Shown: piece after piece, positions 1 to 51,709 of the stretch
Numbering within the stretch: position 1 is the stretch's first letter
How the letters are laid out: each line of letters begins with the position of its first letter
NCBI GenBank assembly: GCA_017549145.1
Contig: JAFYVM010000028.1
Span: forward strand, 1-51,709
DNA from: Bacteroidales bacterium
Lineage (GTDB): Bacteria; Bacteroidota; Bacteroidia; Bacteroidales; UBA932
Direction: 5' to 3'
DNA: 51,709 nucleotides
Notes under the pieces: model-generated
Database searches by the model: none
The model's input: only the letters and a program-made list of their open reading frames with translations
What the model was told of the DNA's origin: nothing
Program-made: the position numbers and the translations under genes

Positions 1-141
1 ATTAGATATATACACTATTACAACAATGATAGAATCAAACTGAGGCTAAATGGAAAAAGCCCGGTACAATACCGAGCTTTATTCCAATCTAAGAGCGCCT
101 CTTAATAATGTTAAACCGTCCAACTTTTGGGGGTCACATCA
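1..141. mobile_element. Terminal fragment of an IS3-family (IS150-like) insertion sequence
   Basis: The segment near 115-141 contains GTCCAACTTTTGGGGGTCA. Its complement has the CCCC-AAAAGTTGGAC core that I recall from the terminal inverted repeats of IS150-group IS3 elements. Read inward on the minus strand, the terminus is followed by an AT-rich spacer and a strong hairpin with a T-run at 54-80, as expected for a terminator that blocks read-in transcription. No transposase reading frame is visible, so only an end of the element would lie in the window. The neighbouring lipoprotein gene stops at 175, about 35 bp away, and is intact. The call rests on remembered terminus patterns, so it is moderate to low in confidence. 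Confidence 0.4.
54..80 (-). terminator. Hairpin terminator inside the putative IS end
   Basis: The arms AAAGC-CGGTA and TACCG-GCTTT pair around a CAA loop. On the minus strand the stem is followed by TTTTT. It faces into the putative insertion sequence and would also stop transcripts leaving the gene run at 175-5712. Confidence 0.6.
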
Positions 142-174
142 AAGTCGGTCTTTTTTATTTCATAGTCTCTATTT

Positions 175-993
175 TTATTTTCTGGCGTCAATTCGTTTGC
201 GAAGTCCGGGAGAGACAAGAAGGTCTGCGTTTTCATCTGCATAATCAAGCCACCTGGTGGCTAATTCGTAATCCCCCATCATATAACTTGCAGTCGCCAT
301 GTTATACGCAGCGCATGCACTCTTCAGTTGATCCTTGACCTTTAGAAATTGCATCCAGATATCCATTGCTGCCTTCCAATCAAAGGCTTGAGCCTTTTCC
401 AGAGCAGTATACCATTCTGGAGATTCAAAATAATAAAGAGAATACTGCTCATGCTTCCACTGAGGCTCAAACGCTGTGGCTACTTCCTTTCCAGCTTCCC
501 ATCCTTGAGCCACCACCTCTTCAGTGTTACTCATAGACTCAGCCACACTGCTACCAGTAAAGAGTTGAACTTTATCTTTCTGATTCATAGCATCATAGCA
601 CCTCATAACGAAAGAAAAAGATGAAGACTGCAGATTAACCTTATCAAGCAAGAACACTACATCTGCTCCAGTCTGAACAAGGAGATTAAGCAGCGAATCT
701 CTATTAGCATAGTCAGATGCTGACTTCAGATTACTTACTTTTACTTTGCCGATAGAACTCTGATATCTATCCCTTAGATTCCAGGCAAATCCCTCGGCCA
801 TTGATTTAAGGAAAGGATCGTTCGGATATATACCATCCTGTCCATATGCAATGGTCACATTCTTGTCTGTAAGATCCACCTCGGCACGCGGAGCATACCT
901 CATCTCAACATCAAGAACATATCTGGCTGGAGCACATGAGATAAGCATCAAGACTCCAAGCAACGCAGTCAGTATATATCTTCCTTTTATCAT
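175..993 (-). CDS. Outer-membrane-type lipoprotein, DUF6340-like with TPR-like C-terminus
   Basis: A 272-residue protein with an N-terminal hydrophobic segment ending in a lipobox (LMLISC, Cys20), so probably lipid-anchored and exported. The middle part looks like a mixed alpha/beta domain (residues about 40-150). The C-terminal part (about 190-265) is helical, with AAYNMATASYMMGDYELA, which resembles a tetratricopeptide repeat. This matches my memory of the Bacteroidota family DUF6340, whose function is unknown. It follows rimO with a 4-base gap and is the last gene of the minus-strand run. No enzymatic motif is visible. It is intact despite lying next to the putative IS end. Confidence 0.7.
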   Translation of the reverse strand: MIKGRYILTALLGVLMLISCAPARYVLDVEMRYAPRAEVDLTDKNVTIAYGQDGIYPNDPFLKSMAEGFAWNLRDRYQSSIGKVKVSNLKSASDYANRDSLLNLLVQTGADVVFLLDKVNLQSSSFSFVMRCYDAMNQKDKVQLFTGSSVAESMSNTEEVVAQGWEAGKEVATAFEPQWKHEQYSLYYFESPEWYTALEKAQAFDWKAAMDIWMQFLKVKDQLKSACAAYNMATASYMMGDYELATRWLDYADENADLLVSPGLRKRIDARK

Positions 994-997
994 CAGA

Positions 998-2314
998 CTA
1001 AATTTCTACAAGTTCTGCTATAAGGTCGTATTCATCAGCGCCTGTGATCTGCACAGTCACAAACTCTCCTATCAGAGAATATGGATCTACAGGTCCCATC
1101 ACCTGAGCATCATACTTAACAAGAATCTCTCCATCAACCTCAGGAGTCTCGAACTCACTGCGGCATACAAAGACTCCATCAACGAAGTCATCCACCACAA
1201 CCTTTACTTGAGTTCCAACGCGTGACTGATTGAAATCCAACGAGATACTACTCTGTAAAGTCATAAGCTGATCGAGTCTCTCCTGCTTTACTTTTGCAGA
1301 TATGCTATCCTTGAAATTCTCAGCTCCGTATGTACCCTCTTCCTCAGAATACTTAAAGGCACCGAGTCTCTCAAAACGAGCCTCCTTGGCAAACTCAAGG
1401 AGCTCATTGAAATCTCTCTTACCCTCACCAGGATGTCCGACAATCATAGTTGTACGAAGCACCACCCCCGGCACTCTTTCGCGCATCTTGCTGATAAGTT
1501 CACGTGTCCATGCACCGGTAACGTGGCGATGCATGTTGTCAAGCACCTTATCAGAAATATGCTGAAGAGGAATATCCATATAACGGCATACCTTAGGATT
1601 ATTGGCCATCTGATCAAGCACATCCTCTGGGAATGCAGCTGGATATGAATAATGGATTCTGATCCACTCAATTCCTTCAACTTCAGAAAGCTTCTGTAGA
1701 AGTTCTGCTAGAGCTCTACGACGATAAAGATCTAAGCCATAATAAGTTGTATCCTGAGCAATAATAATAAGCTCCTTAACACCCTTATCAGCCAGCTGAG
1801 TAGCTTCCTCCACCAGCTTCTCCATAGGAACAGACTTGTGCGCACCTCTGATGAAAGGTATAGCACAGTATGAACATCTACGGTCACAGCCCTCTGAAAT
1901 CTTCAGATAGGCATAATGAGATGGTGTTGTAAGGTATCTGCCAGTAACAATATCATCAGAAGGCTCACCGCCCAAAGCCTTTACAACCGGGCCAAACTCT
2001 CTTGCCCCGAACCATCCATCAACTTCAGGAATCAATTCAGGCAATTCTGAGCCGTATCTCTGCGACAAACAGCCAAATACAATAACCTTACCCACTTCTC
2101 CCCTGTTTTTGCGCTCTACACCCTCTAGAACAGCCTGTACAGACTCTTCCTTGGCATCACCGATAAATCCGCATGTATTTATCAGAAGCACATCAACGGA
2201 AACATCCTCTCCCTCGGGAATAATCTCATAGAGAGACTCCACCTGGGAAAGGATATGTTCTGTATCGACCTTGTTCTTAGAACATCCCAAGGTCAAAGTT
2301 TGTAGTTTCATCAT
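998..2314 (-). CDS. rimO: Ribosomal protein uS12 methylthiotransferase RimO
   Basis: A 438-residue radical-SAM enzyme that adds a methylthio group to the conserved aspartate of ribosomal protein uS12. Three cysteines of the N-terminal UPF0004 domain are present (TLGCSKNKVD, NTCGFIGDAKEE, FGCLSQ), which bind the auxiliary 4Fe-4S cluster. The radical-SAM CxxxCxxC motif is CDRRCSYC at about residue 143. The C-terminal part (about 370-438) fits the TRAM domain. Length matches the family. The gene ends in TAG and is 6 bases downstream of the DUF5606 gene. The start could be either of two adjacent ATGs. Confidence 0.95.
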   Translation of the reverse strand: MMKLQTLTLGCSKNKVDTEHILSQVESLYEIIPEGEDVSVDVLLINTCGFIGDAKEESVQAVLEGVERKNRGEVGKVIVFGCLSQRYGSELPELIPEVDGWFGAREFGPVVKALGGEPSDDIVTGRYLTTPSHYAYLKISEGCDRRCSYCAIPFIRGAHKSVPMEKLVEEATQLADKGVKELIIIAQDTTYYGLDLYRRRALAELLQKLSEVEGIEWIRIHYSYPAAFPEDVLDQMANNPKVCRYMDIPLQHISDKVLDNMHRHVTGAWTRELISKMRERVPGVVLRTTMIVGHPGEGKRDFNELLEFAKEARFERLGAFKYSEEEGTYGAENFKDSISAKVKQERLDQLMTLQSSISLDFNQSRVGTQVKVVVDDFVDGVFVCRSEFETPEVDGEILVKYDAQVMGPVDPYSLIGEFVTVQITGADEYDLIAELVEI

Positions 2315-2320
2315 ATTGAA

Positions 2321-2746
2321 TTACTCCTGCTCAGCAGCTACTTCCTCATCGAGATCTACGAAATCCAGAGAAGCATACTTCTTAAGACAGTTGTACCAAT
2401 CAACAACCTTCTTCATGTGTGATACATAGAAACGATCACGGTCATAAGCTGGAAGAGCTTTCTCGAAAAGAGCCTTGAGCTCATCAGCAGAAGCCTTAGA
2501 AGTTGGAGCATCAGCCTCACCGAGAACCTCGTGCAAGTTAACGAAAACCTCCTGAAGTTTTACCTCCTCCTCATCAGTATAGATAGAGATATCAGCAAGT
2601 GAAGTAATCTTGCTGCTCATGCCAAATGCGCTTCTCTTCTTGTCTACCAAAGACTCAGCAATCACACCGTTTCTAGCGTGTGAAACGTACAAAAACAGGC
2701 CGCTCTGACCTGAAACAGACAAAATTTTAGAAAGATCTGTCTTCAT
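2321..2746 (-). CDS. DUF5606 family protein
   Basis: A conserved Bacteroidota protein of unknown function, 141 residues from the ATG at 2746. I chose this start because the protein then begins MKTDLSKILSVSGQSGL; an upstream in-frame start would add 15 unconserved residues. An SH3-like N-terminal half seems likely (short beta-rich stretches, residues 1-70), followed by a helical region with FYVSHMKKVVDWYNCLKKYA. It lies between coaE and rimO, a placement I recall in other Bacteroidales. No catalytic motif, signal peptide or membrane segment is seen. Confidence 0.75.
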   Translation of the reverse strand: MKTDLSKILSVSGQSGLFLYVSHARNGVIAESLVDKKRSAFGMSSKITSLADISIYTDEEEVKLQEVFVNLHEVLGEADAPTSKASADELKALFEKALPAYDRDRFYVSHMKKVVDWYNCLKKYASLDFVDLDEEVAAEQE

Positions 2747-2817
2747 AAGTATTAAATTTGTTAAATTATTAATATTCAATTCGCGAAACAAATTTGTTTT
2801 AGGTTATAACATTTTTG

Positions 2818-3420
2818 TTAACCCTGTTTTTCCACAAATTCGCTCAATTTTTCTCTCAACTCATCGGTTGTTCCGGCGTTTTCACAGACCTCAAAAGGCA
2901 CACTGCAAAACTGCTCTAGTTGGTCAAGGGAGTTCATCATTTTCTGCTTCTGAATCCTCGCTCTCACCTGCTCTTCAGATGAAGAATCACGCTCCATTGC
3001 TCGACGGATCCTTACTTCAAAAGGTGCTGTAACAACCAGGGCAAAATCGCCGAATCCCTTGAAATATTCCTTCTCTAAAATCGTTGCCGACTCTAGAATA
3101 TGGACCTTAGCCGGATGCTCATTCATCCATTTCTCCAGGTCCTCTTTCAATGCAGGAAACACCAAGGCCTCGACCTTATCCAATGCTTCCCCATCTGAAA
3201 AAATCTTGCGAGCTAAAGCAGCTGGCATAAATAATCCAGACTCATCTCGCAAATCACATCCTAATTCCCTCTCAATATCACAAAGAAGAGTCGGATGCTC
3301 TTCATACAATTCCTTCACTCTTTTATCCGCGCAATAAACCGGAAAGCCATACATTTCATTAAGCATTCCAGCTGCAACGGATTTACCGCTGCCTATTCCG
3401 CCTGAAAGAATCAGTATCAT
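2818..3420 (-). CDS. coaE: Dephospho-CoA kinase
   Basis: Phosphorylates the 3'-hydroxyl of dephospho-CoA, the last step of coenzyme A synthesis in the cytosol. The P-loop GGIGSGKS sits at the very N-terminus, which supports the ATG at 3420 rather than an upstream alternative. That ATG overlaps the stop of the ybbR-like gene (ATGA, 4 bases), implying translational coupling. YCADKRVKELYEEHP after the P-loop and the lid-region RAMERD are typical of the family. The 200-residue length is normal. Confidence 0.93.
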   Translation of the reverse strand: MILILSGGIGSGKSVAAGMLNEMYGFPVYCADKRVKELYEEHPTLLCDIERELGCDLRDESGLFMPAALARKIFSDGEALDKVEALVFPALKEDLEKWMNEHPAKVHILESATILEKEYFKGFGDFALVVTAPFEVRIRRAMERDSSSEEQVRARIQKQKMMNSLDQLEQFCSVPFEVCENAGTTDELREKLSEFVEKQG

Positions 3421-4391
3421 TTCTCCACCACAATACACTCTACATACGGAGGGTCAACCTCATAAACGATGACGCCATCGCGTGGAGCAGTCAATTTAAC
3501 GCGACATTTGCCGCTAAGTGACTCCTGAAACTCATTATAATCCACTACAAGACTTACATCCTCTGTGAATCCGGCAACAGGAGGAAATTCATATTTAAGT
3601 TTAATCTTTGCTACAGACGGATACACTGACAATGTCTTACCTGCAGGCACATTCACAGTCTTGATAGGAGCAACTGATTGAAGTTCAGTAAAGCGCACCA
3701 CATCAATCGAATATCTCACCTCAGGTTCAGACATTCTCACGCCCTTAATTGTCTCCAGTTTGACGTTTCCGCTCACATTAGTGTGTAGGTCAGAACGTCT
3801 GATAGGCTCAGTCTTAACGACATCAAGTCCATCAATCCTGAATGGCTCACCATAAACTATCACCGAATCAGGCTCTACCACTACTCCACTATCAGACATA
3901 TACTGCTGTCTGTAGGAAATAGAAAGAATCGGCTCAATCGGCAATTTCTTATGATGCTCGAACGGGAATCGATAAAAGAGCGTATCTGCATTAAAGTACT
4001 CCACAGATATGTTATTGTTGAATATCTGGCCAGAGTACTCCATAAGATCTGTCGAGAGAATATAGTACTCATCTCCAGACTTATGCTTCATTGCTGAAGC
4101 TGGGAATGTAACCTCTACGCGCTGATTCTTATCCTTCAGATTATACATCAAGAGCTTGTATCCTGTAGCTCTGCACTTTGCTGTAACCTGACACTCATTG
4201 ATTGACTTAGGAGCGTGTCCGTCTATATTGGAAACTGCCACAATAGAAGCCTGTAAGTTGTCATTGTACTTCAAGGCCATATTGTGGATAATCCATATAC
4301 TAAAAGCCAACAGGAGAGCAAGCAGAAGTACTGCCCAATCTCTCCCGTCGAAATTCAAAGAGTTAAAGATTCTCTTAAAGAAATCCTTCAT
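3417..4391 (-). CDS. YbbR-like domain membrane protein
   Basis: A 324-residue protein with one N-terminal membrane segment (about residues 19-40, WAVLLLALLLAFSIWI) and a long beta-rich extracytoplasmic part. The latter fits repeated YbbR/CdaR-type domains (for example KLPIEPILSISYRQQY and the C-terminal VKLTAPRDGVIVYEVDPPYVE). In Firmicutes the related CdaR regulates the diadenylate cyclase CdaA; no cyclase gene is nearby, so this role is not implied here. The gene lies between yajC and coaE and overlaps coaE by 4 bases, a common Bacteroidales order. Its biochemical function is unknown. Confidence 0.75.
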   Translation of the reverse strand: MKDFFKRIFNSLNFDGRDWAVLLLALLLAFSIWIIHNMALKYNDNLQASIVAVSNIDGHAPKSINECQVTAKCRATGYKLLMYNLKDKNQRVEVTFPASAMKHKSGDEYYILSTDLMEYSGQIFNNNISVEYFNADTLFYRFPFEHHKKLPIEPILSISYRQQYMSDSGVVVEPDSVIVYGEPFRIDGLDVVKTEPIRRSDLHTNVSGNVKLETIKGVRMSEPEVRYSIDVVRFTELQSVAPIKTVNVPAGKTLSVYPSVAKIKLKYEFPPVAGFTEDVSLVVDYNEFQESLSGKCRVKLTAPRDGVIVYEVDPPYVECIVVEK

Positions 4392-4406
4392 CTTATAAGA
4401 TGTAAA

Positions 4407-4715
4407 TTACTGCTGTACAGAGAAATCCTTTACAATAGCCTGCTTGCTTACGCGGATCTTTACATTGTTGTCAACCTCGATAAGCACGCTATCTTCCTTA
4501 ACCTCACATACAGTTCCGTAGATACCTCCGATAGTAACCACCTTATCACCTTTCTTAAGGCTGTCGCGGAAATTCTGAAGTTCCTTCTGCTGCTTTCTCT
4601 GTGGACGGATCATAAAGAACCACATTACTCCGAAGATAAGAGCAAGCATAATCCACATCTGCCATCCACCGCCTTGCTGTCCTGCAGCAGCCTGTAAAAT
4701 TGTAAACATAGTCAT
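4407..4715 (-). CDS. yajC: Preprotein translocase subunit YajC
   Basis: A small single-pass membrane protein that associates with SecDF and supports Sec-dependent export. The 102-residue product has one membrane segment (WIMLALIFGVMWFFMIRP) followed by the basic family signature RPQRKQQKE. A cytosolic beta domain (KKGDKVVTIGGIYGTV) comes next. The ATG at 4715 is preferred over a TTG six bases upstream; an ATG at 4709 is also possible. The gene is 15 bases upstream of the YbbR-like gene. Confidence 0.93.
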   Translation of the reverse strand: MTMFTILQAAAGQQGGGWQMWIMLALIFGVMWFFMIRPQRKQQKELQNFRDSLKKGDKVVTIGGIYGTVCEVKEDSVLIEVDNNVKIRVSKQAIVKDFSVQQ

Positions 4716-4752
4716 ATTCAATTATTTGGTTTGTGTTATATAATGTCTTTAA

Positions 4753-5712
4753 TTACATAAGTCCCTTGCCTTCCTTAGCAACCTGACCCTCATCTGCAAG
4801 CTTCTGGATCAGTCTGTCAAGAAGACCATTCACAAATGAGCGGCTCTTTGGAGTGCCATAGAACTTAGAAATCTCTACATACTCGTTAATAGTGACCTTC
4901 ACTGGAATTGTAGGGAATGAAGCTGCCTCTGCAAGTCCCATCACGATAAGAACCATATCCGTAGAGAACAATCTGTCTTTCTCCCAACCAGTCACAGACT
5001 CAGATACCATAGCCGAGTATCTCTCATAAGCAGCGAAAGAAGACTGAAGAAGCTTTCTTACAAATGCAAGATCGCTCTCAACATCGCTTCCGGCCATCAT
5101 CTCACTCTGGTAAAGAGGAAGAAGGCTCCAGCTTTCACCCTTCGCAAAACCCTTGAGAGTCTTGCAGCACCAAGTCAACGAGTATGCCAAATCATCATTC
5201 CAGTACAATGACTTATCCTCGAGAATCTGATCAAGTTCCTCACTATCAACGAACTCTTCCTCATAGATACGAGTGAAAAGCTTGCAGTCCTCAGCAAGAG
5301 AACGTTTCTCAGATGCCATATATTCAGCATAATACTCCTTGCTCTGAACAGAGTTCAATACCTTCTTGAGGAACAAGTCATACTGGTCCCAAGAGAATTT
5401 CTTCTTCTTGAACACCTTCTGGAAGTCTACATCTTCATCAAGAAGCTTTGCAAGAGCATTTTCAGCAAACTTAGTGTTAGGATTGCGCTCCTCCTCTGTA
5501 GGGTTGAACTTAGCCTTGGCAGCATCGATTCTTGCCTGAGCCAACTTGGTCAAAGGAGACACGATGCCGAGCATATAAACATAAAGGTCTCTTGTGGCTT
5601 CACAAGACAAATCAAGCTGTGAAAGAGCCTGAGAAAGAGACATATTGTCAGAGAGCACGCTGCTATACAAGACTTTAAAAGCCTTAAGTCTTAATATTCG
5701 TCTATTAAGCAT
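4753..5712 (-). CDS. nusB: Transcription antitermination factor NusB (long Bacteroidota form)
   Basis: NusB binds boxA RNA together with ribosomal protein uS10 in rRNA antitermination. The product is about 319 residues, twice the usual proteobacterial length. This fits the Bacteroidota form, in which a long N-terminal helical region precedes the NusB core. The core is seen in the C-terminal third (VLIVMGLAEAASFPTIPVKV, INEYVEISKFYGTPKSRSFV, NGLLDRL). The ATG at 5712 gives MLNRRILRLKAFKVLYS, the conserved family start. A TATATTTG -7 box on the minus strand at 5734-5741 is consistent with a short leader. It is the first gene of the run down to 175. Confidence 0.9.
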   Translation of the reverse strand: MLNRRILRLKAFKVLYSSVLSDNMSLSQALSQLDLSCEATRDLYVYMLGIVSPLTKLAQARIDAAKAKFNPTEEERNPNTKFAENALAKLLDEDVDFQKVFKKKKFSWDQYDLFLKKVLNSVQSKEYYAEYMASEKRSLAEDCKLFTRIYEEEFVDSEELDQILEDKSLYWNDDLAYSLTWCCKTLKGFAKGESWSLLPLYQSEMMAGSDVESDLAFVRKLLQSSFAAYERYSAMVSESVTGWEKDRLFSTDMVLIVMGLAEAASFPTIPVKVTINEYVEISKFYGTPKSRSFVNGLLDRLIQKLADEGQVAKEGKGLM

Positions 5713-5733
5713 AATTTTAATCGAAATTTTACG

Positions 5734-5741
5734 CAAATATA
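5734..5741 (-). promoter_or_regulatory. Bacteroidota -7 box for nusB run
   Basis: TATATTTG on the minus strand matches TAnnTTTG and lies 22 bases upstream of the nusB ATG. It is part of a divergent promoter region with the DUF3276 gene. Confidence 0.6.
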
Positions 5742-5763
5742 CACCGATTTTCAGAAAAAACTC

Positions 5764-5771
5764 TAACTTTG
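5764..5771 (+). promoter_or_regulatory. Bacteroidota -7 box for DUF3276-nadE
   Basis: TAACTTTG on the plus strand matches TAnnTTTG and lies 28 bases upstream of the ATG at 5800. Confidence 0.6.
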
Positions 5772-5799
5772 TAGAGATTTACATTAAAAAATACATATT

Positions 5800-6138
5800 A
5801 TGTACAGTGAGGATTATGATGGAGCAAATGCTCAGGAGCGTTCTGGTGAGGATGTATTCTCAAAACCAGTGAGAGCCGGTAAACGTACTTATTTCTTTGA
5901 CGTTAAGGCTACAAAGGGAAATGATTACTATTTGACCATCACGGAGAGTAAGCGCAAGGTTGATGCGAATGGTCATTTCTCATATGACAAGCACAAGATT
6001 TTCCTTTATAAGGAGGATTTTGAAAAGTTCACAGAGGGTCTTGAGGAAGTTATCGGATATATCAAGAATAACTGTCTTAAGAATGGAGGTCAGCCTTCAG
6101 CAGAGAATTTCTCAGATGTAAATTTTGAAGAACTTTAA
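5800..6138 (+). CDS. DUF3276 family PUR-type nucleic-acid-binding protein
   Basis: A 112-residue protein with the beta-beta-beta-alpha pattern of the bacterial PUR-alpha-like family: GKRTYFFDVKATKGNDYYLT, then ITESKR, then HKIFLYKEDFEKFTEGLEEV. Family members bind single-stranded DNA or RNA. The cellular role in Bacteroidota is not settled. The first 25 residues are acidic and probably disordered. The stop codon abuts the nadE ATG with no gap, so the two are probably co-transcribed. Confidence 0.85.
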   Translation: MYSEDYDGANAQERSGEDVFSKPVRAGKRTYFFDVKATKGNDYYLTITESKRKVDANGHFSYDKHKIFLYKEDFEKFTEGLEEVIGYIKNNCLKNGGQPSAENFSDVNFEEL

Positions 6139-8058
6139 ATGAAAAATTACGGTTTCATCCGTGTTGCGGCTGCTGTTCCGACAATCAAGGTCGCAAACAC
6201 AATATTTAATACGGAGGAAATAAGCAGAATTACAAGCGAAGCATTCGACAAGAAGGTTTCGCTTGTTGTGTTTCCAGAGTTATCCATCACAGGCAGCACC
6301 TGTGGCGATCTTATCGGCATGTCCACCATGCTGGAACAGGCAGAGCAAGGAGTACGAGACATCGTAGAGTTTAGCCGCGGTAAAGCCACTGCAATCGTTG
6401 TCGGTACCCCGGTAAGACATCTGGGACGCATCTACAATTGCGCAGCTGTCATCCGTAACGGAGAGCTCAAAGGACTTGTACCTAAGATTCACATTCCAAA
6501 CGGAGGATTTGCCTTCGCTTCCGGAAGCGAACTTCTTCCTGGTTCACAGATCAGATATGCAGGACTTCAATGTCCGATCTCCCCTAACCTGCTCTTTGAA
6601 TTCAAGGGATTCACATTTGCAGTTGAGATAGGAGAAGACATCAACAGTCCGACACCTCCATCCGCATTCAGCACACTTGCAGGAGCACAGATAATCGCAC
6701 ATCCAGCAGCTGATAGCGAAGTGGTTGTCAAGGACTTACGCAGAAGACAGACTCTTTCTGAGAATAGTGCTAAATGCGTCTGCGGATACATCCACGCCGG
6801 TGCAGGATTCGGAGAATCAACTCAGGATCTTGCCTTTGCCGGAGCAACAGGAATTTATGAAGCCGGTCAGGCACTCGAAGAAAACGAAAGATTCCAGATG
6901 GAGTCATCTCTCACTATAGCGGATCTCGATATTGAAAGGATTTCAAATATGAGAGCCCGCAGCAGCAGTTTCAAAAGCTACTGTCCTGACGGAAAATCAA
7001 ACGCTGCATTCAACAGTCTGTTCACAGTTGTCCCTATGGGCAACCTCAGCACAACAGATTTCGAGGAGGATCTTTACAGATTTGTCGAGCCACATCCGTT
7101 CACTCCGTTCGGTCAGGAAGAAGACATCTGCAGAGAGGCTGTCGACATTCAGGTAAGCGCTCTTGCCAAGAGACTTTCGCACATCAACTGCAAGACCGCA
7201 GTCATCGGTATTTCAGGAGGTCTGGACAGCACCCTGGCTCTTCTTTCTACAGCTCTTACGTTTGATAGACTCGGCTGGTCAAGAGACCGCATCATCGGCA
7301 TCACAATGCCTGGTTACGGAACAACTTCCAGAACCAAGAACAACGCATCAGAATTGATGGATGCCTTGGGTATCACATCTCGCGAAATCCCCATTGCAGC
7401 TGCATGTGACCAGCATTTTGCTGACATTCAGCACGATCCGACAGTTCGCGACGCAACATACGAGAACACCCAGGCTCGCGAAAGAACTCAGATCCTTATG
7501 GACGTAGCGAACCAGACTGGCGGAATCGTTATCGGTACCGGTGACCTTTCTGAGCTTGCACTTGGTTGGGCGACTTACAATGGAGACCACATGTCAATGT
7601 ACGGACTTAATGCCGGCATCCCTAAGACAATGGTTCGCAGTATGGTCGAGTGGATTGCAGAAAACAGATTCTTCAAGGTAAGATCTATCTTGATGGACAT
7701 CATCGACACTCCAATCAGCCCAGAGCTTCTCCCTGCTGCAGAAACCGGAGAGATCAAACAGGTAACAGAAGACCTCGTGGGACCATACGAACTCCACGAC
7801 TTCTTCCTCTACCACTTCATGGGCCATGGCTATACTCCAGAGAAGGTGTACTTCCTTGCACGCAGGGCACTTCCGACCTACGATGACAAGACCATAAAGA
7901 AATGGCTAAAGACCTTTATCAGAAGGTTCTTCAGCCAGCAGTTCAAACGTTCATGTCTTCCAGACGGTCCACAGGTAGTTTCCATCTCCCTCTCCCCTCG
8001 CGGAGGCTGGGCGATGCCTTCCGACGCCTACAGCGACGCGTTCCTAAATACCTTGTAG
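6139..8058 (+). CDS. nadE: NAD(+) synthase with degenerate glutaminase domain
   Basis: A 639-residue, two-domain NAD synthase that amidates nicotinic acid adenine dinucleotide. The C-terminal synthetase domain is intact, with the PP-loop signature GISGGLDSTLAL (about residue 355) and YNGDHMSMYGLNAG. The N-terminal nitrilase-type domain normally makes ammonia from glutamine with a Glu-Lys-Cys triad. Glu47 (FPELSITG) and Lys116 (VPKIHIPN) are in place. The nucleophile position, usually within ICEDLW, here reads IGEDIN: residue 165 is glycine (codon GGA, 6631-6633). The segment after the lysine also lacks the usual PNY-EFYE pattern. I infer that the enzyme uses free ammonia or another ammonia source. 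Confidence 0.93.
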   Translation: MKNYGFIRVAAAVPTIKVANTIFNTEEISRITSEAFDKKVSLVVFPELSITGSTCGDLIGMSTMLEQAEQGVRDIVEFSRGKATAIVVGTPVRHLGRIYNCAAVIRNGELKGLVPKIHIPNGGFAFASGSELLPGSQIRYAGLQCPISPNLLFEFKGFTFAVEIGEDINSPTPPSAFSTLAGAQIIAHPAADSEVVVKDLRRRQTLSENSAKCVCGYIHAGAGFGESTQDLAFAGATGIYEAGQALEENERFQMESSLTIADLDIERISNMRARSSSFKSYCPDGKSNAAFNSLFTVVPMGNLSTTDFEEDLYRFVEPHPFTPFGQEEDICREAVDIQVSALAKRLSHINCKTAVIGISGGLDSTLALLSTALTFDRLGWSRDRIIGITMPGYGTTSRTKNNASELMDALGITSREIPIAAACDQHFADIQHDPTVRDATYENTQARERTQILMDVANQTGGIVIGTGDLSELALGWATYNGDHMSMYGLNAGIPKTMVRSMVEWIAENRFFKVRSILMDIIDTPISPELLPAAETGEIKQVTEDLVGPYELHDFFLYHFMGHGYTPEKVYFLARRALPTYDDKTIKKWLKTFIRRFFSQQFKRSCLPDGPQVVSISLSPRGGWAMPSDAYSDAFLNTL

Positions 8059-8065
8059 CCGTTTT

Positions 8066-8166
8066 ACGTAACTGATTATGAATCAACAACATAAAAGTGC
8101 GATGGTGGGCAAAATTGCCCACCATCGCACTTTTATATAATTCACTATCAACACATTACATAAAAC
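8066..8166. terminator. Bidirectional terminator within an extragenic inverted repeat
   Basis: A 20-bp perfect stem (8093-8112 with 8115-8134, core GTGCGATGGTGGGC) ends in AAAA/TTTT on both sides and sits between the convergent genes nadE and the phosphorylase. Pairing extends outward: the flank GCCGTTTTACGTAA near 8057-8071 matches TTACATAAAACGGC near 8157-8170 with one mismatch. The right flank shares sequence with the flank of the terminator at 48645-48710. Confidence 0.85.
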
Positions 8167-8173
8167 GGCCGCG

Positions 8174-9001
8174 TTATAGTGAACGAATAATCTCAGTAAA
8201 CAGGAGCGTCATTCGGTCTGCAGCGGCATTGGCAGCTATGACCACGTCGTCTCCATCGTTAAAGTAATCTTCGGCGTAATCATCGTGTGCCTCGTTGGTA
8301 ATCACCGACATACCGAAAACTGGAATATCTGAGTGGCGTGCTACAATAACCTCAGGAATAGTGGACATTCCCACTGCATCTGCACCGATCAGGCGGAAAT
8401 ACTTATACTCGGCTGGTGTCTCGTATGAAGGACCAGTACCAGCAAAGTAAACACCCTGATGCAACTGGATTCCAAGCTCCGCTGCCCTCTCCTTAGCCAA
8501 TGCGATAAGCTTCAGATCGTATGGGCGGGTCATATCTGGGAAGCGAGGTCCGAACTCCTCAAGATTTGGTCCGATAAGAGGATTAGGAAGATGGCTGATA
8601 TGATCTCTGATGATCATGAGATCGCCAACCTTGAAATCGAAGTTCACTCCACCTGCAGCATTCGACACGAAGAGATACTGAATACCCAGAACCTTCATCA
8701 CTCGAATAGGCAAAGTCACGAGTTCCATAGGATAACCTTCATAATAATGGAAGCGTCCCTGCATCGCAATCACGAACTTGCCACCAAGCTCTCCAGCGAT
8801 GAAATTTCCCTTGTGTCCGATAGCTGTTGAAACAGGGAATCCAGGGATCTCCTTATAAGGAATAACTATCTTATTTTCAATATGTTCAGCAAGTTTACCT
8901 AAACCACTTCCTAAAACTATTCCAGCAACTGGTTTAGCACCTCCTAGCTTAGCAGCCACATACTCAGCTGCAGTCATGATTCTTTCAACTCTTGGATCCA
9001 T
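8174..9001 (-). CDS. Purine nucleoside phosphorylase, class I trimeric type
   Basis: Cleaves (deoxy)guanosine or inosine with phosphate to base and (deoxy)ribose-1-phosphate. The 275-residue length and motifs fit the family: phosphate-binding GSGLGK near residue 31, [27 protein letters not shown] with the catalytic-site Glu, and [11 protein letters not shown] with the base-contacting Asn. The ATG overlaps the stop of the amidohydrolase by one base (TAATG), so the two are translationally coupled. Together they suggest purine nucleoside salvage, for example inosine formed by deamination and then phosphorolysis. Confidence 0.93.
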
Positions 9002-10272
9002 TACAATTCAAGTTTTTTCAAAATATTTCTAGCCTCCTTCAAGATTTCCTTCTCTCCTGGAACCACTCGATTTCTCATAACGAAGCGACCCTGACAGATA
9101 ACGGAATCAACACAATCACTATGTGCTGAGTACAACAGATTTGCCAGGAACGAACCTGGTGAAAGGAAGCTGTAATTATCTGTATCAATGATAAGAATAT
9201 CAGCCAAAGCACCCTCTTCAAGCTTACCGATATTAAGTCCAAGACCCTTTCCTGCATTTTCAGTGGCCATCGCAAGAACATCCTCCATATGCATAGCAGT
9301 AGGATCGTTTCTCCATGCTTTCTGAATCATGGCAGAAGTCTTCATCGTCTCAAGCATATCGAGATTATTAGATGAAGCACAACCGTCAGTACCAAGACAG
9401 ATATTGGCGCCCGCCTCCTTCAACTCATTATAAAGGAATTTATATCCAGAAGAGAGTTTAAGATTTGAGTTCACATTGTGAACACATGTAACTCCCCTCT
9501 TACCAAGAATCTCGATATCCTTCGGAGAAAGCCAAAGTGTATGAGCAGCGATCACATCAGGACCAAGAACTCCCAACGAATCAAGGTACTCAACCGGCGA
9601 CATACCGCCATGAAGCGCCTTGCAATCCTCGATTTCCTTCTCAGTCTCAGATAAATGGATATGAATCTTCAAGCCTCTTTCGCGAGCGAAATCCACAGCC
9701 CAAAGCATCATAGGCTCGCTCACAGAATAGATAGCATGGATCGCGATTGCGAACATTGATTTCTCCGGCCAGTTCTGAGCTTCCTCATACATTTCAAGAC
9801 ACTGAACTTTCTGTCTCTCAGACTCTTCCGGAGTATTTCTATCACAGATAACATATGCAAGAACAGGTCTGAGTCCCATCTCAAGGGCCGCCTTTCTGGC
9901 CATAGGCATATGCCAATAATGGTCATTGAAAGTAGTGGTTCCCGTCTTGATCATCTCAAGGCAAGCCACCTTCGTACCATAGTAAACATACTCCTCATCA
10001 ATCTTCTCCTCTATATGCCATATACGGTCCAACCACTCATGGAAAGCGATATCCTCACCCACTCCACGCATCAATGACATAGCTGCATGCGTATGCATAT
10101 TAACAAATCCAGGAATGGCGGTCTTACCCTCACAATCCACGACTTCCACATCGGCTCCAACCTCCTTAAACTCACCACCAGCCGGCATTATAGAACGTAT
10201 AACGCCATTGGAAATGAATATATCAGAAAGCTGACCATTCAAGAATATATTTCTCAAATATATCTTTCCCAT
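9001..10272 (-). CDS. Amidohydrolase: S-adenosylhomocysteine/5'-methylthioadenosine deaminase-like
   Basis: A 423-residue member of the ATZ/TRZ (MtaD) group of metal-dependent amidohydrolases. Metal ligands are visible as [11 protein letters not shown] (about residue 60), [10 protein letters not shown] (about 205), AHTLWLS (about 243) and [11 protein letters not shown] (about 293). Members deaminate S-adenosylhomocysteine, methylthioadenosine or adenosine to the inosyl compound. Coupling to a purine nucleoside phosphorylase supports a nucleoside substrate, but the exact one cannot be told. A TAACTTTG box lies 23 bases upstream of the ATG. Confidence 0.85.
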
Positions 10273-10295
10273 TACAATCCTAAATTAAATGTCTT

Positions 10296-10303
10296 CAAAG
10301 TTA
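10296..10303 (-). promoter_or_regulatory. -7 box for amidohydrolase-phosphorylase operon
   Basis: TAACTTTG on the minus strand fits TAnnTTTG, 23 bases upstream of the ATG at 10272. Confidence 0.55.
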
Positions 10304-10346
10304 TAAACTATTTTCAAAAAATTGACCGGATTCCAATTGTTTTGAT

Positions 10347-10354
10347 TATTTTTG
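10347..10354 (+). promoter_or_regulatory. -7 box for 2-oxoacid oxidoreductase operon
   Basis: TATTTTTG on the plus strand fits TAnnTTTG, 42 bases upstream of the ferredoxin ATG at 10397. With the minus-strand box at 10296-10303 it makes a divergent promoter region. Confidence 0.5.
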
Positions 10355-10396
10355 AATGTTTTTAGAAAAACTACATAAACTTAACATAAAACAGAC

Positions 10397-10615
10397 ATGG
10401 CATTCAAAGGAGCTATCGAAGTTGACACTCAGAAATGTAAGGGATGTTCTGTATGTGTCGAAAATTGCCCGACCAAAAGCATTCAGCTTTCTAAATTGGT
10501 CAACAGCAAGGGTTATCACTACGCGGAAATGGTTGGAGACGCCTGCATAGGTTGTTCAAACTGTGCAATCGTCTGCCCAGATTCGGTAATTACAGTCTAC
10601 AGAGTAAAAATTTAA
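10397..10615 (+). CDS. 2x[4Fe-4S] ferredoxin subunit of 2-oxoacid:ferredoxin oxidoreductase
   Basis: A 72-residue dicluster ferredoxin with CKGCSVCVENCP and CIGCSNCAIVCP. It is the delta-type subunit that shuttles electrons from the catalytic complex. It is the first gene of a four-gene operon whose other members are the VorB-like, TPP-binding and gamma subunits, separated by only a few bases. Confidence 0.92.
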   Translation: MAFKGAIEVDTQKCKGCSVCVENCPTKSIQLSKLVNSKGYHYAEMVGDACIGCSNCAIVCPDSVITVYRVKI

Positions 10616-10619
10616 CGGT

Positions 10620-11702
10620 ATGGCAGAGAAAATTCTAATGAAAGGAAACGAGGCGATTGCCATATCGGCAATTCGCAACGGCGTGGACGGATATTTCGGA
10701 TATCCGATTACTCCACAGTCTGAAGTTATGGAAACTCTCATGAAGGAGAGACCTTGGCTTACTACAGGAATGGTTGTCCTTCAGGCAGAGAGTGAGACAT
10801 CTTCAATCAACATGGTATATGGTGGCGCAAGCTGTGGAAAGAAGGTAATGACTTCTTCAAGCTCACCTGGTATCAGCCTTATGTGTGAGGGTCTCAGCTA
10901 CCTCGCAGGAGCAGAGCTCCCATGCGTTATCGTAAACTGCCAGCGTGGCGGTCCTGGTCTTGGAACTATCCAGCCTAGCCAGAGTGACTATAACCAGTGC
11001 GTAAAGGGTGGAGGACACGGAGACTACAACGCTATCGTGCTTGCACCAGCTTCAGGACAGGATATGTACGACTTCGTTGACTGGGGATTCGACCTCGCAT
11101 TCAAGTATCGTACTCCTGTCATCATTCTTGCTGACGGTATCGTTGGTCAGATGATGGAGAAGGTTGAACTTCGTCCTGAGAAGCCACGCATGACTAAGGA
11201 AGAGCTTCTCGCAGCTGCACCTTGGGCAACTACAGGAAAGACTGCAGACAGACCATATAATGTAATCACTTCCCTCGCCCTTGAATCTGATGTTCAGGAG
11301 AGATTTAACAGAAAGCTCGCGGCCAAGTACGAGGTAATCAAGGAGAAGGAGGTAAAATATGAGGAGTATCAGACTGAAGATGCTGAGTATCTCTTCGTAG
11401 CATTCGGATGTTCATCACGTATCTGCGAGGCAGTTGTTGATCAGCTTCGTGAGGAAGGCGTGAAAGCCGGCTTGCTCAGACCAGTTACACTTTTCCCATT
11501 CCCGACAAAGAGACTCCAGGAACTTTCCGGACAGGTGAAGAGCATGATGAGTATCGAGCTCAACCTTGGCCAGATGGTAGACGACGTAAGACTTGCTGTC
11601 AACGGCGCTTGCCCAGTGGGATTCTACGGAAGACAGGGTGGTATCATCTACACACCTGATGAAATTGTAGAGGAGTTCAAGAAGTTCAACAATCTGAAAT
11701 AA
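10620..11702 (+). CDS. vorB: 2-oxoacid:ferredoxin oxidoreductase alpha subunit (VorB-type)
   Basis: A 360-residue subunit with pyruvate:ferredoxin oxidoreductase domain I (GNEAIAISAIRNGVDGYFGY, then PITPQSEVME) and domain II in the C-terminal half (YLFVAFGCSSRICEAVVDQL). The enzyme oxidatively decarboxylates 2-oxoacids to acyl-CoA, or runs in reverse, with ferredoxin as carrier. The sequence resembles proteins named VorB in Bacteroidota (3-methyl-2-oxobutanoate dehydrogenase). The true substrate, branched-chain 2-oxoacids or 2-oxoglutarate, is not provable from sequence. Confidence 0.88.
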   Translation: MAEKILMKGNEAIAISAIRNGVDGYFGYPITPQSEVMETLMKERPWLTTGMVVLQAESETSSINMVYGGASCGKKVMTSSSSPGISLMCEGLSYLAGAELPCVIVNCQRGGPGLGTIQPSQSDYNQCVKGGGHGDYNAIVLAPASGQDMYDFVDWGFDLAFKYRTPVIILADGIVGQMMEKVELRPEKPRMTKEELLAAAPWATTGKTADRPYNVITSLALESDVQERFNRKLAAKYEVIKEKEVKYEEYQTEDAEYLFVAFGCSSRICEAVVDQLREEGVKAGLLRPVTLFPFPTKRLQELSGQVKSMMSIELNLGQMVDDVRLAVNGACPVGFYGRQGGIIYTPDEIVEEFKKFNNLK

Positions 11703-11710
11703 GCACAACT

Positions 11711-12484
11711 ATGAATATCGAAGATATCAAGAAACCCGAGAACATCGTCTACAAGAAGACTCCTATTCTTACAGACAATGTAATGCATTACTGCCCAGGA
11801 TGTTCTCACGGTACAGTACATAAGCTCGTCGCTGAGGTTATCGAGGAGATGGGCATCCAGGAAGAAGTAATCGGAGTAAGCCCGGTAGGTTGCTCTGTAT
11901 TCGCATACAACTACCTTAATATCGACTGGCAGCAGGCTGCTCACGGACGTGCTCCAGCTCTTGCTACAGCAGCTAAGAGATTGATGCCTGAGAAGTATGT
12001 ATTCACATATCAGGGTGACGGTGACCTTGCATCAATCGGAACAGCAGAAATCATCCACGCTTGCAGCCGCGGTGAGAATATCGTAGTAATCTTCATCAAT
12101 AATGGTATTTATGGCATGACTGGTGGTCAGATGGCCCCTACTACCCTCCTTGGCATGAAGACATCTACAACTCCATACGGACGTGATGCGAAGCTCAACG
12201 GATTCCCGCTTGTTCTTGCACCTATGATTGCTCAGCTCGATGGTACTGCATTCATCACAAGACAGTCAGTACACACAGCAGTAGCAGCACGCAAGGCAAA
12301 GGCTGCAATCCGCAAGGCTTTCGAGTACAGCCAGAAAGGTATCGGTCTTTCATTCGTAGAGATTGTTTCAACTTGTAACTCTGGTTGGAAACTCAGCCCT
12401 ACAGCAGCTAACAAGTGGATGGTAGAGAACATGTTCCCTAAGTATCCGCTCGGCGACATTAAGGATGTATTAAAAAACGAGTAA
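11711..12484 (+). CDS. 2-oxoacid:ferredoxin oxidoreductase beta subunit, TPP-binding
   Basis: A 257-residue thiamine-pyrophosphate subunit. The TPP/Mg motif begins at GDGDLASIGTAEIIHA and ends in NNGIYGMTGGQ (about residues 101-140). CPGCSHGTVHKL near residue 28 is the conserved N-terminal CxGC segment. It begins 8 bases after the alpha gene and ends 2 bases before the gamma gene. Confidence 0.92.
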   Translation: MNIEDIKKPENIVYKKTPILTDNVMHYCPGCSHGTVHKLVAEVIEEMGIQEEVIGVSPVGCSVFAYNYLNIDWQQAAHGRAPALATAAKRLMPEKYVFTYQGDGDLASIGTAEIIHACSRGENIVVIFINNGIYGMTGGQMAPTTLLGMKTSTTPYGRDAKLNGFPLVLAPMIAQLDGTAFITRQSVHTAVAARKAKAAIRKAFEYSQKGIGLSFVEIVSTCNSGWKLSPTAANKWMVENMFPKYPLGDIKDVLKNE

Positions 12485-12486
12485 TC

Positions 12487-13029
12487 ATGAAAGAAGAAAT
12501 CATTATAGCTGGATTTGGAGGACAGGGCGTCCTTTCAATGGGAAAGATTCTCGCATATTCTGCAATCATGCAGGATATGGAGGTAACCTGGATGCCATCT
12601 TACGGTCCTGAGATGCGTGGAGGTACAGCAAACGTCTGCGTTATCCTTAGCGACAAGAAGATCAGCTCCCCTATCGTAACAAAATACGACACTGCTATCA
12701 TTTTGAATCAGCAGTCACTTGATAAATTTGAGAGTTCAGTAAAACCTGGCGGACTTTTGCTTTACGATCCAAACGGAATCGTTCGTCATCCTGAAAGAAC
12801 TGACATCACAGTATGCCGCATCAATGCAGTTGATGTTGCAGCAAAAGTCGGTAACTCAAAGGTTTACAACATGGCAGTACTCGGAGGCTACCTCAAGATG
12901 AAGCCAGTTGTAGAAATGGAGAACGTGGACAAAGGCCTTGCTAAATCAATTCCTGCAAGATACAGCGACCTTATTGCGCTCAATAAAGCAGCAATTGAAG
13001 AAGGTATGAAGTCCGTAGAAACTCTTTGA
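12487..13029 (+). CDS. 2-oxoacid:ferredoxin oxidoreductase gamma subunit
   Basis: A 180-residue protein of the POR gamma/KorC family, starting with IIAGFGGQGVLSMGKILAYS, followed by MPSYGPEMRGGTANV and NQQSLDKF. This subunit completes the heterotetramer and takes part in CoA-dependent steps and subunit contacts. It is the last gene of the operon; the next gene has its own TATATTTG box. Confidence 0.92.
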   Translation: MKEEIIIAGFGGQGVLSMGKILAYSAIMQDMEVTWMPSYGPEMRGGTANVCVILSDKKISSPIVTKYDTAIILNQQSLDKFESSVKPGGLLLYDPNGIVRHPERTDITVCRINAVDVAAKVGNSKVYNMAVLGGYLKMKPVVEMENVDKGLAKSIPARYSDLIALNKAAIEEGMKSVETL

Positions 13030-13047
13030 TAATTCAACTTAATTTTC

Positions 13048-13055
13048 TATATTTG
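13048..13055 (+). promoter_or_regulatory. -7 box for the coiled-coil protein-zapA unit
   Basis: TATATTTG fits TAnnTTTG, 25 bases upstream of the ATG at 13081. Confidence 0.6.
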
Positions 13056-13080
13056 CGAAGTTGGTTAAAATCGTTTTGAT

Positions 13081-13353
13081 ATGCTTGACACACTAAAGCA
13101 ACCCATAGTTAAACTAATTGCAGCCTACGAATCTGAGAAATCAGAGCGTGAAAGGCTCGCTAAGGAGCTTGAAGCAGCGAGTGTTCAGAACGAGACCTAC
13201 AAGAAGCAGATTATAGAGTTAGAAAGACAGATTGATAACCTTAAATTGTCTGAGGCATTCAAAGGCACCGCCGGCAACGGTACAGAAGCCAAGAAGAAAG
13301 TCAACGCACTGCTTAAGGAAATCGACAAATGCATAAAGCTTATTGAGGGATAA
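13081..13353 (+). CDS. Small coiled-coil protein encoded next to zapA
   Basis: A 90-residue, almost wholly helical protein. Residues 17-60 have heptad-like spacing and many E/K/L residues (ERERLAKELEAASVQNETYK), typical of a coiled coil. A short Gly/Thr linker (about residues 61-70) and a second helix follow (KKVNALLKEIDKCIKLIEG). No known domain is recognised. Its position one base before zapA suggests a partner in cell division, analogous to but not clearly homologous with ZapB. Confidence 0.75.
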   Translation: MLDTLKQPIVKLIAAYESEKSERERLAKELEAASVQNETYKKQIIELERQIDNLKLSEAFKGTAGNGTEAKKKVNALLKEIDKCIKLIEG

Positions 13354-13354
13354 T

Positions 13355-13651
13355 ATGGAACAGAGCATTAAGATAAAGATTGCGGGTTACACATTCCCTC
13401 TTAAAGTGACATCTCAGGAGCAGGAGGAGAATATCCGTAAGTCTGCCCTAGAGATCAACAGACAGATTACAGCATTCCAGAGCAAGTATCCTAACAAGAG
13501 CTTGATCGAGATTCTGTCGATTATGTCACTTAATGTGTGCGTAACAAATTTGTCGCTTGCAAAGCAGGTAAAGGAGATGAAGGATGCCGAAGAGAGCCTT
13601 GCGAAAGAGCTCAATGGTTATCTCGAAAATATTGATAAAAACAGCCGTTAG
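13355..13651 (+). CDS. zapA: Cell division protein ZapA
   Basis: ZapA bundles FtsZ filaments at the division site. The 98-residue product (ATG at 13355, chosen over a TTG at 13343) has the N-terminal beta hairpin IKIKIAGYTFPLKVTSQEQE and a long C-terminal helix for dimerisation and tetramerisation. It lies one base after the coiled-coil gene and just upstream of the probable 6S-like RNA, an arrangement that echoes zapA-ssrS in enterobacteria. Confidence 0.88.
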   Translation: MEQSIKIKIAGYTFPLKVTSQEQEENIRKSALEINRQITAFQSKYPNKSLIEILSIMSLNVCVTNLSLAKQVKEMKDAEESLAKELNGYLENIDKNSR

Positions 13652-13661
13652 TTACATTTTT

Positions 13662-13882
13662 TGCTGAAATCAACGTTAATAATGTAACCGGGTGACTTGG
13701 ATGGCAATGATGGACCTATGTTACCCTCTTTAGGGGATTCCACTTTTGGGACGGAGGATATCAGACCCACGATCCAGAGCCCAAATCTTATTTATTTAAG
13801 ATTTTCTGACAAACCAGCTAACGGCTTTATATAAACTCTGACCAGTCAGCTTCCGATAGGTATGCCGACCGGTCAGTTTTTT
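13662..13882 (+). ncRNA. Probable structured small RNA, candidate 6S RNA
   Basis: The 259 bases between zapA and rny hold no reading frame but many short helices: GGGTGAC with GTTACCC, CCCT-CTTT-AGGG, and a rho-independent terminator at 13838-13882. A longer match links AGCCGTTAG at the end of zapA (13642-13650) to CTAACGGCT (about 13818-13826). A 6S RNA downstream of zapA is known in enterobacteria, and I recall a 6S-like RNA at this locus in Bacteroidales. I could not fold the whole RNA into the canonical long hairpin with central bubble, so identity is tentative. A transcribed RNA is more certain than the 6S label. Confidence 0.5.
13838..13882 (+). terminator. Rho-independent terminator of the zapA-rny intergenic RNA
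   Basis: CTGACC pairs with GGTCAG, with an interrupted inner stem (GTC/GAC and GC/GC), followed by TTTTTT at 13877-13882. Confidence 0.8.
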
Positions 13883-13910
13883 ATTGGACAACTAAAACTA
13901 TAATATATAT

Positions 13911-15455
13911 ATGAACACTGTTTTAATTTACATTGTGGTAGCCGTCCTGAGTGCAATTGGTGCACTTAGCGCATACATAGTGATCCGAAAGGTACTTCTT
14001 AAGGGTCAGAAAGAAGAGATTATCAGAAAGGCTGAGATTGAGGCTGAGAGCATCAAGAAGGAGAAGATTTTCCAGGCGAAGGAGAAGTTCCTCCAGCTCA
14101 AGAGCGAGCACGAGCAGTATATCAATGAAAAGAACAAACACATCAATGATATTGAGAATCGTCTGAAGCAGAAGGAGAATAACCTCAATCAGCAGAACGC
14201 AGAGCTTGGACGCAAGCAGAAGGAAGCAGATGCAATCAGAGAGAACCTTAAGACTCAGGTTGAGATTGCGACTAAGAAGAGCGAGGAGTATGAGCAGCTT
14301 AAGGTTGAAGCTACTCGTCAGATCGAGGCTATTGCAGGAATGACAGCTGCAGAGGCTAAGAACCAGCTTATGGAGAATATGAAGGCTGAGGCTAAGACTC
14401 AGGCACAGTCATATATCAATGATGTGATGGATGAGGCTCGTCTTACTGCAAGCAAGGAGGCTAAGCGCATCGTTATCAACACAATCCAGCGCACAGCATC
14501 TGAGACAGCCATTGAGAATGCCGTTACAGTATTCCACATCGAGAGCGACGAAATCAAGGGTCGTATCATCGGACGTGAGGGACGTAACATCCGCGCACTT
14601 GAGGCTGCAACAGGAGTTGAGATTGTAGTGGATGACACTCCAGAGGCAATTCTTCTTTCAGCATTCGATCCAGTCAGAAGAGAGGTTGCACGTCTTGCTC
14701 TTCATCAGCTCGTTGTTGACGGACGTATCCACCCAGCTCGTATCGAGGAGGTTGTTGCTAAGGTTAAGAAGCAGCTCGAGGAGGAGATTATGGAGACTGG
14801 TAAGAGAACATGTATCGACCTTGGAATCCACGGACTTCACATTGAACTTGTTAAGCTTATCGGTAGAATGAAGTATCGTTCATCATATGGCCAGAACCTT
14901 CTTCAGCACGCTCGCGAGGTAGCAAATATCTGTGCTACAATGGCTTCTGAACTCGGACTTAATCCGAAGATCGCTAAGAGAGCAGGACTTCTCCACGATA
15001 TCGGAAAGGTTTCAGATGAAGATCCAGAGCTTCCACATGCAATTCTCGGTATGAAGCTTGCCGAGAAGTATAAGGAGAAACCAGAGATCTGTAACGCGAT
15101 CGGAGCTCACCACGAGGAAATCGAAATGACTTCTATCATCTCCCCTCTCGTAATGGTTGGTGACGCAATTTCAGGAGCACGTCCTGGTGCACGCCGCGAG
15201 GTGATCGAGTCATACATCAAGAGACTTAAGGATATGGAGAATATCGCTAAGTCATACAACGGAGTTACTAAGACATACGCTATTCAGGCTGGTCGTGAGC
15301 TTCGTGTGATTGTTGGAGCAGATCAGGTAACAGATCAGGATGCTGAGACTTTGTCAATCGAGATTGCAAAGAAGATTCAGGACGAGATGGTTTACCCTGG
15401 ACAGGTGAAAATCACTGTTATCCGCGAGACAAGATCAGTTGCATTTGCAAAATAA
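13911..15455 (+). CDS. rny: Ribonuclease Y
   Basis: A membrane-anchored endoribonuclease that starts mRNA decay. The 514-residue product has an N-terminal membrane segment (about residues 3-25), a long charged coiled coil (about 30-200) and a KH domain ([20 protein letters not shown], about 213-232). An HD phosphohydrolase domain follows, with the metal-binding HDIGK near residue 364. Length and domain order match the family. dsbD follows 6 bases later. The coiled coil is rich in repetitive GAG/AAG codons, which explains several spurious reading frames on other strands. Confidence 0.95.
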
Positions 15456-15461
15456 TAAAAG

Positions 15462-17450
15462 ATGAAACTTATCAGAAATATTATGATTCTTGCGGCACTT
15501 CTTATGGGTGCCGTAAGTTATGCTCAGCCAGGTTTGGCTGAGAAGATCAACTGGAAATCTTCAGTTGTAGAAAAAGGTGATGGAGTATATCAGATACTGT
15601 TTACAGGTCGCATCGCTGCAGGATATTACACTTATGCTCTTGATGATCAGTATTCTGCGACTTCTATCAATGATCTTTCTATTACAGGAGGAGAGTTGGT
15701 TGGAGTACCATATGAGGTAAGTGAACCTAAGGTGGAAGCTGATGGCGCCAAGCATTTTTATGGCAGCATCGTTATCGCGCAGGATGTGAAGCCTACTGAG
15801 GAGGAAGCAAATGTCAGTGGAGTTATTTTCGCTAACATCTGCTCTGACACTACTTGTTCTGCCGAGTACTTTGACTTCAATGTCAAGGTAGGAGAAAAGT
15901 CAGTCGTTGCAACACCTGAAGCAGAGGCGGAAGTAAAGCAAGCTACTGAGGCCGCTGACGCAGAGGAAACTGAAGGTAAAGCTCTTTGGGCACTCGTTAT
16001 CGAGGCAATCCTATGGGGATTGGCAATGCTCCTTACACCATGTGTCTTCCCTATGGTTCCTATGACCGTTTCATTCTTCATGAAAGGTTCTGAGAATCAG
16101 GCTGCAGGCCGTTTCAAGGCAGCGATGTACGGTTTATTCATCGTCCTGCTTTACACTGTGCCTATCTCAATAATCATCATGCTTACTCGCTGGATTGGTG
16201 GCGATGCAGTTACTGCTGACATCTTTAACTGGTTGTCGACACACTGGATTCCAAACATTATCTTCTTCGTGGTATTTATGATTTTTGCAGCTTCATTCTT
16301 CGGAGCATTTGAGATCACAATGCCACAGTCACTCGTCAACAAAAGCGACCAGGGTTCTGACAAGAAAGGCCTTGCAGGAGTATTCTTCATGGCACTCACA
16401 CTTGTACTTGTATCATTCTCATGTACAGGTCCTATTGTAGGTACAGTTCTCATCGAGTCAACTCAGGGTAAGTTCTGGGCTCCGATGGTGACTATGCTCG
16501 CATTCTCTGGTGCATTTGCTCTTCCGTTTACTATTCTCGCATTCTTCCCATCTCTATTGAAGAAGTTCAAGAAGAGCGGCGGAAGCTGGTTAAACTCTGT
16601 GAAGGTTGTTCTCGGATTTATAGAGATTGCTCTTGGACTTAAGTTCCTTAGCGTTGCAGACCAGACATATCACTGGGGACTTCTTGACAGAGAGGTTTAC
16701 CTTGCAATCTGGATTGCAGTGTTCACACTTCTTGGCCTCTATCTTCTTGGTAAGATCCGTTTTGAGGCAGATGAGCCAGTTGAGCATTTGTCAGTTCCTC
16801 GTCTGACCCTTGCAATTGCAGTATTCTCATTTGTAGTTTACCTTGTTCCAGGTATGTTTGGAGCTCCGCTTAGCGGAATTTCAGGTTACCTCCCACCACT
16901 TACTTCACAGGAGTTTGTGATTGGACAGCAGGCACCTGCTACTAACAACGATAATTGCACTGTGTGTGAAAAACTAGAGGAGAGCTCATTTGGACAGAAA
17001 TATGACCTTCATCTTCCACTTGGACTATCTGGATATTTCAAGCTTGAAGAGGGCCTGGAGGCTGCAAAAAAGGCTGGTAAGCCAGTGTTTGTAGATGTTA
17101 CCGGTCATGGATGCGTGAATTGTCGCGAAATGGAGTCCAGAGTATGGAGTGATCCACGCGTTCTTGAGATGCTTAAGAATGATTATATCATAGTTGCTCT
17201 TTACACAGATGATAAGACTAAGCTTGCTGAAGAGGATCAGATAACTGATGCTCAGACAGGTAAGGTATATAAAGACCTTGGTCGTGCGAACTCATACATT
17301 GCACGTACACTCTGGGACGTCAATGCACAGCCAAATTACGTGCTTCTCTCTCCAAGGGGAGATGTGCTGGTTCCAGTGAGAGGTTATGATCTTTCAGTAG
17401 AAGGTTTCATCAACTTCCTCCAGTCAGGTCTTGACACCTACAATAACTAA
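15462..17450 (+). CDS. dsbD: Thiol:disulfide interchange protein DsbD
   Basis: Carries reducing power from cytosolic thioredoxin across the inner membrane. The 662-residue protein has a signal peptide and an N-terminal periplasmic domain with a redox Cys pair (NICSDTTCS). The eight-TM core has its two key cysteines in LTPCVFPMVP and SFSCTGPIVG. A C-terminal thioredoxin-like domain carries CVNC (GHGCVNCREMESRVW). An acidic Ala/Glu-rich linker joins the first domain to the membrane core. It is 6 bases downstream of rny and followed by a clear terminator. Confidence 0.93.
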   Translation: MKLIRNIMILAALLMGAVSYAQPGLAEKINWKSSVVEKGDGVYQILFTGRIAAGYYTYALDDQYSATSINDLSITGGELVGVPYEVSEPKVEADGAKHFYGSIVIAQDVKPTEEEANVSGVIFANICSDTTCSAEYFDFNVKVGEKSVVATPEAEAEVKQATEAADAEETEGKALWALVIEAILWGLAMLLTPCVFPMVPMTVSFFMKGSENQAAGRFKAAMYGLFIVLLYTVPISIIIMLTRWIGGDAVTADIFNWLSTHWIPNIIFFVVFMIFAASFFGAFEITMPQSLVNKSDQGSDKKGLAGVFFMALTLVLVSFSCTGPIVGTVLIESTQGKFWAPMVTMLAFSGAFALPFTILAFFPSLLKKFKKSGGSWLNSVKVVLGFIEIALGLKFLSVADQTYHWGLLDREVYLAIWIAVFTLLGLYLLGKIRFEADEPVEHLSVPRLTLAIAVFSFVVYLVPGMFGAPLSGISGYLPPLTSQEFVIGQQAPATNNDNCTVCEKLEESSFGQKYDLHLPLGLSGYFKLEEGLEAAKKAGKPVFVDVTGHGCVNCREMESRVWSDPRVLEMLKNDYIIVALYTDDKTKLAEEDQITDAQTGKVYKDLGRANSYIARTLWDVNAQPNYVLLSPRGDVLVPVRGYDLSVEGFINFLQSGLDTYNN

Positions 17451-17468
17451 GTAGCTTTGTACCAACAC

Positions 17469-17502
17469 AAGAAGGGATGACTCACGTCATCCCTTCTTTT
17501 TA
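17469..17502 (+). terminator. Rho-independent terminator after dsbD
   Basis: The 13-bp stem AAGAAGGGATGAC / GTCATCCCTTCTT with a TCAC loop is followed by T residues. It sits between the convergent dsbD and the small gene at 17525-17701. Confidence 0.9.
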
Positions 17503-17524
17503 TTAACCAATTCATTTTACCTGA

Positions 17525-17701
17525 TTACTGAGCTGGAGTCCATTTGCATCTCACTGGAGAGACGATGGAGCCATCCTTCTTAAGATCAGCAAACACCTTA
17601 TCAACTACTTTTCTATCAAGACCAGAAAGCGTTGCAACCTCACCTGCTGCTACTGGCTTACCAGCCTCTTTCATTACCTTTAATACGAGTTCTCTTTCCA
17701 T
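17525..17701 (-). CDS. 58-residue winged-helix-like protein, possible regulator
   Basis: Read on the minus strand from the ATG at 17701, the product begins MERELVLKVMKEAGKPVAAG and ends SPVRCKWTPAQ before TAA. The pattern (helix, then EVATLSGLDRKVVDKVFADL as a helix-turn-helix, then a short beta wing KKDGSIVSP) fits a minimal winged helix. I recall similar very short proteins in anaerobic Bacteroidota annotated as transcriptional regulators. It lies 28 bases downstream of the superoxide reductase gene on the same strand and may be co-transcribed. The function is unproven. Confidence 0.75.
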   Translation of the reverse strand: MERELVLKVMKEAGKPVAAGEVATLSGLDRKVVDKVFADLKKDGSIVSPVRCKWTPAQ

Positions 17702-17728
17702 ATTCTATCGTTGTTTAATCAATTTATA

Positions 17729-18103
17729 CTAAAGTTCAGTTTTCCAAAGTCCGTGAAGATTGCAGTACTCATAAACTGCTATCGGCTTCTCTTCTCCAAG
17801 AGCTATGATTGCCTCTGGCTTATCCTTGAGATCCACACGAATTCCGCCGTGCTCAGTCTCAACATAAATGAATGCAATGTGGTGCTCTGCAAGCATCGGA
17901 TGAGCTACACTTCCCACCTCTACCTTGATTACATTGAAATCAAGCCAAGTTACTACAGGAAGATGTTTTTCTACACTAGCGTCTACTGTTCCAGGAACAA
18001 GTTCTTCCATCTTTTCACCACAGCAAACCACTGGTACTCTGCTGTCAACAACCTTCATGATAACGTTACCGCAATGACGGCACTTATAAAACTTTGTAGC
18101 CAT
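17729..18103 (-). CDS. Desulfoferrodoxin / superoxide reductase (2Fe type)
   Basis: Reduces superoxide to hydrogen peroxide without making oxygen, as anaerobes do. The 124-residue protein has the N-terminal desulforedoxin domain with CRHCGN and VVCCGEK as Fe ligands of center I. Center II is complete: EKHLPV, VAHPM and AEHHIAF supply histidines, and EYCNLHGLW supplies Cys and His. A TATATTTG box lies on the minus strand 50 bases upstream. Confidence 0.95.
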   Translation of the reverse strand: MATKFYKCRHCGNVIMKVVDSRVPVVCCGEKMEELVPGTVDASVEKHLPVVTWLDFNVIKVEVGSVAHPMLAEHHIAFIYVETEHGGIRVDLKDKPEAIIALGEEKPIAVYEYCNLHGLWKTEL

Positions 18104-18153
18104 AATATTTTCTTTTTAACAAGTTTCTAATTTTGAATGATTCTAATTTACTG

Positions 18154-18161
18154 CAAATATA
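18154..18161 (-). promoter_or_regulatory. -7 box for superoxide reductase
   Basis: TATATTTG on the minus strand fits TAnnTTTG, 50 bases upstream of the ATG at 18103. Confidence 0.55.
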
Positions 18162-18238
18162 GATATATTTTTTATACATGCAAACTATTTCGAAAAAATA
18201 TCAAAACTAATACCGACAATACTCTAAAAAACAAAAAA

Positions 18239-18270
18239 CGTCCACTAGAAATTATCATTTCTAATGGACG
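18239..18270 (-). terminator. Rho-independent terminator after the YjdM-like gene
   Basis: The 14-base arms CGTCCACTAGAAAT and ATTTCTAATGGACG pair with one mismatch. On the minus strand they are followed by TTTTTTG. Confidence 0.85.
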
Positions 18271-18292
18271 CTCAATCTTACCTATAAATATA

Positions 18293-18622
18293 TTACTTCT
18301 TGAGGAAGCAAGTCTTAAGAACTATGCTGCTACCATCAATCTTGCAGTCAACTTCCTCAGGGTTCTCAGTCAAACGGATGCTTCTTACTTTTGTTCCACG
18401 CTTGATGACCATTGAAGAACCTTTCACTTTAAGATCTTTGATTACTGTCACGGCATCTCCATCAAAGAGCTCAGCACCGTTGCTGTCACGTGCTACATCC
18501 TCTGCAGCCTCAGCATCTTCTACAGAATCAAACTCATATGAGCAATCTGGACAAACATAAAGGGAACCATCAAAATAAGTGTACTCACCGCCACACTTAG
18601 GGCACTTAGGAATTTCGTTCAT
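18293..18622 (-). CDS. YjdM/PhnA-type zinc-ribbon protein
   Basis: A 109-residue protein with an N-terminal zinc ribbon (CPKCGGEY...CPDC, residues 7-28) and a C-terminal SH3-like domain (DAVTVIKDLKVKGSSMVIKR, then RGTKV). This is the PhnA/YjdM family, named for proximity to phosphonate genes in E. coli but not needed for phosphonate use. The role is unknown. The gene has its own -7 box and terminator, so it is a single-gene unit. Confidence 0.88.
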   Translation of the reverse strand: MNEIPKCPKCGGEYTYFDGSLYVCPDCSYEFDSVEDAEAAEDVARDSNGAELFDGDAVTVIKDLKVKGSSMVIKRGTKVRSIRLTENPEEVDCKIDGSSIVLKTCFLKK

Positions 18623-18659
18623 TTTATATAGTTTATGTTATTTAAGTTCTTTTGGGCTG

Positions 18660-18667
18660 CAAAAATA
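18660..18667 (-). promoter_or_regulatory. -7 box for the YjdM-like gene
   Basis: TATTTTTG on the minus strand fits TAnnTTTG, 38 bases upstream of the ATG at 18622. Confidence 0.5.
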
Positions 18668-18678
18668 GGAAATATTAC

Positions 18679-18686
18679 TAAATTTG
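18679..18686 (+). promoter_or_regulatory. -7 box for the unknown gene-umuD-umuC operon
   Basis: TAAATTTG on the plus strand fits TAnnTTTG, 18 bases upstream of the ATG at 18705. It forms a compact divergent promoter with the box at 18660-18667. Confidence 0.6.
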
Positions 18687-18704
18687 CTTACAAATTAATC
18701 CAAT

Positions 18705-19169
18705 ATGAACAACATCCCATTGAAGCAGGTGCATTTTGAAGGCATCACTATGCAGATTCCAGAAATCTGGAACTACGAGACAGAAACTTATAACGAGGAA
18801 GACGGAACAAAGTCATATAGCCTGAGCATCTCTGCTGAAGGTCACGACGTAAGAAACATTGAGATCAGCTGGGGCGTTATTCCGGAAGGATCAAACTCTT
18901 ATATTGAGGCATGCGGCACATATGAAAGTGTAGTTGGAGAAGAAGATCTTTCTGTAAACGATGAGCCAATCATCTGCTTCGAATTCCAGAAGAGAGAGGC
19001 TAATGGATTTAATGTTTATACTGAGGACGGACTTCCATGCTTTTTCTTCTGCTCTGACATCGAATCAAAGGGAAAGAACAACCTGCTTACCGTTCTGGTA
19101 TGTGCAGCAAATAATGAGGATCTTCAGAGTCTTCTTGACTTCGTTGAAGAATACCTTTGCGTTGAATAA
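18705..19169 (+). CDS. Unknown protein encoded at the head of the umuDC operon
   Basis: I do not recognise this 154-residue protein. It has no signal peptide or membrane segment and is acidic. Alternating beta and turn stretches (YSLSISAEGHDVRNIEISWG, NGFNVYTEDGLPCFFFCSDI) are followed by a C-terminal helix (NNEDLQSLLDFVEEYL). The stop is 3 bases before the umuD GTG, and a promoter box lies just upstream, so it is probably co-expressed with the polymerase V-type genes. That suggests, but does not show, a role in the DNA damage response. Confidence 0.75.
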   Translation: MNNIPLKQVHFEGITMQIPEIWNYETETYNEEDGTKSYSLSISAEGHDVRNIEISWGVIPEGSNSYIEACGTYESVVGEEDLSVNDEPIICFEFQKREANGFNVYTEDGLPCFFFCSDIESKGKNNLLTVLVCAANNEDLQSLLDFVEEYLCVE

Positions 19170-19172
19170 TCT

Positions 19173-19601
19173 GTGAATCAATTTATACCACATAACATTG
19201 AAGACTGCGACTCATTTGAGGGCGGTCTTCTTGGCCATGTAAAGGCAGGTTTCCCCTCTCCTGCCGAGGATTACCATGAGAAGCTTGACCTCATCAGACT
19301 GCTGGTCAAACATAGAGCATCTACCTTCTTCTTCAGGGTGGATGGTGTGTCTATGGTGGATGCCGGCATGGATGAGGGAGATATCATTATCGTGGACCGT
19401 TCAGTAGATCCTTATAATAACTGTAAGGCTGTGTGCTATATCGACGGAGAATATACAGTCAAGAGAATTGAAATCGGAGATAATTGTGCGCGTCTTATGC
19501 CGGCCAATGAGAACAATACCACATACAAGCCTATCGAAGTGACCCCTGAAAACAATTTCCTCATCTGGGGAGTTGTAACCTGGGTTATCAAGAAGATGTA
19601 A
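19173..19601 (+). CDS. umuD: UmuD-like S24 family self-cleaving protein
   Basis: A 142-residue LexA/UmuD-type serine protease fold without a DNA-binding domain. The cleavage site Ala-Gly is seen in HVKAGFPSPAED (about residues 20-31). The catalytic serine is in VDGVSMVDAGM and the general-base lysine in YTVKRIEIG. It begins with GTG 3 bases after the previous stop; no suitable ATG is in frame. After self-cleavage it would join UmuC to form the translesion polymerase V. No LexA gene is in the window. Confidence 0.92.
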   Translation: MNQFIPHNIEDCDSFEGGLLGHVKAGFPSPAEDYHEKLDLIRLLVKHRASTFFFRVDGVSMVDAGMDEGDIIIVDRSVDPYNNCKAVCYIDGEYTVKRIEIGDNCARLMPANENNTTYKPIEVTPENNFLIWGVVTWVIKKM

Positions 19602-19606
19602 GAGTC

Positions 19607-20872
19607 ATGTTTGCCCTTGCCGACTGTAACAACTTCTTTGCTTCCTGCGAAAGGGTCTTCAGACCTGACCTTCAAGGTAAGCCTGTCATTGTACTATCCA
19701 ACAATGATGGCTGCGCTGTTGCACGTAGCAATGAAGCCAAGGCACTGGGCATCAAGATGGGAGATCCATATTTCAAGATCAAGCATATAGTAGAGAAACA
19801 TGGAGTGGCAGTATTTTCGGGCAATATGGACCTTTATGGGGATATGTCACAGAGAGTACGCTGGGTCCTTGAAGAATATGCCCCAGCAGTGGAGGTCTAT
19901 TCTATTGATGAGGCTTTCCTTGACCTTAGAGGTATTAGCAACATTGATTTTGATGCTTACGCAAAAGAGATTTCCGCACGCTGCTGGAAGATGACATCGA
20001 TTCCCGTTTCGGTGGGCATCTCCCCGACTAAAACGCTTGCCAAGATTGCGTCTAAGCTCTGCAAGCAATATCCTAAGCTTCGCGGAGGATGTTATATGCA
20101 CAGACCTCAAGATATCGAGAAAGTGCTACGCAAGTTTCCTATTGAGGATGTTTGGGGTATCGGACGTCGCTCAGCAGCGAAACTGCATGAAAGACATATT
20201 AAGACAGCATACGACTTCACTCAACTTCCGGAGTCGGCTGTTCTGGGCATAATGGGCATTACTGGTGTGCGCACATGGAAAGAGCTTCGAGGCATTCCAT
20301 GTATAGAGTTCGAGGATGGTTTTGAAGCGAAACAGTCAATCTGCGTATCACGTAGTTTTTCTTCTGAAATATACGATCTTAAAGAACTTCAGGAACAGAT
20401 TGCCAACTTCGCCTCATCAATGGCTGAAAAACTCAGAAAACAGCACTCTGTGACAAGCGAAATGGCAGTCTTTGCATACACCAACCGTTTCAAGGAAAAT
20501 CTTCCGCAGACACATTCAAGTTCATTGGTTTCATTCGCTAGTCCAACCGCAGAGCAAAGAACCATTGTCACTAGTGCAGTACAGGCAACCCGCGAGTTGT
20601 TCCGCAACGGTTACGGCTATAAGAAAGCTGGAGTCATCGCCACAAGTATCATAGATCAGAGCGAAATGATGCACTCCCTATTTGAAGATACAGAGGCCAT
20701 TGAGCGTGAGCACAAGATTACCTCAGCGTTGGATTCGATCAACAGACTATATGGAGACGGAGCCATCAAGCTTGCCATCCAAGGCAGCGGCCGCATAAAA
20801 AATTCCAGCGAGAGGCAGTCCCCACACTACACAACCCGCTGGAACGATATTCCTAAAGTGTCAATAAAATAA
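19607..20872 (+). CDS. umuC: UmuC, catalytic subunit of Y-family DNA polymerase V
   Basis: A 421-residue Y-family translesion polymerase. The N-terminal motif is FALADCNNFFASCERVF, and the catalytic acidic pair is in VYSIDEAFLDL. SVGISPTKTLAKIASKLCK and the helix-hairpin-helix segment FPIEDVWGIGRRSAAKL follow. The C-terminal little-finger region and UmuC tail are present, so it is full length. It starts 5 bases after umuD. Its end faces the AT-rich operon 20880-26271 with only 7 bases between the stops. Confidence 0.95.
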   Translation: MFALADCNNFFASCERVFRPDLQGKPVIVLSNNDGCAVARSNEAKALGIKMGDPYFKIKHIVEKHGVAVFSGNMDLYGDMSQRVRWVLEEYAPAVEVYSIDEAFLDLRGISNIDFDAYAKEISARCWKMTSIPVSVGISPTKTLAKIASKLCKQYPKLRGGCYMHRPQDIEKVLRKFPIEDVWGIGRRSAAKLHERHIKTAYDFTQLPESAVLGIMGITGVRTWKELRGIPCIEFEDGFEAKQSICVSRSFSSEIYDLKELQEQIANFASSMAEKLRKQHSVTSEMAVFAYTNRFKENLPQTHSSSLVSFASPTAEQRTIVTSAVQATRELFRNGYGYKKAGVIATSIIDQSEMMHSLFEDTEAIEREHKITSALDSINRLYGDGAIKLAIQGSGRIKNSSERQSPHYTTRWNDIPKVSIK

Positions 20873-20879
20873 ACACAAT

Positions 20880-22211
20880 TTATTTAACTATAACAGAACA
20901 ATAATACCGCGACCCATTATATGTAACCCATACTTTTGTATTACCCCTTTTCATCCCACGCACAATGCCAGAAGACACAGCATAAGCAACCTTGTCGTTC
21001 TCCGAATACCAACCTTGCACCTGGCTAGGATTTACATTTTTAAGCACTAATTGCGTTTGTTCACCTATTTTTAGTGTTACACGGGCGTAATTCAAGTAAG
21101 GTTGAACAGATGATGAGGAGATAGTGGACTTCTTTAATGCATTTTGTAATTTAGAGTAAGTTGTTTTATACTTTTCATCTAATGAATCATAACTCTTCTT
21201 AAGCTTAATATACTCCTTTTTCTGTGTATCCTTTTCAGATTTTAATCTTTTATTTTCATCTGCTTTTTCATACAATAGAGTTTTAAGACTATCTCTAGTC
21301 TTTTCCCTTGAAACAATAACCTGCTTACGCTTTAACAACAGTTCATCCTGTTTTGCTATTGTTTCTTCACATATTGTTTTTTGTTCTCGGAGAGAAACAA
21401 TAGTATTTGCATAGCTCTCAGATTTGATCTTTAGACTAGATATTTCCTGCTTAGCCTCGATCAAACTAGAGTTCATGAAGAATAACGATATCGCACCGAT
21501 GAATAATATCAAACCTAATATAACTACAACTTGAAATTGCTTCTTCTGTTTTTTTACCTTACTTAATTCCTCTGTAAGTTCTTTATTGGCTTTTTCAAGT
21601 AAATTCTTTTCAGCAGAGATTTTTTTTAGCCTACTAGAGAAACCTTTAATTGCAATTGAGTCAAAATCAGAATTCTTATAAACTCTAATAACATTTGAGT
21701 TTAAAATAGCATTTTTTATATCAGCGACAGATGCAGACTCGGCTAATGTAGCTTGCTCCAACGCACTAATAGAATAATTTAGTGGAGGCAATGCTTCAAA
21801 TGTAAGTTTAGAGTCTGCTATAAGCAAGTCTATATGTCGCACTATCTTATCAATTGCCTCTTTTTGGTTATGAAGACGAGTATTTTTATTTACAACATCA
21901 CCCTCCTCATTAAACTCAAGGATATCACCTGAGAGGATAATATTAGAGACACACTCTTCGAAACATGAAAATAAAGCCTTAATACTTGGCGTATACAAAC
22001 TATTAAAAGCAACGGCAAGTCCCAAATACTTATCTATTCCCTTTAAATTCCTTACATAGACATAATATATAAGACTATCTGCACGACATAAAGTAATAGA
22101 AGTTTGGGCGTTTTTATTCACACCCAAACTTAAAAGTTGTTTTGTTGAATCATCTGGATATTGCGTATACCCAGAACCTAATTCACCAAAAATATATGTT
22201 GAATGATTCAC
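20880..22211 (-). CDS. Unknown single-pass coiled-coil protein with C-terminal Big-2-like domain
   Basis: A 443-residue protein, last gene of the five-gene AT-rich operon. Residues 1-195 form a folded cytosolic-looking domain that begins YIFGELGSGYTQYPDD. Residues 198-225 are a basic coiled coil ending KKQKKQ. Residues 226-246 are a membrane segment (FQVVVILGLILFIGAISLFF). Residues 250-362 are a long coiled coil. Residues about 370-443 resemble a bacterial Ig-like (Big-2) domain: GWYSENDKVAYAVSSGIVRG, then GNTKVWVTYNG. Positive residues before the membrane segment put the N-terminus in the cytosol and the Ig-like end outside. It starts with GTG 6 bases after the protease gene. The design matches the 486-residue protein at 22748-24208. 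The function is unknown. Confidence 0.75.
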   Translation of the reverse strand: MNHSTYIFGELGSGYTQYPDDSTKQLLSLGVNKNAQTSITLCRADSLIYYVYVRNLKGIDKYLGLAVAFNSLYTPSIKALFSCFEECVSNIILSGDILEFNEEGDVVNKNTRLHNQKEAIDKIVRHIDLLIADSKLTFEALPPLNYSISALEQATLAESASVADIKNAILNSNVIRVYKNSDFDSIAIKGFSSRLKKISAEKNLLEKANKELTEELSKVKKQKKQFQVVVILGLILFIGAISLFFMNSSLIEAKQEISSLKIKSESYANTIVSLREQKTICEETIAKQDELLLKRKQVIVSREKTRDSLKTLLYEKADENKRLKSEKDTQKKEYIKLKKSYDSLDEKYKTTYSKLQNALKKSTISSSSVQPYLNYARVTLKIGEQTQLVLKNVNPSQVQGWYSENDKVAYAVSSGIVRGMKRGNTKVWVTYNGSRYYCSVIVK

Positions 22212-22217
22212 CGATAC

Positions 22218-22748
22218 TTATTTTAGCTTAAACTTAATTATCTTGGCATCATTATCAATTGTATACGATGCTACTCGATCCAACACCTCGTTACCTAATA
22301 ATACAGGGGCAGCGACATTATTTGACACCTGAACTACAACATTATCACATTTGATAATTCTTTCACCATCAGTCAATTCTAATGTTTTTACATTGAATAC
22401 CATATCTTCAACAATACTACCATCAGCGATTGCTGACCTTGATGTTCCTAGATAATCATCATCTGTCAATAAACCTCGTTTAGCCAACATTTTAGCTTCT
22501 AACAAAGAAATCAATGTTTGAGAGCACCCTGTATCAAAAATCATATCAACACTAACTCCATTTATTTTAGCAGATACGTATTTAACTCCATGCTGTTCAA
22601 CAAATGGGACATTGATAGTCTCATAATCAAGCGAACCGTCTTCACTATATTCTACATATGGGATTGCAGATCTCTTTTTTTGTCCAGAATTACAAGAGCA
22701 TAGTAAAACACTTATTATTGCTATTGTAAGTAGTTTTATAATCTTCAT
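22218..22748 (-). CDS. Retropepsin-like aspartic protease, probable lipoprotein
   Basis: A 176-residue protein with a signal peptide ending in a lipobox-like segment (SVLLCSCNSG, Cys17 or Cys19), so probably anchored on the periplasmic side. The catalytic motif is MIFDTGCSQTLIS (Asp72-Thr-Gly). A second family hallmark, hydrophobic-hydrophobic-Gly, appears in APVLLGNEVL (about residues 147-156). The size and one DTG per chain imply a homodimeric retropepsin-type protease (clan AA). Its ATG overlaps the stop of the 486-residue protein by one base (TAATG). The substrate is unknown; the periplasmic coiled coils and Ig-like domains encoded on each side are obvious candidates. Confidence 0.85.
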   Translation of the reverse strand: MKIIKLLTIAIISVLLCSCNSGQKKRSAIPYVEYSEDGSLDYETINVPFVEQHGVKYVSAKINGVSVDMIFDTGCSQTLISLLEAKMLAKRGLLTDDDYLGTSRSAIADGSIVEDMVFNVKTLELTDGERIIKCDNVVVQVSNNVAAPVLLGNEVLDRVASYTIDNDAKIIKFKLK

Positions 22749-24208
22749 TATTTCACAGCTTTAAATGTTCTAGTTGCAACTTTTACATTATGTATATAAT
22801 ATGAGATCACAACATCGCCTTCTCTCATCACTGTTACACTCGTCCTTGGATTCTCTTTGTTTGTAATTGAGAAACCATCAATTTTCCAAATACCAGGAAC
22901 AGTTGGAGCATTTTTGGCAACTGCAGTAAAAACATTTCCAACCTTCATATCACCAGACTGATACTCAACCATATCAATCTTAACATTTGAGAAGTCTTTC
23001 TTAATTTGTTCTTCTCGGGCGATATGTTTCTCTAAGTCTTTCTCAAGTTTTGTTTTTACCGAATCTAGTTGGACTAATTCTTCTTTTAGAGCCTGCAACT
23101 CTTTTCCTACATTAGAACTACTAGGTGTACCCAACCAAGTGTATGTAGAAAGTCCTATTAAAAGTGCCACCAAAGCAACAATCACAGAATAAAGAATAAA
23201 TGGTTTCTTCTGTTTTGGCTGCAATTGAATCTGTCCATTACTTATTTCTTTCTCCTGCTGCTTGTGCATCCTAGCAATTTCGGCCAATTCGCACAAAGGT
23301 TGCTCTATGCGTTGAATTAATTCTCTTGCTGTTGTATGAGAATGAAATTTCTGTAACTGACTCGACAAATCTTTGATTTGTAACTCATAGTTAGAAACTT
23401 TAGCTTTCTCAGCAACAAGAGCTTTTTTATATTTTTCTATTGTTTCGCTAAGTTCACCAATCTGGACGCTAGTAGTTTTAAGATTATCCTGCATTGATGG
23501 TATAACCTTATTTTGAGTTTCGAGTTGCTCAATAATTACCTTAAGACTACTAATTTCATCATTTTGCTTGGCAAGTTGTGAATTAATTCTTTCTAATCTT
23601 ACATCCTTAGCAGCATAATCAGGAGAAATCAAAATTTTACCATAGCTTAAAGTCGAATCAAAAAATGACTTACTATCAACATCATTGAGATGATAATACG
23701 AATTTCTTTCTGCATACTTCTTGACTAGGTTGGCATCTATTTCCTCGAAGTCATTTGCAAAATTGGTATTAATCTGCTCAGTAAAAATATTTGTTGCTGC
23801 AGTAAGTTTAGCAGAAACTAGCTCAAATTTATCGATTTTATATTTTTGGCTATCTCCATTTACAGACAAGACTTCACTCAAAACATATTTATTATACACT
23901 TGAGACAACAAGTCATATAAATAATGTACTGCAGTACAATAATGTCCTTCGACCTTAAAAGTCATTGCGAAATATGATCCAGGACGACCATCTTCTGCAA
24001 TAACGTTCTTATAATTGATAAATGTGTAATAGCTAAAATATTTCCCCTCGAATTTTCTGATTTCTAAAATCATTAAGGCCTTTACATCCTTATAGACATT
24101 TCTATAGACTTCTTCAGATCCGTAAAAGGATTCATAATATTTATCAAGAGTACCACCCCACACCTGGTGGCCACGTGGTACTCCATGATATACTAACTCG
24201 TACTTCAT
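22748..24208 (-). CDS. Unknown single-pass coiled-coil protein, GTPase-associated candidate
   Basis: A 486-residue protein directly after the GTPase gene. Residues 1-200 form a cytosolic-looking domain that begins YELVYHGVPRGHQVWGG; a short G-x4-G-like pattern near the start is shared with the 443-residue protein. The opening faintly resembles my memory of GTPase-associated (GAP1-type) N-terminal domains, but this is weak. Residues about 205-310 are coiled coil. Residues 336-358 are a membrane segment (ILYSVIVALVALLIGLSTYT) preceded by a basic stretch. A second coiled coil spans about 365-405. A beta-rich Ig-like end (WKIDGFSITNKENPRTSVTV) completes it. The stop is 4 bases from the GTPase side and overlaps the protease start. 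Confidence 0.75.
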   Translation of the reverse strand: MKYELVYHGVPRGHQVWGGTLDKYYESFYGSEEVYRNVYKDVKALMILEIRKFEGKYFSYYTFINYKNVIAEDGRPGSYFAMTFKVEGHYCTAVHYLYDLLSQVYNKYVLSEVLSVNGDSQKYKIDKFELVSAKLTAATNIFTEQINTNFANDFEEIDANLVKKYAERNSYYHLNDVDSKSFFDSTLSYGKILISPDYAAKDVRLERINSQLAKQNDEISSLKVIIEQLETQNKVIPSMQDNLKTTSVQIGELSETIEKYKKALVAEKAKVSNYELQIKDLSSQLQKFHSHTTARELIQRIEQPLCELAEIARMHKQQEKEISNGQIQLQPKQKKPFILYSVIVALVALLIGLSTYTWLGTPSSSNVGKELQALKEELVQLDSVKTKLEKDLEKHIAREEQIKKDFSNVKIDMVEYQSGDMKVGNVFTAVAKNAPTVPGIWKIDGFSITNKENPRTSVTVMREGDVVISYYIHNVKVATRTFKAVK

Positions 24209-24212
24209 AATT

Positions 24213-25178
24213 CTAGCCTCTAACTAGTTTAAGAATATTACTCCAAAGTAATCTTGGATATTCATCTACACCCTGAATAAATTTCTTAACTGTATTGCCA
24301 CTAGCATCTGTACCATTTGGGAATGCACCATTTGAGAACGGAACTAGACTACAATTATATTTCTTAAATAATTTAGTAATCGGATTCTGATTCATAAATG
24401 GAACTAATATACCTGGATACATCTGTTTTACATCCGCAATAACAAGATTTAAATTAACATGTCCTGGCGACATAACATACTTTGTTTCATCAACCTTATT
24501 ATATAGGAATACGGCTTTATCCTGTGCACGCATATTAGTCTTCAAATCCTTAATCTTATTAACATATCCAGCTCTATCATGTGGATCTTTCCAATTTGGT
24601 TCTAGCATATAAACCCAAATCTTTCTATTGTTGCTGTTTAAGATTGTATGCACATACGAAGGGAATGCTCTATTGGGATTTTCTGGACTATAATAATACT
24701 CACCTGGCGCCTCAAGTATCTGACATACTCTTTTACCCGTTTTATCTAGTACTTCAACTAGCATAAAACTAATCATATTTGTACCAACTGCAGCATTGGG
24801 ACTATTAACAAGCATGTTGTAATCTTCACACATTTTAGCATAATGAGAATCGTGAGAAGGTCTAAACGACTTTATTGGAGAAACTGTATATCCATACTTC
24901 ACCAAGAATCTTGTAAGACGAATTAAGGAGATTGTCTTACCACATGTTGTAGGGCCAAACAATACTACTATAGGAGCTTGGTCATCTGCAATATGCACCA
25001 TGATATTATCAGGGTTACTCAATTCAGCTGCAGAGAGTCCCAGTACAGTTGTTCCTGCCTGTGCATTTTGAGAAATTATAGAATCTGTATTGTCAACTAT
25101 AGTATCAACGTCATCTAATTCCGGTGTGATGACAACATCATCATTTGTACCACCGTTTAAATCAATTTTCTTAGCCAT
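24213..25178 (-). CDS. P-loop GTPase of unknown function
   Basis: A 321-residue soluble protein. The Walker A/G1 motif is GPTTCGKT (residues 75-82) after a predicted beta strand APIVVLF. The G4 motif NKVD (227-230) follows FLYNKVD and indicates guanine specificity. A DxxG-like G3 site is not canonical; EAPGEYYYS (156-164) lies where it would be expected. FSNGAFPNGT (281-290) could hold G5. The first 65 residues are acidic and probably disordered. It resembles TRAFAC-type GTPases seen in bacterial conflict and signalling operons, but I cannot name the family. It is the only predicted cytosolic soluble protein of the operon. Confidence 0.8.
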   Translation of the reverse strand: MAKKIDLNGGTNDDVVITPELDDVDTIVDNTDSIISQNAQAGTTVLGLSAAELSNPDNIMVHIADDQAPIVVLFGPTTCGKTISLIRLTRFLVKYGYTVSPIKSFRPSHDSHYAKMCEDYNMLVNSPNAAVGTNMISFMLVEVLDKTGKRVCQILEAPGEYYYSPENPNRAFPSYVHTILNSNNRKIWVYMLEPNWKDPHDRAGYVNKIKDLKTNMRAQDKAVFLYNKVDETKYVMSPGHVNLNLVIADVKQMYPGILVPFMNQNPITKLFKKYNCSLVPFSNGAFPNGTDASGNTVKKFIQGVDEYPRLLWSNILKLVRG

Positions 25179-25203
25179 ATTAAATTAAAAATTTTAATGA
25201 TTA

Positions 25204-26271
25204 TTAAATTGAATATTCATCTTTTTTAAATGCTAAATCAAAAAAGATGAATGCCGCAATATCTACCAGGATGGATATAACCACCCAAAAAATAAATCCA
25301 TGTCCTGCATATGCTCCCCTAAAAAAATCTGCCCACACATCCACAACACTGAGCACTCTTTTGACCTTTGTAACCTGATTTTCTGCCATATACAATTCTT
25401 TATCAGTCTCTGGTGCAAATGAAATATGCTTGTTATATGTCTTAATTGTTGCGTATGCTTTTGCTAATCTATCATTTACCTCTTTGATATCCTCGGCCTT
25501 ATTCAAATCTACAGAGCCATCCTTAATACCTTGCTCAACAAATCCAAGATTCTCCCAATCAGCCTTTGCCTGTGACATATATGTATTCTGATCTGCTGCC
25601 AGCATTGAAGATCTTATATTTTGTTTTTTAACATCTCTCAGTCCGTAAATCTTTGCTCTATAAGCATCTACTAATTTTTGTCTACTTTGTACAGAGATTC
25701 CCTTGTAGCTTAGAGGTTCAATTTTGGGGACCTCAAGCAAGGAGGCAAAGTCTGCAAGAATCCTTTTGGCATTAGGTCCAAAGCCAGGATTAGCATCATT
25801 TTTAATTTCACTTTCTAATTCTCCGAATTTAGTATTAACCATACCCTCGAATTCATTACAAGCCCTCTTTATCTTTTCCTCAATATTTGTATTATTTCTA
25901 AGTTGATCAAGATATCCCTTTGTCTGACCAATATCAGATGAGACCATATCACTTATAGTTCCACGATAAAAAAAGGTGTGAGTATTGGTAGGCATACTAC
26001 ATATAAGCCAAAATACAAGCGTTATCAAAATACCACCAGCTAATCTTAAACCTCTGTTCTCTAAGAAGACATTTTGATTTAGACTATCCACAATCATTTT
26101 TGTTCCTAGAGAAGCTATAACAAAAAATCCGACTGTAACAATCCAACACATTACAACTGGCCAATTTGGCATAAGTAAATGAAGTGACTCTTGAGTAGCC
26201 CAACAACTGACAGCTGCGAATGCAACGAACGCAATAGCAAAGAAGATCTTCTTGTAATTTGTCTCTCCCAT
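25204..26271 (-). CDS. Unknown four-TM membrane protein heading the GTPase operon
   Basis: A 355-residue protein with three N-terminal membrane segments (about residues 8-27, 37-58 and 77-97) and one near the C-terminus (about 323-345, FIFWVVISILVDIAAFIFF). Between them is a mostly helical domain of about 220 residues. Alternating topology places this domain outside the cytosol and both ends inside. No known motif is recognised. It is the first gene of the operon and lies behind a leader containing a large inverted repeat. I infer a sensor, scaffold or effector channel. Confidence 0.75.
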   Translation of the reverse strand: MGETNYKKIFFAIAFVAFAAVSCWATQESLHLLMPNWPVVMCWIVTVGFFVIASLGTKMIVDSLNQNVFLENRGLRLAGGILITLVFWLICSMPTNTHTFFYRGTISDMVSSDIGQTKGYLDQLRNNTNIEEKIKRACNEFEGMVNTKFGELESEIKNDANPGFGPNAKRILADFASLLEVPKIEPLSYKGISVQSRQKLVDAYRAKIYGLRDVKKQNIRSSMLAADQNTYMSQAKADWENLGFVEQGIKDGSVDLNKAEDIKEVNDRLAKAYATIKTYNKHISFAPETDKELYMAENQVTKVKRVLSVVDVWADFFRGAYAGHGFIFWVVISILVDIAAFIFFDLAFKKDEYSI

Positions 26272-26330
26272 AAGTAAATGTATTAGGTTAATTAGATTTC
26301 TCTCAGCGCCAAAGAGAGGATTACCTTAAA

Positions 26331-26511
26331 TGACGAAAGCGTGGCACTGTCGCTTATTCGTCTGAACCGGTCGTAGGAAACCTTGTGCACAAATAAGCCA
26401 CAATACCACGCCGTAATTCAGGATAGAATACGACGAAGTAACGAGCTTATTCTCTGCACTTTTGCGAATTTCCTACGTTCGTTCAGCGAGAATAAACTAC
26501 ACTTTCGTGTT
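26331..26511. repeat. Nested inverted repeat upstream of the GTPase operon
   Basis: Two copies of a 47-52 bp unit lie in opposite orientation, at 26352-26398 (plus) and 26445-26496 (minus). Both share TTATTC, CTGAAC, CGTAGGAAA, GTGCA and AATAAGC in order. Each unit is itself bounded by GCTTATT/AATAAGC-type ends and can form a hairpin. Similarity continues outside, ACGAAAGCGTGG on the left against ACGAAAGTGTAG on the minus strand at right. The 46-base centre contains another small hairpin (CGTAATTC/GAATACG). On the minus strand it would lie in the leader of the membrane protein gene. No reading frame is present. Confidence 0.85.
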
Positions 26512-26529
26512 TTTCAATATTTTCAAAAA

Positions 26530-26537
26530 CAAATCTA
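26530..26537 (-). promoter_or_regulatory. Candidate -7 box of the GTPase operon
   Basis: TAGATTTG on the minus strand fits TAnnTTTG. Transcription from here would give a leader of about 250 bases carrying the whole inverted repeat 26331-26511. Its first stem would be ACAC-GAAA-GTGT, a GNRA-type hairpin. A good -33 element is not evident. Confidence 0.4.
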
Positions 26538-26639
26538 AGTAATATTTTTCACAAATAATCATAAATTAATAATTATCGCTACTTGTCAATCTATCTGTTT
26601 ATGAAATCTAGTATTATATGTGGATGGTCATATTCTTCA

Positions 26640-26688
26640 AAATCAAATGCGACCACCTCACATGCATGTAAGTGGTCGCATTTGATTT
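26640..26688. terminator. Perfect 17-bp hairpin, candidate nhaA terminator
   Basis: Arms 26640-26656 and 26672-26688 (core AAATGCGACCAC) are perfectly complementary around a 15-base loop that holds the palindrome ACATGCATGT. It lies 133 bases downstream of nhaA. The following T-rich stretch is short, so it may be a terminator or a protein site. The rest of 26512-26820 is AT-rich and shows no gene. Confidence 0.55.
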
Positions 26689-26820
26689 ATGGTATTATTT
26701 CTAGTAGTTATATACAAGTTTACACCTGTAAAATTTATAACCTTATAGTACTCTAACAGGCTATATTATGTTTTCAAGGCATGCTTGTGTTCGAGGGGAT
26801 TATTTTAAGCAGTATAGGTC

Positions 26821-28176
26821 CTATGCTTCTTTCGGAAGTGTCTTGCTCAAAAGGGCGCAACCGAGGACGGCAGATATCACTGATCCGCAAAGCACGCCTA
26901 ATTTAGCCTCATTGAGGAGGGTAACTCCGGCATCACCGAGTCCTGAGTAAGAAAGGTCTGCAATAAACATCGAGACTGTAAATCCGATACCACAGACTAC
27001 GCATACACTTGCAAATGCTTTCCATGAGGTTCCATGCGGAAGAGTAACTATCTTTGCCTTGATTGCAAGCCAAGAGAATGTGAATACTCCAAGGAACTTA
27101 CCTGCAACAAGTCCTAGCATTACAGCAAGACCGACGCCAGAGAAGAGGCTTCCAAGAGACATCTGCGACAGATCGATTCCTGCATTTGCAAATGCAAAGA
27201 GAGGAATTACAAAAAAGTTGATGACTCCATGCAGGTTGTCCTCCAGATCCTGAAGCGGGCTGATCATCTTATCGGCTGCTGACTCAATACTCTTGAGTAC
27301 ATGTATTTCTTCATTTGTAAGCACCACGGTCTTATGCAGATCGTCCACATCGATGACAGGAAATTTATTGATTTGTCTTCTGATACGCTCAAGATAGTGT
27401 CCGGTGCCTTTCTTAAGAGATGCTGGTATACAAAGCGCCACAATAACTCCTGAGATAGTTGCGTGGATTCCCGAATTAAGCATCATATACCATAGTACGA
27501 GACCCACTACCAGATAGAATGACTTTGCTCTGACCTTGGCCATATTTGCAATAATCATTGCAGCGACACAGACTGCGCAGAGTCCAAGATAAAGCCAGCT
27601 GAGATCTGAGCTATAGAACAGCGCGATTACAATGATACCTCCAAGGTCATCGGCAACGGCCAAGGCAGCAAGGAACACCTTCAAGCCTACAGGCACACGA
27701 GTCTTGAAGACTGAAAGTACACCAAGCGAAAAGGCGATATCAGTAGCCATCGGGATAGCAAGTCCTCGCTGCATAGCAGCATCTGCCGGACAGAACAACG
27801 CAAAGACAAGAACTGGCACAAGCATACCACCACAAGCGCCGACGATAGGGAGCAAAGCTTTTTTCAAAGACGACAGCTCACCCACCATGATTTCTCGTTT
27901 GATTTCAAGACCCACAGACAGGAAGAAAATTGCCATCAGAAAGTCATTGATAACCATCATCACATTCATCGGATGACCGTTATGGCTGAAAAGGTTAAAT
28001 CCTCCTACAGACACAGCCATAGGATGCTGCCAAAGAGAAAAATACCACTCTTTAACTACGGGTATATTGGCGAAAATTAGTGCCAGGACAGTACAAGCGA
28101 TCAGGACAACGCTTGATGACACGTGCTTCTTGAACTTACTCAGGAAGCTATAATTTACATTCAAGGATTGTGGCAT
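26821..28176 (-). CDS. nhaA: Na+/H+ antiporter NhaA
   Basis: A 451-residue inner-membrane antiporter that exports sodium in exchange for protons. The family signatures are present: NDFLMAIFFLSVGLEIKREI and, containing the paired aspartates, ATDIAFSLGVLSVFKTRVP with VADDLGGIIVIALFYSSDLS. About 11-12 hydrophobic segments are seen. An insert of charged residues (about 230-275, HYLERIRRQINKFPVIDVDD) between membrane segments is typical of the longer Bacteroidota forms. It is last in the minus-strand run from holA, 73 bases after mntP. Confidence 0.95.
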   Translation of the reverse strand: MPQSLNVNYSFLSKFKKHVSSSVVLIACTVLALIFANIPVVKEWYFSLWQHPMAVSVGGFNLFSHNGHPMNVMMVINDFLMAIFFLSVGLEIKREIMVGELSSLKKALLPIVGACGGMLVPVLVFALFCPADAAMQRGLAIPMATDIAFSLGVLSVFKTRVPVGLKVFLAALAVADDLGGIIVIALFYSSDLSWLYLGLCAVCVAAMIIANMAKVRAKSFYLVVGLVLWYMMLNSGIHATISGVIVALCIPASLKKGTGHYLERIRRQINKFPVIDVDDLHKTVVLTNEEIHVLKSIESAADKMISPLQDLEDNLHGVINFFVIPLFAFANAGIDLSQMSLGSLFSGVGLAVMLGLVAGKFLGVFTFSWLAIKAKIVTLPHGTSWKAFASVCVVCGIGFTVSMFIADLSYSGLGDAGVTLLNEAKLGVLCGSVISAVLGCALLSKTLPKEA

Positions 28177-28249
28177 AAATACAGCGGTTAAAAAAACGGC
28201 TGCGAATGTAGTAATTTATATTACACTTTGGACCAAAAAAATGCAATAT

Positions 28250-28807
28250 TTACGCTACGGTATGCTCTAGGAGTATCTTCAAGCCCATTGCCAGTAGTAT
28301 AAATCCTCCAACAAACTCAGCCTTCGATTTGTAGCGACATCCAAAGAACTTACCAATGTAAACGCCGACAAAAGAGAATAAGCCTGTAGTAATACCGATT
28401 AACAATACTGCAGACCATATTTTGACTCCAAGAAAGGCCATTGAAACACCAATGGCGAGAGCATCAATACTGGTTGCTATTGCAAGCGGGAACATAGCCT
28501 TGACAGAATAGTCAACATCCATGTCGGATGAGTCTTTGTCAAATGACTCCTTTATCATATTACCTCCGATGATACCAAGAAGCACAAAGGCAATCCAATG
28601 GTCGACAGAAGCAACTAAATCTGCGAAGCTTACTCCCAGATAATATCCAATAATAGGCATCAATGCCTGAAAACCACCAAACCAGAGTGCGGCAGTCAGG
28701 GCATTCTTTGGCTTCAGATTAGGAGTGGATAGTCCTTTGGAAATAGAGACAGCAAAGGCGTCCATAGAGACGCCTATCGCTATTATAAGAAGTTCTACAA
28801 ATATCAT
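28250..28807 (-). CDS. mntP: Manganese efflux pump MntP
   Basis: A 185-residue membrane protein with six segments arranged as two repeats. Each repeat carries a conserved Asp motif: GVSMDAFAVSISKGL near the start and ATSIDALAIGVSMAF in the middle. These acidic residues are needed for Mn(II) export in the family. It lies 9 bases downstream of the phosphoesterase gene. No Mn riboswitch is seen upstream, where the neighbour is immediate. Confidence 0.93.
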   Translation of the reverse strand: MIFVELLIIAIGVSMDAFAVSISKGLSTPNLKPKNALTAALWFGGFQALMPIIGYYLGVSFADLVASVDHWIAFVLLGIIGGNMIKESFDKDSSDMDVDYSVKAMFPLAIATSIDALAIGVSMAFLGVKIWSAVLLIGITTGLFSFVGVYIGKFFGCRYKSKAEFVGGFILLAMGLKILLEHTVA

Positions 28808-28816
28808 AATTCCTCA

Positions 28817-29635
28817 CTAAAATTTCACCTTAAGATTTCCTGCCTTCAAGCCCCACTTCCAATCCTGAACGATGATAACATCCTTTCCATCAAGGTTCTG
28901 TACACGGTCTGCTTCCTTTAGGTTAGTATGTGAGTGACCACCTACTATGATATCAACATTCCTTGTCTTTGGCGCAAGCATCTGATCTGTATATGGTTCC
29001 TCATCATATCCCAAATGCGTAAGACATATGACAAGGTCACACTTCTTGACATCCTTCAGGTAGGCTGCATATTTATTGGTCACCTCAACAGGATTCTGAT
29101 ATTTCAACACAGCGGCAATTTCACAATCAACCACTGCTGTAACGTCGGTAAGAAGTCCGATAATTCCGATCTTAAGACCTGCCTTCTTCACTACGACATA
29201 TGGCTGGACGTATTTATCAAGGGTTGTTCCTGAGAAATCATAGTTTGCACAAACCACCGGAACCTTAAGATTAGACAAACGACGTGTAAGCTCAGCGATT
29301 CCATTGTCGAACTCATGATTTCCAAGACAAGTAGCGTCATACTTGCATGCATTCAGGACATCAATCTCAATATTGCCATGAAGCTCGGTAAAGTATGATG
29401 TTCCCTGGCTGAAGTCACCGGCATGCAAAAGAAGGACATTATTCTTTCCTTCTGCCTGACGTACACTATCAATATAAAGAGCCTGCTCAACAACTCCGCC
29501 TAGTCCTGTATTCTTTCCGCTTCTGATCGGATCTATGTGGCTATGCGTATCATTGAAATGTATGATAGTCAACTCCTGTGCATATGCCGCGGCAGCGAGT
29601 GTCAGCGCCGAAAATATAATGATCAACTTTCTCAT
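28817..29635 (-). CDS. 5'-nucleotidase/UshA-type metallophosphoesterase half
   Basis: A 272-residue secreted protein (signal peptide ending AAAAYAQ) equal to the N-terminal domain of UshA-type 5'-nucleotidases. Metal-binding motifs are complete: IHFNDTHSHIDP, HAGDFSQGT, LGNHEFDNG, ICLTHLGYDEE and VGGHSHTNL. It lacks the C-terminal substrate-recognition domain, which is encoded separately by the gene just upstream (29638-30402). Together they would hydrolyse nucleotides in the periplasm. Confidence 0.9.
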   Translation of the reverse strand: MRKLIIIFSALTLAAAAYAQELTIIHFNDTHSHIDPIRSGKNTGLGGVVEQALYIDSVRQAEGKNNVLLLHAGDFSQGTSYFTELHGNIEIDVLNACKYDATCLGNHEFDNGIAELTRRLSNLKVPVVCANYDFSGTTLDKYVQPYVVVKKAGLKIGIIGLLTDVTAVVDCEIAAVLKYQNPVEVTNKYAAYLKDVKKCDLVICLTHLGYDEEPYTDQMLAPKTRNVDIIVGGHSHTNLKEADRVQNLDGKDVIIVQDWKWGLKAGNLKVKF

Positions 29636-29637
29636 AG

Positions 29638-30402
29638 CTACTTCTTTATTACAACACGTCCATCACTCTTATACTCAAATGGCTTTCCAGCTGCAGTAGT
29701 CTTTCTGATTGACTCAAGCATAGCGTCCTGCATCAAGTCATCATACACAACCTTCACCAACGCATCCTTACCGAGGTAGAATCCGTCTCCACCGCTGAGA
29801 AGGAAGGAGTTTGTAGCTACGCCATACACCTTCTCATCATCCACAGGCTGACCATCTATCAGGAGTGAAGCCAGTTTGCCTTTCTCAAAGACCACCTGAA
29901 CTCCGCCTACTGGCTGAGCATAAGTAGAGGCCATCCACTCAAAGATTCCTCGAAGCGTACTTCCCTTGAGCTCGAGGTAGACGAGATTATTTCTGAATGG
30001 AAACATCGAAAGGATATCATCCAATAGGATATCACCCTGTGGCATATCCACGCGGATACCACCAAAGTTAGCAAAGCCAACATGAACCTTCTTTCCTGCC
30101 AACTCTTCCACCTTTTCCATTATGGTATCTACTGTCCAGTTTGAAAGCGCACTCTCAGGATATTTCTTGGAAAGAGCCTCAGTAGAATACCCTATCACTT
30201 CCTTGACTCTAGCCATAGCTGGCTGAGCTGCATCCACCAGCTTCATTACTTTCGCTGCAGATGAATTAGCCTTTACCTTGATTTTACCGGACTTTACAGC
30301 TGCAGTACGAGAACCATCCATAGGAACTGTTTCCCATGTATATTCCTGTGACATCAATGATAGAGGCAGCAGCAGAGCAGCAAGCAATATTAGTTTTTTC
30401 AT
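29638..30402 (-). CDS. 5'-nucleotidase C-terminal domain protein
   Basis: A 254-residue secreted protein with its own signal peptide (LLAALLLPLSLMSQ). It corresponds to the substrate-binding C-terminal domain of UshA: GFANFGGIRVDMPQGDI, DILSMFPFRNNLVYLELKG and VATNSFLLSGGDGFY, with the conserved aromatic pair region. Because both halves have signal peptides and proper starts, this is a real split pair rather than a frameshift. Two bases separate the genes. Confidence 0.9.
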   Translation of the reverse strand: MKKLILLAALLLPLSLMSQEYTWETVPMDGSRTAAVKSGKIKVKANSSAAKVMKLVDAAQPAMARVKEVIGYSTEALSKKYPESALSNWTVDTIMEKVEELAGKKVHVGFANFGGIRVDMPQGDILLDDILSMFPFRNNLVYLELKGSTLRGIFEWMASTYAQPVGGVQVVFEKGKLASLLIDGQPVDDEKVYGVATNSFLLSGGDGFYLGKDALVKVVYDDLMQDAMLESIRKTTAAGKPFEYKSDGRVVIKK

Positions 30403-30412
30403 ATAGCTTTGA

Positions 30413-31771
30413 TTATTTCATTCTCAACCATTTCCACAAATCCTTAAATGTGGTCTTCTTACCGAACATCAGGATTCCGATCTGATATATCTTTGCAGAA
30501 GCCCATCCGCAAGCGATGAATGTACCCACAAGGATTGCGATTGAAAGCGCAAGTTCCCATGCAGGAACTCCAAACGGGATACGGGCAAGCATTACAATCG
30601 GCGAAGTGAATGGAATCATTGATCCCCAGAATACAACAGCGCTATCAGGTGCCTTGAATGCATAAAATGCAATAAAGAAACCGATGATAAGCGGAACAGT
30701 GATCGGCATCTGCAACTGCTGGGTGTCCGCCTCGTTTTCTACAGCAGAACCGATTGCAGCAAAGAAGGATGCATATAGCAGATATCCAAGTGCAAAATAA
30801 ATGAAGAATCCGAAGATCAGCTGACCGTAGTTAATCTCCTTCAATGTAGAGATGATGACTCCAAGACCATCACCCTCAGTAACTGCAGCCATCTGCTCCA
30901 TATCCACTCCACTCATCTGTCCTGTCATCTGCATCATCTGCTCTGACTGCGCAGGGTCACCCATCATTGTATCAAAGCCTACAAAAGCTGATACTCCAGT
31001 TACAAGCACTGCAGTAAGAACGATCCAGAGCAAGAACTGTGTAAGTGCCACACATGCAACTCCAATGATCTTTCCAAACATAAGCTCTGTAGCCTTCACT
31101 GATGATACCAACACTTCCACTACCCTGCTGGTCTTCTCCTCGATCACGCTCTGCATTACCATGCCGGAGAACATTGCAATGAAGAAGTAGATGATTGTAG
31201 AAAGAAGAAGGGAGATGATCATGAAGACCTCAGAAGATGATATTTTCTCCTCGCCATCCTCTCCGATAGTGTATGTTGAGATATTGACATCTGATTTGAC
31301 CTCATTCATTATCTGCTTGAGATCTCCAACGTCGTATAGAGAGATTCTGTAATCCTCAACAGCCTCATCAATCTTATCACTGATTCTCTCCTTCAGGTCA
31401 ACGCTGATCGGAGAGTTCGAGAATGCTGATACGTTTACGCTATTTGTAGCAGAATCAAGCGGTGAAACGAGTACCATAGCATCCATCTCAAGGTCAGAAA
31501 GCTGAGTCTTCAAGCTATCCGGGTTTGCTGTCGAATAGTCATGATATGTAATTGTAGCATCGCTTTCCATCTTAGGAAGCACAATACCTGACTGGTCCAC
31601 AACTGCAATCTGCTTTCCCTTGTCTTCCGCCATGAACATGATGATACTAGGAAGAAGAGCAATGGCAGCGAAAAATACAGGACCTAAAAATGTAATGAGA
31701 AGGAATGACTTCTTCTGGACACGTGTAAGATACTCACGCGATATGATTGTCTTTATATTTCTTAGTTTCAT
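30413..31771 (-). CDS. ABC-2 type exporter permease, NatB-like
   Basis: A 452-residue permease with one membrane segment near the N-terminus (SFLLITFLGPVFFAAIALLP), a soluble extracytoplasmic domain of about 150 residues and about five further membrane segments (SLLLSTIIYFFIAMFSGMVM onward). The topology and EEKTSRVVEVLVSSVKATEL match NatB/YhaP-type ABC-2 permeases for sodium or unknown substrates. It pairs with the ATPase gene 3 bases upstream. A Met/Gln-rich loop (QSEQMMQMTGQMSGVDMEQM) is an odd local feature. Confidence 0.9.
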   Translation of the reverse strand: MKLRNIKTIISREYLTRVQKKSFLLITFLGPVFFAAIALLPSIIMFMAEDKGKQIAVVDQSGIVLPKMESDATITYHDYSTANPDSLKTQLSDLEMDAMVLVSPLDSATNSVNVSAFSNSPISVDLKERISDKIDEAVEDYRISLYDVGDLKQIMNEVKSDVNISTYTIGEDGEEKISSSEVFMIISLLLSTIIYFFIAMFSGMVMQSVIEEKTSRVVEVLVSSVKATELMFGKIIGVACVALTQFLLWIVLTAVLVTGVSAFVGFDTMMGDPAQSEQMMQMTGQMSGVDMEQMAAVTEGDGLGVIISTLKEINYGQLIFGFFIYFALGYLLYASFFAAIGSAVENEADTQQLQMPITVPLIIGFFIAFYAFKAPDSAVVFWGSMIPFTSPIVMLARIPFGVPAWELALSIAILVGTFIACGWASAKIYQIGILMFGKKTTFKDLWKWLRMK

Positions 31772-31774
31772 AGC

Positions 31775-32683
31775 TTATGCCTCCGTAACAAGTTTAATGA
31801 AGATGTCATTCATTCGAGGTACAAGCTCCTTGAATGAATTTACAATGACCTTCTGATTCAACAGTTCCTGCAATGCTTCATTTGAAGTTGCTCCGGCAGC
31901 TAGTTCAAGTACCGCCGTATGACGTCCTGAGTCGTCAATATCTGAAAGAACCTTGAATGCTCTTGAACTCTGCAAAGATGAATCTGAAGTATAGATTACC
32001 TCGACATTATTGTTGCCGTATTTTCGTCTGATTTCATCTACACCGCCGGAGATCACAACCTTAGACTTGTTGATGAGGGCAATATTGTCGCAAAGTTCCT
32101 CTACAGACTCCATGTTGTGAGTCGAAAGGATGATTGTCGCTCCTTCATCCTTGAGACGAAGAATCTCTTCACGGATTACCTGAGCATTGACCGGGTCAAA
32201 TCCAGAGAATGGCTCATCGAGGATAAGCAAGGAAGGCTTGTGCACGACAGTTGTGATGAACTGAAGTTTCTGAGCCATACCCTTGGAAAGTTCCTCGACT
32301 TTCTTGTTCCACCAGCTCTCGATGCCGAATCTTACGAACCACTTCTTAAGCTCTGCAGAAGCCTCACGGGCGCTCATTCCCTTAAGCTGAGCCAGGTACA
32401 TAGCCTGCTCACCCACTTTCATCTTTCTATAGAGTCCACGTTCCTCCGGAAGGTAACCGATCTTCTCGACATCTTCCTGGGTAATAGGACGACCATCAAA
32501 GATTACAGAGCCATCGCTCGGAATAGTGATTCTATTGATGATTCGTATCAAGGTAGTCTTACCGGCACCGTTCGGACCAAGAAGACCGAAGATCTTTCCT
32601 TTAGGAATGTCTATGGATACATTATCCAGCGCAACCTTCTCTCCGAAGCTTTTGCTGACGTTCTTACATTCTATTAGTTTCAT
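31775..32683 (-). CDS. ABC transporter ATP-binding protein, NatA-like
   Basis: A 302-residue nucleotide-binding subunit. Walker A is GPNGAGKTT, the signature is LSKGMAQKLQF, Walker B is LLILDEPFSGFDP and the switch is STHNM. A C-terminal DUF4162-type domain (about residues 210-302) follows, as in NatA-type exporters. It is expressed with the permease below and starts 44 bases downstream of holA. A dispersed repeat lies in that gap. Confidence 0.92.
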   Translation of the reverse strand: MKLIECKNVSKSFGEKVALDNVSIDIPKGKIFGLLGPNGAGKTTLIRIINRITIPSDGSVIFDGRPITQEDVEKIGYLPEERGLYRKMKVGEQAMYLAQLKGMSAREASAELKKWFVRFGIESWWNKKVEELSKGMAQKLQFITTVVHKPSLLILDEPFSGFDPVNAQVIREEILRLKDEGATIILSTHNMESVEELCDNIALINKSKVVISGGVDEIRRKYGNNNVEVIYTSDSSLQSSRAFKVLSDIDDSGRHTAVLELAAGATSNEALQELLNQKVIVNSFKELVPRMNDIFIKLVTEA

Positions 32684-32698
32684 TGTTTTTTATTTTTT

Positions 32699-32727
32699 GA
32701 GATCCTTCACTTCGTTCAGGATGACAA
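32699..32727. repeat. Dispersed repeat copy (GTCATCCTGA...GAAGGATCTC)
   Basis: On the minus strand the segment reads TTGTCATCCTGAACGAAG and continues TGAAGGATCTC. It matches the element at 44749-44777, where GTCATCCTGAGCG is followed by AGCGAAGGATCT. It ends exactly at the holA stop codon. Such GTCATCCTGAGCGAAG-type repeats are a common extragenic family in Bacteroidota. Confidence 0.75.
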
Positions 32728-33768
32728 CTACATGTTTAATATTTTAGCAGTGAGTTCCACCATAAGTTCTTCAGGTGCAGCCTCACCGACATCTCCACCC
32801 TTGCCCTTGAAGTCATACTCCTTAAGCAATGCGATTACAGCCATACACTTCTTCACCGGATAATTACGCACAGCTGTATCATACTCCGAGAAAAAGTATG
32901 GATTTACACCTAGTACCTTCGCCTTGGCATCATTTGCAGGACGTGGATTCTGCATGAGCAGAGCACCATATTTAAGAATCCTGTAAAAATGGGTATAAAG
33001 AGCGCTGGTAGCCATCGGCATAGCAAATTTTGCAGCAGAGCCAATGTATGCAGCAATCCTAAGCGCCTTTGGAGCATTCTTGAATGATAACTCCTTAGTA
33101 AGTTCGAAAATGCTGAACTGCCTACTGATTCCAACATTCTTTTCAATATCAGACGCAGACACAGATGTCGTACCTTCAGGAAGGTTCTTCAACATCTTCT
33201 GTGTCTCGACTGCAATCTTATTCAAATCTGTACCAGCATGCTCAGCAAGAAGAGCTGCAGCATCAGGGGCAATGCTCATTCCCTGATTCTTATAGTACAT
33301 CGAGATCCACTGTGGCATCTCATAATCGCGCAGTGTCTGTGAATCAACCACTACGCCCATCTTTGACACAGTCTTGTAGAAAGATTTTCTCTTATCGACT
33401 GAAGCACCGTGCATTGCAATAACTAGAACTGTAGACTCCAACGGATGCTGGCAATATAGAGCCAGATCCTCAATACCCTTCATCATCTGCGCTTCCTTAA
33501 CGACCACGAGCTGACGTTCGGCGAACATAGGGTAACGGCGAGCGGCAGTAATGACTGTATCAGCATTCACATCAGCGCCATAACATATAGTCTGATTGAA
33601 ATCCCTCTCGCTCTCATCAAGACAATTGTCGATAATGGCATCGCACACCATATCCACATAATACGGTTCATCTCCCATCAGAAGATAAACCGGCTTAAAT
33701 ACTCCTTTGCGGACATCTGCCACAATTTCTCGACACAAAGTGTCGGTCTCTACATATCCTTTTGCCAT
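32728..33768 (-). CDS. holA: DNA polymerase III subunit delta
   Basis: The clamp-loader delta subunit opens the sliding clamp for loading. From the ATG at 33768 the protein has 346 residues and begins MAKGYVETDTLCREIVADV; an upstream in-frame start would place 11 residues inside the promoter. PVYLLMGDEPYYVDMVCDAI and the delta-type AAA+ core without Walker motifs are typical. VEKNVGISRQFSIFELT-like sequence (about 205-222) marks the domain boundary. A TAAATTTG box ends only 6 bases before the ATG, suggesting a leaderless mRNA. Confidence 0.9.
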   Translation of the reverse strand: MAKGYVETDTLCREIVADVRKGVFKPVYLLMGDEPYYVDMVCDAIIDNCLDESERDFNQTICYGADVNADTVITAARRYPMFAERQLVVVKEAQMMKGIEDLALYCQHPLESTVLVIAMHGASVDKRKSFYKTVSKMGVVVDSQTLRDYEMPQWISMYYKNQGMSIAPDAAALLAEHAGTDLNKIAVETQKMLKNLPEGTTSVSASDIEKNVGISRQFSIFELTKELSFKNAPKALRIAAYIGSAAKFAMPMATSALYTHFYRILKYGALLMQNPRPANDAKAKVLGVNPYFFSEYDTAVRNYPVKKCMAVIALLKEYDFKGKGGDVGEAAPEELMVELTAKILNM

Positions 33769-33774
33769 ATCTTG

Positions 33775-33782
33775 CAAATTTA
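33775..33782 (-). promoter_or_regulatory. -7 box of holA, nearly abutting the start codon
   Basis: TAAATTTG on the minus strand is followed by CAAGAT and then ATG. With usual spacing the transcript would begin at or within a base or two of the start codon. Confidence 0.55.
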
Positions 33783-33875
33783 CTAAAAAGTCGGCGAACA
33801 AAGCATAAATTTTGACATAACTTTCCTATATTTGAAAGGTGGAAGAGTAACAACAAGAAAGTTATTAATATTTTG

Positions 33876-33919
33876 TAGGTATAATATTTTATACCTATAT
33901 TCGCATGTTTTCAAACATA
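33876..33919 (+). promoter_or_regulatory. Palindromes upstream of DUF4160 gene, candidate operator
   Basis: TAGGTATAATATTTTATACCTA at 33876-33897 is an almost perfect palindrome. A second, ATGTTT-TC-AAACAT, lies at about 33905-33918. They precede the DUF4160 start by 8-50 bases and could bind the helix-turn-helix of the downstream protein, as in autoregulated toxin-antitoxin operons. Confidence 0.45.
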
Positions 33920-33926
33920 GAATATT

Positions 33927-34160
33927 ATGCCTACACTATTTATTATTTTTGGACTTCGCTTCTTCTTTTACTCTAATGAGCATCTTGCAATACACATACA
34001 TGCTGAAAAGGGAGATGGCGAAGCGAAAATAGAACTTGATCCAAATATTAAACTTATCTATAACAAAGGGCTAAAACAGTCTGATTTGAGAAAAGCGATG
34101 AAGGTAGCTCAAATATATAGAGAAGAGCTAATAGCAGAATGGCATAAATATTTTGGTTAA
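33927..34160 (+). CDS. DUF4160 family protein
   Basis: A 77-residue protein with the DUF4160 pattern: PTLFIIFGLRFFFYSNEH, then HIHAEKGDGEAKIEL, then a C-terminal helix LRKAMKVAQIYREELIAEW. The family is usually encoded next to a DUF2442 gene, as here, and is often listed in toxin-antitoxin-like pairs of unknown mechanism. The stop is one base before the next ATG. The codon use is AT-rich compared with holA, which may indicate transfer. Confidence 0.85.
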   Translation: MPTLFIIFGLRFFFYSNEHLAIHIHAEKGDGEAKIELDPNIKLIYNKGLKQSDLRKAMKVAQIYREELIAEWHKYFG

Positions 34161-34161
34161 T

Positions 34162-34587
34162 ATGAACGAAAGAATACAAGAGGTTTGGTTTAAAGATGAA
34201 CGCATTTTTATGCGCTCCAGCCTCGGCAACGAATATAGTAGGCCACTAGAATCATTCCCTAGATTAAAGGATGCTAACAGCGAAGAAAGGAATAGTTTTA
34301 CAATACGTCTCCAAGGAGAAGCCATTAGATGGGAAGGAATTGATGAAGATATCCATGTTTCATCATTCTTTGATAAAGATGAGCCAAAATATGATAATGC
34401 GGTTGGTAATTTATTCAAAAAGTTTCCTCAGCTAAACGTTTCGGAGATTGCTAAATCTATAGGCATAAATAAGAGTCTCCTATCTCAATACATCTACGGG
34501 ATTAAAACACCAAGCGAAAAACGCATGAATGAGATAAAAGCAGCACTGAATAATCTTGGCAAAGAGCTAATAAAAGAAACAGAATAA
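34162..34587 (+). CDS. DUF2442 plus helix-turn-helix protein, putative antitoxin/repressor
   Basis: A 141-residue protein. Residues 1-75 fit DUF2442 (IQEVWFKDERIFMRSSLGNE, then IRLQGEAIRWEGIDEDI). Residues about 88-135 are an XRE-type helix-turn-helix (LNVSEIAKSIGINKSLLSQY, then IKTPSEKRMNEI). The ATG at 34162 is preferred over a TTG 9 bases upstream. As partner of DUF4160 it probably neutralises or regulates it and represses the operon at the upstream palindromes. This is inference from gene pairing. Confidence 0.85.
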   Translation: MNERIQEVWFKDERIFMRSSLGNEYSRPLESFPRLKDANSEERNSFTIRLQGEAIRWEGIDEDIHVSSFFDKDEPKYDNAVGNLFKKFPQLNVSEIAKSIGINKSLLSQYIYGIKTPSEKRMNEIKAALNNLGKELIKETE

Positions 34588-34650
34588 AATTTCAAAGCAT
34601 CAAATATGAAAAATTACTATTTTTCTAATTATTCCTAACCCATATACGTA

Positions 34651-34658
34651 TAATTTTG
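34651..34658 (+). promoter_or_regulatory. -7 box next to a GTG start
   Basis: TAATTTTG fits TAnnTTTG and ends 5 bases before the GTG at 34664, again compatible with a leaderless transcript. Confidence 0.45.
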
Positions 34659-34663
34659 AGAGC

Positions 34664-34948
34664 GTGGGAGAGTTACATATAATTGTCATTCCAGCAAAAA
34701 TTGTAACAAAGAAAGAATACACAGGCCATCAAGATACCTTTTACTACGTAGTGGAAAATGAAGCCATTGATTTCAACGAACTCGTTTCTATCGCAGTTAC
34801 CGAGGCTAAATCTAAAGGAGCTGACGCAATAGTTAATTTCGAAATCACAGTTAACTATAGACCGACAACGTATACATCATATAGTTCTCCACTTCCTGAC
34901 GACGTAATCAACTATAAGATTAAGGGCTTCTGCATCAAAAGGAAATAA
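34664..34948 (+). CDS. Small YbjQ-like (DUF74-type) protein, tentative
   Basis: A 94-residue protein from a GTG start; the frame has a stop at 34607 and no ATG between. It shows an alpha/beta pattern with FNELVSIAVTEAKSKGADAI followed by VNFEITVNYRPTTYTS. The stretch AxxxGADAIVNFxI recalls the YbjQ and related dodecin-like small domains. I am not certain of the family. It lies between the DUF4160/DUF2442 pair and hpf, with no clear operon partner. Confidence 0.6.
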   Translation: MGELHIIVIPAKIVTKKEYTGHQDTFYYVVENEAIDFNELVSIAVTEAKSKGADAIVNFEITVNYRPTTYTSYSSPLPDDVINYKIKGFCIKRK

Positions 34949-35067
34949 TTAGCATCAGTTATAAAATCTTTCAATCAACTCACTGATAGCCAAACACACA
35001 GCTGAAACGATATATATTTTTTGCAATAAAATACCTGTGCAGAGTACGGATTTTGCGGGAATTTTCT

Positions 35068-35075
35068 TAAATTTG
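35068..35075 (+). promoter_or_regulatory. -7 box of hpf
   Basis: TAAATTTG fits TAnnTTTG, 72 bases upstream of the hpf ATG. The rest of 34949-35147 shows no gene. Confidence 0.5.
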
Positions 35076-35137
35076 AAGAGTACAAGCAGCGTCCATAGGT
35101 CGCATTCTTGTAAACACTTAATTATTAACTAATTAAC

Positions 35138-35142
35138 GGAGG
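35138..35142 (+). promoter_or_regulatory. Strong Shine-Dalgarno of hpf
   Basis: GGAGG lies 5 bases before the ATG at 35148. Such a site is unusual in this window, where most genes lack one. Confidence 0.7.
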
Positions 35143-35147
35143 TAACT

Positions 35148-35435
35148 ATGGAGATTAGAATTCAATCCCTCAAGTTCAATGCAGATGTCAAATTGTTGGA
35201 CTTTATCGAGAAGAAGTTCTCAAGGATCGAGAAATTCTATGATGGGATTACAGGAGTGGATGTAGCGTTGTCATTGCTCCCAGACCATGAGAACAAGAAT
35301 GTAAAGGTTCAGGTCGCAGTGCCAGGTAACACAATCGTCGTTGAGAAGAACGCGAAAACCTTCGAAGATGCAGTTGTTGACTGCGCGGACATTCTCAAGG
35401 AGAAACTCGTAAAGGAGAAGGAGAAAAGAGCATAA
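35148..35435 (+). CDS. hpf: Ribosome hibernation-promoting factor, short form
   Basis: A 95-residue member of the HPF/RaiA family, which binds the 30S decoding centre and inactivates ribosomes in starvation. The beta-alpha-beta-beta-beta-alpha pattern is visible: IRIQSLKFNADVKLLDFIEK, VDVALSLLPD, VKVQVAVPGNTIVVEKNAKT and FEDAVVDCADILKEKL. There is no long C-terminal dimerisation domain, so it is the short form. It is a single-gene unit with its own promoter and terminator. Confidence 0.92.
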   Translation: MEIRIQSLKFNADVKLLDFIEKKFSRIEKFYDGITGVDVALSLLPDHENKNVKVQVAVPGNTIVVEKNAKTFEDAVVDCADILKEKLVKEKEKRA

Positions 35436-35456
35436 TATCAATCTAATTAACACAGA

Positions 35457-35488
35457 GGGGCTGACTAAAATTAGTCAAGCCCTTTTTT
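35457..35488 (+). terminator. Rho-independent terminator after hpf
   Basis: GGGCTGACTAA pairs with TTAGTC-AAGCCC around AA and is followed by TTTTTT. Confidence 0.88.
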
Positions 35489-35590
35489 AAAATATCTTGC
35501 AAAAAGAAAAACACACTCAAATCTGAGTGTGTTTGGTGTAAACTATAATGGACGCTTTGTCCTTATTGACAGAAATGGAAATGTAACTAA

Positions 35591-36580
35591 CTAGTCCTCC
35601 CTACTTTTTGCACGAGGATGAGCATTTTTATAGACTGCCTTCAGTTTAGCAATGGAATTGTGAGTGTAGACCTGTGTCGCAGCCAAAGAAGAGTGACCGA
35701 GCATTTCCTTGATGGAGTTCAGCTGTGCACCTTCGTTCAGCAATCCTGTCGCAATTGAATGTCTCAATACATGAGGGGATTTCCTGCCAGCAAAAGCAGT
35801 GGAGTCCCCCAATTCTTTCTTTACTACCCTATCCACATAGACAGGATACAGTTCGCGTCCCGAATATGTAATCAACAACGGCTCTGAAGCAGTCCTATCC
35901 CCTTCCACCAAAGCCTCTACTGCTTTCAGATAGAGTAACATCTCATCTGCCAACACATCGTCCATAGGAATAGCCCTGGACTTATTTCCCTTACCGACAA
36001 CATTGACAACTTTGCGCGCGAAATTCACATTACCTATACGCAGGCCTATGAGTTCAGAACGGCGCAAACCTAATCCGTATAGAAGTGAAATAATCAGTCT
36101 GGACAGACGTTGTTCGTAGACTTCCTTACTGGATTTGGATTCAGATTCAGCCAACTCGACAAACTGTCCCAGGTATTCTTCAGAGGCGTACCTCTGGGTC
36201 TGCTGGAAATATCCCTCCATAGCATCCTGACGAAAGAACTCCGGCAGACGCTTGTCCATCTTTGGTCTGGCAACTAATTTTACAGGATTTGCCTTGATGT
36301 CTCCCCTCTTGATGAGGAACTGACAGAATCCACTCAATACAGACAGATGCTGATTTACAGTAGAAGCCTTACATTTTTTCTCATCGAGAAGATATACCTC
36401 GTACTGGCGTATTTCTGAACGGTTCAACGACTCCAGGAGTTCGCTATCATCAGCCTCCTTAGCGTCCTTGGATATGAAGGTCACATATGACTTTAAGACA
36501 TCTCTATATATAGCAAAAGTACGCTCGGAATATCTTTTAACATTCCTCACGTACTCTAAATATCTTTCAATCAGTTTCAC
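35591..36580 (-). CDS. XerC-like tyrosine recombinase
   Basis: A 329-residue tyrosine recombinase with an N-terminal SAM-like DNA-binding domain (about 1-85) and a catalytic domain. The catalytic residues are seen as LGLRRSELIGL (Arg), GKGNKSRAIPM (Lys), HVLRHSIATGLL (His-x-x-Arg), LGHSSLAATQVYTH (His and the nucleophilic Tyr). The length and the cca neighbour point to a chromosomal XerC/XerD-type resolvase rather than a phage integrase. The start is GTG at 36580, 12 bases after cca. Confidence 0.9.
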   Translation of the reverse strand: MKLIERYLEYVRNVKRYSERTFAIYRDVLKSYVTFISKDAKEADDSELLESLNRSEIRQYEVYLLDEKKCKASTVNQHLSVLSGFCQFLIKRGDIKANPVKLVARPKMDKRLPEFFRQDAMEGYFQQTQRYASEEYLGQFVELAESESKSSKEVYEQRLSRLIISLLYGLGLRRSELIGLRIGNVNFARKVVNVVGKGNKSRAIPMDDVLADEMLLYLKAVEALVEGDRTASEPLLITYSGRELYPVYVDRVVKKELGDSTAFAGRKSPHVLRHSIATGLLNEGAQLNSIKEMLGHSSLAATQVYTHNSIAKLKAVYKNAHPRAKSRED

Positions 36581-36592
36581 TTGTCGTATTGA

Positions 36593-38107
36593 TTATTCCT
36601 TATCTGCCGGGAAAAGTCCAATCTCTGCAGCCTTCTCGCGCATATAAGCATCTGCCGCTTCAAATGTATTTTCAATCTCTCCATCAAGGATTGCATTCTT
36701 TACAGCATCCTTCAACTGGCCGATCACATTGCTAGGAGAAATATTAAAGACCTCCATCACATACTCGCCACAGATAGGGTTCTTCCAGTTGCGGTAGTCA
36801 TCCTTCTTCTGCACCTCTGTCATCTTCTGACGGACAAGATCGAAATTCGATCTCAGGCGAGCCACCTTCTTAGGATTCTTCGAAGTGATATCAGCATTGC
36901 ATAGGAGCATCAGATCTTCAATATCATTTCCGGCATCGAACAAAAGGCGTCGCACTGCAGAATCCGTAACCTCATCAGTAACAAGGGCTATTGGTCTGAG
37001 ATGCAGGCCTACAAGCTTCTGCACATATTTCATCTTCTCATTCAGAGGCATTTTAAGGCTCTGGAAGAGCTTAGGAATCATCTTGGCACCCCTGAACTCG
37101 TGGCCATGGAATGTCCAGCCTATTGCAGGGTCATAACGTTTAGTATCAGGCTTTGCTATATCGTGAAGCAGAGCAGCCCAACGCAGCCAGAGATTAGGCT
37201 CAGTTCGTACCTTTGCCACTTCCACTCCATCCTCAAAGACATAGTCCTTAAGCGTACCCTCTGCAATTGCAGCCATCTCCGCTTCCGCCACGTTATCAAG
37301 CACTTCAAGTGTATGCGAGAAGTTTTCCTTATGACCTCTACCGTCCACGGACTCGACTCCTTTGAGCTTCAGTAACTGTGGCATTATATACTCCAGGAGT
37401 CCAGTCTCATCAAGAAGTCTGAAGCCCATTGAAGGCTTAGGAGTAACAAGGATCTTATTGAGTTCTTCGATGATTCTCTCCTTTGTCAGAATCACCATTC
37501 TCTTTCGATTACGAGTTATTGAATCAAGAGACTCCTGTACAATCGTAAATTTCTGCGAAGGGGTTGAAAGCTTTGTTGCAAAACGGATCGCACGGATCAT
37601 TCGAAGAGGATCATCACTATATGTTGTATCCGGATCAAGAGGAGTACGGATGATACCTGCAGCAAGGTCCTTGATACCACCGAACGGATCTACAAGCGCA
37701 CCAAAGTCCTCCTTCTGGAGACTGAATGCCATAGCATTGATTGTAAAGTCACGACGTAGCTGGTCGTCCTCAAGAGTTCCATTCTCAACGATAGGATTGC
37801 GTGAATCGCGATTATATGACTCCTTCCTCGCACCCACAAACTCCACTTCAATTCCGCGATAGCGAAGCATTGCAGTACCATAGGTCTTGAACACAGAAAC
37901 ATTGGTCTTTACCTTCGCTGCCACTGCCTCCGCAATTGCAATTCCACTTCCCTCAACCACAATATCGATATCCTTGCTAGGACGTCCGAGGAAACAATCG
38001 CGCACATAGCCTCCGATAACGAAAGCCCTCACACCCTGCTCCGCAGCCGTCTCAGAAACGATCGAAAATATCTTATGATCCAAAAATCCCTCAGTAATTG
38101 TTGACAT
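36593..38107 (-). CDS. cca: CCA tRNA nucleotidyltransferase with HD domain
   Basis: A 504-residue enzyme that adds or repairs the 3'-CCA end of tRNAs. The nucleotidyltransferase motif is GGYVRDCFLGRPSKDIDIVV (about residues 32-51), followed by the class II neck region RRDFTINAMAF. An HD domain follows with LLHDIAKPDTKRY (about 312-324). This is class II with an HD phosphohydrolase, as in other Bacteroidota. It starts 3 bases after the HsdR-N gene stop. Confidence 0.92.
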   Translation of the reverse strand: MSTITEGFLDHKIFSIVSETAAEQGVRAFVIGGYVRDCFLGRPSKDIDIVVEGSGIAIAEAVAAKVKTNVSVFKTYGTAMLRYRGIEVEFVGARKESYNRDSRNPIVENGTLEDDQLRRDFTINAMAFSLQKEDFGALVDPFGGIKDLAAGIIRTPLDPDTTYSDDPLRMIRAIRFATKLSTPSQKFTIVQESLDSITRNRKRMVILTKERIIEELNKILVTPKPSMGFRLLDETGLLEYIMPQLLKLKGVESVDGRGHKENFSHTLEVLDNVAEAEMAAIAEGTLKDYVFEDGVEVAKVRTEPNLWLRWAALLHDIAKPDTKRYDPAIGWTFHGHEFRGAKMIPKLFQSLKMPLNEKMKYVQKLVGLHLRPIALVTDEVTDSAVRRLLFDAGNDIEDLMLLCNADITSKNPKKVARLRSNFDLVRQKMTEVQKKDDYRNWKNPICGEYVMEVFNISPSNVIGQLKDAVKNAILDGEIENTFEAADAYMREKAAEIGLFPADKE

Positions 38108-38110
38108 ATC

Positions 38111-38509
38111 CTATCCTAACATCTGTTCATAATCGGGCACAGAATCTATGAACTTGTAGCCCGTCTCACCCTTGCGGCAAATAAAAGTCTTTGTACCGTT
38201 TGTGATGATCATATACTTCACATTCAGCACCATGTTATATCTTATCGCCTGATCCAGCACCTCTTGCGTAAGCTCCACCTCAGGTCTCTTGCATTCCACC
38301 ACCATAAGCGGACTAGCCTGACGGTCGTACACCAGAATATCCGCTCTGAACTGTTTGTCACCTAGCTTGAAACCAGCCTCACTCATCATCATATGCACAG
38401 GCACCCCCATCTGGTCACGAAGAACTCCGATGCACCACTGGCGCACCCTTTCTTCGGGCGTGAGAGCAACCTCTTTCTTTCTGAGCGGATCCCAAACTAC
38501 GTTTTTCAT
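38111..38509 (-). CDS. Stand-alone HsdR N-terminal (PD-(D/E)xK) domain protein
   Basis: A 132-residue protein matching the N-terminal nuclease-fold domain of type I restriction R subunits. The catalytic acidic and lysine residues appear in KQFRADILVYDRQASPLMVV followed directly by ECKRPEVE. It lacks helicase domains and has no HsdM or HsdS neighbours, so it is not a restriction system. I recall similar solitary proteins as conserved in Bacteroidota next to cca or holA. The ATG at 38509 is chosen because a TATATTTG box at 38516-38523 overlaps the alternative TTG start. Confidence 0.85.
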   Translation of the reverse strand: MKNVVWDPLRKKEVALTPEERVRQWCIGVLRDQMGVPVHMMMSEAGFKLGDKQFRADILVYDRQASPLMVVECKRPEVELTQEVLDQAIRYNMVLNVKYMIITNGTKTFICRKGETGYKFIDSVPDYEQMLG

Positions 38510-38515
38510 ATCCTG

Positions 38516-38523
38516 CAAATATA
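38516..38523 (-). promoter_or_regulatory. -7 box of the HsdR-N gene, nearly abutting the ATG
   Basis: TATATTTG on the minus strand is followed by CAGGAT and then ATG, the same layout as holA. Confidence 0.55.
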
Positions 38524-38539
38524 CACTTTTAATTCGAAA

Positions 38540-39772
38540 TCATCGATTCAGCGTCTTCAGAATGGCAATTTCAGTCTTTGCTGTCTCCTCCCATCTGAAG
38601 CGAGGATCCAAGGTCTGTTCCTTAGGATAGAACAACTGCTTGACAGCCTTCTGAGACATCTTCTCTACAAACGAATCACCCATATAATTTATGGTTCCAT
38701 CTCTATTCACATCGAATGGAACACAGAATTCTTTACCGATTACTTCCGGGATTCCACCCACATCAGAGCCTAACACGCTTACGCCACAAGATAAAGCCTC
38801 CAACGTTACAAGAGGAAGGCCCTCATTCTTACTTGGGAGAAGCAGCAGATCGATGCAATGCATCATAGCACTCATTCTACCGGTCTCCACATTTCCCCAA
38901 AAATACGTCTGAGCTCCAGCAGCATTCTTGACCAATGGCTCAATCTGAGAACGCAACTTTCCGTCTCCCACAACCCAGAACTTAAGGTTTGCATGATTTT
39001 CAGGACAGTCTCTGAGATGCATTTCAAAATTGTCATGTATTCTTGAAAACAGCTCAGGTAAAATCTCAACATTCTTGACAGGGTGGAGATTTCCAACATA
39101 GGCCACAACCTTATCATCCGGTTCAAGACCATAATTTGCCCTGTAAGCAGCCCTGGTCTCATCGTCAAATTTCTCATATCCCTCGGAGACTCCATTATAG
39201 AGAACTGACTTCACTGCATTTTCAGTGATCTTCTCTGAGGTTTCCATCAGATTGGCGCTGACGAAGAAATTGACAGCAGCCTTTTCCATTATTCTGGCAG
39301 TAAGAGTCCTGCGCGCCTCATCTTTGATCGGATGGGTATGCACATCGGAACCATGCCATGTCACGGTGTATGGCATTCCGAAGAGTCTGTGTGCCTCATA
39401 GGCCACAAGACCAGCCTCATAAGAATGCGCTACAAGAATATCGTAATCTTTGAAAAGTCTAGCCTGACGTGCGGCATATGTGAGAAGTTTCTTAGGTGCA
39501 GAAGACATCCTACGTCTGAGTTCATCAACATACGAAAAGCCGCGCCACATCATCTTATATGAAATTCCGTCAACCTCAACACTCTCCACCTTCGGCACCT
39601 TCGGAGTCTTACGCAACTTTCTGCTAAGTAAGGAATCCTTTATATGCATGCAATATGCATCCACCTCGAATTCACCTGATGCAGAAAGATGCTTAGTGCG
39701 GTTATGCACAGCATTGAAAAGCCCCTTCCTATCAAAAGGACTACTTTCAAATATGACAGCTATCTTTCTCAT
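38540..39772 (-). CDS. Glycosyltransferase, GT4 type
   Basis: A 410-residue GT-B glycosyltransferase that transfers a sugar from a nucleotide or lipid-linked donor in surface polysaccharide assembly. The C-terminal half has the donor-site E-x7-E motif in KNEGLPLVTLEALSCGVSVL, and VGNLHPVKNVEILPELF marks the start of that domain. The sugar specificity cannot be read. The start overlaps the stop of the GT2 gene by one base. It is the last gene of the polysaccharide cluster. Confidence 0.9.
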   Translation of the reverse strand: MRKIAVIFESSPFDRKGLFNAVHNRTKHLSASGEFEVDAYCMHIKDSLLSRKLRKTPKVPKVESVEVDGISYKMMWRGFSYVDELRRRMSSAPKKLLTYAARQARLFKDYDILVAHSYEAGLVAYEAHRLFGMPYTVTWHGSDVHTHPIKDEARRTLTARIMEKAAVNFFVSANLMETSEKITENAVKSVLYNGVSEGYEKFDDETRAAYRANYGLEPDDKVVAYVGNLHPVKNVEILPELFSRIHDNFEMHLRDCPENHANLKFWVVGDGKLRSQIEPLVKNAAGAQTYFWGNVETGRMSAMMHCIDLLLLPSKNEGLPLVTLEALSCGVSVLGSDVGGIPEVIGKEFCVPFDVNRDGTINYMGDSFVEKMSQKAVKQLFYPKEQTLDPRFRWEETAKTEIAILKTLNR

Positions 39773-40797
39773 TATGAATTCTTTTTAAAACACGAAACAA
39801 TGCCGGATGTGAATCTATATACAGCCGCTGTAAAGGCAGGACTTCCAATCTTATACAGCATGATGTTAACCACCTGTCCGGCACGTACAGAAAACACTCC
39901 AAGTCTCTTGTCTGCATCCATCAGGCCATATAGGAAACCTATAAATTCCTTATTGCAATATTGTGTTCTGCGCTTAGTCAGCAGATTTAATATTCTACAG
40001 ATATATCTTCCCACAAGGTCACGATGATACAGCAACTCAGCCTTGCGGCTTTCTGGCACACGCGCACAGATTCTGCCTAGAAGATCTGCATACAGTGGAA
40101 GGAAGACATGAAGCTGATTTATATGACGGTCAGAGGTCATGTCGCTACCAAGGGAATCTGGACGAAGATGATAATGGTAAACTACTGATGCACAGGTGCG
40201 TATAGTATTGCATCGAGACAAAAACTCAAACACAAAAATCTTATCCTCTGCATAATATAGCTTCTCATTGAAACGGTGCGCATCCAGAGATTTTCTCTTG
40301 AAAAGCTTGGCCCACGGAGCGTCAAGCATCTCACAATTACGTCTGATGTCAGCATCAAAGAACGCTGCCAAGGAATCTGCGGAATATGTAGTAGTCTCCG
40401 CTGGAGTTACATTACGATGAGGAATCTGACCTATATATTCAATGAATCCACCCAAAACAAAGTCCTCACCATTTAGCCCTGATGTCATTGTATCAAGAGC
40501 ACCTGGTGCCAATGCATCGTCTGAATCCACAAACATCACATATTCACCCTTAGCCAGATTCAATCCTGCATTACGGGCAGAACTTACTCCTCCGTTTGGC
40601 TTATGGATAGTCCTGAATCGTGGATCCGTCGCAGAGTATCTGTCGCAGATAAGAGCAGAAGAATCATTACTGCCATCATCAACCAAGATAACCTCATACG
40701 AGCTCATATCCTGATTCAAGATACTGTCCAGACAACGCGAAAGATAATCCTCTGCGTTATATACCGGAATGATTATACTTAGTCTGGTCTTATCCAT
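39772..40797 (-). CDS. Glycosyltransferase family 2
   Basis: A 341-residue GT-A enzyme starting at the ATG at 40797 (a TTG six bases upstream is less likely). LSIIIPVYNAEDYLSRCLDS, VILVDDGSNDSS and the metal-binding MFVDSDDAL are diagnostic. It probably adds one sugar to a polysaccharide repeat unit. The coding region overlaps the end of the pyruvyl-transferase gene by 8 bases. Confidence 0.92.
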   Translation of the reverse strand: MDKTRLSIIIPVYNAEDYLSRCLDSILNQDMSSYEVILVDDGSNDSSALICDRYSATDPRFRTIHKPNGGVSSARNAGLNLAKGEYVMFVDSDDALAPGALDTMTSGLNGEDFVLGGFIEYIGQIPHRNVTPAETTTYSADSLAAFFDADIRRNCEMLDAPWAKLFKRKSLDAHRFNEKLYYAEDKIFVFEFLSRCNTIRTCASVVYHYHLRPDSLGSDMTSDRHINQLHVFLPLYADLLGRICARVPESRKAELLYHRDLVGRYICRILNLLTKRRTQYCNKEFIGFLYGLMDADKRLGVFSVRAGQVVNIMLYKIGSPAFTAAVYRFTSGIVSCFKKNS

Positions 40798-41911
40798 TTG
40801 CAACCTCCTTTTTCAATGCCTCAGCCAAAAACTCAAGAGACTTCTCGCGCTGTTGGGCAAGCACAGCATCAACTGCCTCCCAATCTGGTTCTGCAAGCCA
40901 GAATTCTCCATCATCCTCCGGGTCTATACCCTGTACAAGCCTATCGTCCAATCCGAACATAGTCAGAAGTGAGTTCATCCTCGACATGCCTCTAAGAGAG
41001 TTTCCAACTGCTATAAACTTCTTGTGCAACAAGAGTGACAGCACGCATCCGTGGAAGGAGTCTGTTACTACGAAATCCGCATCACAGAAGTCTGCAAGCC
41101 ATTGCTGAACTGGAGGAACAACATATGTCTTCGGGCTCTGGGCCACCTCCATTCCGCTGACTCTTGTCATGAAATCCACGACTGCTGCCTTCTCCTTTGT
41201 TGGATCGAGAAGATATGTCATGATCTTCCCCTTACATGGATGCTCAGCAGCCTCAGCCGCCAATTCCTTATATTTCTGCACATCCAGCAGCATCACTGGA
41301 TCGAGAACATGCGATGCATTCTCATATCCGAACCACTCCTCACACATCTTCACTGCCACATCCTCTCTCACCGACACTGCGTCGAATCCTTCCATAAGCT
41401 TCGAACAACTCTGCAGCATTTCATATTCATACTCCAGCTGGTCTGTGCCGAATGAAGCAGCATACGATATTCTTAGAACCGGCCAATCTCGAGTAAACAT
41501 CAAGAAAGCGTCCTCTATCTTTCCGAAATATCGCGGTCTCCACACCTGGTCGCTTCCCACAACAAAGGCATCATACTCCCCTTCCTTCACATCCTTGTAC
41601 GACTTCACTATCCTCGGGTCAATCAACCTCTCCACAAACTTTTGAGTCTGAGCGGCTCTCACAGGTAGCTCACGTCTGAATTTAAGCTCCCTGAACACCT
41701 CTGTGCCAGAAGACGGCTTAAGCATCTTCTTCAACGCTCTGGACGCATATATGAACGGAGCCTTGTACCAAACAGGCAAAGGCATCTTATCCTTTACATC
41801 TATGACTGTCACCTCATGACCCATTCCCTCAAGCGTCGACTTAAGCGCAAACGCCTGAAGAAGGCCACCGTAATTAGTGTGCAAAGGCAATGTTATAATC
41901 GCGATCTTCAT
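40790..41911 (-). CDS. Polysaccharide pyruvyl transferase family protein
   Basis: A 373-residue protein of the CsaB/ExoV family, which attaches ketal pyruvate to sugars in exopolysaccharides. The family pattern begins ITLPLHTNYGGLLQAFALKS and includes DAFVVGSDQVWRP and VVTDSFHGCVLSLLL. It is often encoded next to an F420-hydrogenase-beta-like protein, as here (ATGA overlap). The acceptor sugar is unknown. Confidence 0.9.
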   Translation of the reverse strand: MKIAIITLPLHTNYGGLLQAFALKSTLEGMGHEVTVIDVKDKMPLPVWYKAPFIYASRALKKMLKPSSGTEVFRELKFRRELPVRAAQTQKFVERLIDPRIVKSYKDVKEGEYDAFVVGSDQVWRPRYFGKIEDAFLMFTRDWPVLRISYAASFGTDQLEYEYEMLQSCSKLMEGFDAVSVREDVAVKMCEEWFGYENASHVLDPVMLLDVQKYKELAAEAAEHPCKGKIMTYLLDPTKEKAAVVDFMTRVSGMEVAQSPKTYVVPPVQQWLADFCDADFVVTDSFHGCVLSLLLHKKFIAVGNSLRGMSRMNSLLTMFGLDDRLVQGIDPEDDGEFWLAEPDWEAVDAVLAQQREKSLEFLAEALKKEVANG

Positions 41912-43065
41912 TTCAATATCCTGCGTTTCAGTGAGGAGAGCAGACTCCTTAATTTTCTATATAGGCTGAGCAGTGGTTTTCTGACCACGTATGATCTCAT
42001 ATATTTTGGAAGGTTCTTGGCCGAATGTACTCCTTTGAAGAACTCTTCACGTTTTTCCGGCATTGTTGTAGATTTCTCGGAAAATCCTCCGTTATCTTTT
42101 GCAACATCAGATGGTGTAAGCTGCTGCAATGTCAGGTCCTCAGCGATCTTTGCCCACAACTCTCTACCCTTCTCTGTGTTTATAAGTACGCCAGACACTC
42201 CATTATCATCATTCATCTTCGGCGCTGTCTGAGCCACCGACCAAAGATCTCCCAAAGTAATATCACTTCCACTACGCCCATTTCTCAAGCGGCAGTCATA
42301 GCATGATGGACGAAGTGTCATATCCTGTAGGAAGAGCGTCAGATACGGATCCTTAAGCCTTGGCACCTTGACCGTCTTATCTGCAAAGTCATACCTTATA
42401 TTATAATGGCGCCATCCATTGGATTGATCCCTGAATTCCACATTTTTCAAATTAGAAGAATACTGTTTCTCCAGAGCTGTCTTATATTTCTCCCACAAGC
42501 CTGGAGCAGGCACTCCATGGCATGCTATATCCACAGTGTATAGGTTCTCGTATTCATCTCTGAGATATGACCTCAGACCAGCAATCTGGCATGGTGTTCC
42601 GGAGAAAAGCGCCTTTGTACCCTCATCCAGTCTGCACTTCACATCCTCATAGATTGAATACAGCTCGCTCTGCACATACTTCGCTCCGCTGAATGCAGAC
42701 AGTTCATCAATAGTTTCTGCCTCTCTATGCTCAACCATACATGAACTATCCAAGGCAGCACCGCATACAACTCCACCATTCTCGATTACCTCACGCGCCA
42801 GCAAAGGAAATATTCCTCCAGAGGAAGCTGCCATCGTTCTTGACTCACATCTGGCAGCATACGCAGCAACCGGCTCAACCTTCTGGGCTGGATTCAGCAT
42901 AGGACAGATTTTCTCACACAATCCGCACTTCAGACACATATCCGGGTTAGCTACAGGGTAATCAAATCCTTCCCTGTCTCTACGCATCACAATACATCTG
43001 GCAGGACAGACACTGACGCAGGCAGTACATCCGCAGCAAAGCGACTTATCTGAAATCCTTATCAT
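41908..43065 (-). CDS. Coenzyme F420 hydrogenase/dehydrogenase beta-subunit-like Fe-S protein
   Basis: A 385-residue protein with two 4Fe-4S motifs at the N-terminus (CCGCTACVSVCPARCI and CLKCGLCEKICP) and the FrhB-type domains after them (FSGTPCQIAGLRSYL, DIACHGVPAPGLWEKY). In polysaccharide clusters these proteins are thought to be redox enzymes or auxiliaries of pyruvyl transfer; F420 use is not implied. It overlaps its neighbours on both sides. Confidence 0.9.
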   Translation of the reverse strand: MIRISDKSLCCGCTACVSVCPARCIVMRRDREGFDYPVANPDMCLKCGLCEKICPMLNPAQKVEPVAAYAARCESRTMAASSGGIFPLLAREVIENGGVVCGAALDSSCMVEHREAETIDELSAFSGAKYVQSELYSIYEDVKCRLDEGTKALFSGTPCQIAGLRSYLRDEYENLYTVDIACHGVPAPGLWEKYKTALEKQYSSNLKNVEFRDQSNGWRHYNIRYDFADKTVKVPRLKDPYLTLFLQDMTLRPSCYDCRLRNGRSGSDITLGDLWSVAQTAPKMNDDNGVSGVLINTEKGRELWAKIAEDLTLQQLTPSDVAKDNGGFSEKSTTMPEKREEFFKGVHSAKNLPKYMRSYVVRKPLLSLYRKLRSLLSSLKRRILK

Positions 43066-44591
43066 TTCCCTGTCCTCCTTCCGATAAACTCGAGCAAAAA
43101 TGCCCTATCTTCCTTTCCACATCCGATGAAGAACATAACTCCCGCTGTCCAGAACAGGCTCACTCCCAAATGAAGTATAGACCACCAGATTCCCTCAGGC
43201 AACACAAAGCTGATAACTAGCGGAACCGCTGCAGCACTAACTGCCACCTTCAATGCATTCACATATACTCCCTTCACAAATTCTGGAACAGAAAATCCCG
43301 AAGCACGACTAAACATAATCAGACGGGCAAAAAGACAGATGTGCGACAAAGCGATTGCCACAACAACAGTAATCTCAGGAATTGCTCCAAGTTTCAGGAA
43401 GATATATGAAAGAGGTAGATTCAAAAGTTGGATTCCCCCGACAACAAGCTGATAATTACGGATACGTCCCGTAGCAAGCATTGCAGTAATCAAAGGAAGA
43501 GACAGCGACTCGCTCATAGCAAACATTAGGAACAGCTGAACAAAGAGGGTCGTATGTTCAGGAACTTCCTTAAGCCATATCTGAAGCAATAGATTCGCGT
43601 TAAAGATAATAGGAATCGCCATCAAGGACAGGAGATAAAATGACATTCTTGACGATTTACCGATCAGAGCAAACACGTACTTTGTATCACCTGCAGCGTA
43701 TGACTTTGTAATCTGCGGATTTACAGCCGTCATGAAGTTTGTAACAAATGACTGGACTGCACCATTAAGCTGTACGGCAACTCCACGCGCAGCATTGACC
43801 ACCGGACCTGAGAAGAGATTCACAAGAATGTTTCCACCATGATCTCTAAGTACACCGGAAGTAACACCTATAAAATTCCAACCTGCAAAAGAGAACATCT
43901 CCTTAACAAGAGGTCGATCAAAGACAAAGCGATAACGGCACTCCGCAAAATGAATTCGGCAGTAGATTCCGTAGGTAATTCGAACGATGAGGACTACTCC
44001 AGCCATCAGCATTGCATAGTAAACAAGGCGGTCAAATGGAGCTCTGATAATCATAAATGCCACTCCAAGTCGTAGAAGGCCGTCGAGTATACCGATATAA
44101 GCATATGCAGACATTTTCTCATGAGCTGTGATAGAAGCCATCTGAGGCACGCTCATAAGATTGACGACAAAAGCAAGAAGTGAGAAATGCAGGACCCATG
44201 TCGCAGCAGGGATTCGTGCAGCATCTATGGTCATCTTATTTTCAATGAACCAAAGTCCAATCGGCTCTGCAAGAAGTACGACAATAAGACCAAGCATAAG
44301 CTGAATATTCACTGATGTGCAGTAAACTTTATTCAGTCTCACCGGTTCTCCTTTGCCAAGTTCAAAAGTGATGAATCGGGAAACAGCAGAATTAAGCGCC
44401 CCGGAAATCATGGAAAACATCGCCACGACTCCTCCGACCACGCTATACACACCATAATCCGTCTCTCCAAGCGCATTAAGAACAACCCTTGATGTGTACA
44501 AGCCTACAAGCATCAGGACAAACATCCTGACATACAGCATCATAGTGTTCTTTGCTATTCGACGACCTTTATGTAAATTTTCCGCATTCAT
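43062..44591 (-). CDS. Polysaccharide flippase, Wzx/MATE-like
   Basis: A 509-residue inner-membrane protein with about 12-14 hydrophobic segments. It opens with KGRRIAKNTMMLYVRMFVLM followed by LVGLYTSRVVLNALG, a common start of Bacteroidota O-antigen/capsule flippases. It would move the lipid-linked repeat unit across the membrane. I use the ATG at 44591: an in-frame GTG at 44612 would lie across the TATATTTG promoter box. It is the first gene of the cluster. Confidence 0.9.
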   Translation of the reverse strand: MNAENLHKGRRIAKNTMMLYVRMFVLMLVGLYTSRVVLNALGETDYGVYSVVGGVVAMFSMISGALNSAVSRFITFELGKGEPVRLNKVYCTSVNIQLMLGLIVVLLAEPIGLWFIENKMTIDAARIPAATWVLHFSLLAFVVNLMSVPQMASITAHEKMSAYAYIGILDGLLRLGVAFMIIRAPFDRLVYYAMLMAGVVLIVRITYGIYCRIHFAECRYRFVFDRPLVKEMFSFAGWNFIGVTSGVLRDHGGNILVNLFSGPVVNAARGVAVQLNGAVQSFVTNFMTAVNPQITKSYAAGDTKYVFALIGKSSRMSFYLLSLMAIPIIFNANLLLQIWLKEVPEHTTLFVQLFLMFAMSESLSLPLITAMLATGRIRNYQLVVGGIQLLNLPLSYIFLKLGAIPEITVVVAIALSHICLFARLIMFSRASGFSVPEFVKGVYVNALKVAVSAAAVPLVISFVLPEGIWWSILHLGVSLFWTAGVMFFIGCGKEDRAFLLEFIGRRTGK

Positions 44592-44600
44592 ACAATCTAA

Positions 44601-44608
44601 CAAATATA
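44601..44608 (-). promoter_or_regulatory. -7 box of the polysaccharide cluster
   Basis: TATATTTG on the minus strand is followed by nine bases and then the flippase ATG, giving a leader of only a few bases. Confidence 0.6.
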
Positions 44609-44641
44609 GCACTTTTTATAGAAAAGTAAAATACCTATATT

Positions 44642-44777
44642 ATCCTGAGCAATTCCCGTTGTCATCCTGAGCAATTCCCGTTGTCATCCTGAGCAGTTCC
44701 CATTGTCATCCTGAGCGATTCCCATTGTCATCCTGAGCGATTCCCATTGTCATCCTGAGCGTCAGCGAAGGATCTCC
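44642..44777. repeat. 22-bp tandem repeat fused to a dispersed extragenic repeat
   Basis: About five and a half copies of a 22-bp unit (GTCATCCTGAGC, then AATTCCCGTT or GATTCCCATT) run from 44642 to 44761. The copies drift stepwise from AATTCCCGTT through AGTTCCCATT to GATTCCCATT. The last copy turns into GTCATCCTGAGCGTCAGCGA then AGGATCTCC (44749-44777), a full copy of the dispersed repeat also found at 32699-32727. The array lies between the flippase promoter and the Dabb gene, without a reading frame. Confidence 0.9.
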
Positions 44778-44880
44778 ACAGAATATTTTTGCAAATAATC
44801 TTCACAACCTTTGGCATTATCATAGATATTTCCTAATTTAGTGGTCACAAAGATATTTGAACACTTAAACACTAACAGCT

Positions 44881-45180
44881 ATGGTAAGATATTGTGTAAT
44901 GTGGAAGTTCAAACCATCAGATGGTAAGACTTCAAAGGAACTCGCTGAAGATGTCAAAGAAAAATATGAGGCCCTCTTGGGTCTTGTGCCAGGACTAAAG
45001 CACATTGAGGTGGGAGTAAACAGAAATGAAGGAAAGACATCTTACGATGCAGTGATGATGGCAGACTTCGAATCATGGGAAGCTCTCGCAGCATATAAAG
45101 CAGACACCTTGAGGGATAACGTAATCGAGTACGTAAAGACTATCGCAGACGTTCGCGCAAAAGTCGAGTACGAAAGATAA
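44881..45180 (+). CDS. Dabb (stress-responsive A/B barrel) domain protein
   Basis: A 99-residue protein with the dimeric alpha/beta barrel pattern: VRYCVMWKFKPS, VPGLKHIEVGVNRNEGKTSY, DAVMMADFESWEALAAYKAD. The function is unknown in bacteria, though related folds act in aromatic or polyketide chemistry. It stands alone with a terminator downstream. GATATTTG, one mismatch from the -7 consensus, lies about 30 bases upstream. Confidence 0.88.
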   Translation: MVRYCVMWKFKPSDGKTSKELAEDVKEKYEALLGLVPGLKHIEVGVNRNEGKTSYDAVMMADFESWEALAAYKADTLRDNVIEYVKTIADVRAKVEYER

Positions 45181-45201
45181 AATATCACAAACCAAATAGA
45201 G

Positions 45202-45235
45202 GGGATGGCCGAAGCAATTCAGTCATCCTTTTTTA
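45202..45235 (+). terminator. Terminator after the Dabb gene
   Basis: GGATGGCCGAA pairs imperfectly with TTCAGTCATCC around GCAA and is followed by TTTTTT. Confidence 0.75.
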
Positions 45236-45256
45236 TGAAACTTCAATACGTTTCAA

Positions 45257-45802
45257 ATGAAAAAAATCGTTATTCTACTGATAATATTATTAGGGACCAA
45301 TTCATGTGAACTATGGAGACCGGAGAAAGTTGTAGAAACCAATACAGGTCAAAATGTACTGGGATTCACACTCAATGGTAACTACATATCATATAAAGCA
45401 GGATTAGGAAAGGGAGAACTGATCCGAAACCATGTATTTGGATACTACAATGATACTGATAGCACTTTCGAGATTACTGCAAGCTTATATAACAGTATCT
45501 GGAAAGAGTTAACTATACATATTCCCGCAAATAACATTATTGTCGGAGAATCAACGGAAGATGTTTCTTTTAATCTGGAGTACACCTATTCATTGACTCA
45601 TGACCCCAATGGCAACGGTTCATATACTGTAAATAAATTTGTAGAAAATACTACAGGAGAGGTAATGATCCGTTACTGGGATAAAGATCTGAAAATAATT
45701 GCTGGAAATTTCAGTTTTTCGGGCACTGCGCCACAGAATAATGATACCGTTATACAGGTATTGGCAACAGATGGACTTTTTGATATAAATTATAGTTACT
45801 AA
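45257..45802 (+). CDS. Predicted lipoprotein, DUF6252-like
   Basis: A 181-residue protein with a signal peptide and lipobox region (LLGTNSC, Cys17). The mature part is beta-rich: a start with VLGFTLNGNYISYKAG and an end with DKDLKIIAGNFSFSGTAPQN and TDGLFDINY. This is the pattern I associate with DUF6252 lipoproteins of Bacteroidota (a modified self-to-other beta fold, function unknown). The second lipoprotein gene follows after one base. Confidence 0.7.
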   Translation: MKKIVILLIILLGTNSCELWRPEKVVETNTGQNVLGFTLNGNYISYKAGLGKGELIRNHVFGYYNDTDSTFEITASLYNSIWKELTIHIPANNIIVGESTEDVSFNLEYTYSLTHDPNGNGSYTVNKFVENTTGEVMIRYWDKDLKIIAGNFSFSGTAPQNNDTVIQVLATDGLFDINYSY

Positions 45803-45803
45803 A

Positions 45804-46274
45804 ATGAGACAGATACTTATATATACAGTTATCGCATTGATCTCATGTGGGCTTGCATCATGCATTAAATTTAATGTCAAAAAGGACCTTGCTTCATTCA
45901 TTTATGATAGTGTAAAGGTCAACAACAAAGAAATTCGCATTAAGGAAGGTGCAGAAAACGGCATTAAGACATTGACGATAACAATATCCCTCAAGGATAT
46001 CGCCAACACATTAAACTCATTAGTGATCACGATGTCTTCACCTACAAGGATAGAAAATGGAACTTATTATGTCGGAGATGTAGAGCATCCACAAATCTGT
46101 AATGCAGAGATTCTCTATAAGAATGGCAGTTCTATCACTTCTCATCTGGGATATATTACATATGATACAATAGATGAGGGAATACAAGGAGGTAAGTTTC
46201 AGTTCTTTTTCTATAACACCGAATCAGATAAACTTACATATATCGAAAGTGGCAATTATAGAATATACGAATAA
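45804..46274 (+). CDS. Predicted lipoprotein of unknown family
   Basis: A 156-residue protein with a signal peptide ending in GLASC (lipid-modified Cys20). The rest is beta-rich (KTLTITISLKDIANTLNSLV, IENGTYYVGDVEHPQI, GKFQFFFYNTESDKLTYIES). It resembles the preceding lipoprotein in size and composition, and both may be distant relatives forming a surface pair. AT-rich codon use sets the two apart from trpS and clpX nearby. Confidence 0.65.
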   Translation: MRQILIYTVIALISCGLASCIKFNVKKDLASFIYDSVKVNNKEIRIKEGAENGIKTLTITISLKDIANTLNSLVITMSSPTRIENGTYYVGDVEHPQICNAEILYKNGSSITSHLGYITYDTIDEGIQGGKFQFFFYNTESDKLTYIESGNYRIYE

Positions 46275-46278
46275 AAGC

Positions 46279-46319
46279 AACAGTCGCACAAAGTTTCATT
46301 TCTTTGTGCGACTGTTGTT
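46279..46319. terminator. Bidirectional terminator between convergent genes
   Basis: The 15-bp perfect stem AACAGTCGCACAAAG / CTTTGTGCGACTGTT sits between the lipoprotein gene and the flavin reductase gene. Confidence 0.85.
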
Positions 46320-46332
46320 ATAGATGTTATTC

Positions 46333-46896
46333 TTATTTCAAAACTTTACCAGCAGAAAAGGCCTTGCCTACACAGTTGCCGAGGGCGATATATTCGTGGC
46401 GGACTGGTTCATAAGCAATCAGCTGCATCTTTGACACATCCGGCTTGCCATCCTCTGCAAGATATTTCTCATCAACGAGGATATTCACAATGTCTGCAAC
46501 AATGTAATATCCTTCTGCACTGACATCAATCTTGCGATTGATACGACATTCTAGAGTCATTGGGAAGTCTATGAACACCGGAGCATCAACATTCTCGGAC
46601 TTCTGAGCCGTCCACCCTGTCTTCTGCATCTTCTGCGAATCATCCTTAGCACTGATGATTCCCACAAAATCCGAAGCTACAAGAGTATCCTGAGTTGCAA
46701 AAGCAACTGTAAACTCTCCACATCTGTCAAGGTTCTCAGTTGTGGCATGGGCTCCCATAGAAATCATTATTTCCTTTGCATCCCACTGACCTCCCCATGC
46801 AGCATTCATAGCATTGGAAGTACCGTCACTATTATAAGTTCCGATAATCAGCACTGGCTGCGGAAGCACCCACGACCTTGGTCCAAAACTCTTCAT
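46333..46896 (-). CDS. Flavin reductase family (flavoredoxin-like) protein
   Basis: A 187-residue FMN-binding split-barrel protein: RSWVLPQPVLIIGTYNSDGT, SNAMNAAWGGQ and MISMGAHATTENL are typical. Members carry FMN and reduce flavins or transfer electrons in anaerobes. The substrate is unknown. It starts 5 bases after trpS and is probably co-transcribed with it. Confidence 0.9.
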   Translation of the reverse strand: MKSFGPRSWVLPQPVLIIGTYNSDGTSNAMNAAWGGQWDAKEIMISMGAHATTENLDRCGEFTVAFATQDTLVASDFVGIISAKDDSQKMQKTGWTAQKSENVDAPVFIDFPMTLECRINRKIDVSAEGYYIVADIVNILVDEKYLAEDGKPDVSKMQLIAYEPVRHEYIALGNCVGKAFSAGKVLK

Positions 46897-46901
46897 CAGG
46901 A

Positions 46902-48017
46902 TTACTTCTGATATTTCTTTGTGTGCTCAGCGATAAGCTCGGCATCATCAAAATAGTCAATCTTCATTGCCTTGCGTACCTCTGCAAGAGTCTGTCCTGC
47001 AACTCTACGAGCCTCCTCACTACCCTTCTTCAAGATTTCGTAAACCTCAGGAATATTCTTCTCGTACTCTGCACGACGTTCACGGATCGGCTGAAGCATC
47101 TCCTCCATGATATTAAAGAGGAACTTCTTACATGTACCATCTCCGAGACCTCCGCGACGATAATGTTCTTTCATTGCATCAAGGTTCTCATACTCTGGAA
47201 GATACTTGGCAAAGTGCTCATCTGTGCTGAATGCATCAAGATAAGTGAACACGACGTTACCCTCCACATGACCTGGATCAGTAATCTGAAGATGCTCAGG
47301 GTCAGTAAACATGCTGTTTACCTTCTTCTTGATTTCCTTTGTAGTATCAGAAAGATAGATACAGTTACCAAGTGACTTACTCATCTTAGCCTTTCCATCT
47401 GTACCAGGAAGACGCATGCAGACAGCATTCTCTGGAAGAAGCATCTCTGGAGTCACAAGAGTCTCACCATACACTGAGTTGAACTTATGAACGATCTCAC
47501 GGGTCTGCTCAATCATAGGAGCCTGATCCACACCTACAGGAACTGTAGTAGCCTTGAATGCAGTGATATCAGAAGCCTGGCTGATTGGATAAGTGAAGAA
47601 TCCTACAGGTGTACCCTTCTTATTCTGATTCTCGTCCTCATCTCCCTCAGAGAAACCACGAAGCTGAATCTCCTGCTTAACAGTTGGGTTACGCTGAAGT
47701 CTCTGTACAGAAACAAGGTTCATATAATAGAACGCGAGCTCACAAAGCTCCGGTACCTGTGACTGAATGAAAATTGTAACCTTCTCAGGATCGAGACCTG
47801 CAGAAAGATAATCAAGAGCAACCTCGATAATGTTCTGACGGATCTTCTCTGGATTATCAGCATTATCAGTCAAAGCCTGCGCATCGGCAATCATGATGAA
47901 GATCTTCTCAAACTCTCCAGAGTTCTGAAGTTCTACTCTTCTTCTGAGTGAACCAACGTAGTGTCCAAGATGAAGTTTGCCGGTAGGACGGTCACCTGTA
48001 AGTATGATTTTTCCCAT
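46902..48017 (-). CDS. trpS: Tryptophanyl-tRNA synthetase
   Basis: A 371-residue class I synthetase. The HIGH-type motif is GDRPTGKLHLGHYVGSL and the KMSKS motif is intact (GKAKMSKSLGN). Compared with the common 330-residue form it carries an insert near residues 128-142 (GFSEGDEDENQNKKG), seen in the larger subgroup. A TATCTTTG box lies 62 bases upstream. No T-box or trp leader peptide is seen. Confidence 0.95.
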   Translation of the reverse strand: MGKIILTGDRPTGKLHLGHYVGSLRRRVELQNSGEFEKIFIMIADAQALTDNADNPEKIRQNIIEVALDYLSAGLDPEKVTIFIQSQVPELCELAFYYMNLVSVQRLQRNPTVKQEIQLRGFSEGDEDENQNKKGTPVGFFTYPISQASDITAFKATTVPVGVDQAPMIEQTREIVHKFNSVYGETLVTPEMLLPENAVCMRLPGTDGKAKMSKSLGNCIYLSDTTKEIKKKVNSMFTDPEHLQITDPGHVEGNVVFTYLDAFSTDEHFAKYLPEYENLDAMKEHYRRGGLGDGTCKKFLFNIMEEMLQPIRERRAEYEKNIPEVYEILKKGSEEARRVAGQTLAEVRKAMKIDYFDDAELIAEHTKKYQK

Positions 48018-48078
48018 ATATGAGTGTGTTTTTCTTTGTGTTTTACGTTGTATATGGCACTTTTACCACATAATCTTA

Positions 48079-48086
48079 CAAAGATA
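48079..48086 (-). promoter_or_regulatory. -7 box of trpS
   Basis: TATCTTTG on the minus strand fits TAnnTTTG, 62 bases upstream of the ATG at 48017. Confidence 0.55.
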
Positions 48087-48118
48087 CAAATCTTTTCGGA
48101 ACTATAATATGAGGTGTT

Positions 48119-48126
48119 TATATTTG
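48119..48126 (+). promoter_or_regulatory. -7 box of the DUF2147 gene
   Basis: TATATTTG fits TAnnTTTG, 24 bases upstream of the ATG at 48151. It is divergent from the trpS promoter. Confidence 0.6.
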
Positions 48127-48150
48127 CAATGTTAATAAAACCTAATACAA

Positions 48151-48576
48151 ATGAAAAAGATCATTTTTATCATCGCTGCATTGATGCTATCAGCCTTCGC
48201 AGCATCAGCACAGGACGTGCTCGGAAAATGGAAACTCGAAACAGGTACCGCTATCGTACAGGTATATCAGAGCGGTGAGAACTTCAATGGTAAGATCGTT
48301 TGGCTTAAGAATGCAACAGAAGCTGACGGTAGCCCAGCAGTTGACAAGAACAACCCCGATCCAGCAAAGCAGTCACGCAAACTTATGGGTCTTAACATGC
48401 TTTCAGGCCTTAAGAAGACTGGTGACGAGTATACTGGAGGTAAGATCTATGATCCAGCAAACGGTAAGACTTACTACTGCTCATTCAAGGTAGAGGGCAA
48501 CACTCTCAAGGTTCGTGGCTCACTCGACAAGAAAGGTGTCCTTGGCCGCACAATGACTTGGTATCGCGTAAAATAA
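48151..48576 (+). CDS. DUF2147 family secreted protein
   Basis: A 141-residue protein with a signal peptide (MLSAFAASAQ) and the DUF2147 beta-barrel-like domain: VLGKWKLETGTAIVQVYQSG, GKIVWLKNATEADGSP, GGKIYDPANGKTYYCSFKVE and VLGRTMTWYRV. The function is unknown; it is exported to the envelope. A single-gene unit. Confidence 0.92.
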   Translation: MKKIIFIIAALMLSAFAASAQDVLGKWKLETGTAIVQVYQSGENFNGKIVWLKNATEADGSPAVDKNNPDPAKQSRKLMGLNMLSGLKKTGDEYTGGKIYDPANGKTYYCSFKVEGNTLKVRGSLDKKGVLGRTMTWYRVK

Positions 48577-48644
48577 CAACGCTCAATATTGCGCAGCACC
48601 CAACATGCTGCAAAATATAAACCTCTAACACTCAACATATTACA

Positions 48645-48711
48645 TAAAGTGCGTGCTCCCCATTGGCGGCACGCACTTTATATAATACATTATCAGTCAA
48701 TGCGTTACATT
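48645..48711. terminator. Bidirectional terminator with shared extragenic flank
   Basis: TAAAGTGCGTGC (48645-48656) pairs with GCACGCACTTTA (48669-48680) between the convergent DUF2147 and FNT genes. The right flank (TATATAATACATTATCAGTC then AATGCGTTACAT) parallels that of the 8066-8166 element (TATATAATTCACTATCAACA then CATTACAT). Confidence 0.8.
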
Positions 48712-48727
48712 CCACGCAATGCAACAA

Positions 48728-49339
48728 TTACTCGCCGTCAGGAAGAACTGTGCGGTAAAGATTGCAACCGATAAAATTACCAAGGACTACACATCCGTAA
48801 GTCGCAAACACCAAGCCTGCATTACCTCCGACAAAGCTCACTGGCGAAGTCAGCACATAGAACGCATCCACAAGACAGTGAGGGAATCCACAGAAAATGA
48901 ATAGTGGAACTCCGAAAATAAGCGGCAACACATTACCCTTACGAGCAAATGTAACAGCTGTAGTCATAATAAAGCCACAACCAATTGCCAAAATACCTGA
49001 CTTCAATGGACCATTGACAATTCTACCTGTCAAAATACGCTCTGCTACGCAATTGATATCATTTGGCGAAAGTCGAGTCATAAGCGCTACAACTCCACAT
49101 CCGATAACATTTCCAACAAGGATCAGCAACAAAGTGCCAAACTCCTCCTTCTTCATGCTGATGAATCCAGCAGTACCGGTAAATAGTTTAAGTTTATAAG
49201 CAACGATAGTCAAGAGTCCGAAAGCAAAGACAATCGCTCCCACTACTCCATTCAATACCTCAATCATAGAAAGGTATCCGAATCCTGCCAAACCGATAGT
49301 AAATCCGGCAATCACTGCCGACCTGAAAGTTTTAAACAT
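48728..49339 (-). CDS. Short formate/nitrite transporter (FNT) family channel
   Basis: A 203-residue membrane protein with six segments. FNT features are seen: GFTIGLAGFGYLSMIEVLNG near the start, KLKLFTGTAGF in place of the usual LFTGN loop, FGVPLFIFCGFPHCLVDAFY with the central histidine, and VVLGNFIGC at the end. Typical FNT proteins have 250-290 residues, so this one lacks the termini. The anion carried is unknown. It lies 2 bases after clpX and is probably expressed with clpPX. Confidence 0.8.
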   Translation of the reverse strand: MFKTFRSAVIAGFTIGLAGFGYLSMIEVLNGVVGAIVFAFGLLTIVAYKLKLFTGTAGFISMKKEEFGTLLLILVGNVIGCGVVALMTRLSPNDINCVAERILTGRIVNGPLKSGILAIGCGFIMTTAVTFARKGNVLPLIFGVPLFIFCGFPHCLVDAFYVLTSPVSFVGGNAGLVFATYGCVVLGNFIGCNLYRTVLPDGE

Positions 49340-49341
49340 AA

Positions 49342-50568
49342 TTAATTCTTAGTTAATTTCTCCTTAGCATACTTCACAGTAAGCTTGAACGTCTTCTTAC
49401 CAGATGAAGGCGCCTCATACATAGCATCAGTCATCACTGCCTCGCAAATCGAACGAAGTCCACGGGCTCCAAGCTTATTCTCAATCGCTGTATCAACGAT
49501 AAGATCAAGCACCTCCGGCTCCACAACGAGCTTCATTCCATCGAGCTCGAACATTCTCTCATACTGACGCATCAAAGCATTCTTAGGCTCAGTCAAGATT
49601 CTCTTAAGAGCCTCTCTATCAAGGTGATCCAAATGTGTAATCACTGGGAGACGACCGATAATCTCAGGGATGAGACCGTATGAACGAAGATCCTGAGCTT
49701 CAACATATTTAAGAAGATTCTCCTTATCGATACGCTGCTTGTTCTCGGCTCCGAATCCAATCACCTGAGTATTCATTCTCTGAGCAATTCTCTTCTCGAT
49801 TCCCTCAAATGCACCACCGCAGATGAAGAGAATATTCTGAGTATTCACATGAAGGAACTCCTGCTCAGGATGCTTACGGCCACCCTTTGGCGGTACATTC
49901 ACCACACTACCCTCAAGAAGCTTAAGCATAGCCTGCTGAACACCTTCACCAGAAACGTCGCGAGTAATCGAAGGATTGTCACTCTTACGTGCAATCTTAT
50001 CGATCTCATCAATGAATACAATACCGCGCTCCGCTTTGGCAACATCAAAATCAGCCTCCTGAAGAAGTCTGGTAAGAATGCTCTCCACGTCCTCACCAAC
50101 ATATCCTGCCTCAGTAAGAACTGTAGCATCAACGATTGTGAAAGGCACATTGAGAAGCTTTGCTATAGTCTTAGCCATCAAGGTCTTACCTGTACCGGTA
50201 GGTCCTACGATAAGCACATTGGACTTCTCAAGTTCGAGGTCAGTATCGTTCTTGAAGTTATTGTTAAGACGCTTATAATGGTTGTACACAGCCACAGAGA
50301 GCAACTTCTTAGCTCTATCCTGACCAATGACATACTGATCAAGATGCGCATGAATATCCATTGGCTTATACTCGTTCTCTATCTTGACCTCCTTCTTGGA
50401 AGAAGAAGCCTTGCTCACACCGACAAACTCATCAAGATACTCCCCTGCAAGCTTCACACACTCAGCACAGATGTAGCCATCCATACCCTGAAGAAGAAGA
50501 GAAACTTCATTTTCCCTTCTTCCGCAGAACATACAATGTCCACCTGTATGATTATTCTTCTTGGCCAT
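49342..50568 (-). CDS. clpX: ATP-dependent Clp protease ATP-binding subunit ClpX
   Basis: A 408-residue AAA+ unfoldase that feeds substrates to ClpP. The N-terminal zinc-binding domain has four cysteines (CMFCGRRE...CAEC, residues 13-39). Walker A is GPTGTGKT, Walker B is [12 protein letters not shown], and the pore loop GYVGED is present. It starts 3 bases after clpP. Confidence 0.97.
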
Positions 50569-50571
50569 ACC

Positions 50572-51240
50572 TTATTTTCTCTTTGTAAGAATCTCGTCAA
50601 TCATACCATACTCAAGAGCCTCCTGCGATGTCATCCAGAAATCACGGTCTCCATCAGCATAGATCTTCTCAAGCGGCTGTCCAGAATGCTCTGAAATGAT
50701 TGTATAAAGCTCTCGCTTTGTCTTCTCAATCTCCTGAGCAGCGATCAAAATATCTGATGCCTGACCGCGAGCTCCACCAAGAGGCTGATGAATCATCACT
50801 CTTGAATGCTGAAGAGCAGTTCTCTTACCAGAAGCACCTGCACATAGAAGCACAGAACCCATTGACGCAGCCATACCTGTACAGATTGTAGCTACATCAG
50901 GCTGAACGATTTGCATTGTGTCGTAGATGCTGAGACCTGATGACACCTGACCGCCAGGAGTATTGATATAAAGAGAAATATCTGCAGTGCTATCGTTTGA
51001 AGCAAGGAAAAGCAACTGAGCGGTGATAATGTTAGCAACATCATCATCGATCGGAACACCCAAGAAAATGATTCTGTCCATCATAAGACGGCTGAACACA
51101 TCCATAGATGCCACATTCATCTTTCTCTCCTCAAGGATAGTCGGATTGATATATCCATCAAGGACAGACTCATATCTGTGCATTGTCATAGAGCTGATTC
51201 CGTGCTCGAGACGTGCGTATTTATTGAATTCCTTATTCAT
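50572..51240 (-). CDS. clpP: ATP-dependent Clp protease proteolytic subunit
   Basis: A 222-residue serine peptidase that forms the tetradecameric chamber. The catalytic Ser is in TGMAASMGSVLLCAG and the His in MIHQPLGGARGQASD. The first 25-30 residues are longer than the mature E. coli enzyme and may be a propeptide or part of the axial region. It lies between tig and clpX, the usual order. A terminator sits in the tig-clpP gap, so some transcription may start locally. Confidence 0.97.
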   Translation of the reverse strand: MNKEFNKYARLEHGISSMTMHRYESVLDGYINPTILEERKMNVASMDVFSRLMMDRIIFLGVPIDDDVANIITAQLLFLASNDSTADISLYINTPGGQVSSGLSIYDTMQIVQPDVATICTGMAASMGSVLLCAGASGKRTALQHSRVMIHQPLGGARGQASDILIAAQEIEKTKRELYTIISEHSGQPLEKIYADGDRDFWMTSQEALEYGMIDEILTKRK

Positions 51241-51253
51241 AAGAACAATTAAA

Positions 51254-51280
51254 AAGGCCAGCTTTGCGAGCCGGCCTTAT
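51254..51280 (-). terminator. Terminator between tig and clpP
   Basis: AAGGCCGGCTC pairs with AGCTGGCCTT (one mismatch) on the minus strand and is followed by TTTTT. Confidence 0.8.
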
Positions 51281-51288
51281 TATCTAAA

Positions 51289-51709
51289 TTATTTAAGCTC
51301 ACGGAACTTCTCAACAGAGATTTTCTTCTTCTTAGGAGTAACGACCTCGCGAACTGCCGCGATAGTCTTCTCGTTCTCCACCTGATCAAGAATTCTTCTT
51401 CCCTGCTCCTCCTGTGAAAGGATGTTCTTAGCGAATGCCTCAAGCTGCTCCTCTGGAACGTTGTTCATTCCATACATAGCGAACTGGTAAGCAGCGAATC
51501 CCTTAGCGCTAGCAAGAAGATCAGCCTCCTCTACCTTCACATTGTACTTGTTCATGAGGTAGCTTCTAACCATGTTCCACTTGTAGTCAACGATGAAGAG
51601 ATCCCACTCCTTCTCGATGTCCTACATAGTGAACTTACCCTCGTTGATAACTTAGATCCATCTCTTGAGGAACTTCTCAGCAACCTGAAGGTTAGCCTTC
51701 TCAACAAGG
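51289..51709 (-). pseudogene. tig: Trigger factor, C-terminal part, with two in-frame stops
   Basis: The minus-strand frame entering from the right edge reads LVEKANLQVAEKFLKRWI, stop, VINEGKFTM, stop, DIEKEWDLFIVDYKWNMVRS, and then continues to the stop at 51289. FLKRW-I--INEGKFT-DIEKEW fits the C-terminal chaperone domain of Bacteroidota trigger factor, and the tig-clpP-clpX order supports it. The stops are TAA at 51652-51654 and TAG at 51622-51624, with no frameshift between. Either the gene is decaying or these bases, which are near the end of the sequence, are errors. The remaining C-terminus (PKKKKISVEKFRELK end) looks normal. Confidence 0.8.

Follow-up and report, generated by a model that had tools for sequence, protein, structure and literature searches.

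Five genes lie close together on the minus strand of the window, by which we mean the whole stretch of 51,709 nucleotides that was analysed (Table 1). Taken in the order TM4, GTPase, CC1, PEP and CC2, they are separated by 25, 4, -1 and 6 bases, the negative value being a single base in common. GC content per kilobase is 0.33-0.35 across 21-26 kb and rises to 0.44-0.46 in the kilobases of umuC and nhaA on either side. The ORF coordinates and GC values thus bear out the preliminary description of five closely packed, AT-rich minus-strand genes, and the motifs it reported (GPTTCGKT, NKVD and FDTG) were all found in the window translations. Low GC was also seen elsewhere nearby, at 0.376 for both 18-19 and 26-27 kb. 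No match to a TTTG/TAnnTTTG promoter-like sequence was found near the operon, and no Rfam family reached its gathering score in positions 20500-27000. Searches with Pfam and NCBIfam gave no model at cut-off on the window's TM4, GTPase or either longin domain. A search of the open-licence literature with few search words found no paper on this operon.

Table 1. Genes and features of the operon, with positions in the window
Feature	Position	Strand	Description
TM4 gene	25204-26271	-	355 aa; ORF list
TM4 TM segments			residues 9-27, 39-57, 75-93, 326-344; hydropathy
GTPase gene	24213-25178	-	321 aa; ORF list
GTPase G1 / P-loop GPTTCGKT	24933-24956	-	residues 75-82
GTPase G3 LEAPGE	24699-24716	-	residues 155-160
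GTPase G4 NKVD	24489-24500	-	residues 227-230
CC1 gene	22748-24208	-	486 aa; ORF list; longin domain, coiled-coil-like stretch, one TM, tail
CC1 longin domain	23594-24208	-	residues 1-205 as modelled
CC1 TM	23144-23200	-	residues 337-355; hydropathy
PEP gene	22218-22748	-	176 aa; ORF list; retropepsin-like aspartic protease, N-terminal signal-like segment
PEP catalytic DTG	22527-22535	-	residues 72-74
CC2 gene	20880-22211	-	443 aa, GTG start; ORF list; longin-type N-domain, one TM, coiled-coil-like stretch, Big_2 domain
CC2 TM	21474-21530	-	residues 228-246; hydropathy
CC2 Big_2 Ig-like domain	20916-21089	-	residues 375-432; Pfam, exactly at cut-off

The GTPase is a soluble protein with no TM segment by hydropathy, and it carries the TRAFAC motifs G1 (GxxxxGK[ST]), G3 and G4 ([NH]KxD). 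The G3 motif reads LEAPGE in 52 of 59 aligned rows and takes other forms in seven, and G4 [NH]KxD is present in all 59. In the structural model antiparallel strands precede G3 and the PDB neighbours are TRAFAC proteins, with Gtr/Rag tied among the best matches; the model places the enzyme in the TRAFAC class. A SIMIBI (SRP/FtsY-like) identity was rejected on the strand order of the model and its best neighbours, which are TRAFAC instead, the hint of such an identity having come only from the P-loop in sequence searches (SRP54 and FtsY; 72% for FtsY in the profile comparison). SIMIBI GPN-loop GTPases were also present, lower down, among the structural matches.

The N-terminal domain of CC1 was modelled with a pLDDT of 94 and has a longin fold in that model, the best solved structural matches being an Asgard archaeal longin, Lst4 and FLCN-FNIP2. 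Profile comparison showed that the N-domain of CC2 is homologous to that of CC1, so by homology it is of longin type. Two N-terminal domains had been described previously; both exist, and they are now refined to a single homologous domain with a longin fold, common to the N-termini of both coiled-coil proteins. Each protein has a single TM segment beyond residue 150, and the evidence for the coiled coils was limited to weak hits in coiled-coil families. Matches of CC1 to Lamassu LmuB, SMC and similar proteins were judged to reflect coiled-coil composition. Of the two Ig-like domains proposed earlier, the Big_2 domain of CC2 was recovered at the Pfam cut-off, but the tail of CC1 had no family support.

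PEP matched PF13975 (E 2e-8) and PF13650 (E 4e-8), both above cut-off. Its catalytic Asp is kept in all 39 aligned copies, as DTG in 36, DSG in two and DTA in one; these counts are from the aligned column, from which a 688-aa protein of locus L005 was left out, and a strict five-letter pattern gave 38/43. The family match, together with D[TS]G in 38/39, identifies PEP as a clan AA retropepsin-like protease. The proposal of a lipoprotein-like protease was therefore correct as to family, but a lipoprotein is only plausible because the strict lipobox pattern fails in the window protease. Hydropathy reproduced the expected segment numbers of one four-TM protein and two single-pass coiled-coil proteins. 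In TM4 a large helical loop (about residues 94-325) is predicted to lie outside, and PEP too has a predicted location beyond the inner membrane. The 39 matches of TM4 to PDB sequences up to E 1 (best 0.0014) were judged to be helical-bundle likeness.

Recurrence of the gene set was examined in 54 related loci; L059-L061 were left out of the counts as they lie on the same contigs as L023, L040 and L053. In 54/54 loci a TM4 family gene preceded the GTPase gene, lying no more than 600 bases upstream; a coiled-coil protein gene directly followed the GTPase gene in 50/54, and an aspartic protease gene was present in 38/54. Locus L010, from Bacteroides luti DSM 26991, has the complete set of five. 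Strong matches to the TM4 family occurred in exactly the four GTPase-bearing genomes among the 393 of the order. Since the same genes recur in the same order at other loci, the set is not a chance assembly, and the five genes form a real unit. These results support the earlier picture of a conserved unit combining a cytosolic GTPase with membrane proteins whose predicted topology extends beyond the cytoplasm, a picture which would have fallen had the genes not occurred together elsewhere. Nor did family searches with the proteins of the window place the set in any housekeeping complex, and a housekeeping complex was rejected because most relatives lack the module.

The module is rare, with a frequency of about 1% (4/393 genomes of the order), and among 101 relatives it was found only in the window's own genome. 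Its GC content is below that of the flanks in 44/47 loci, no gene family in the flanks is common to more than seven loci, and an integrase-like gene adjoins it in three (L041, L055 and L058). A single copy was found on a contig from a viral collection. Searches of plasmids with the GTPase and CC1, and of phages with the GTPase, gave no match. Five genomes of the same genus were compared beyond NhaA, which is 75-82% identical to the window NhaA; the following 10-11 kb or so contained none of the other 15 window proteins tested, those of the operon and UmuC included. No obvious target-site repeat was seen. The 3′ part of the module is variable and encodes peptidases and other hydrolases. The module is apparently a mobile, rare gene set of gut and rumen bacteria.

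We propose, with about even confidence, that the five genes specify a GTPase switch at the inner membrane, spanning the envelope and relaying to an envelope-facing hydrolase. The soluble TRAFAC GTPase would act at the cytosolic face of the inner membrane. Known longin pairs (FLCN-FNIP, C9orf72-SMCR8 and TRAPP) pair together and bind GTPases, so the longin domains of CC1 and CC2, which are predicted to be cytosolic, probably do likewise, binding the GTPase as its regulator or reader. The homology of the two N-domains and their longin fold give a concrete reason to expect such contact, and the genes concerned are neighbours in the operon. A single TM helix links each longin domain to a predicted outer part made up of a coiled coil and a small domain. 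TM4 probably acts as an anchor for the GTPase, or as its sensor by means of the helical loop outside. When the GTPase changes its nucleotide state, CC1, CC2 and TM4 together would pass the signal on to a hydrolase facing the envelope. That hydrolase would usually be PEP, which has a single DTG and would therefore need to dimerise; in some relatives there are neighbouring genes for caspase-, subtilase- or GH25-type enzymes, which may take this role. The sparse, apparently mobile spread and variable 3′ end make a conditional role in envelope stress or in conflict with phage or competitors likelier than a housekeeping one.

A purpose compatible with this switch would be defence against phages or competitors: a phage or an assault on the envelope would trigger the GTPase, and the hydrolases would then harm the envelope of the cell itself so that the attacker's spread is stopped. 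We consider this a real possibility, though with less than an even chance. It would account for the rarity and patchiness of the module, its low GC among flanks with no common gene, the integrase-like neighbours, the viral-collection copy and the hydrolases of the variable 3′ part. GTPase-centred conflict systems with caspase effectors also exist, both among annotated examples and in the available part of PMC7159879. However, sparse mobile genes serve many ends, and no clear defence island surrounds the loci, a statement made with no background set. The defence role suggested in the preliminary description was not borne out by PADLOC, in which the window's GTPase, TM4, PEP and CC2 matched nothing and whose matches to CC1 fall mostly on the coiled coil. 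Of the GTPase relatives, 45/55 matched PADLOC mad8 (best 2.5e-6), and the window GTPase did not. Among 77 hand-picked neighbour proteins, with no background rate, PADLOC found PDC-S01 in three and other families once each. A device for polarity, secretion or envelope assembly, resembling MglA/MglB or a machine regulated by TagF, in which the retropepsin would mature or clear a component and nothing is killed, appears unlikely: the sparse spread of the module speaks against core cell biology, and because no flank family is common to more than seven loci, no fixed secretion or motility partner was seen nearby.

The operon could also be a divergent DO-GTPase/GAP1 system (Kaur et al. 2020, PMC7159879), with the GTPase as DO-GTPase, CC1 and CC2 as GAP1 relatives, TM4 in the place of GASH and PEP replacing the caspase. 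We regard this as doubtful, and membership of these conflict systems is not established. In the available text of that paper, such operons likewise combine a helical protein, a TRAFAC GTPase, a GTPase-associated protein and a peptidase-type effector, have variable parts, and in some versions have TMs and extracellular domains; in annotated examples, too, the roles follow one another as they do here (helical protein, GTPase, GAP1, peptidase). The same text describes a conserved Walker B glutamate in DO-GTPases, beside which the LEAPGE of G3 can be set, and C-terminal TMs in some GAP1 proteins. The G3-G4 spacing was 69-78 where measured, compared with 72-74 in 10/13 DO-GTPase2 proteins, and DO-GTPase2 (PF19993) gave weak matches in 6/55 GTPases (best E 0.0053). 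For the relatives, matches are those among the 25 of 62 families listed, and PF19975 matches of a few members may lie outside that list; for GAP1-N in other members the list likewise covered 25 families. The window GTPase matched neither PF19993 nor PF19975 at the Pfam cut-off. Untrimmed hhalign gave 84% to DO-GTPase1 and 46% to DO-GTPase2, with no GTPase controls at that setting; when trimmed, the values were 56% and 53%, against 72% for FtsY. The trimmed profile gave 44% with Ffh, 12% with Der and 19% with an 'Era' set picked by a loose motif, which aligned 100% to the Der set, so that Der proteins probably make up most of it and it cannot serve as a separate control. Single sequences overlapped controls, with a best value of 60% to one DO-GTPase2 and the rest within the range of 12 control GTPases. 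The combined longin profile scored 16.0 against GAP1-N1, above 200/200 column shuffles, but the score was reached by 19/200 shuffles for CC1 alone and 74/200 for CC2 alone, and GAP1-N kinship by profiles was judged marginal. The window proteins had no family-level match to GAP1, GASH or FNIII, and TM4 aligned with GASH at 0.1%. No paralogous GTPase pair was found in the window's genome, and a second GTPase copy was present in 4/54 loci (L021, L026, L038 and L048). The available part of PMC7159879 reports such a pair in 38% of DO-GTPase/GAP1 systems; as it is not universal, its absence carries little weight.

The proposed switch shares a TRAFAC GTPase and two longin-bearing partner proteins with Rag/Gtr and FLCN-FNIP (yeast Lst7-Lst4), which are also the source of some of the best matches of the GTPase (Gtr/Rag) and of the longin domain (Lst4, FLCN-FNIP2). 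According to the available text of PMC10933270, MglA/MglB of Myxococcus xanthus similarly joins a bacterial GTPase to a partner of the roadblock/longin superfamily, but MglB is a roadblock homodimer, whereas here two membrane proteins carry longin-type domains. MglB was absent among the 50 structural matches listed for the CC1 longin domain, an absence of no weight against a relation. TagF of type VI secretion is not known to have a coiled coil or a TM, and differs in this from the longin-type domain here, which is joined to both. The layout of longin, coiled coil and TM is otherwise known from eukaryotic SNAREs. That order, an N-terminal longin followed by a coiled-coil-like stretch and a TM as in Vamp7, Ykt6 and Sec22b, was found here; unlike those proteins, the present ones are bacterial and have a further coiled coil and domain beyond the TM.

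Membrane signalling in eukaryotes depends centrally on longin domains paired with Rag- and Rab-like GTPases, and the history of prokaryotic longins has been discussed largely from Asgard archaea. According to the available part of a 2016 review, neither a SNARE nor a coiled-coil domain could be detected in Lokiarchaeal longins (PMC4917890), and in one Asgard archaeon GTPase and longin genes are not generally found together in operons, according to the accessible text of a 2024 study (PMC10933270). A Rag-like GTPase with a membrane-anchored longin pair could form a new type of trans-envelope switch that, from the cytosol, fires hydrolases beyond the inner membrane, and a mobile Bacteroidales conflict system, although we think this somewhat unlikely. 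A bacterial operon with two longin-coiled coil-TM proteins beside a GTPase would offer a small, testable model of how longin-GTPase pairs can act across a membrane, and it may give bacteria cytosolic control over proteolysis in the envelope.

The five genes form a unit. A re-reading of the ORFs and sequence upheld the coordinates and motifs that the preliminary description had given for them. The operon lies between umuC and nhaA, with intergenic gaps of at most 25 bases, and encodes a 355-aa four-TM protein (TM4), a 321-aa soluble TRAFAC GTPase, two coiled-coil proteins with homologous longin-type N-domains (CC1 and CC2; 486 and 443 aa) and a 176-aa retropepsin-like aspartic protease (PEP). 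Structure modelling covered the N-domain of CC1 and the GTPase, each as a single protein. The GC content of the operon is 33-35%; the kilobases of umuC and nhaA next to it have 44-46%. Convergent to it are LexA/UmuD-like and UmuC-like genes (window 19173-20872, named by eye); UmuC and CC2 end 7 bases apart. Between nhaA and TM4 lies a perfect inverted repeat of 17 nt (26640-26688), perhaps the nhaA terminator.

Coordinates of the operon genes and of genes at related loci
Sequence	Feature	Coordinates	Strand	Basis
Window	TM4	25204-26271	minus	ORF
Window	GTPase	24213-25178	minus	ORF
Window	CC1	22748-24208	minus	ORF
Window	PEP	22218-22748	minus	ORF
Window	CC2	20880-22211	minus	ORF
L021	Caspase-domain protein with signal-like N-terminus, then sigma-factor-like and anti-sigma-like genes	11881-14193		Latter two by eye
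L045	As for L021	13300-15597		Latter two by eye
L210	Orphan CC2-like longin gene with TM/MORN/GH25-like neighbour	6186-8632		Domains by eye
L211	As for L210	5216-7678		Domains by eye

Among 101 relatives, only the window's own genome was positive for the GTPase. Within the order, 4 of 393 genomes have it, this one counted; in each of the three newly found genomes the GTPase gene is preceded by a TM4 homologue and followed by a CC1-type gene. An alignment of the four GTPases was used to scan 84,980 species, each represented by one genome, yielding 53 loci; viral contigs added one, giving 54. As the scan picks up just those relatives with two conserved peptides, this count is a lower bound. Record titles name Bacteroidales or their families, bar three Bacillota labels (L033, L043, L055) that may be binning errors.

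In all 54 loci TM4 is encoded upstream of the GTPase at a distance of at most 600 bases, with a macro-domain ORF intervening in L019. In 50 loci the next gene after the GTPase, no more than 60 bases away, encodes a longin coiled-coil protein; 43 loci have at least two longin genes and 38 have PEP. Where 4.5 kb or more of sequence remains downstream (43 loci), the corresponding numbers are 41, 38 and 33. The four loci with no adjacent longin gene are L019, where the sequence ends, L038 and L048, where a second GTPase copy intervenes, and L053, whose CC1 is present but diverged. Because the loci were selected via the GTPase, the 393 order genomes were also searched with other families. Strong TM4 matches (E<1e-80) fell in exactly the four GTPase genomes; five further genomes had weaker matches (E 6e-4 to 9e-4), which fell chiefly on the helical loop and are taken as chance. 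The longin profile recovered the same four genomes and two others (G271, G417).

In both of the latter, an orphan CC2-like gene is followed, about 45 bases or less on, by a gene for a protein with TM, MORN and GH25 muramidase-like parts, read by eye. The orphan loci L210 and L211 belong to two genomes of one genus, and no GTPase or TM4 match was found in the 14 kb examined. About 1.1 kb from the L045 module is a GH25 protein recognised by Pfam, whose MORN repeat scores below threshold. Seven loci (L032, L041, L045, L046, L049, L056, L058) encode a coiled-coil-like accessory (median 212 aa; most copies begin with a signal-like segment) within the module, downstream of its first longin gene; the L041 copy has no Pfam match. 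A second, very divergent GTPase gene occurs on the upstream side of the module in L026 (1075-1881) and on the downstream side in L021 (10454-11263), with end branches of 3.0 and 4.7 in the GTPase tree.

Simple hydropathy places a single TM after the longin domain in 46 of 48 CC1 and 50 of 53 CC2 proteins, gives TM4 four TMs in 46 of 55 rows, and assigns no TM to 57 of 59 GTPases. In the hydropathy set, K/R residues are commoner before the CC1 and CC2 TM than after it. With the longins inside, the tails are predicted to face out. The tails show little conservation, with a mean column identity of 7%. Coiled-coil families came up most often among their matches, none in more than 5 of 77; BACON and Big_2 were each matched by one tail.

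PEP exceeded the cut-off for two aspartic protease families, and its catalytic Asp is conserved in all 39 sequences aligned. Other proteins are encoded downstream on the same strand: caspase-domain proteins in L021 and L045 (about 0.6 and 2.3 kb away), a subtilase-family protein 19 bases away in L054, and BACON or OmpA-domain proteins in L014, L038, L040 and L044. The sigma-like protein of L021 had no Pfam match. The counts are low and some of these genes may be neighbours by coincidence, but the variability of the 3′ part suggests outputs that face the envelope and are interchangeable. The flank family scans covered 77 hand-picked proteins, mostly out of 150 listed of 181 candidates, with no background set. 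About 4.5 kb downstream of the L005 module is a gene (9927-11993) for a 688-aa protein whose retropepsin-like domain matches PEP.

The module looks mobile. Of 47 loci with sufficient flanking sequence, 44 have a module GC content below that of the flanks (by 0.076 on average over the set), and no gene family in the flanks is common to more than seven loci; the largest shared family is the coiled-coil accessory inside the module, and the second largest an ABC transporter-like gene 4-8 kb off. In L041, L055 and L058, genes resembling tyrosine recombinases, recognised by eye from their C-terminal motifs, sit no more than about 450 bases from the module. Families are intermingled in the GTPase tree, where Bacteroides luti is paired with a Porphyromonas MAG (100/98) and the two Parabacteroides are separated, although 26 of its 56 inner branches lack good support and MAG labels may be wrong.

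In their logic, the DO-GTPase/GAP1 conflict systems come closest among those described (PMC7159879); the main text of that paper contains neither the word longin nor roadblock. At family level the window proteins show no membership of these systems, and profile comparisons point both ways. The reference operons read for these systems include DO-GTPase/GAP1-N1 operons with GASH at L062 and L063, in two Bacteroidota genomes. The anti-phage family mad8 of PADLOC was matched by 45 of the 55 GTPase relatives in alignment A4 (best 2.5e-6) and not by the window GTPase; these matches may reflect the P-loop only.

We propose that TM4 would hold the GTPase near the membrane, where the CC1/CC2 longin pair would regulate or read it, both contacts being putative. 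The coiled coils and TMs could carry the GTPase state to the outer side, and the relayed state might gate PEP or another hydrolase through a presumed contact. The module would serve in conditional envelope stress or conflict; judged from distribution and analogy alone, a role in defence is plausible, if somewhat doubtful.
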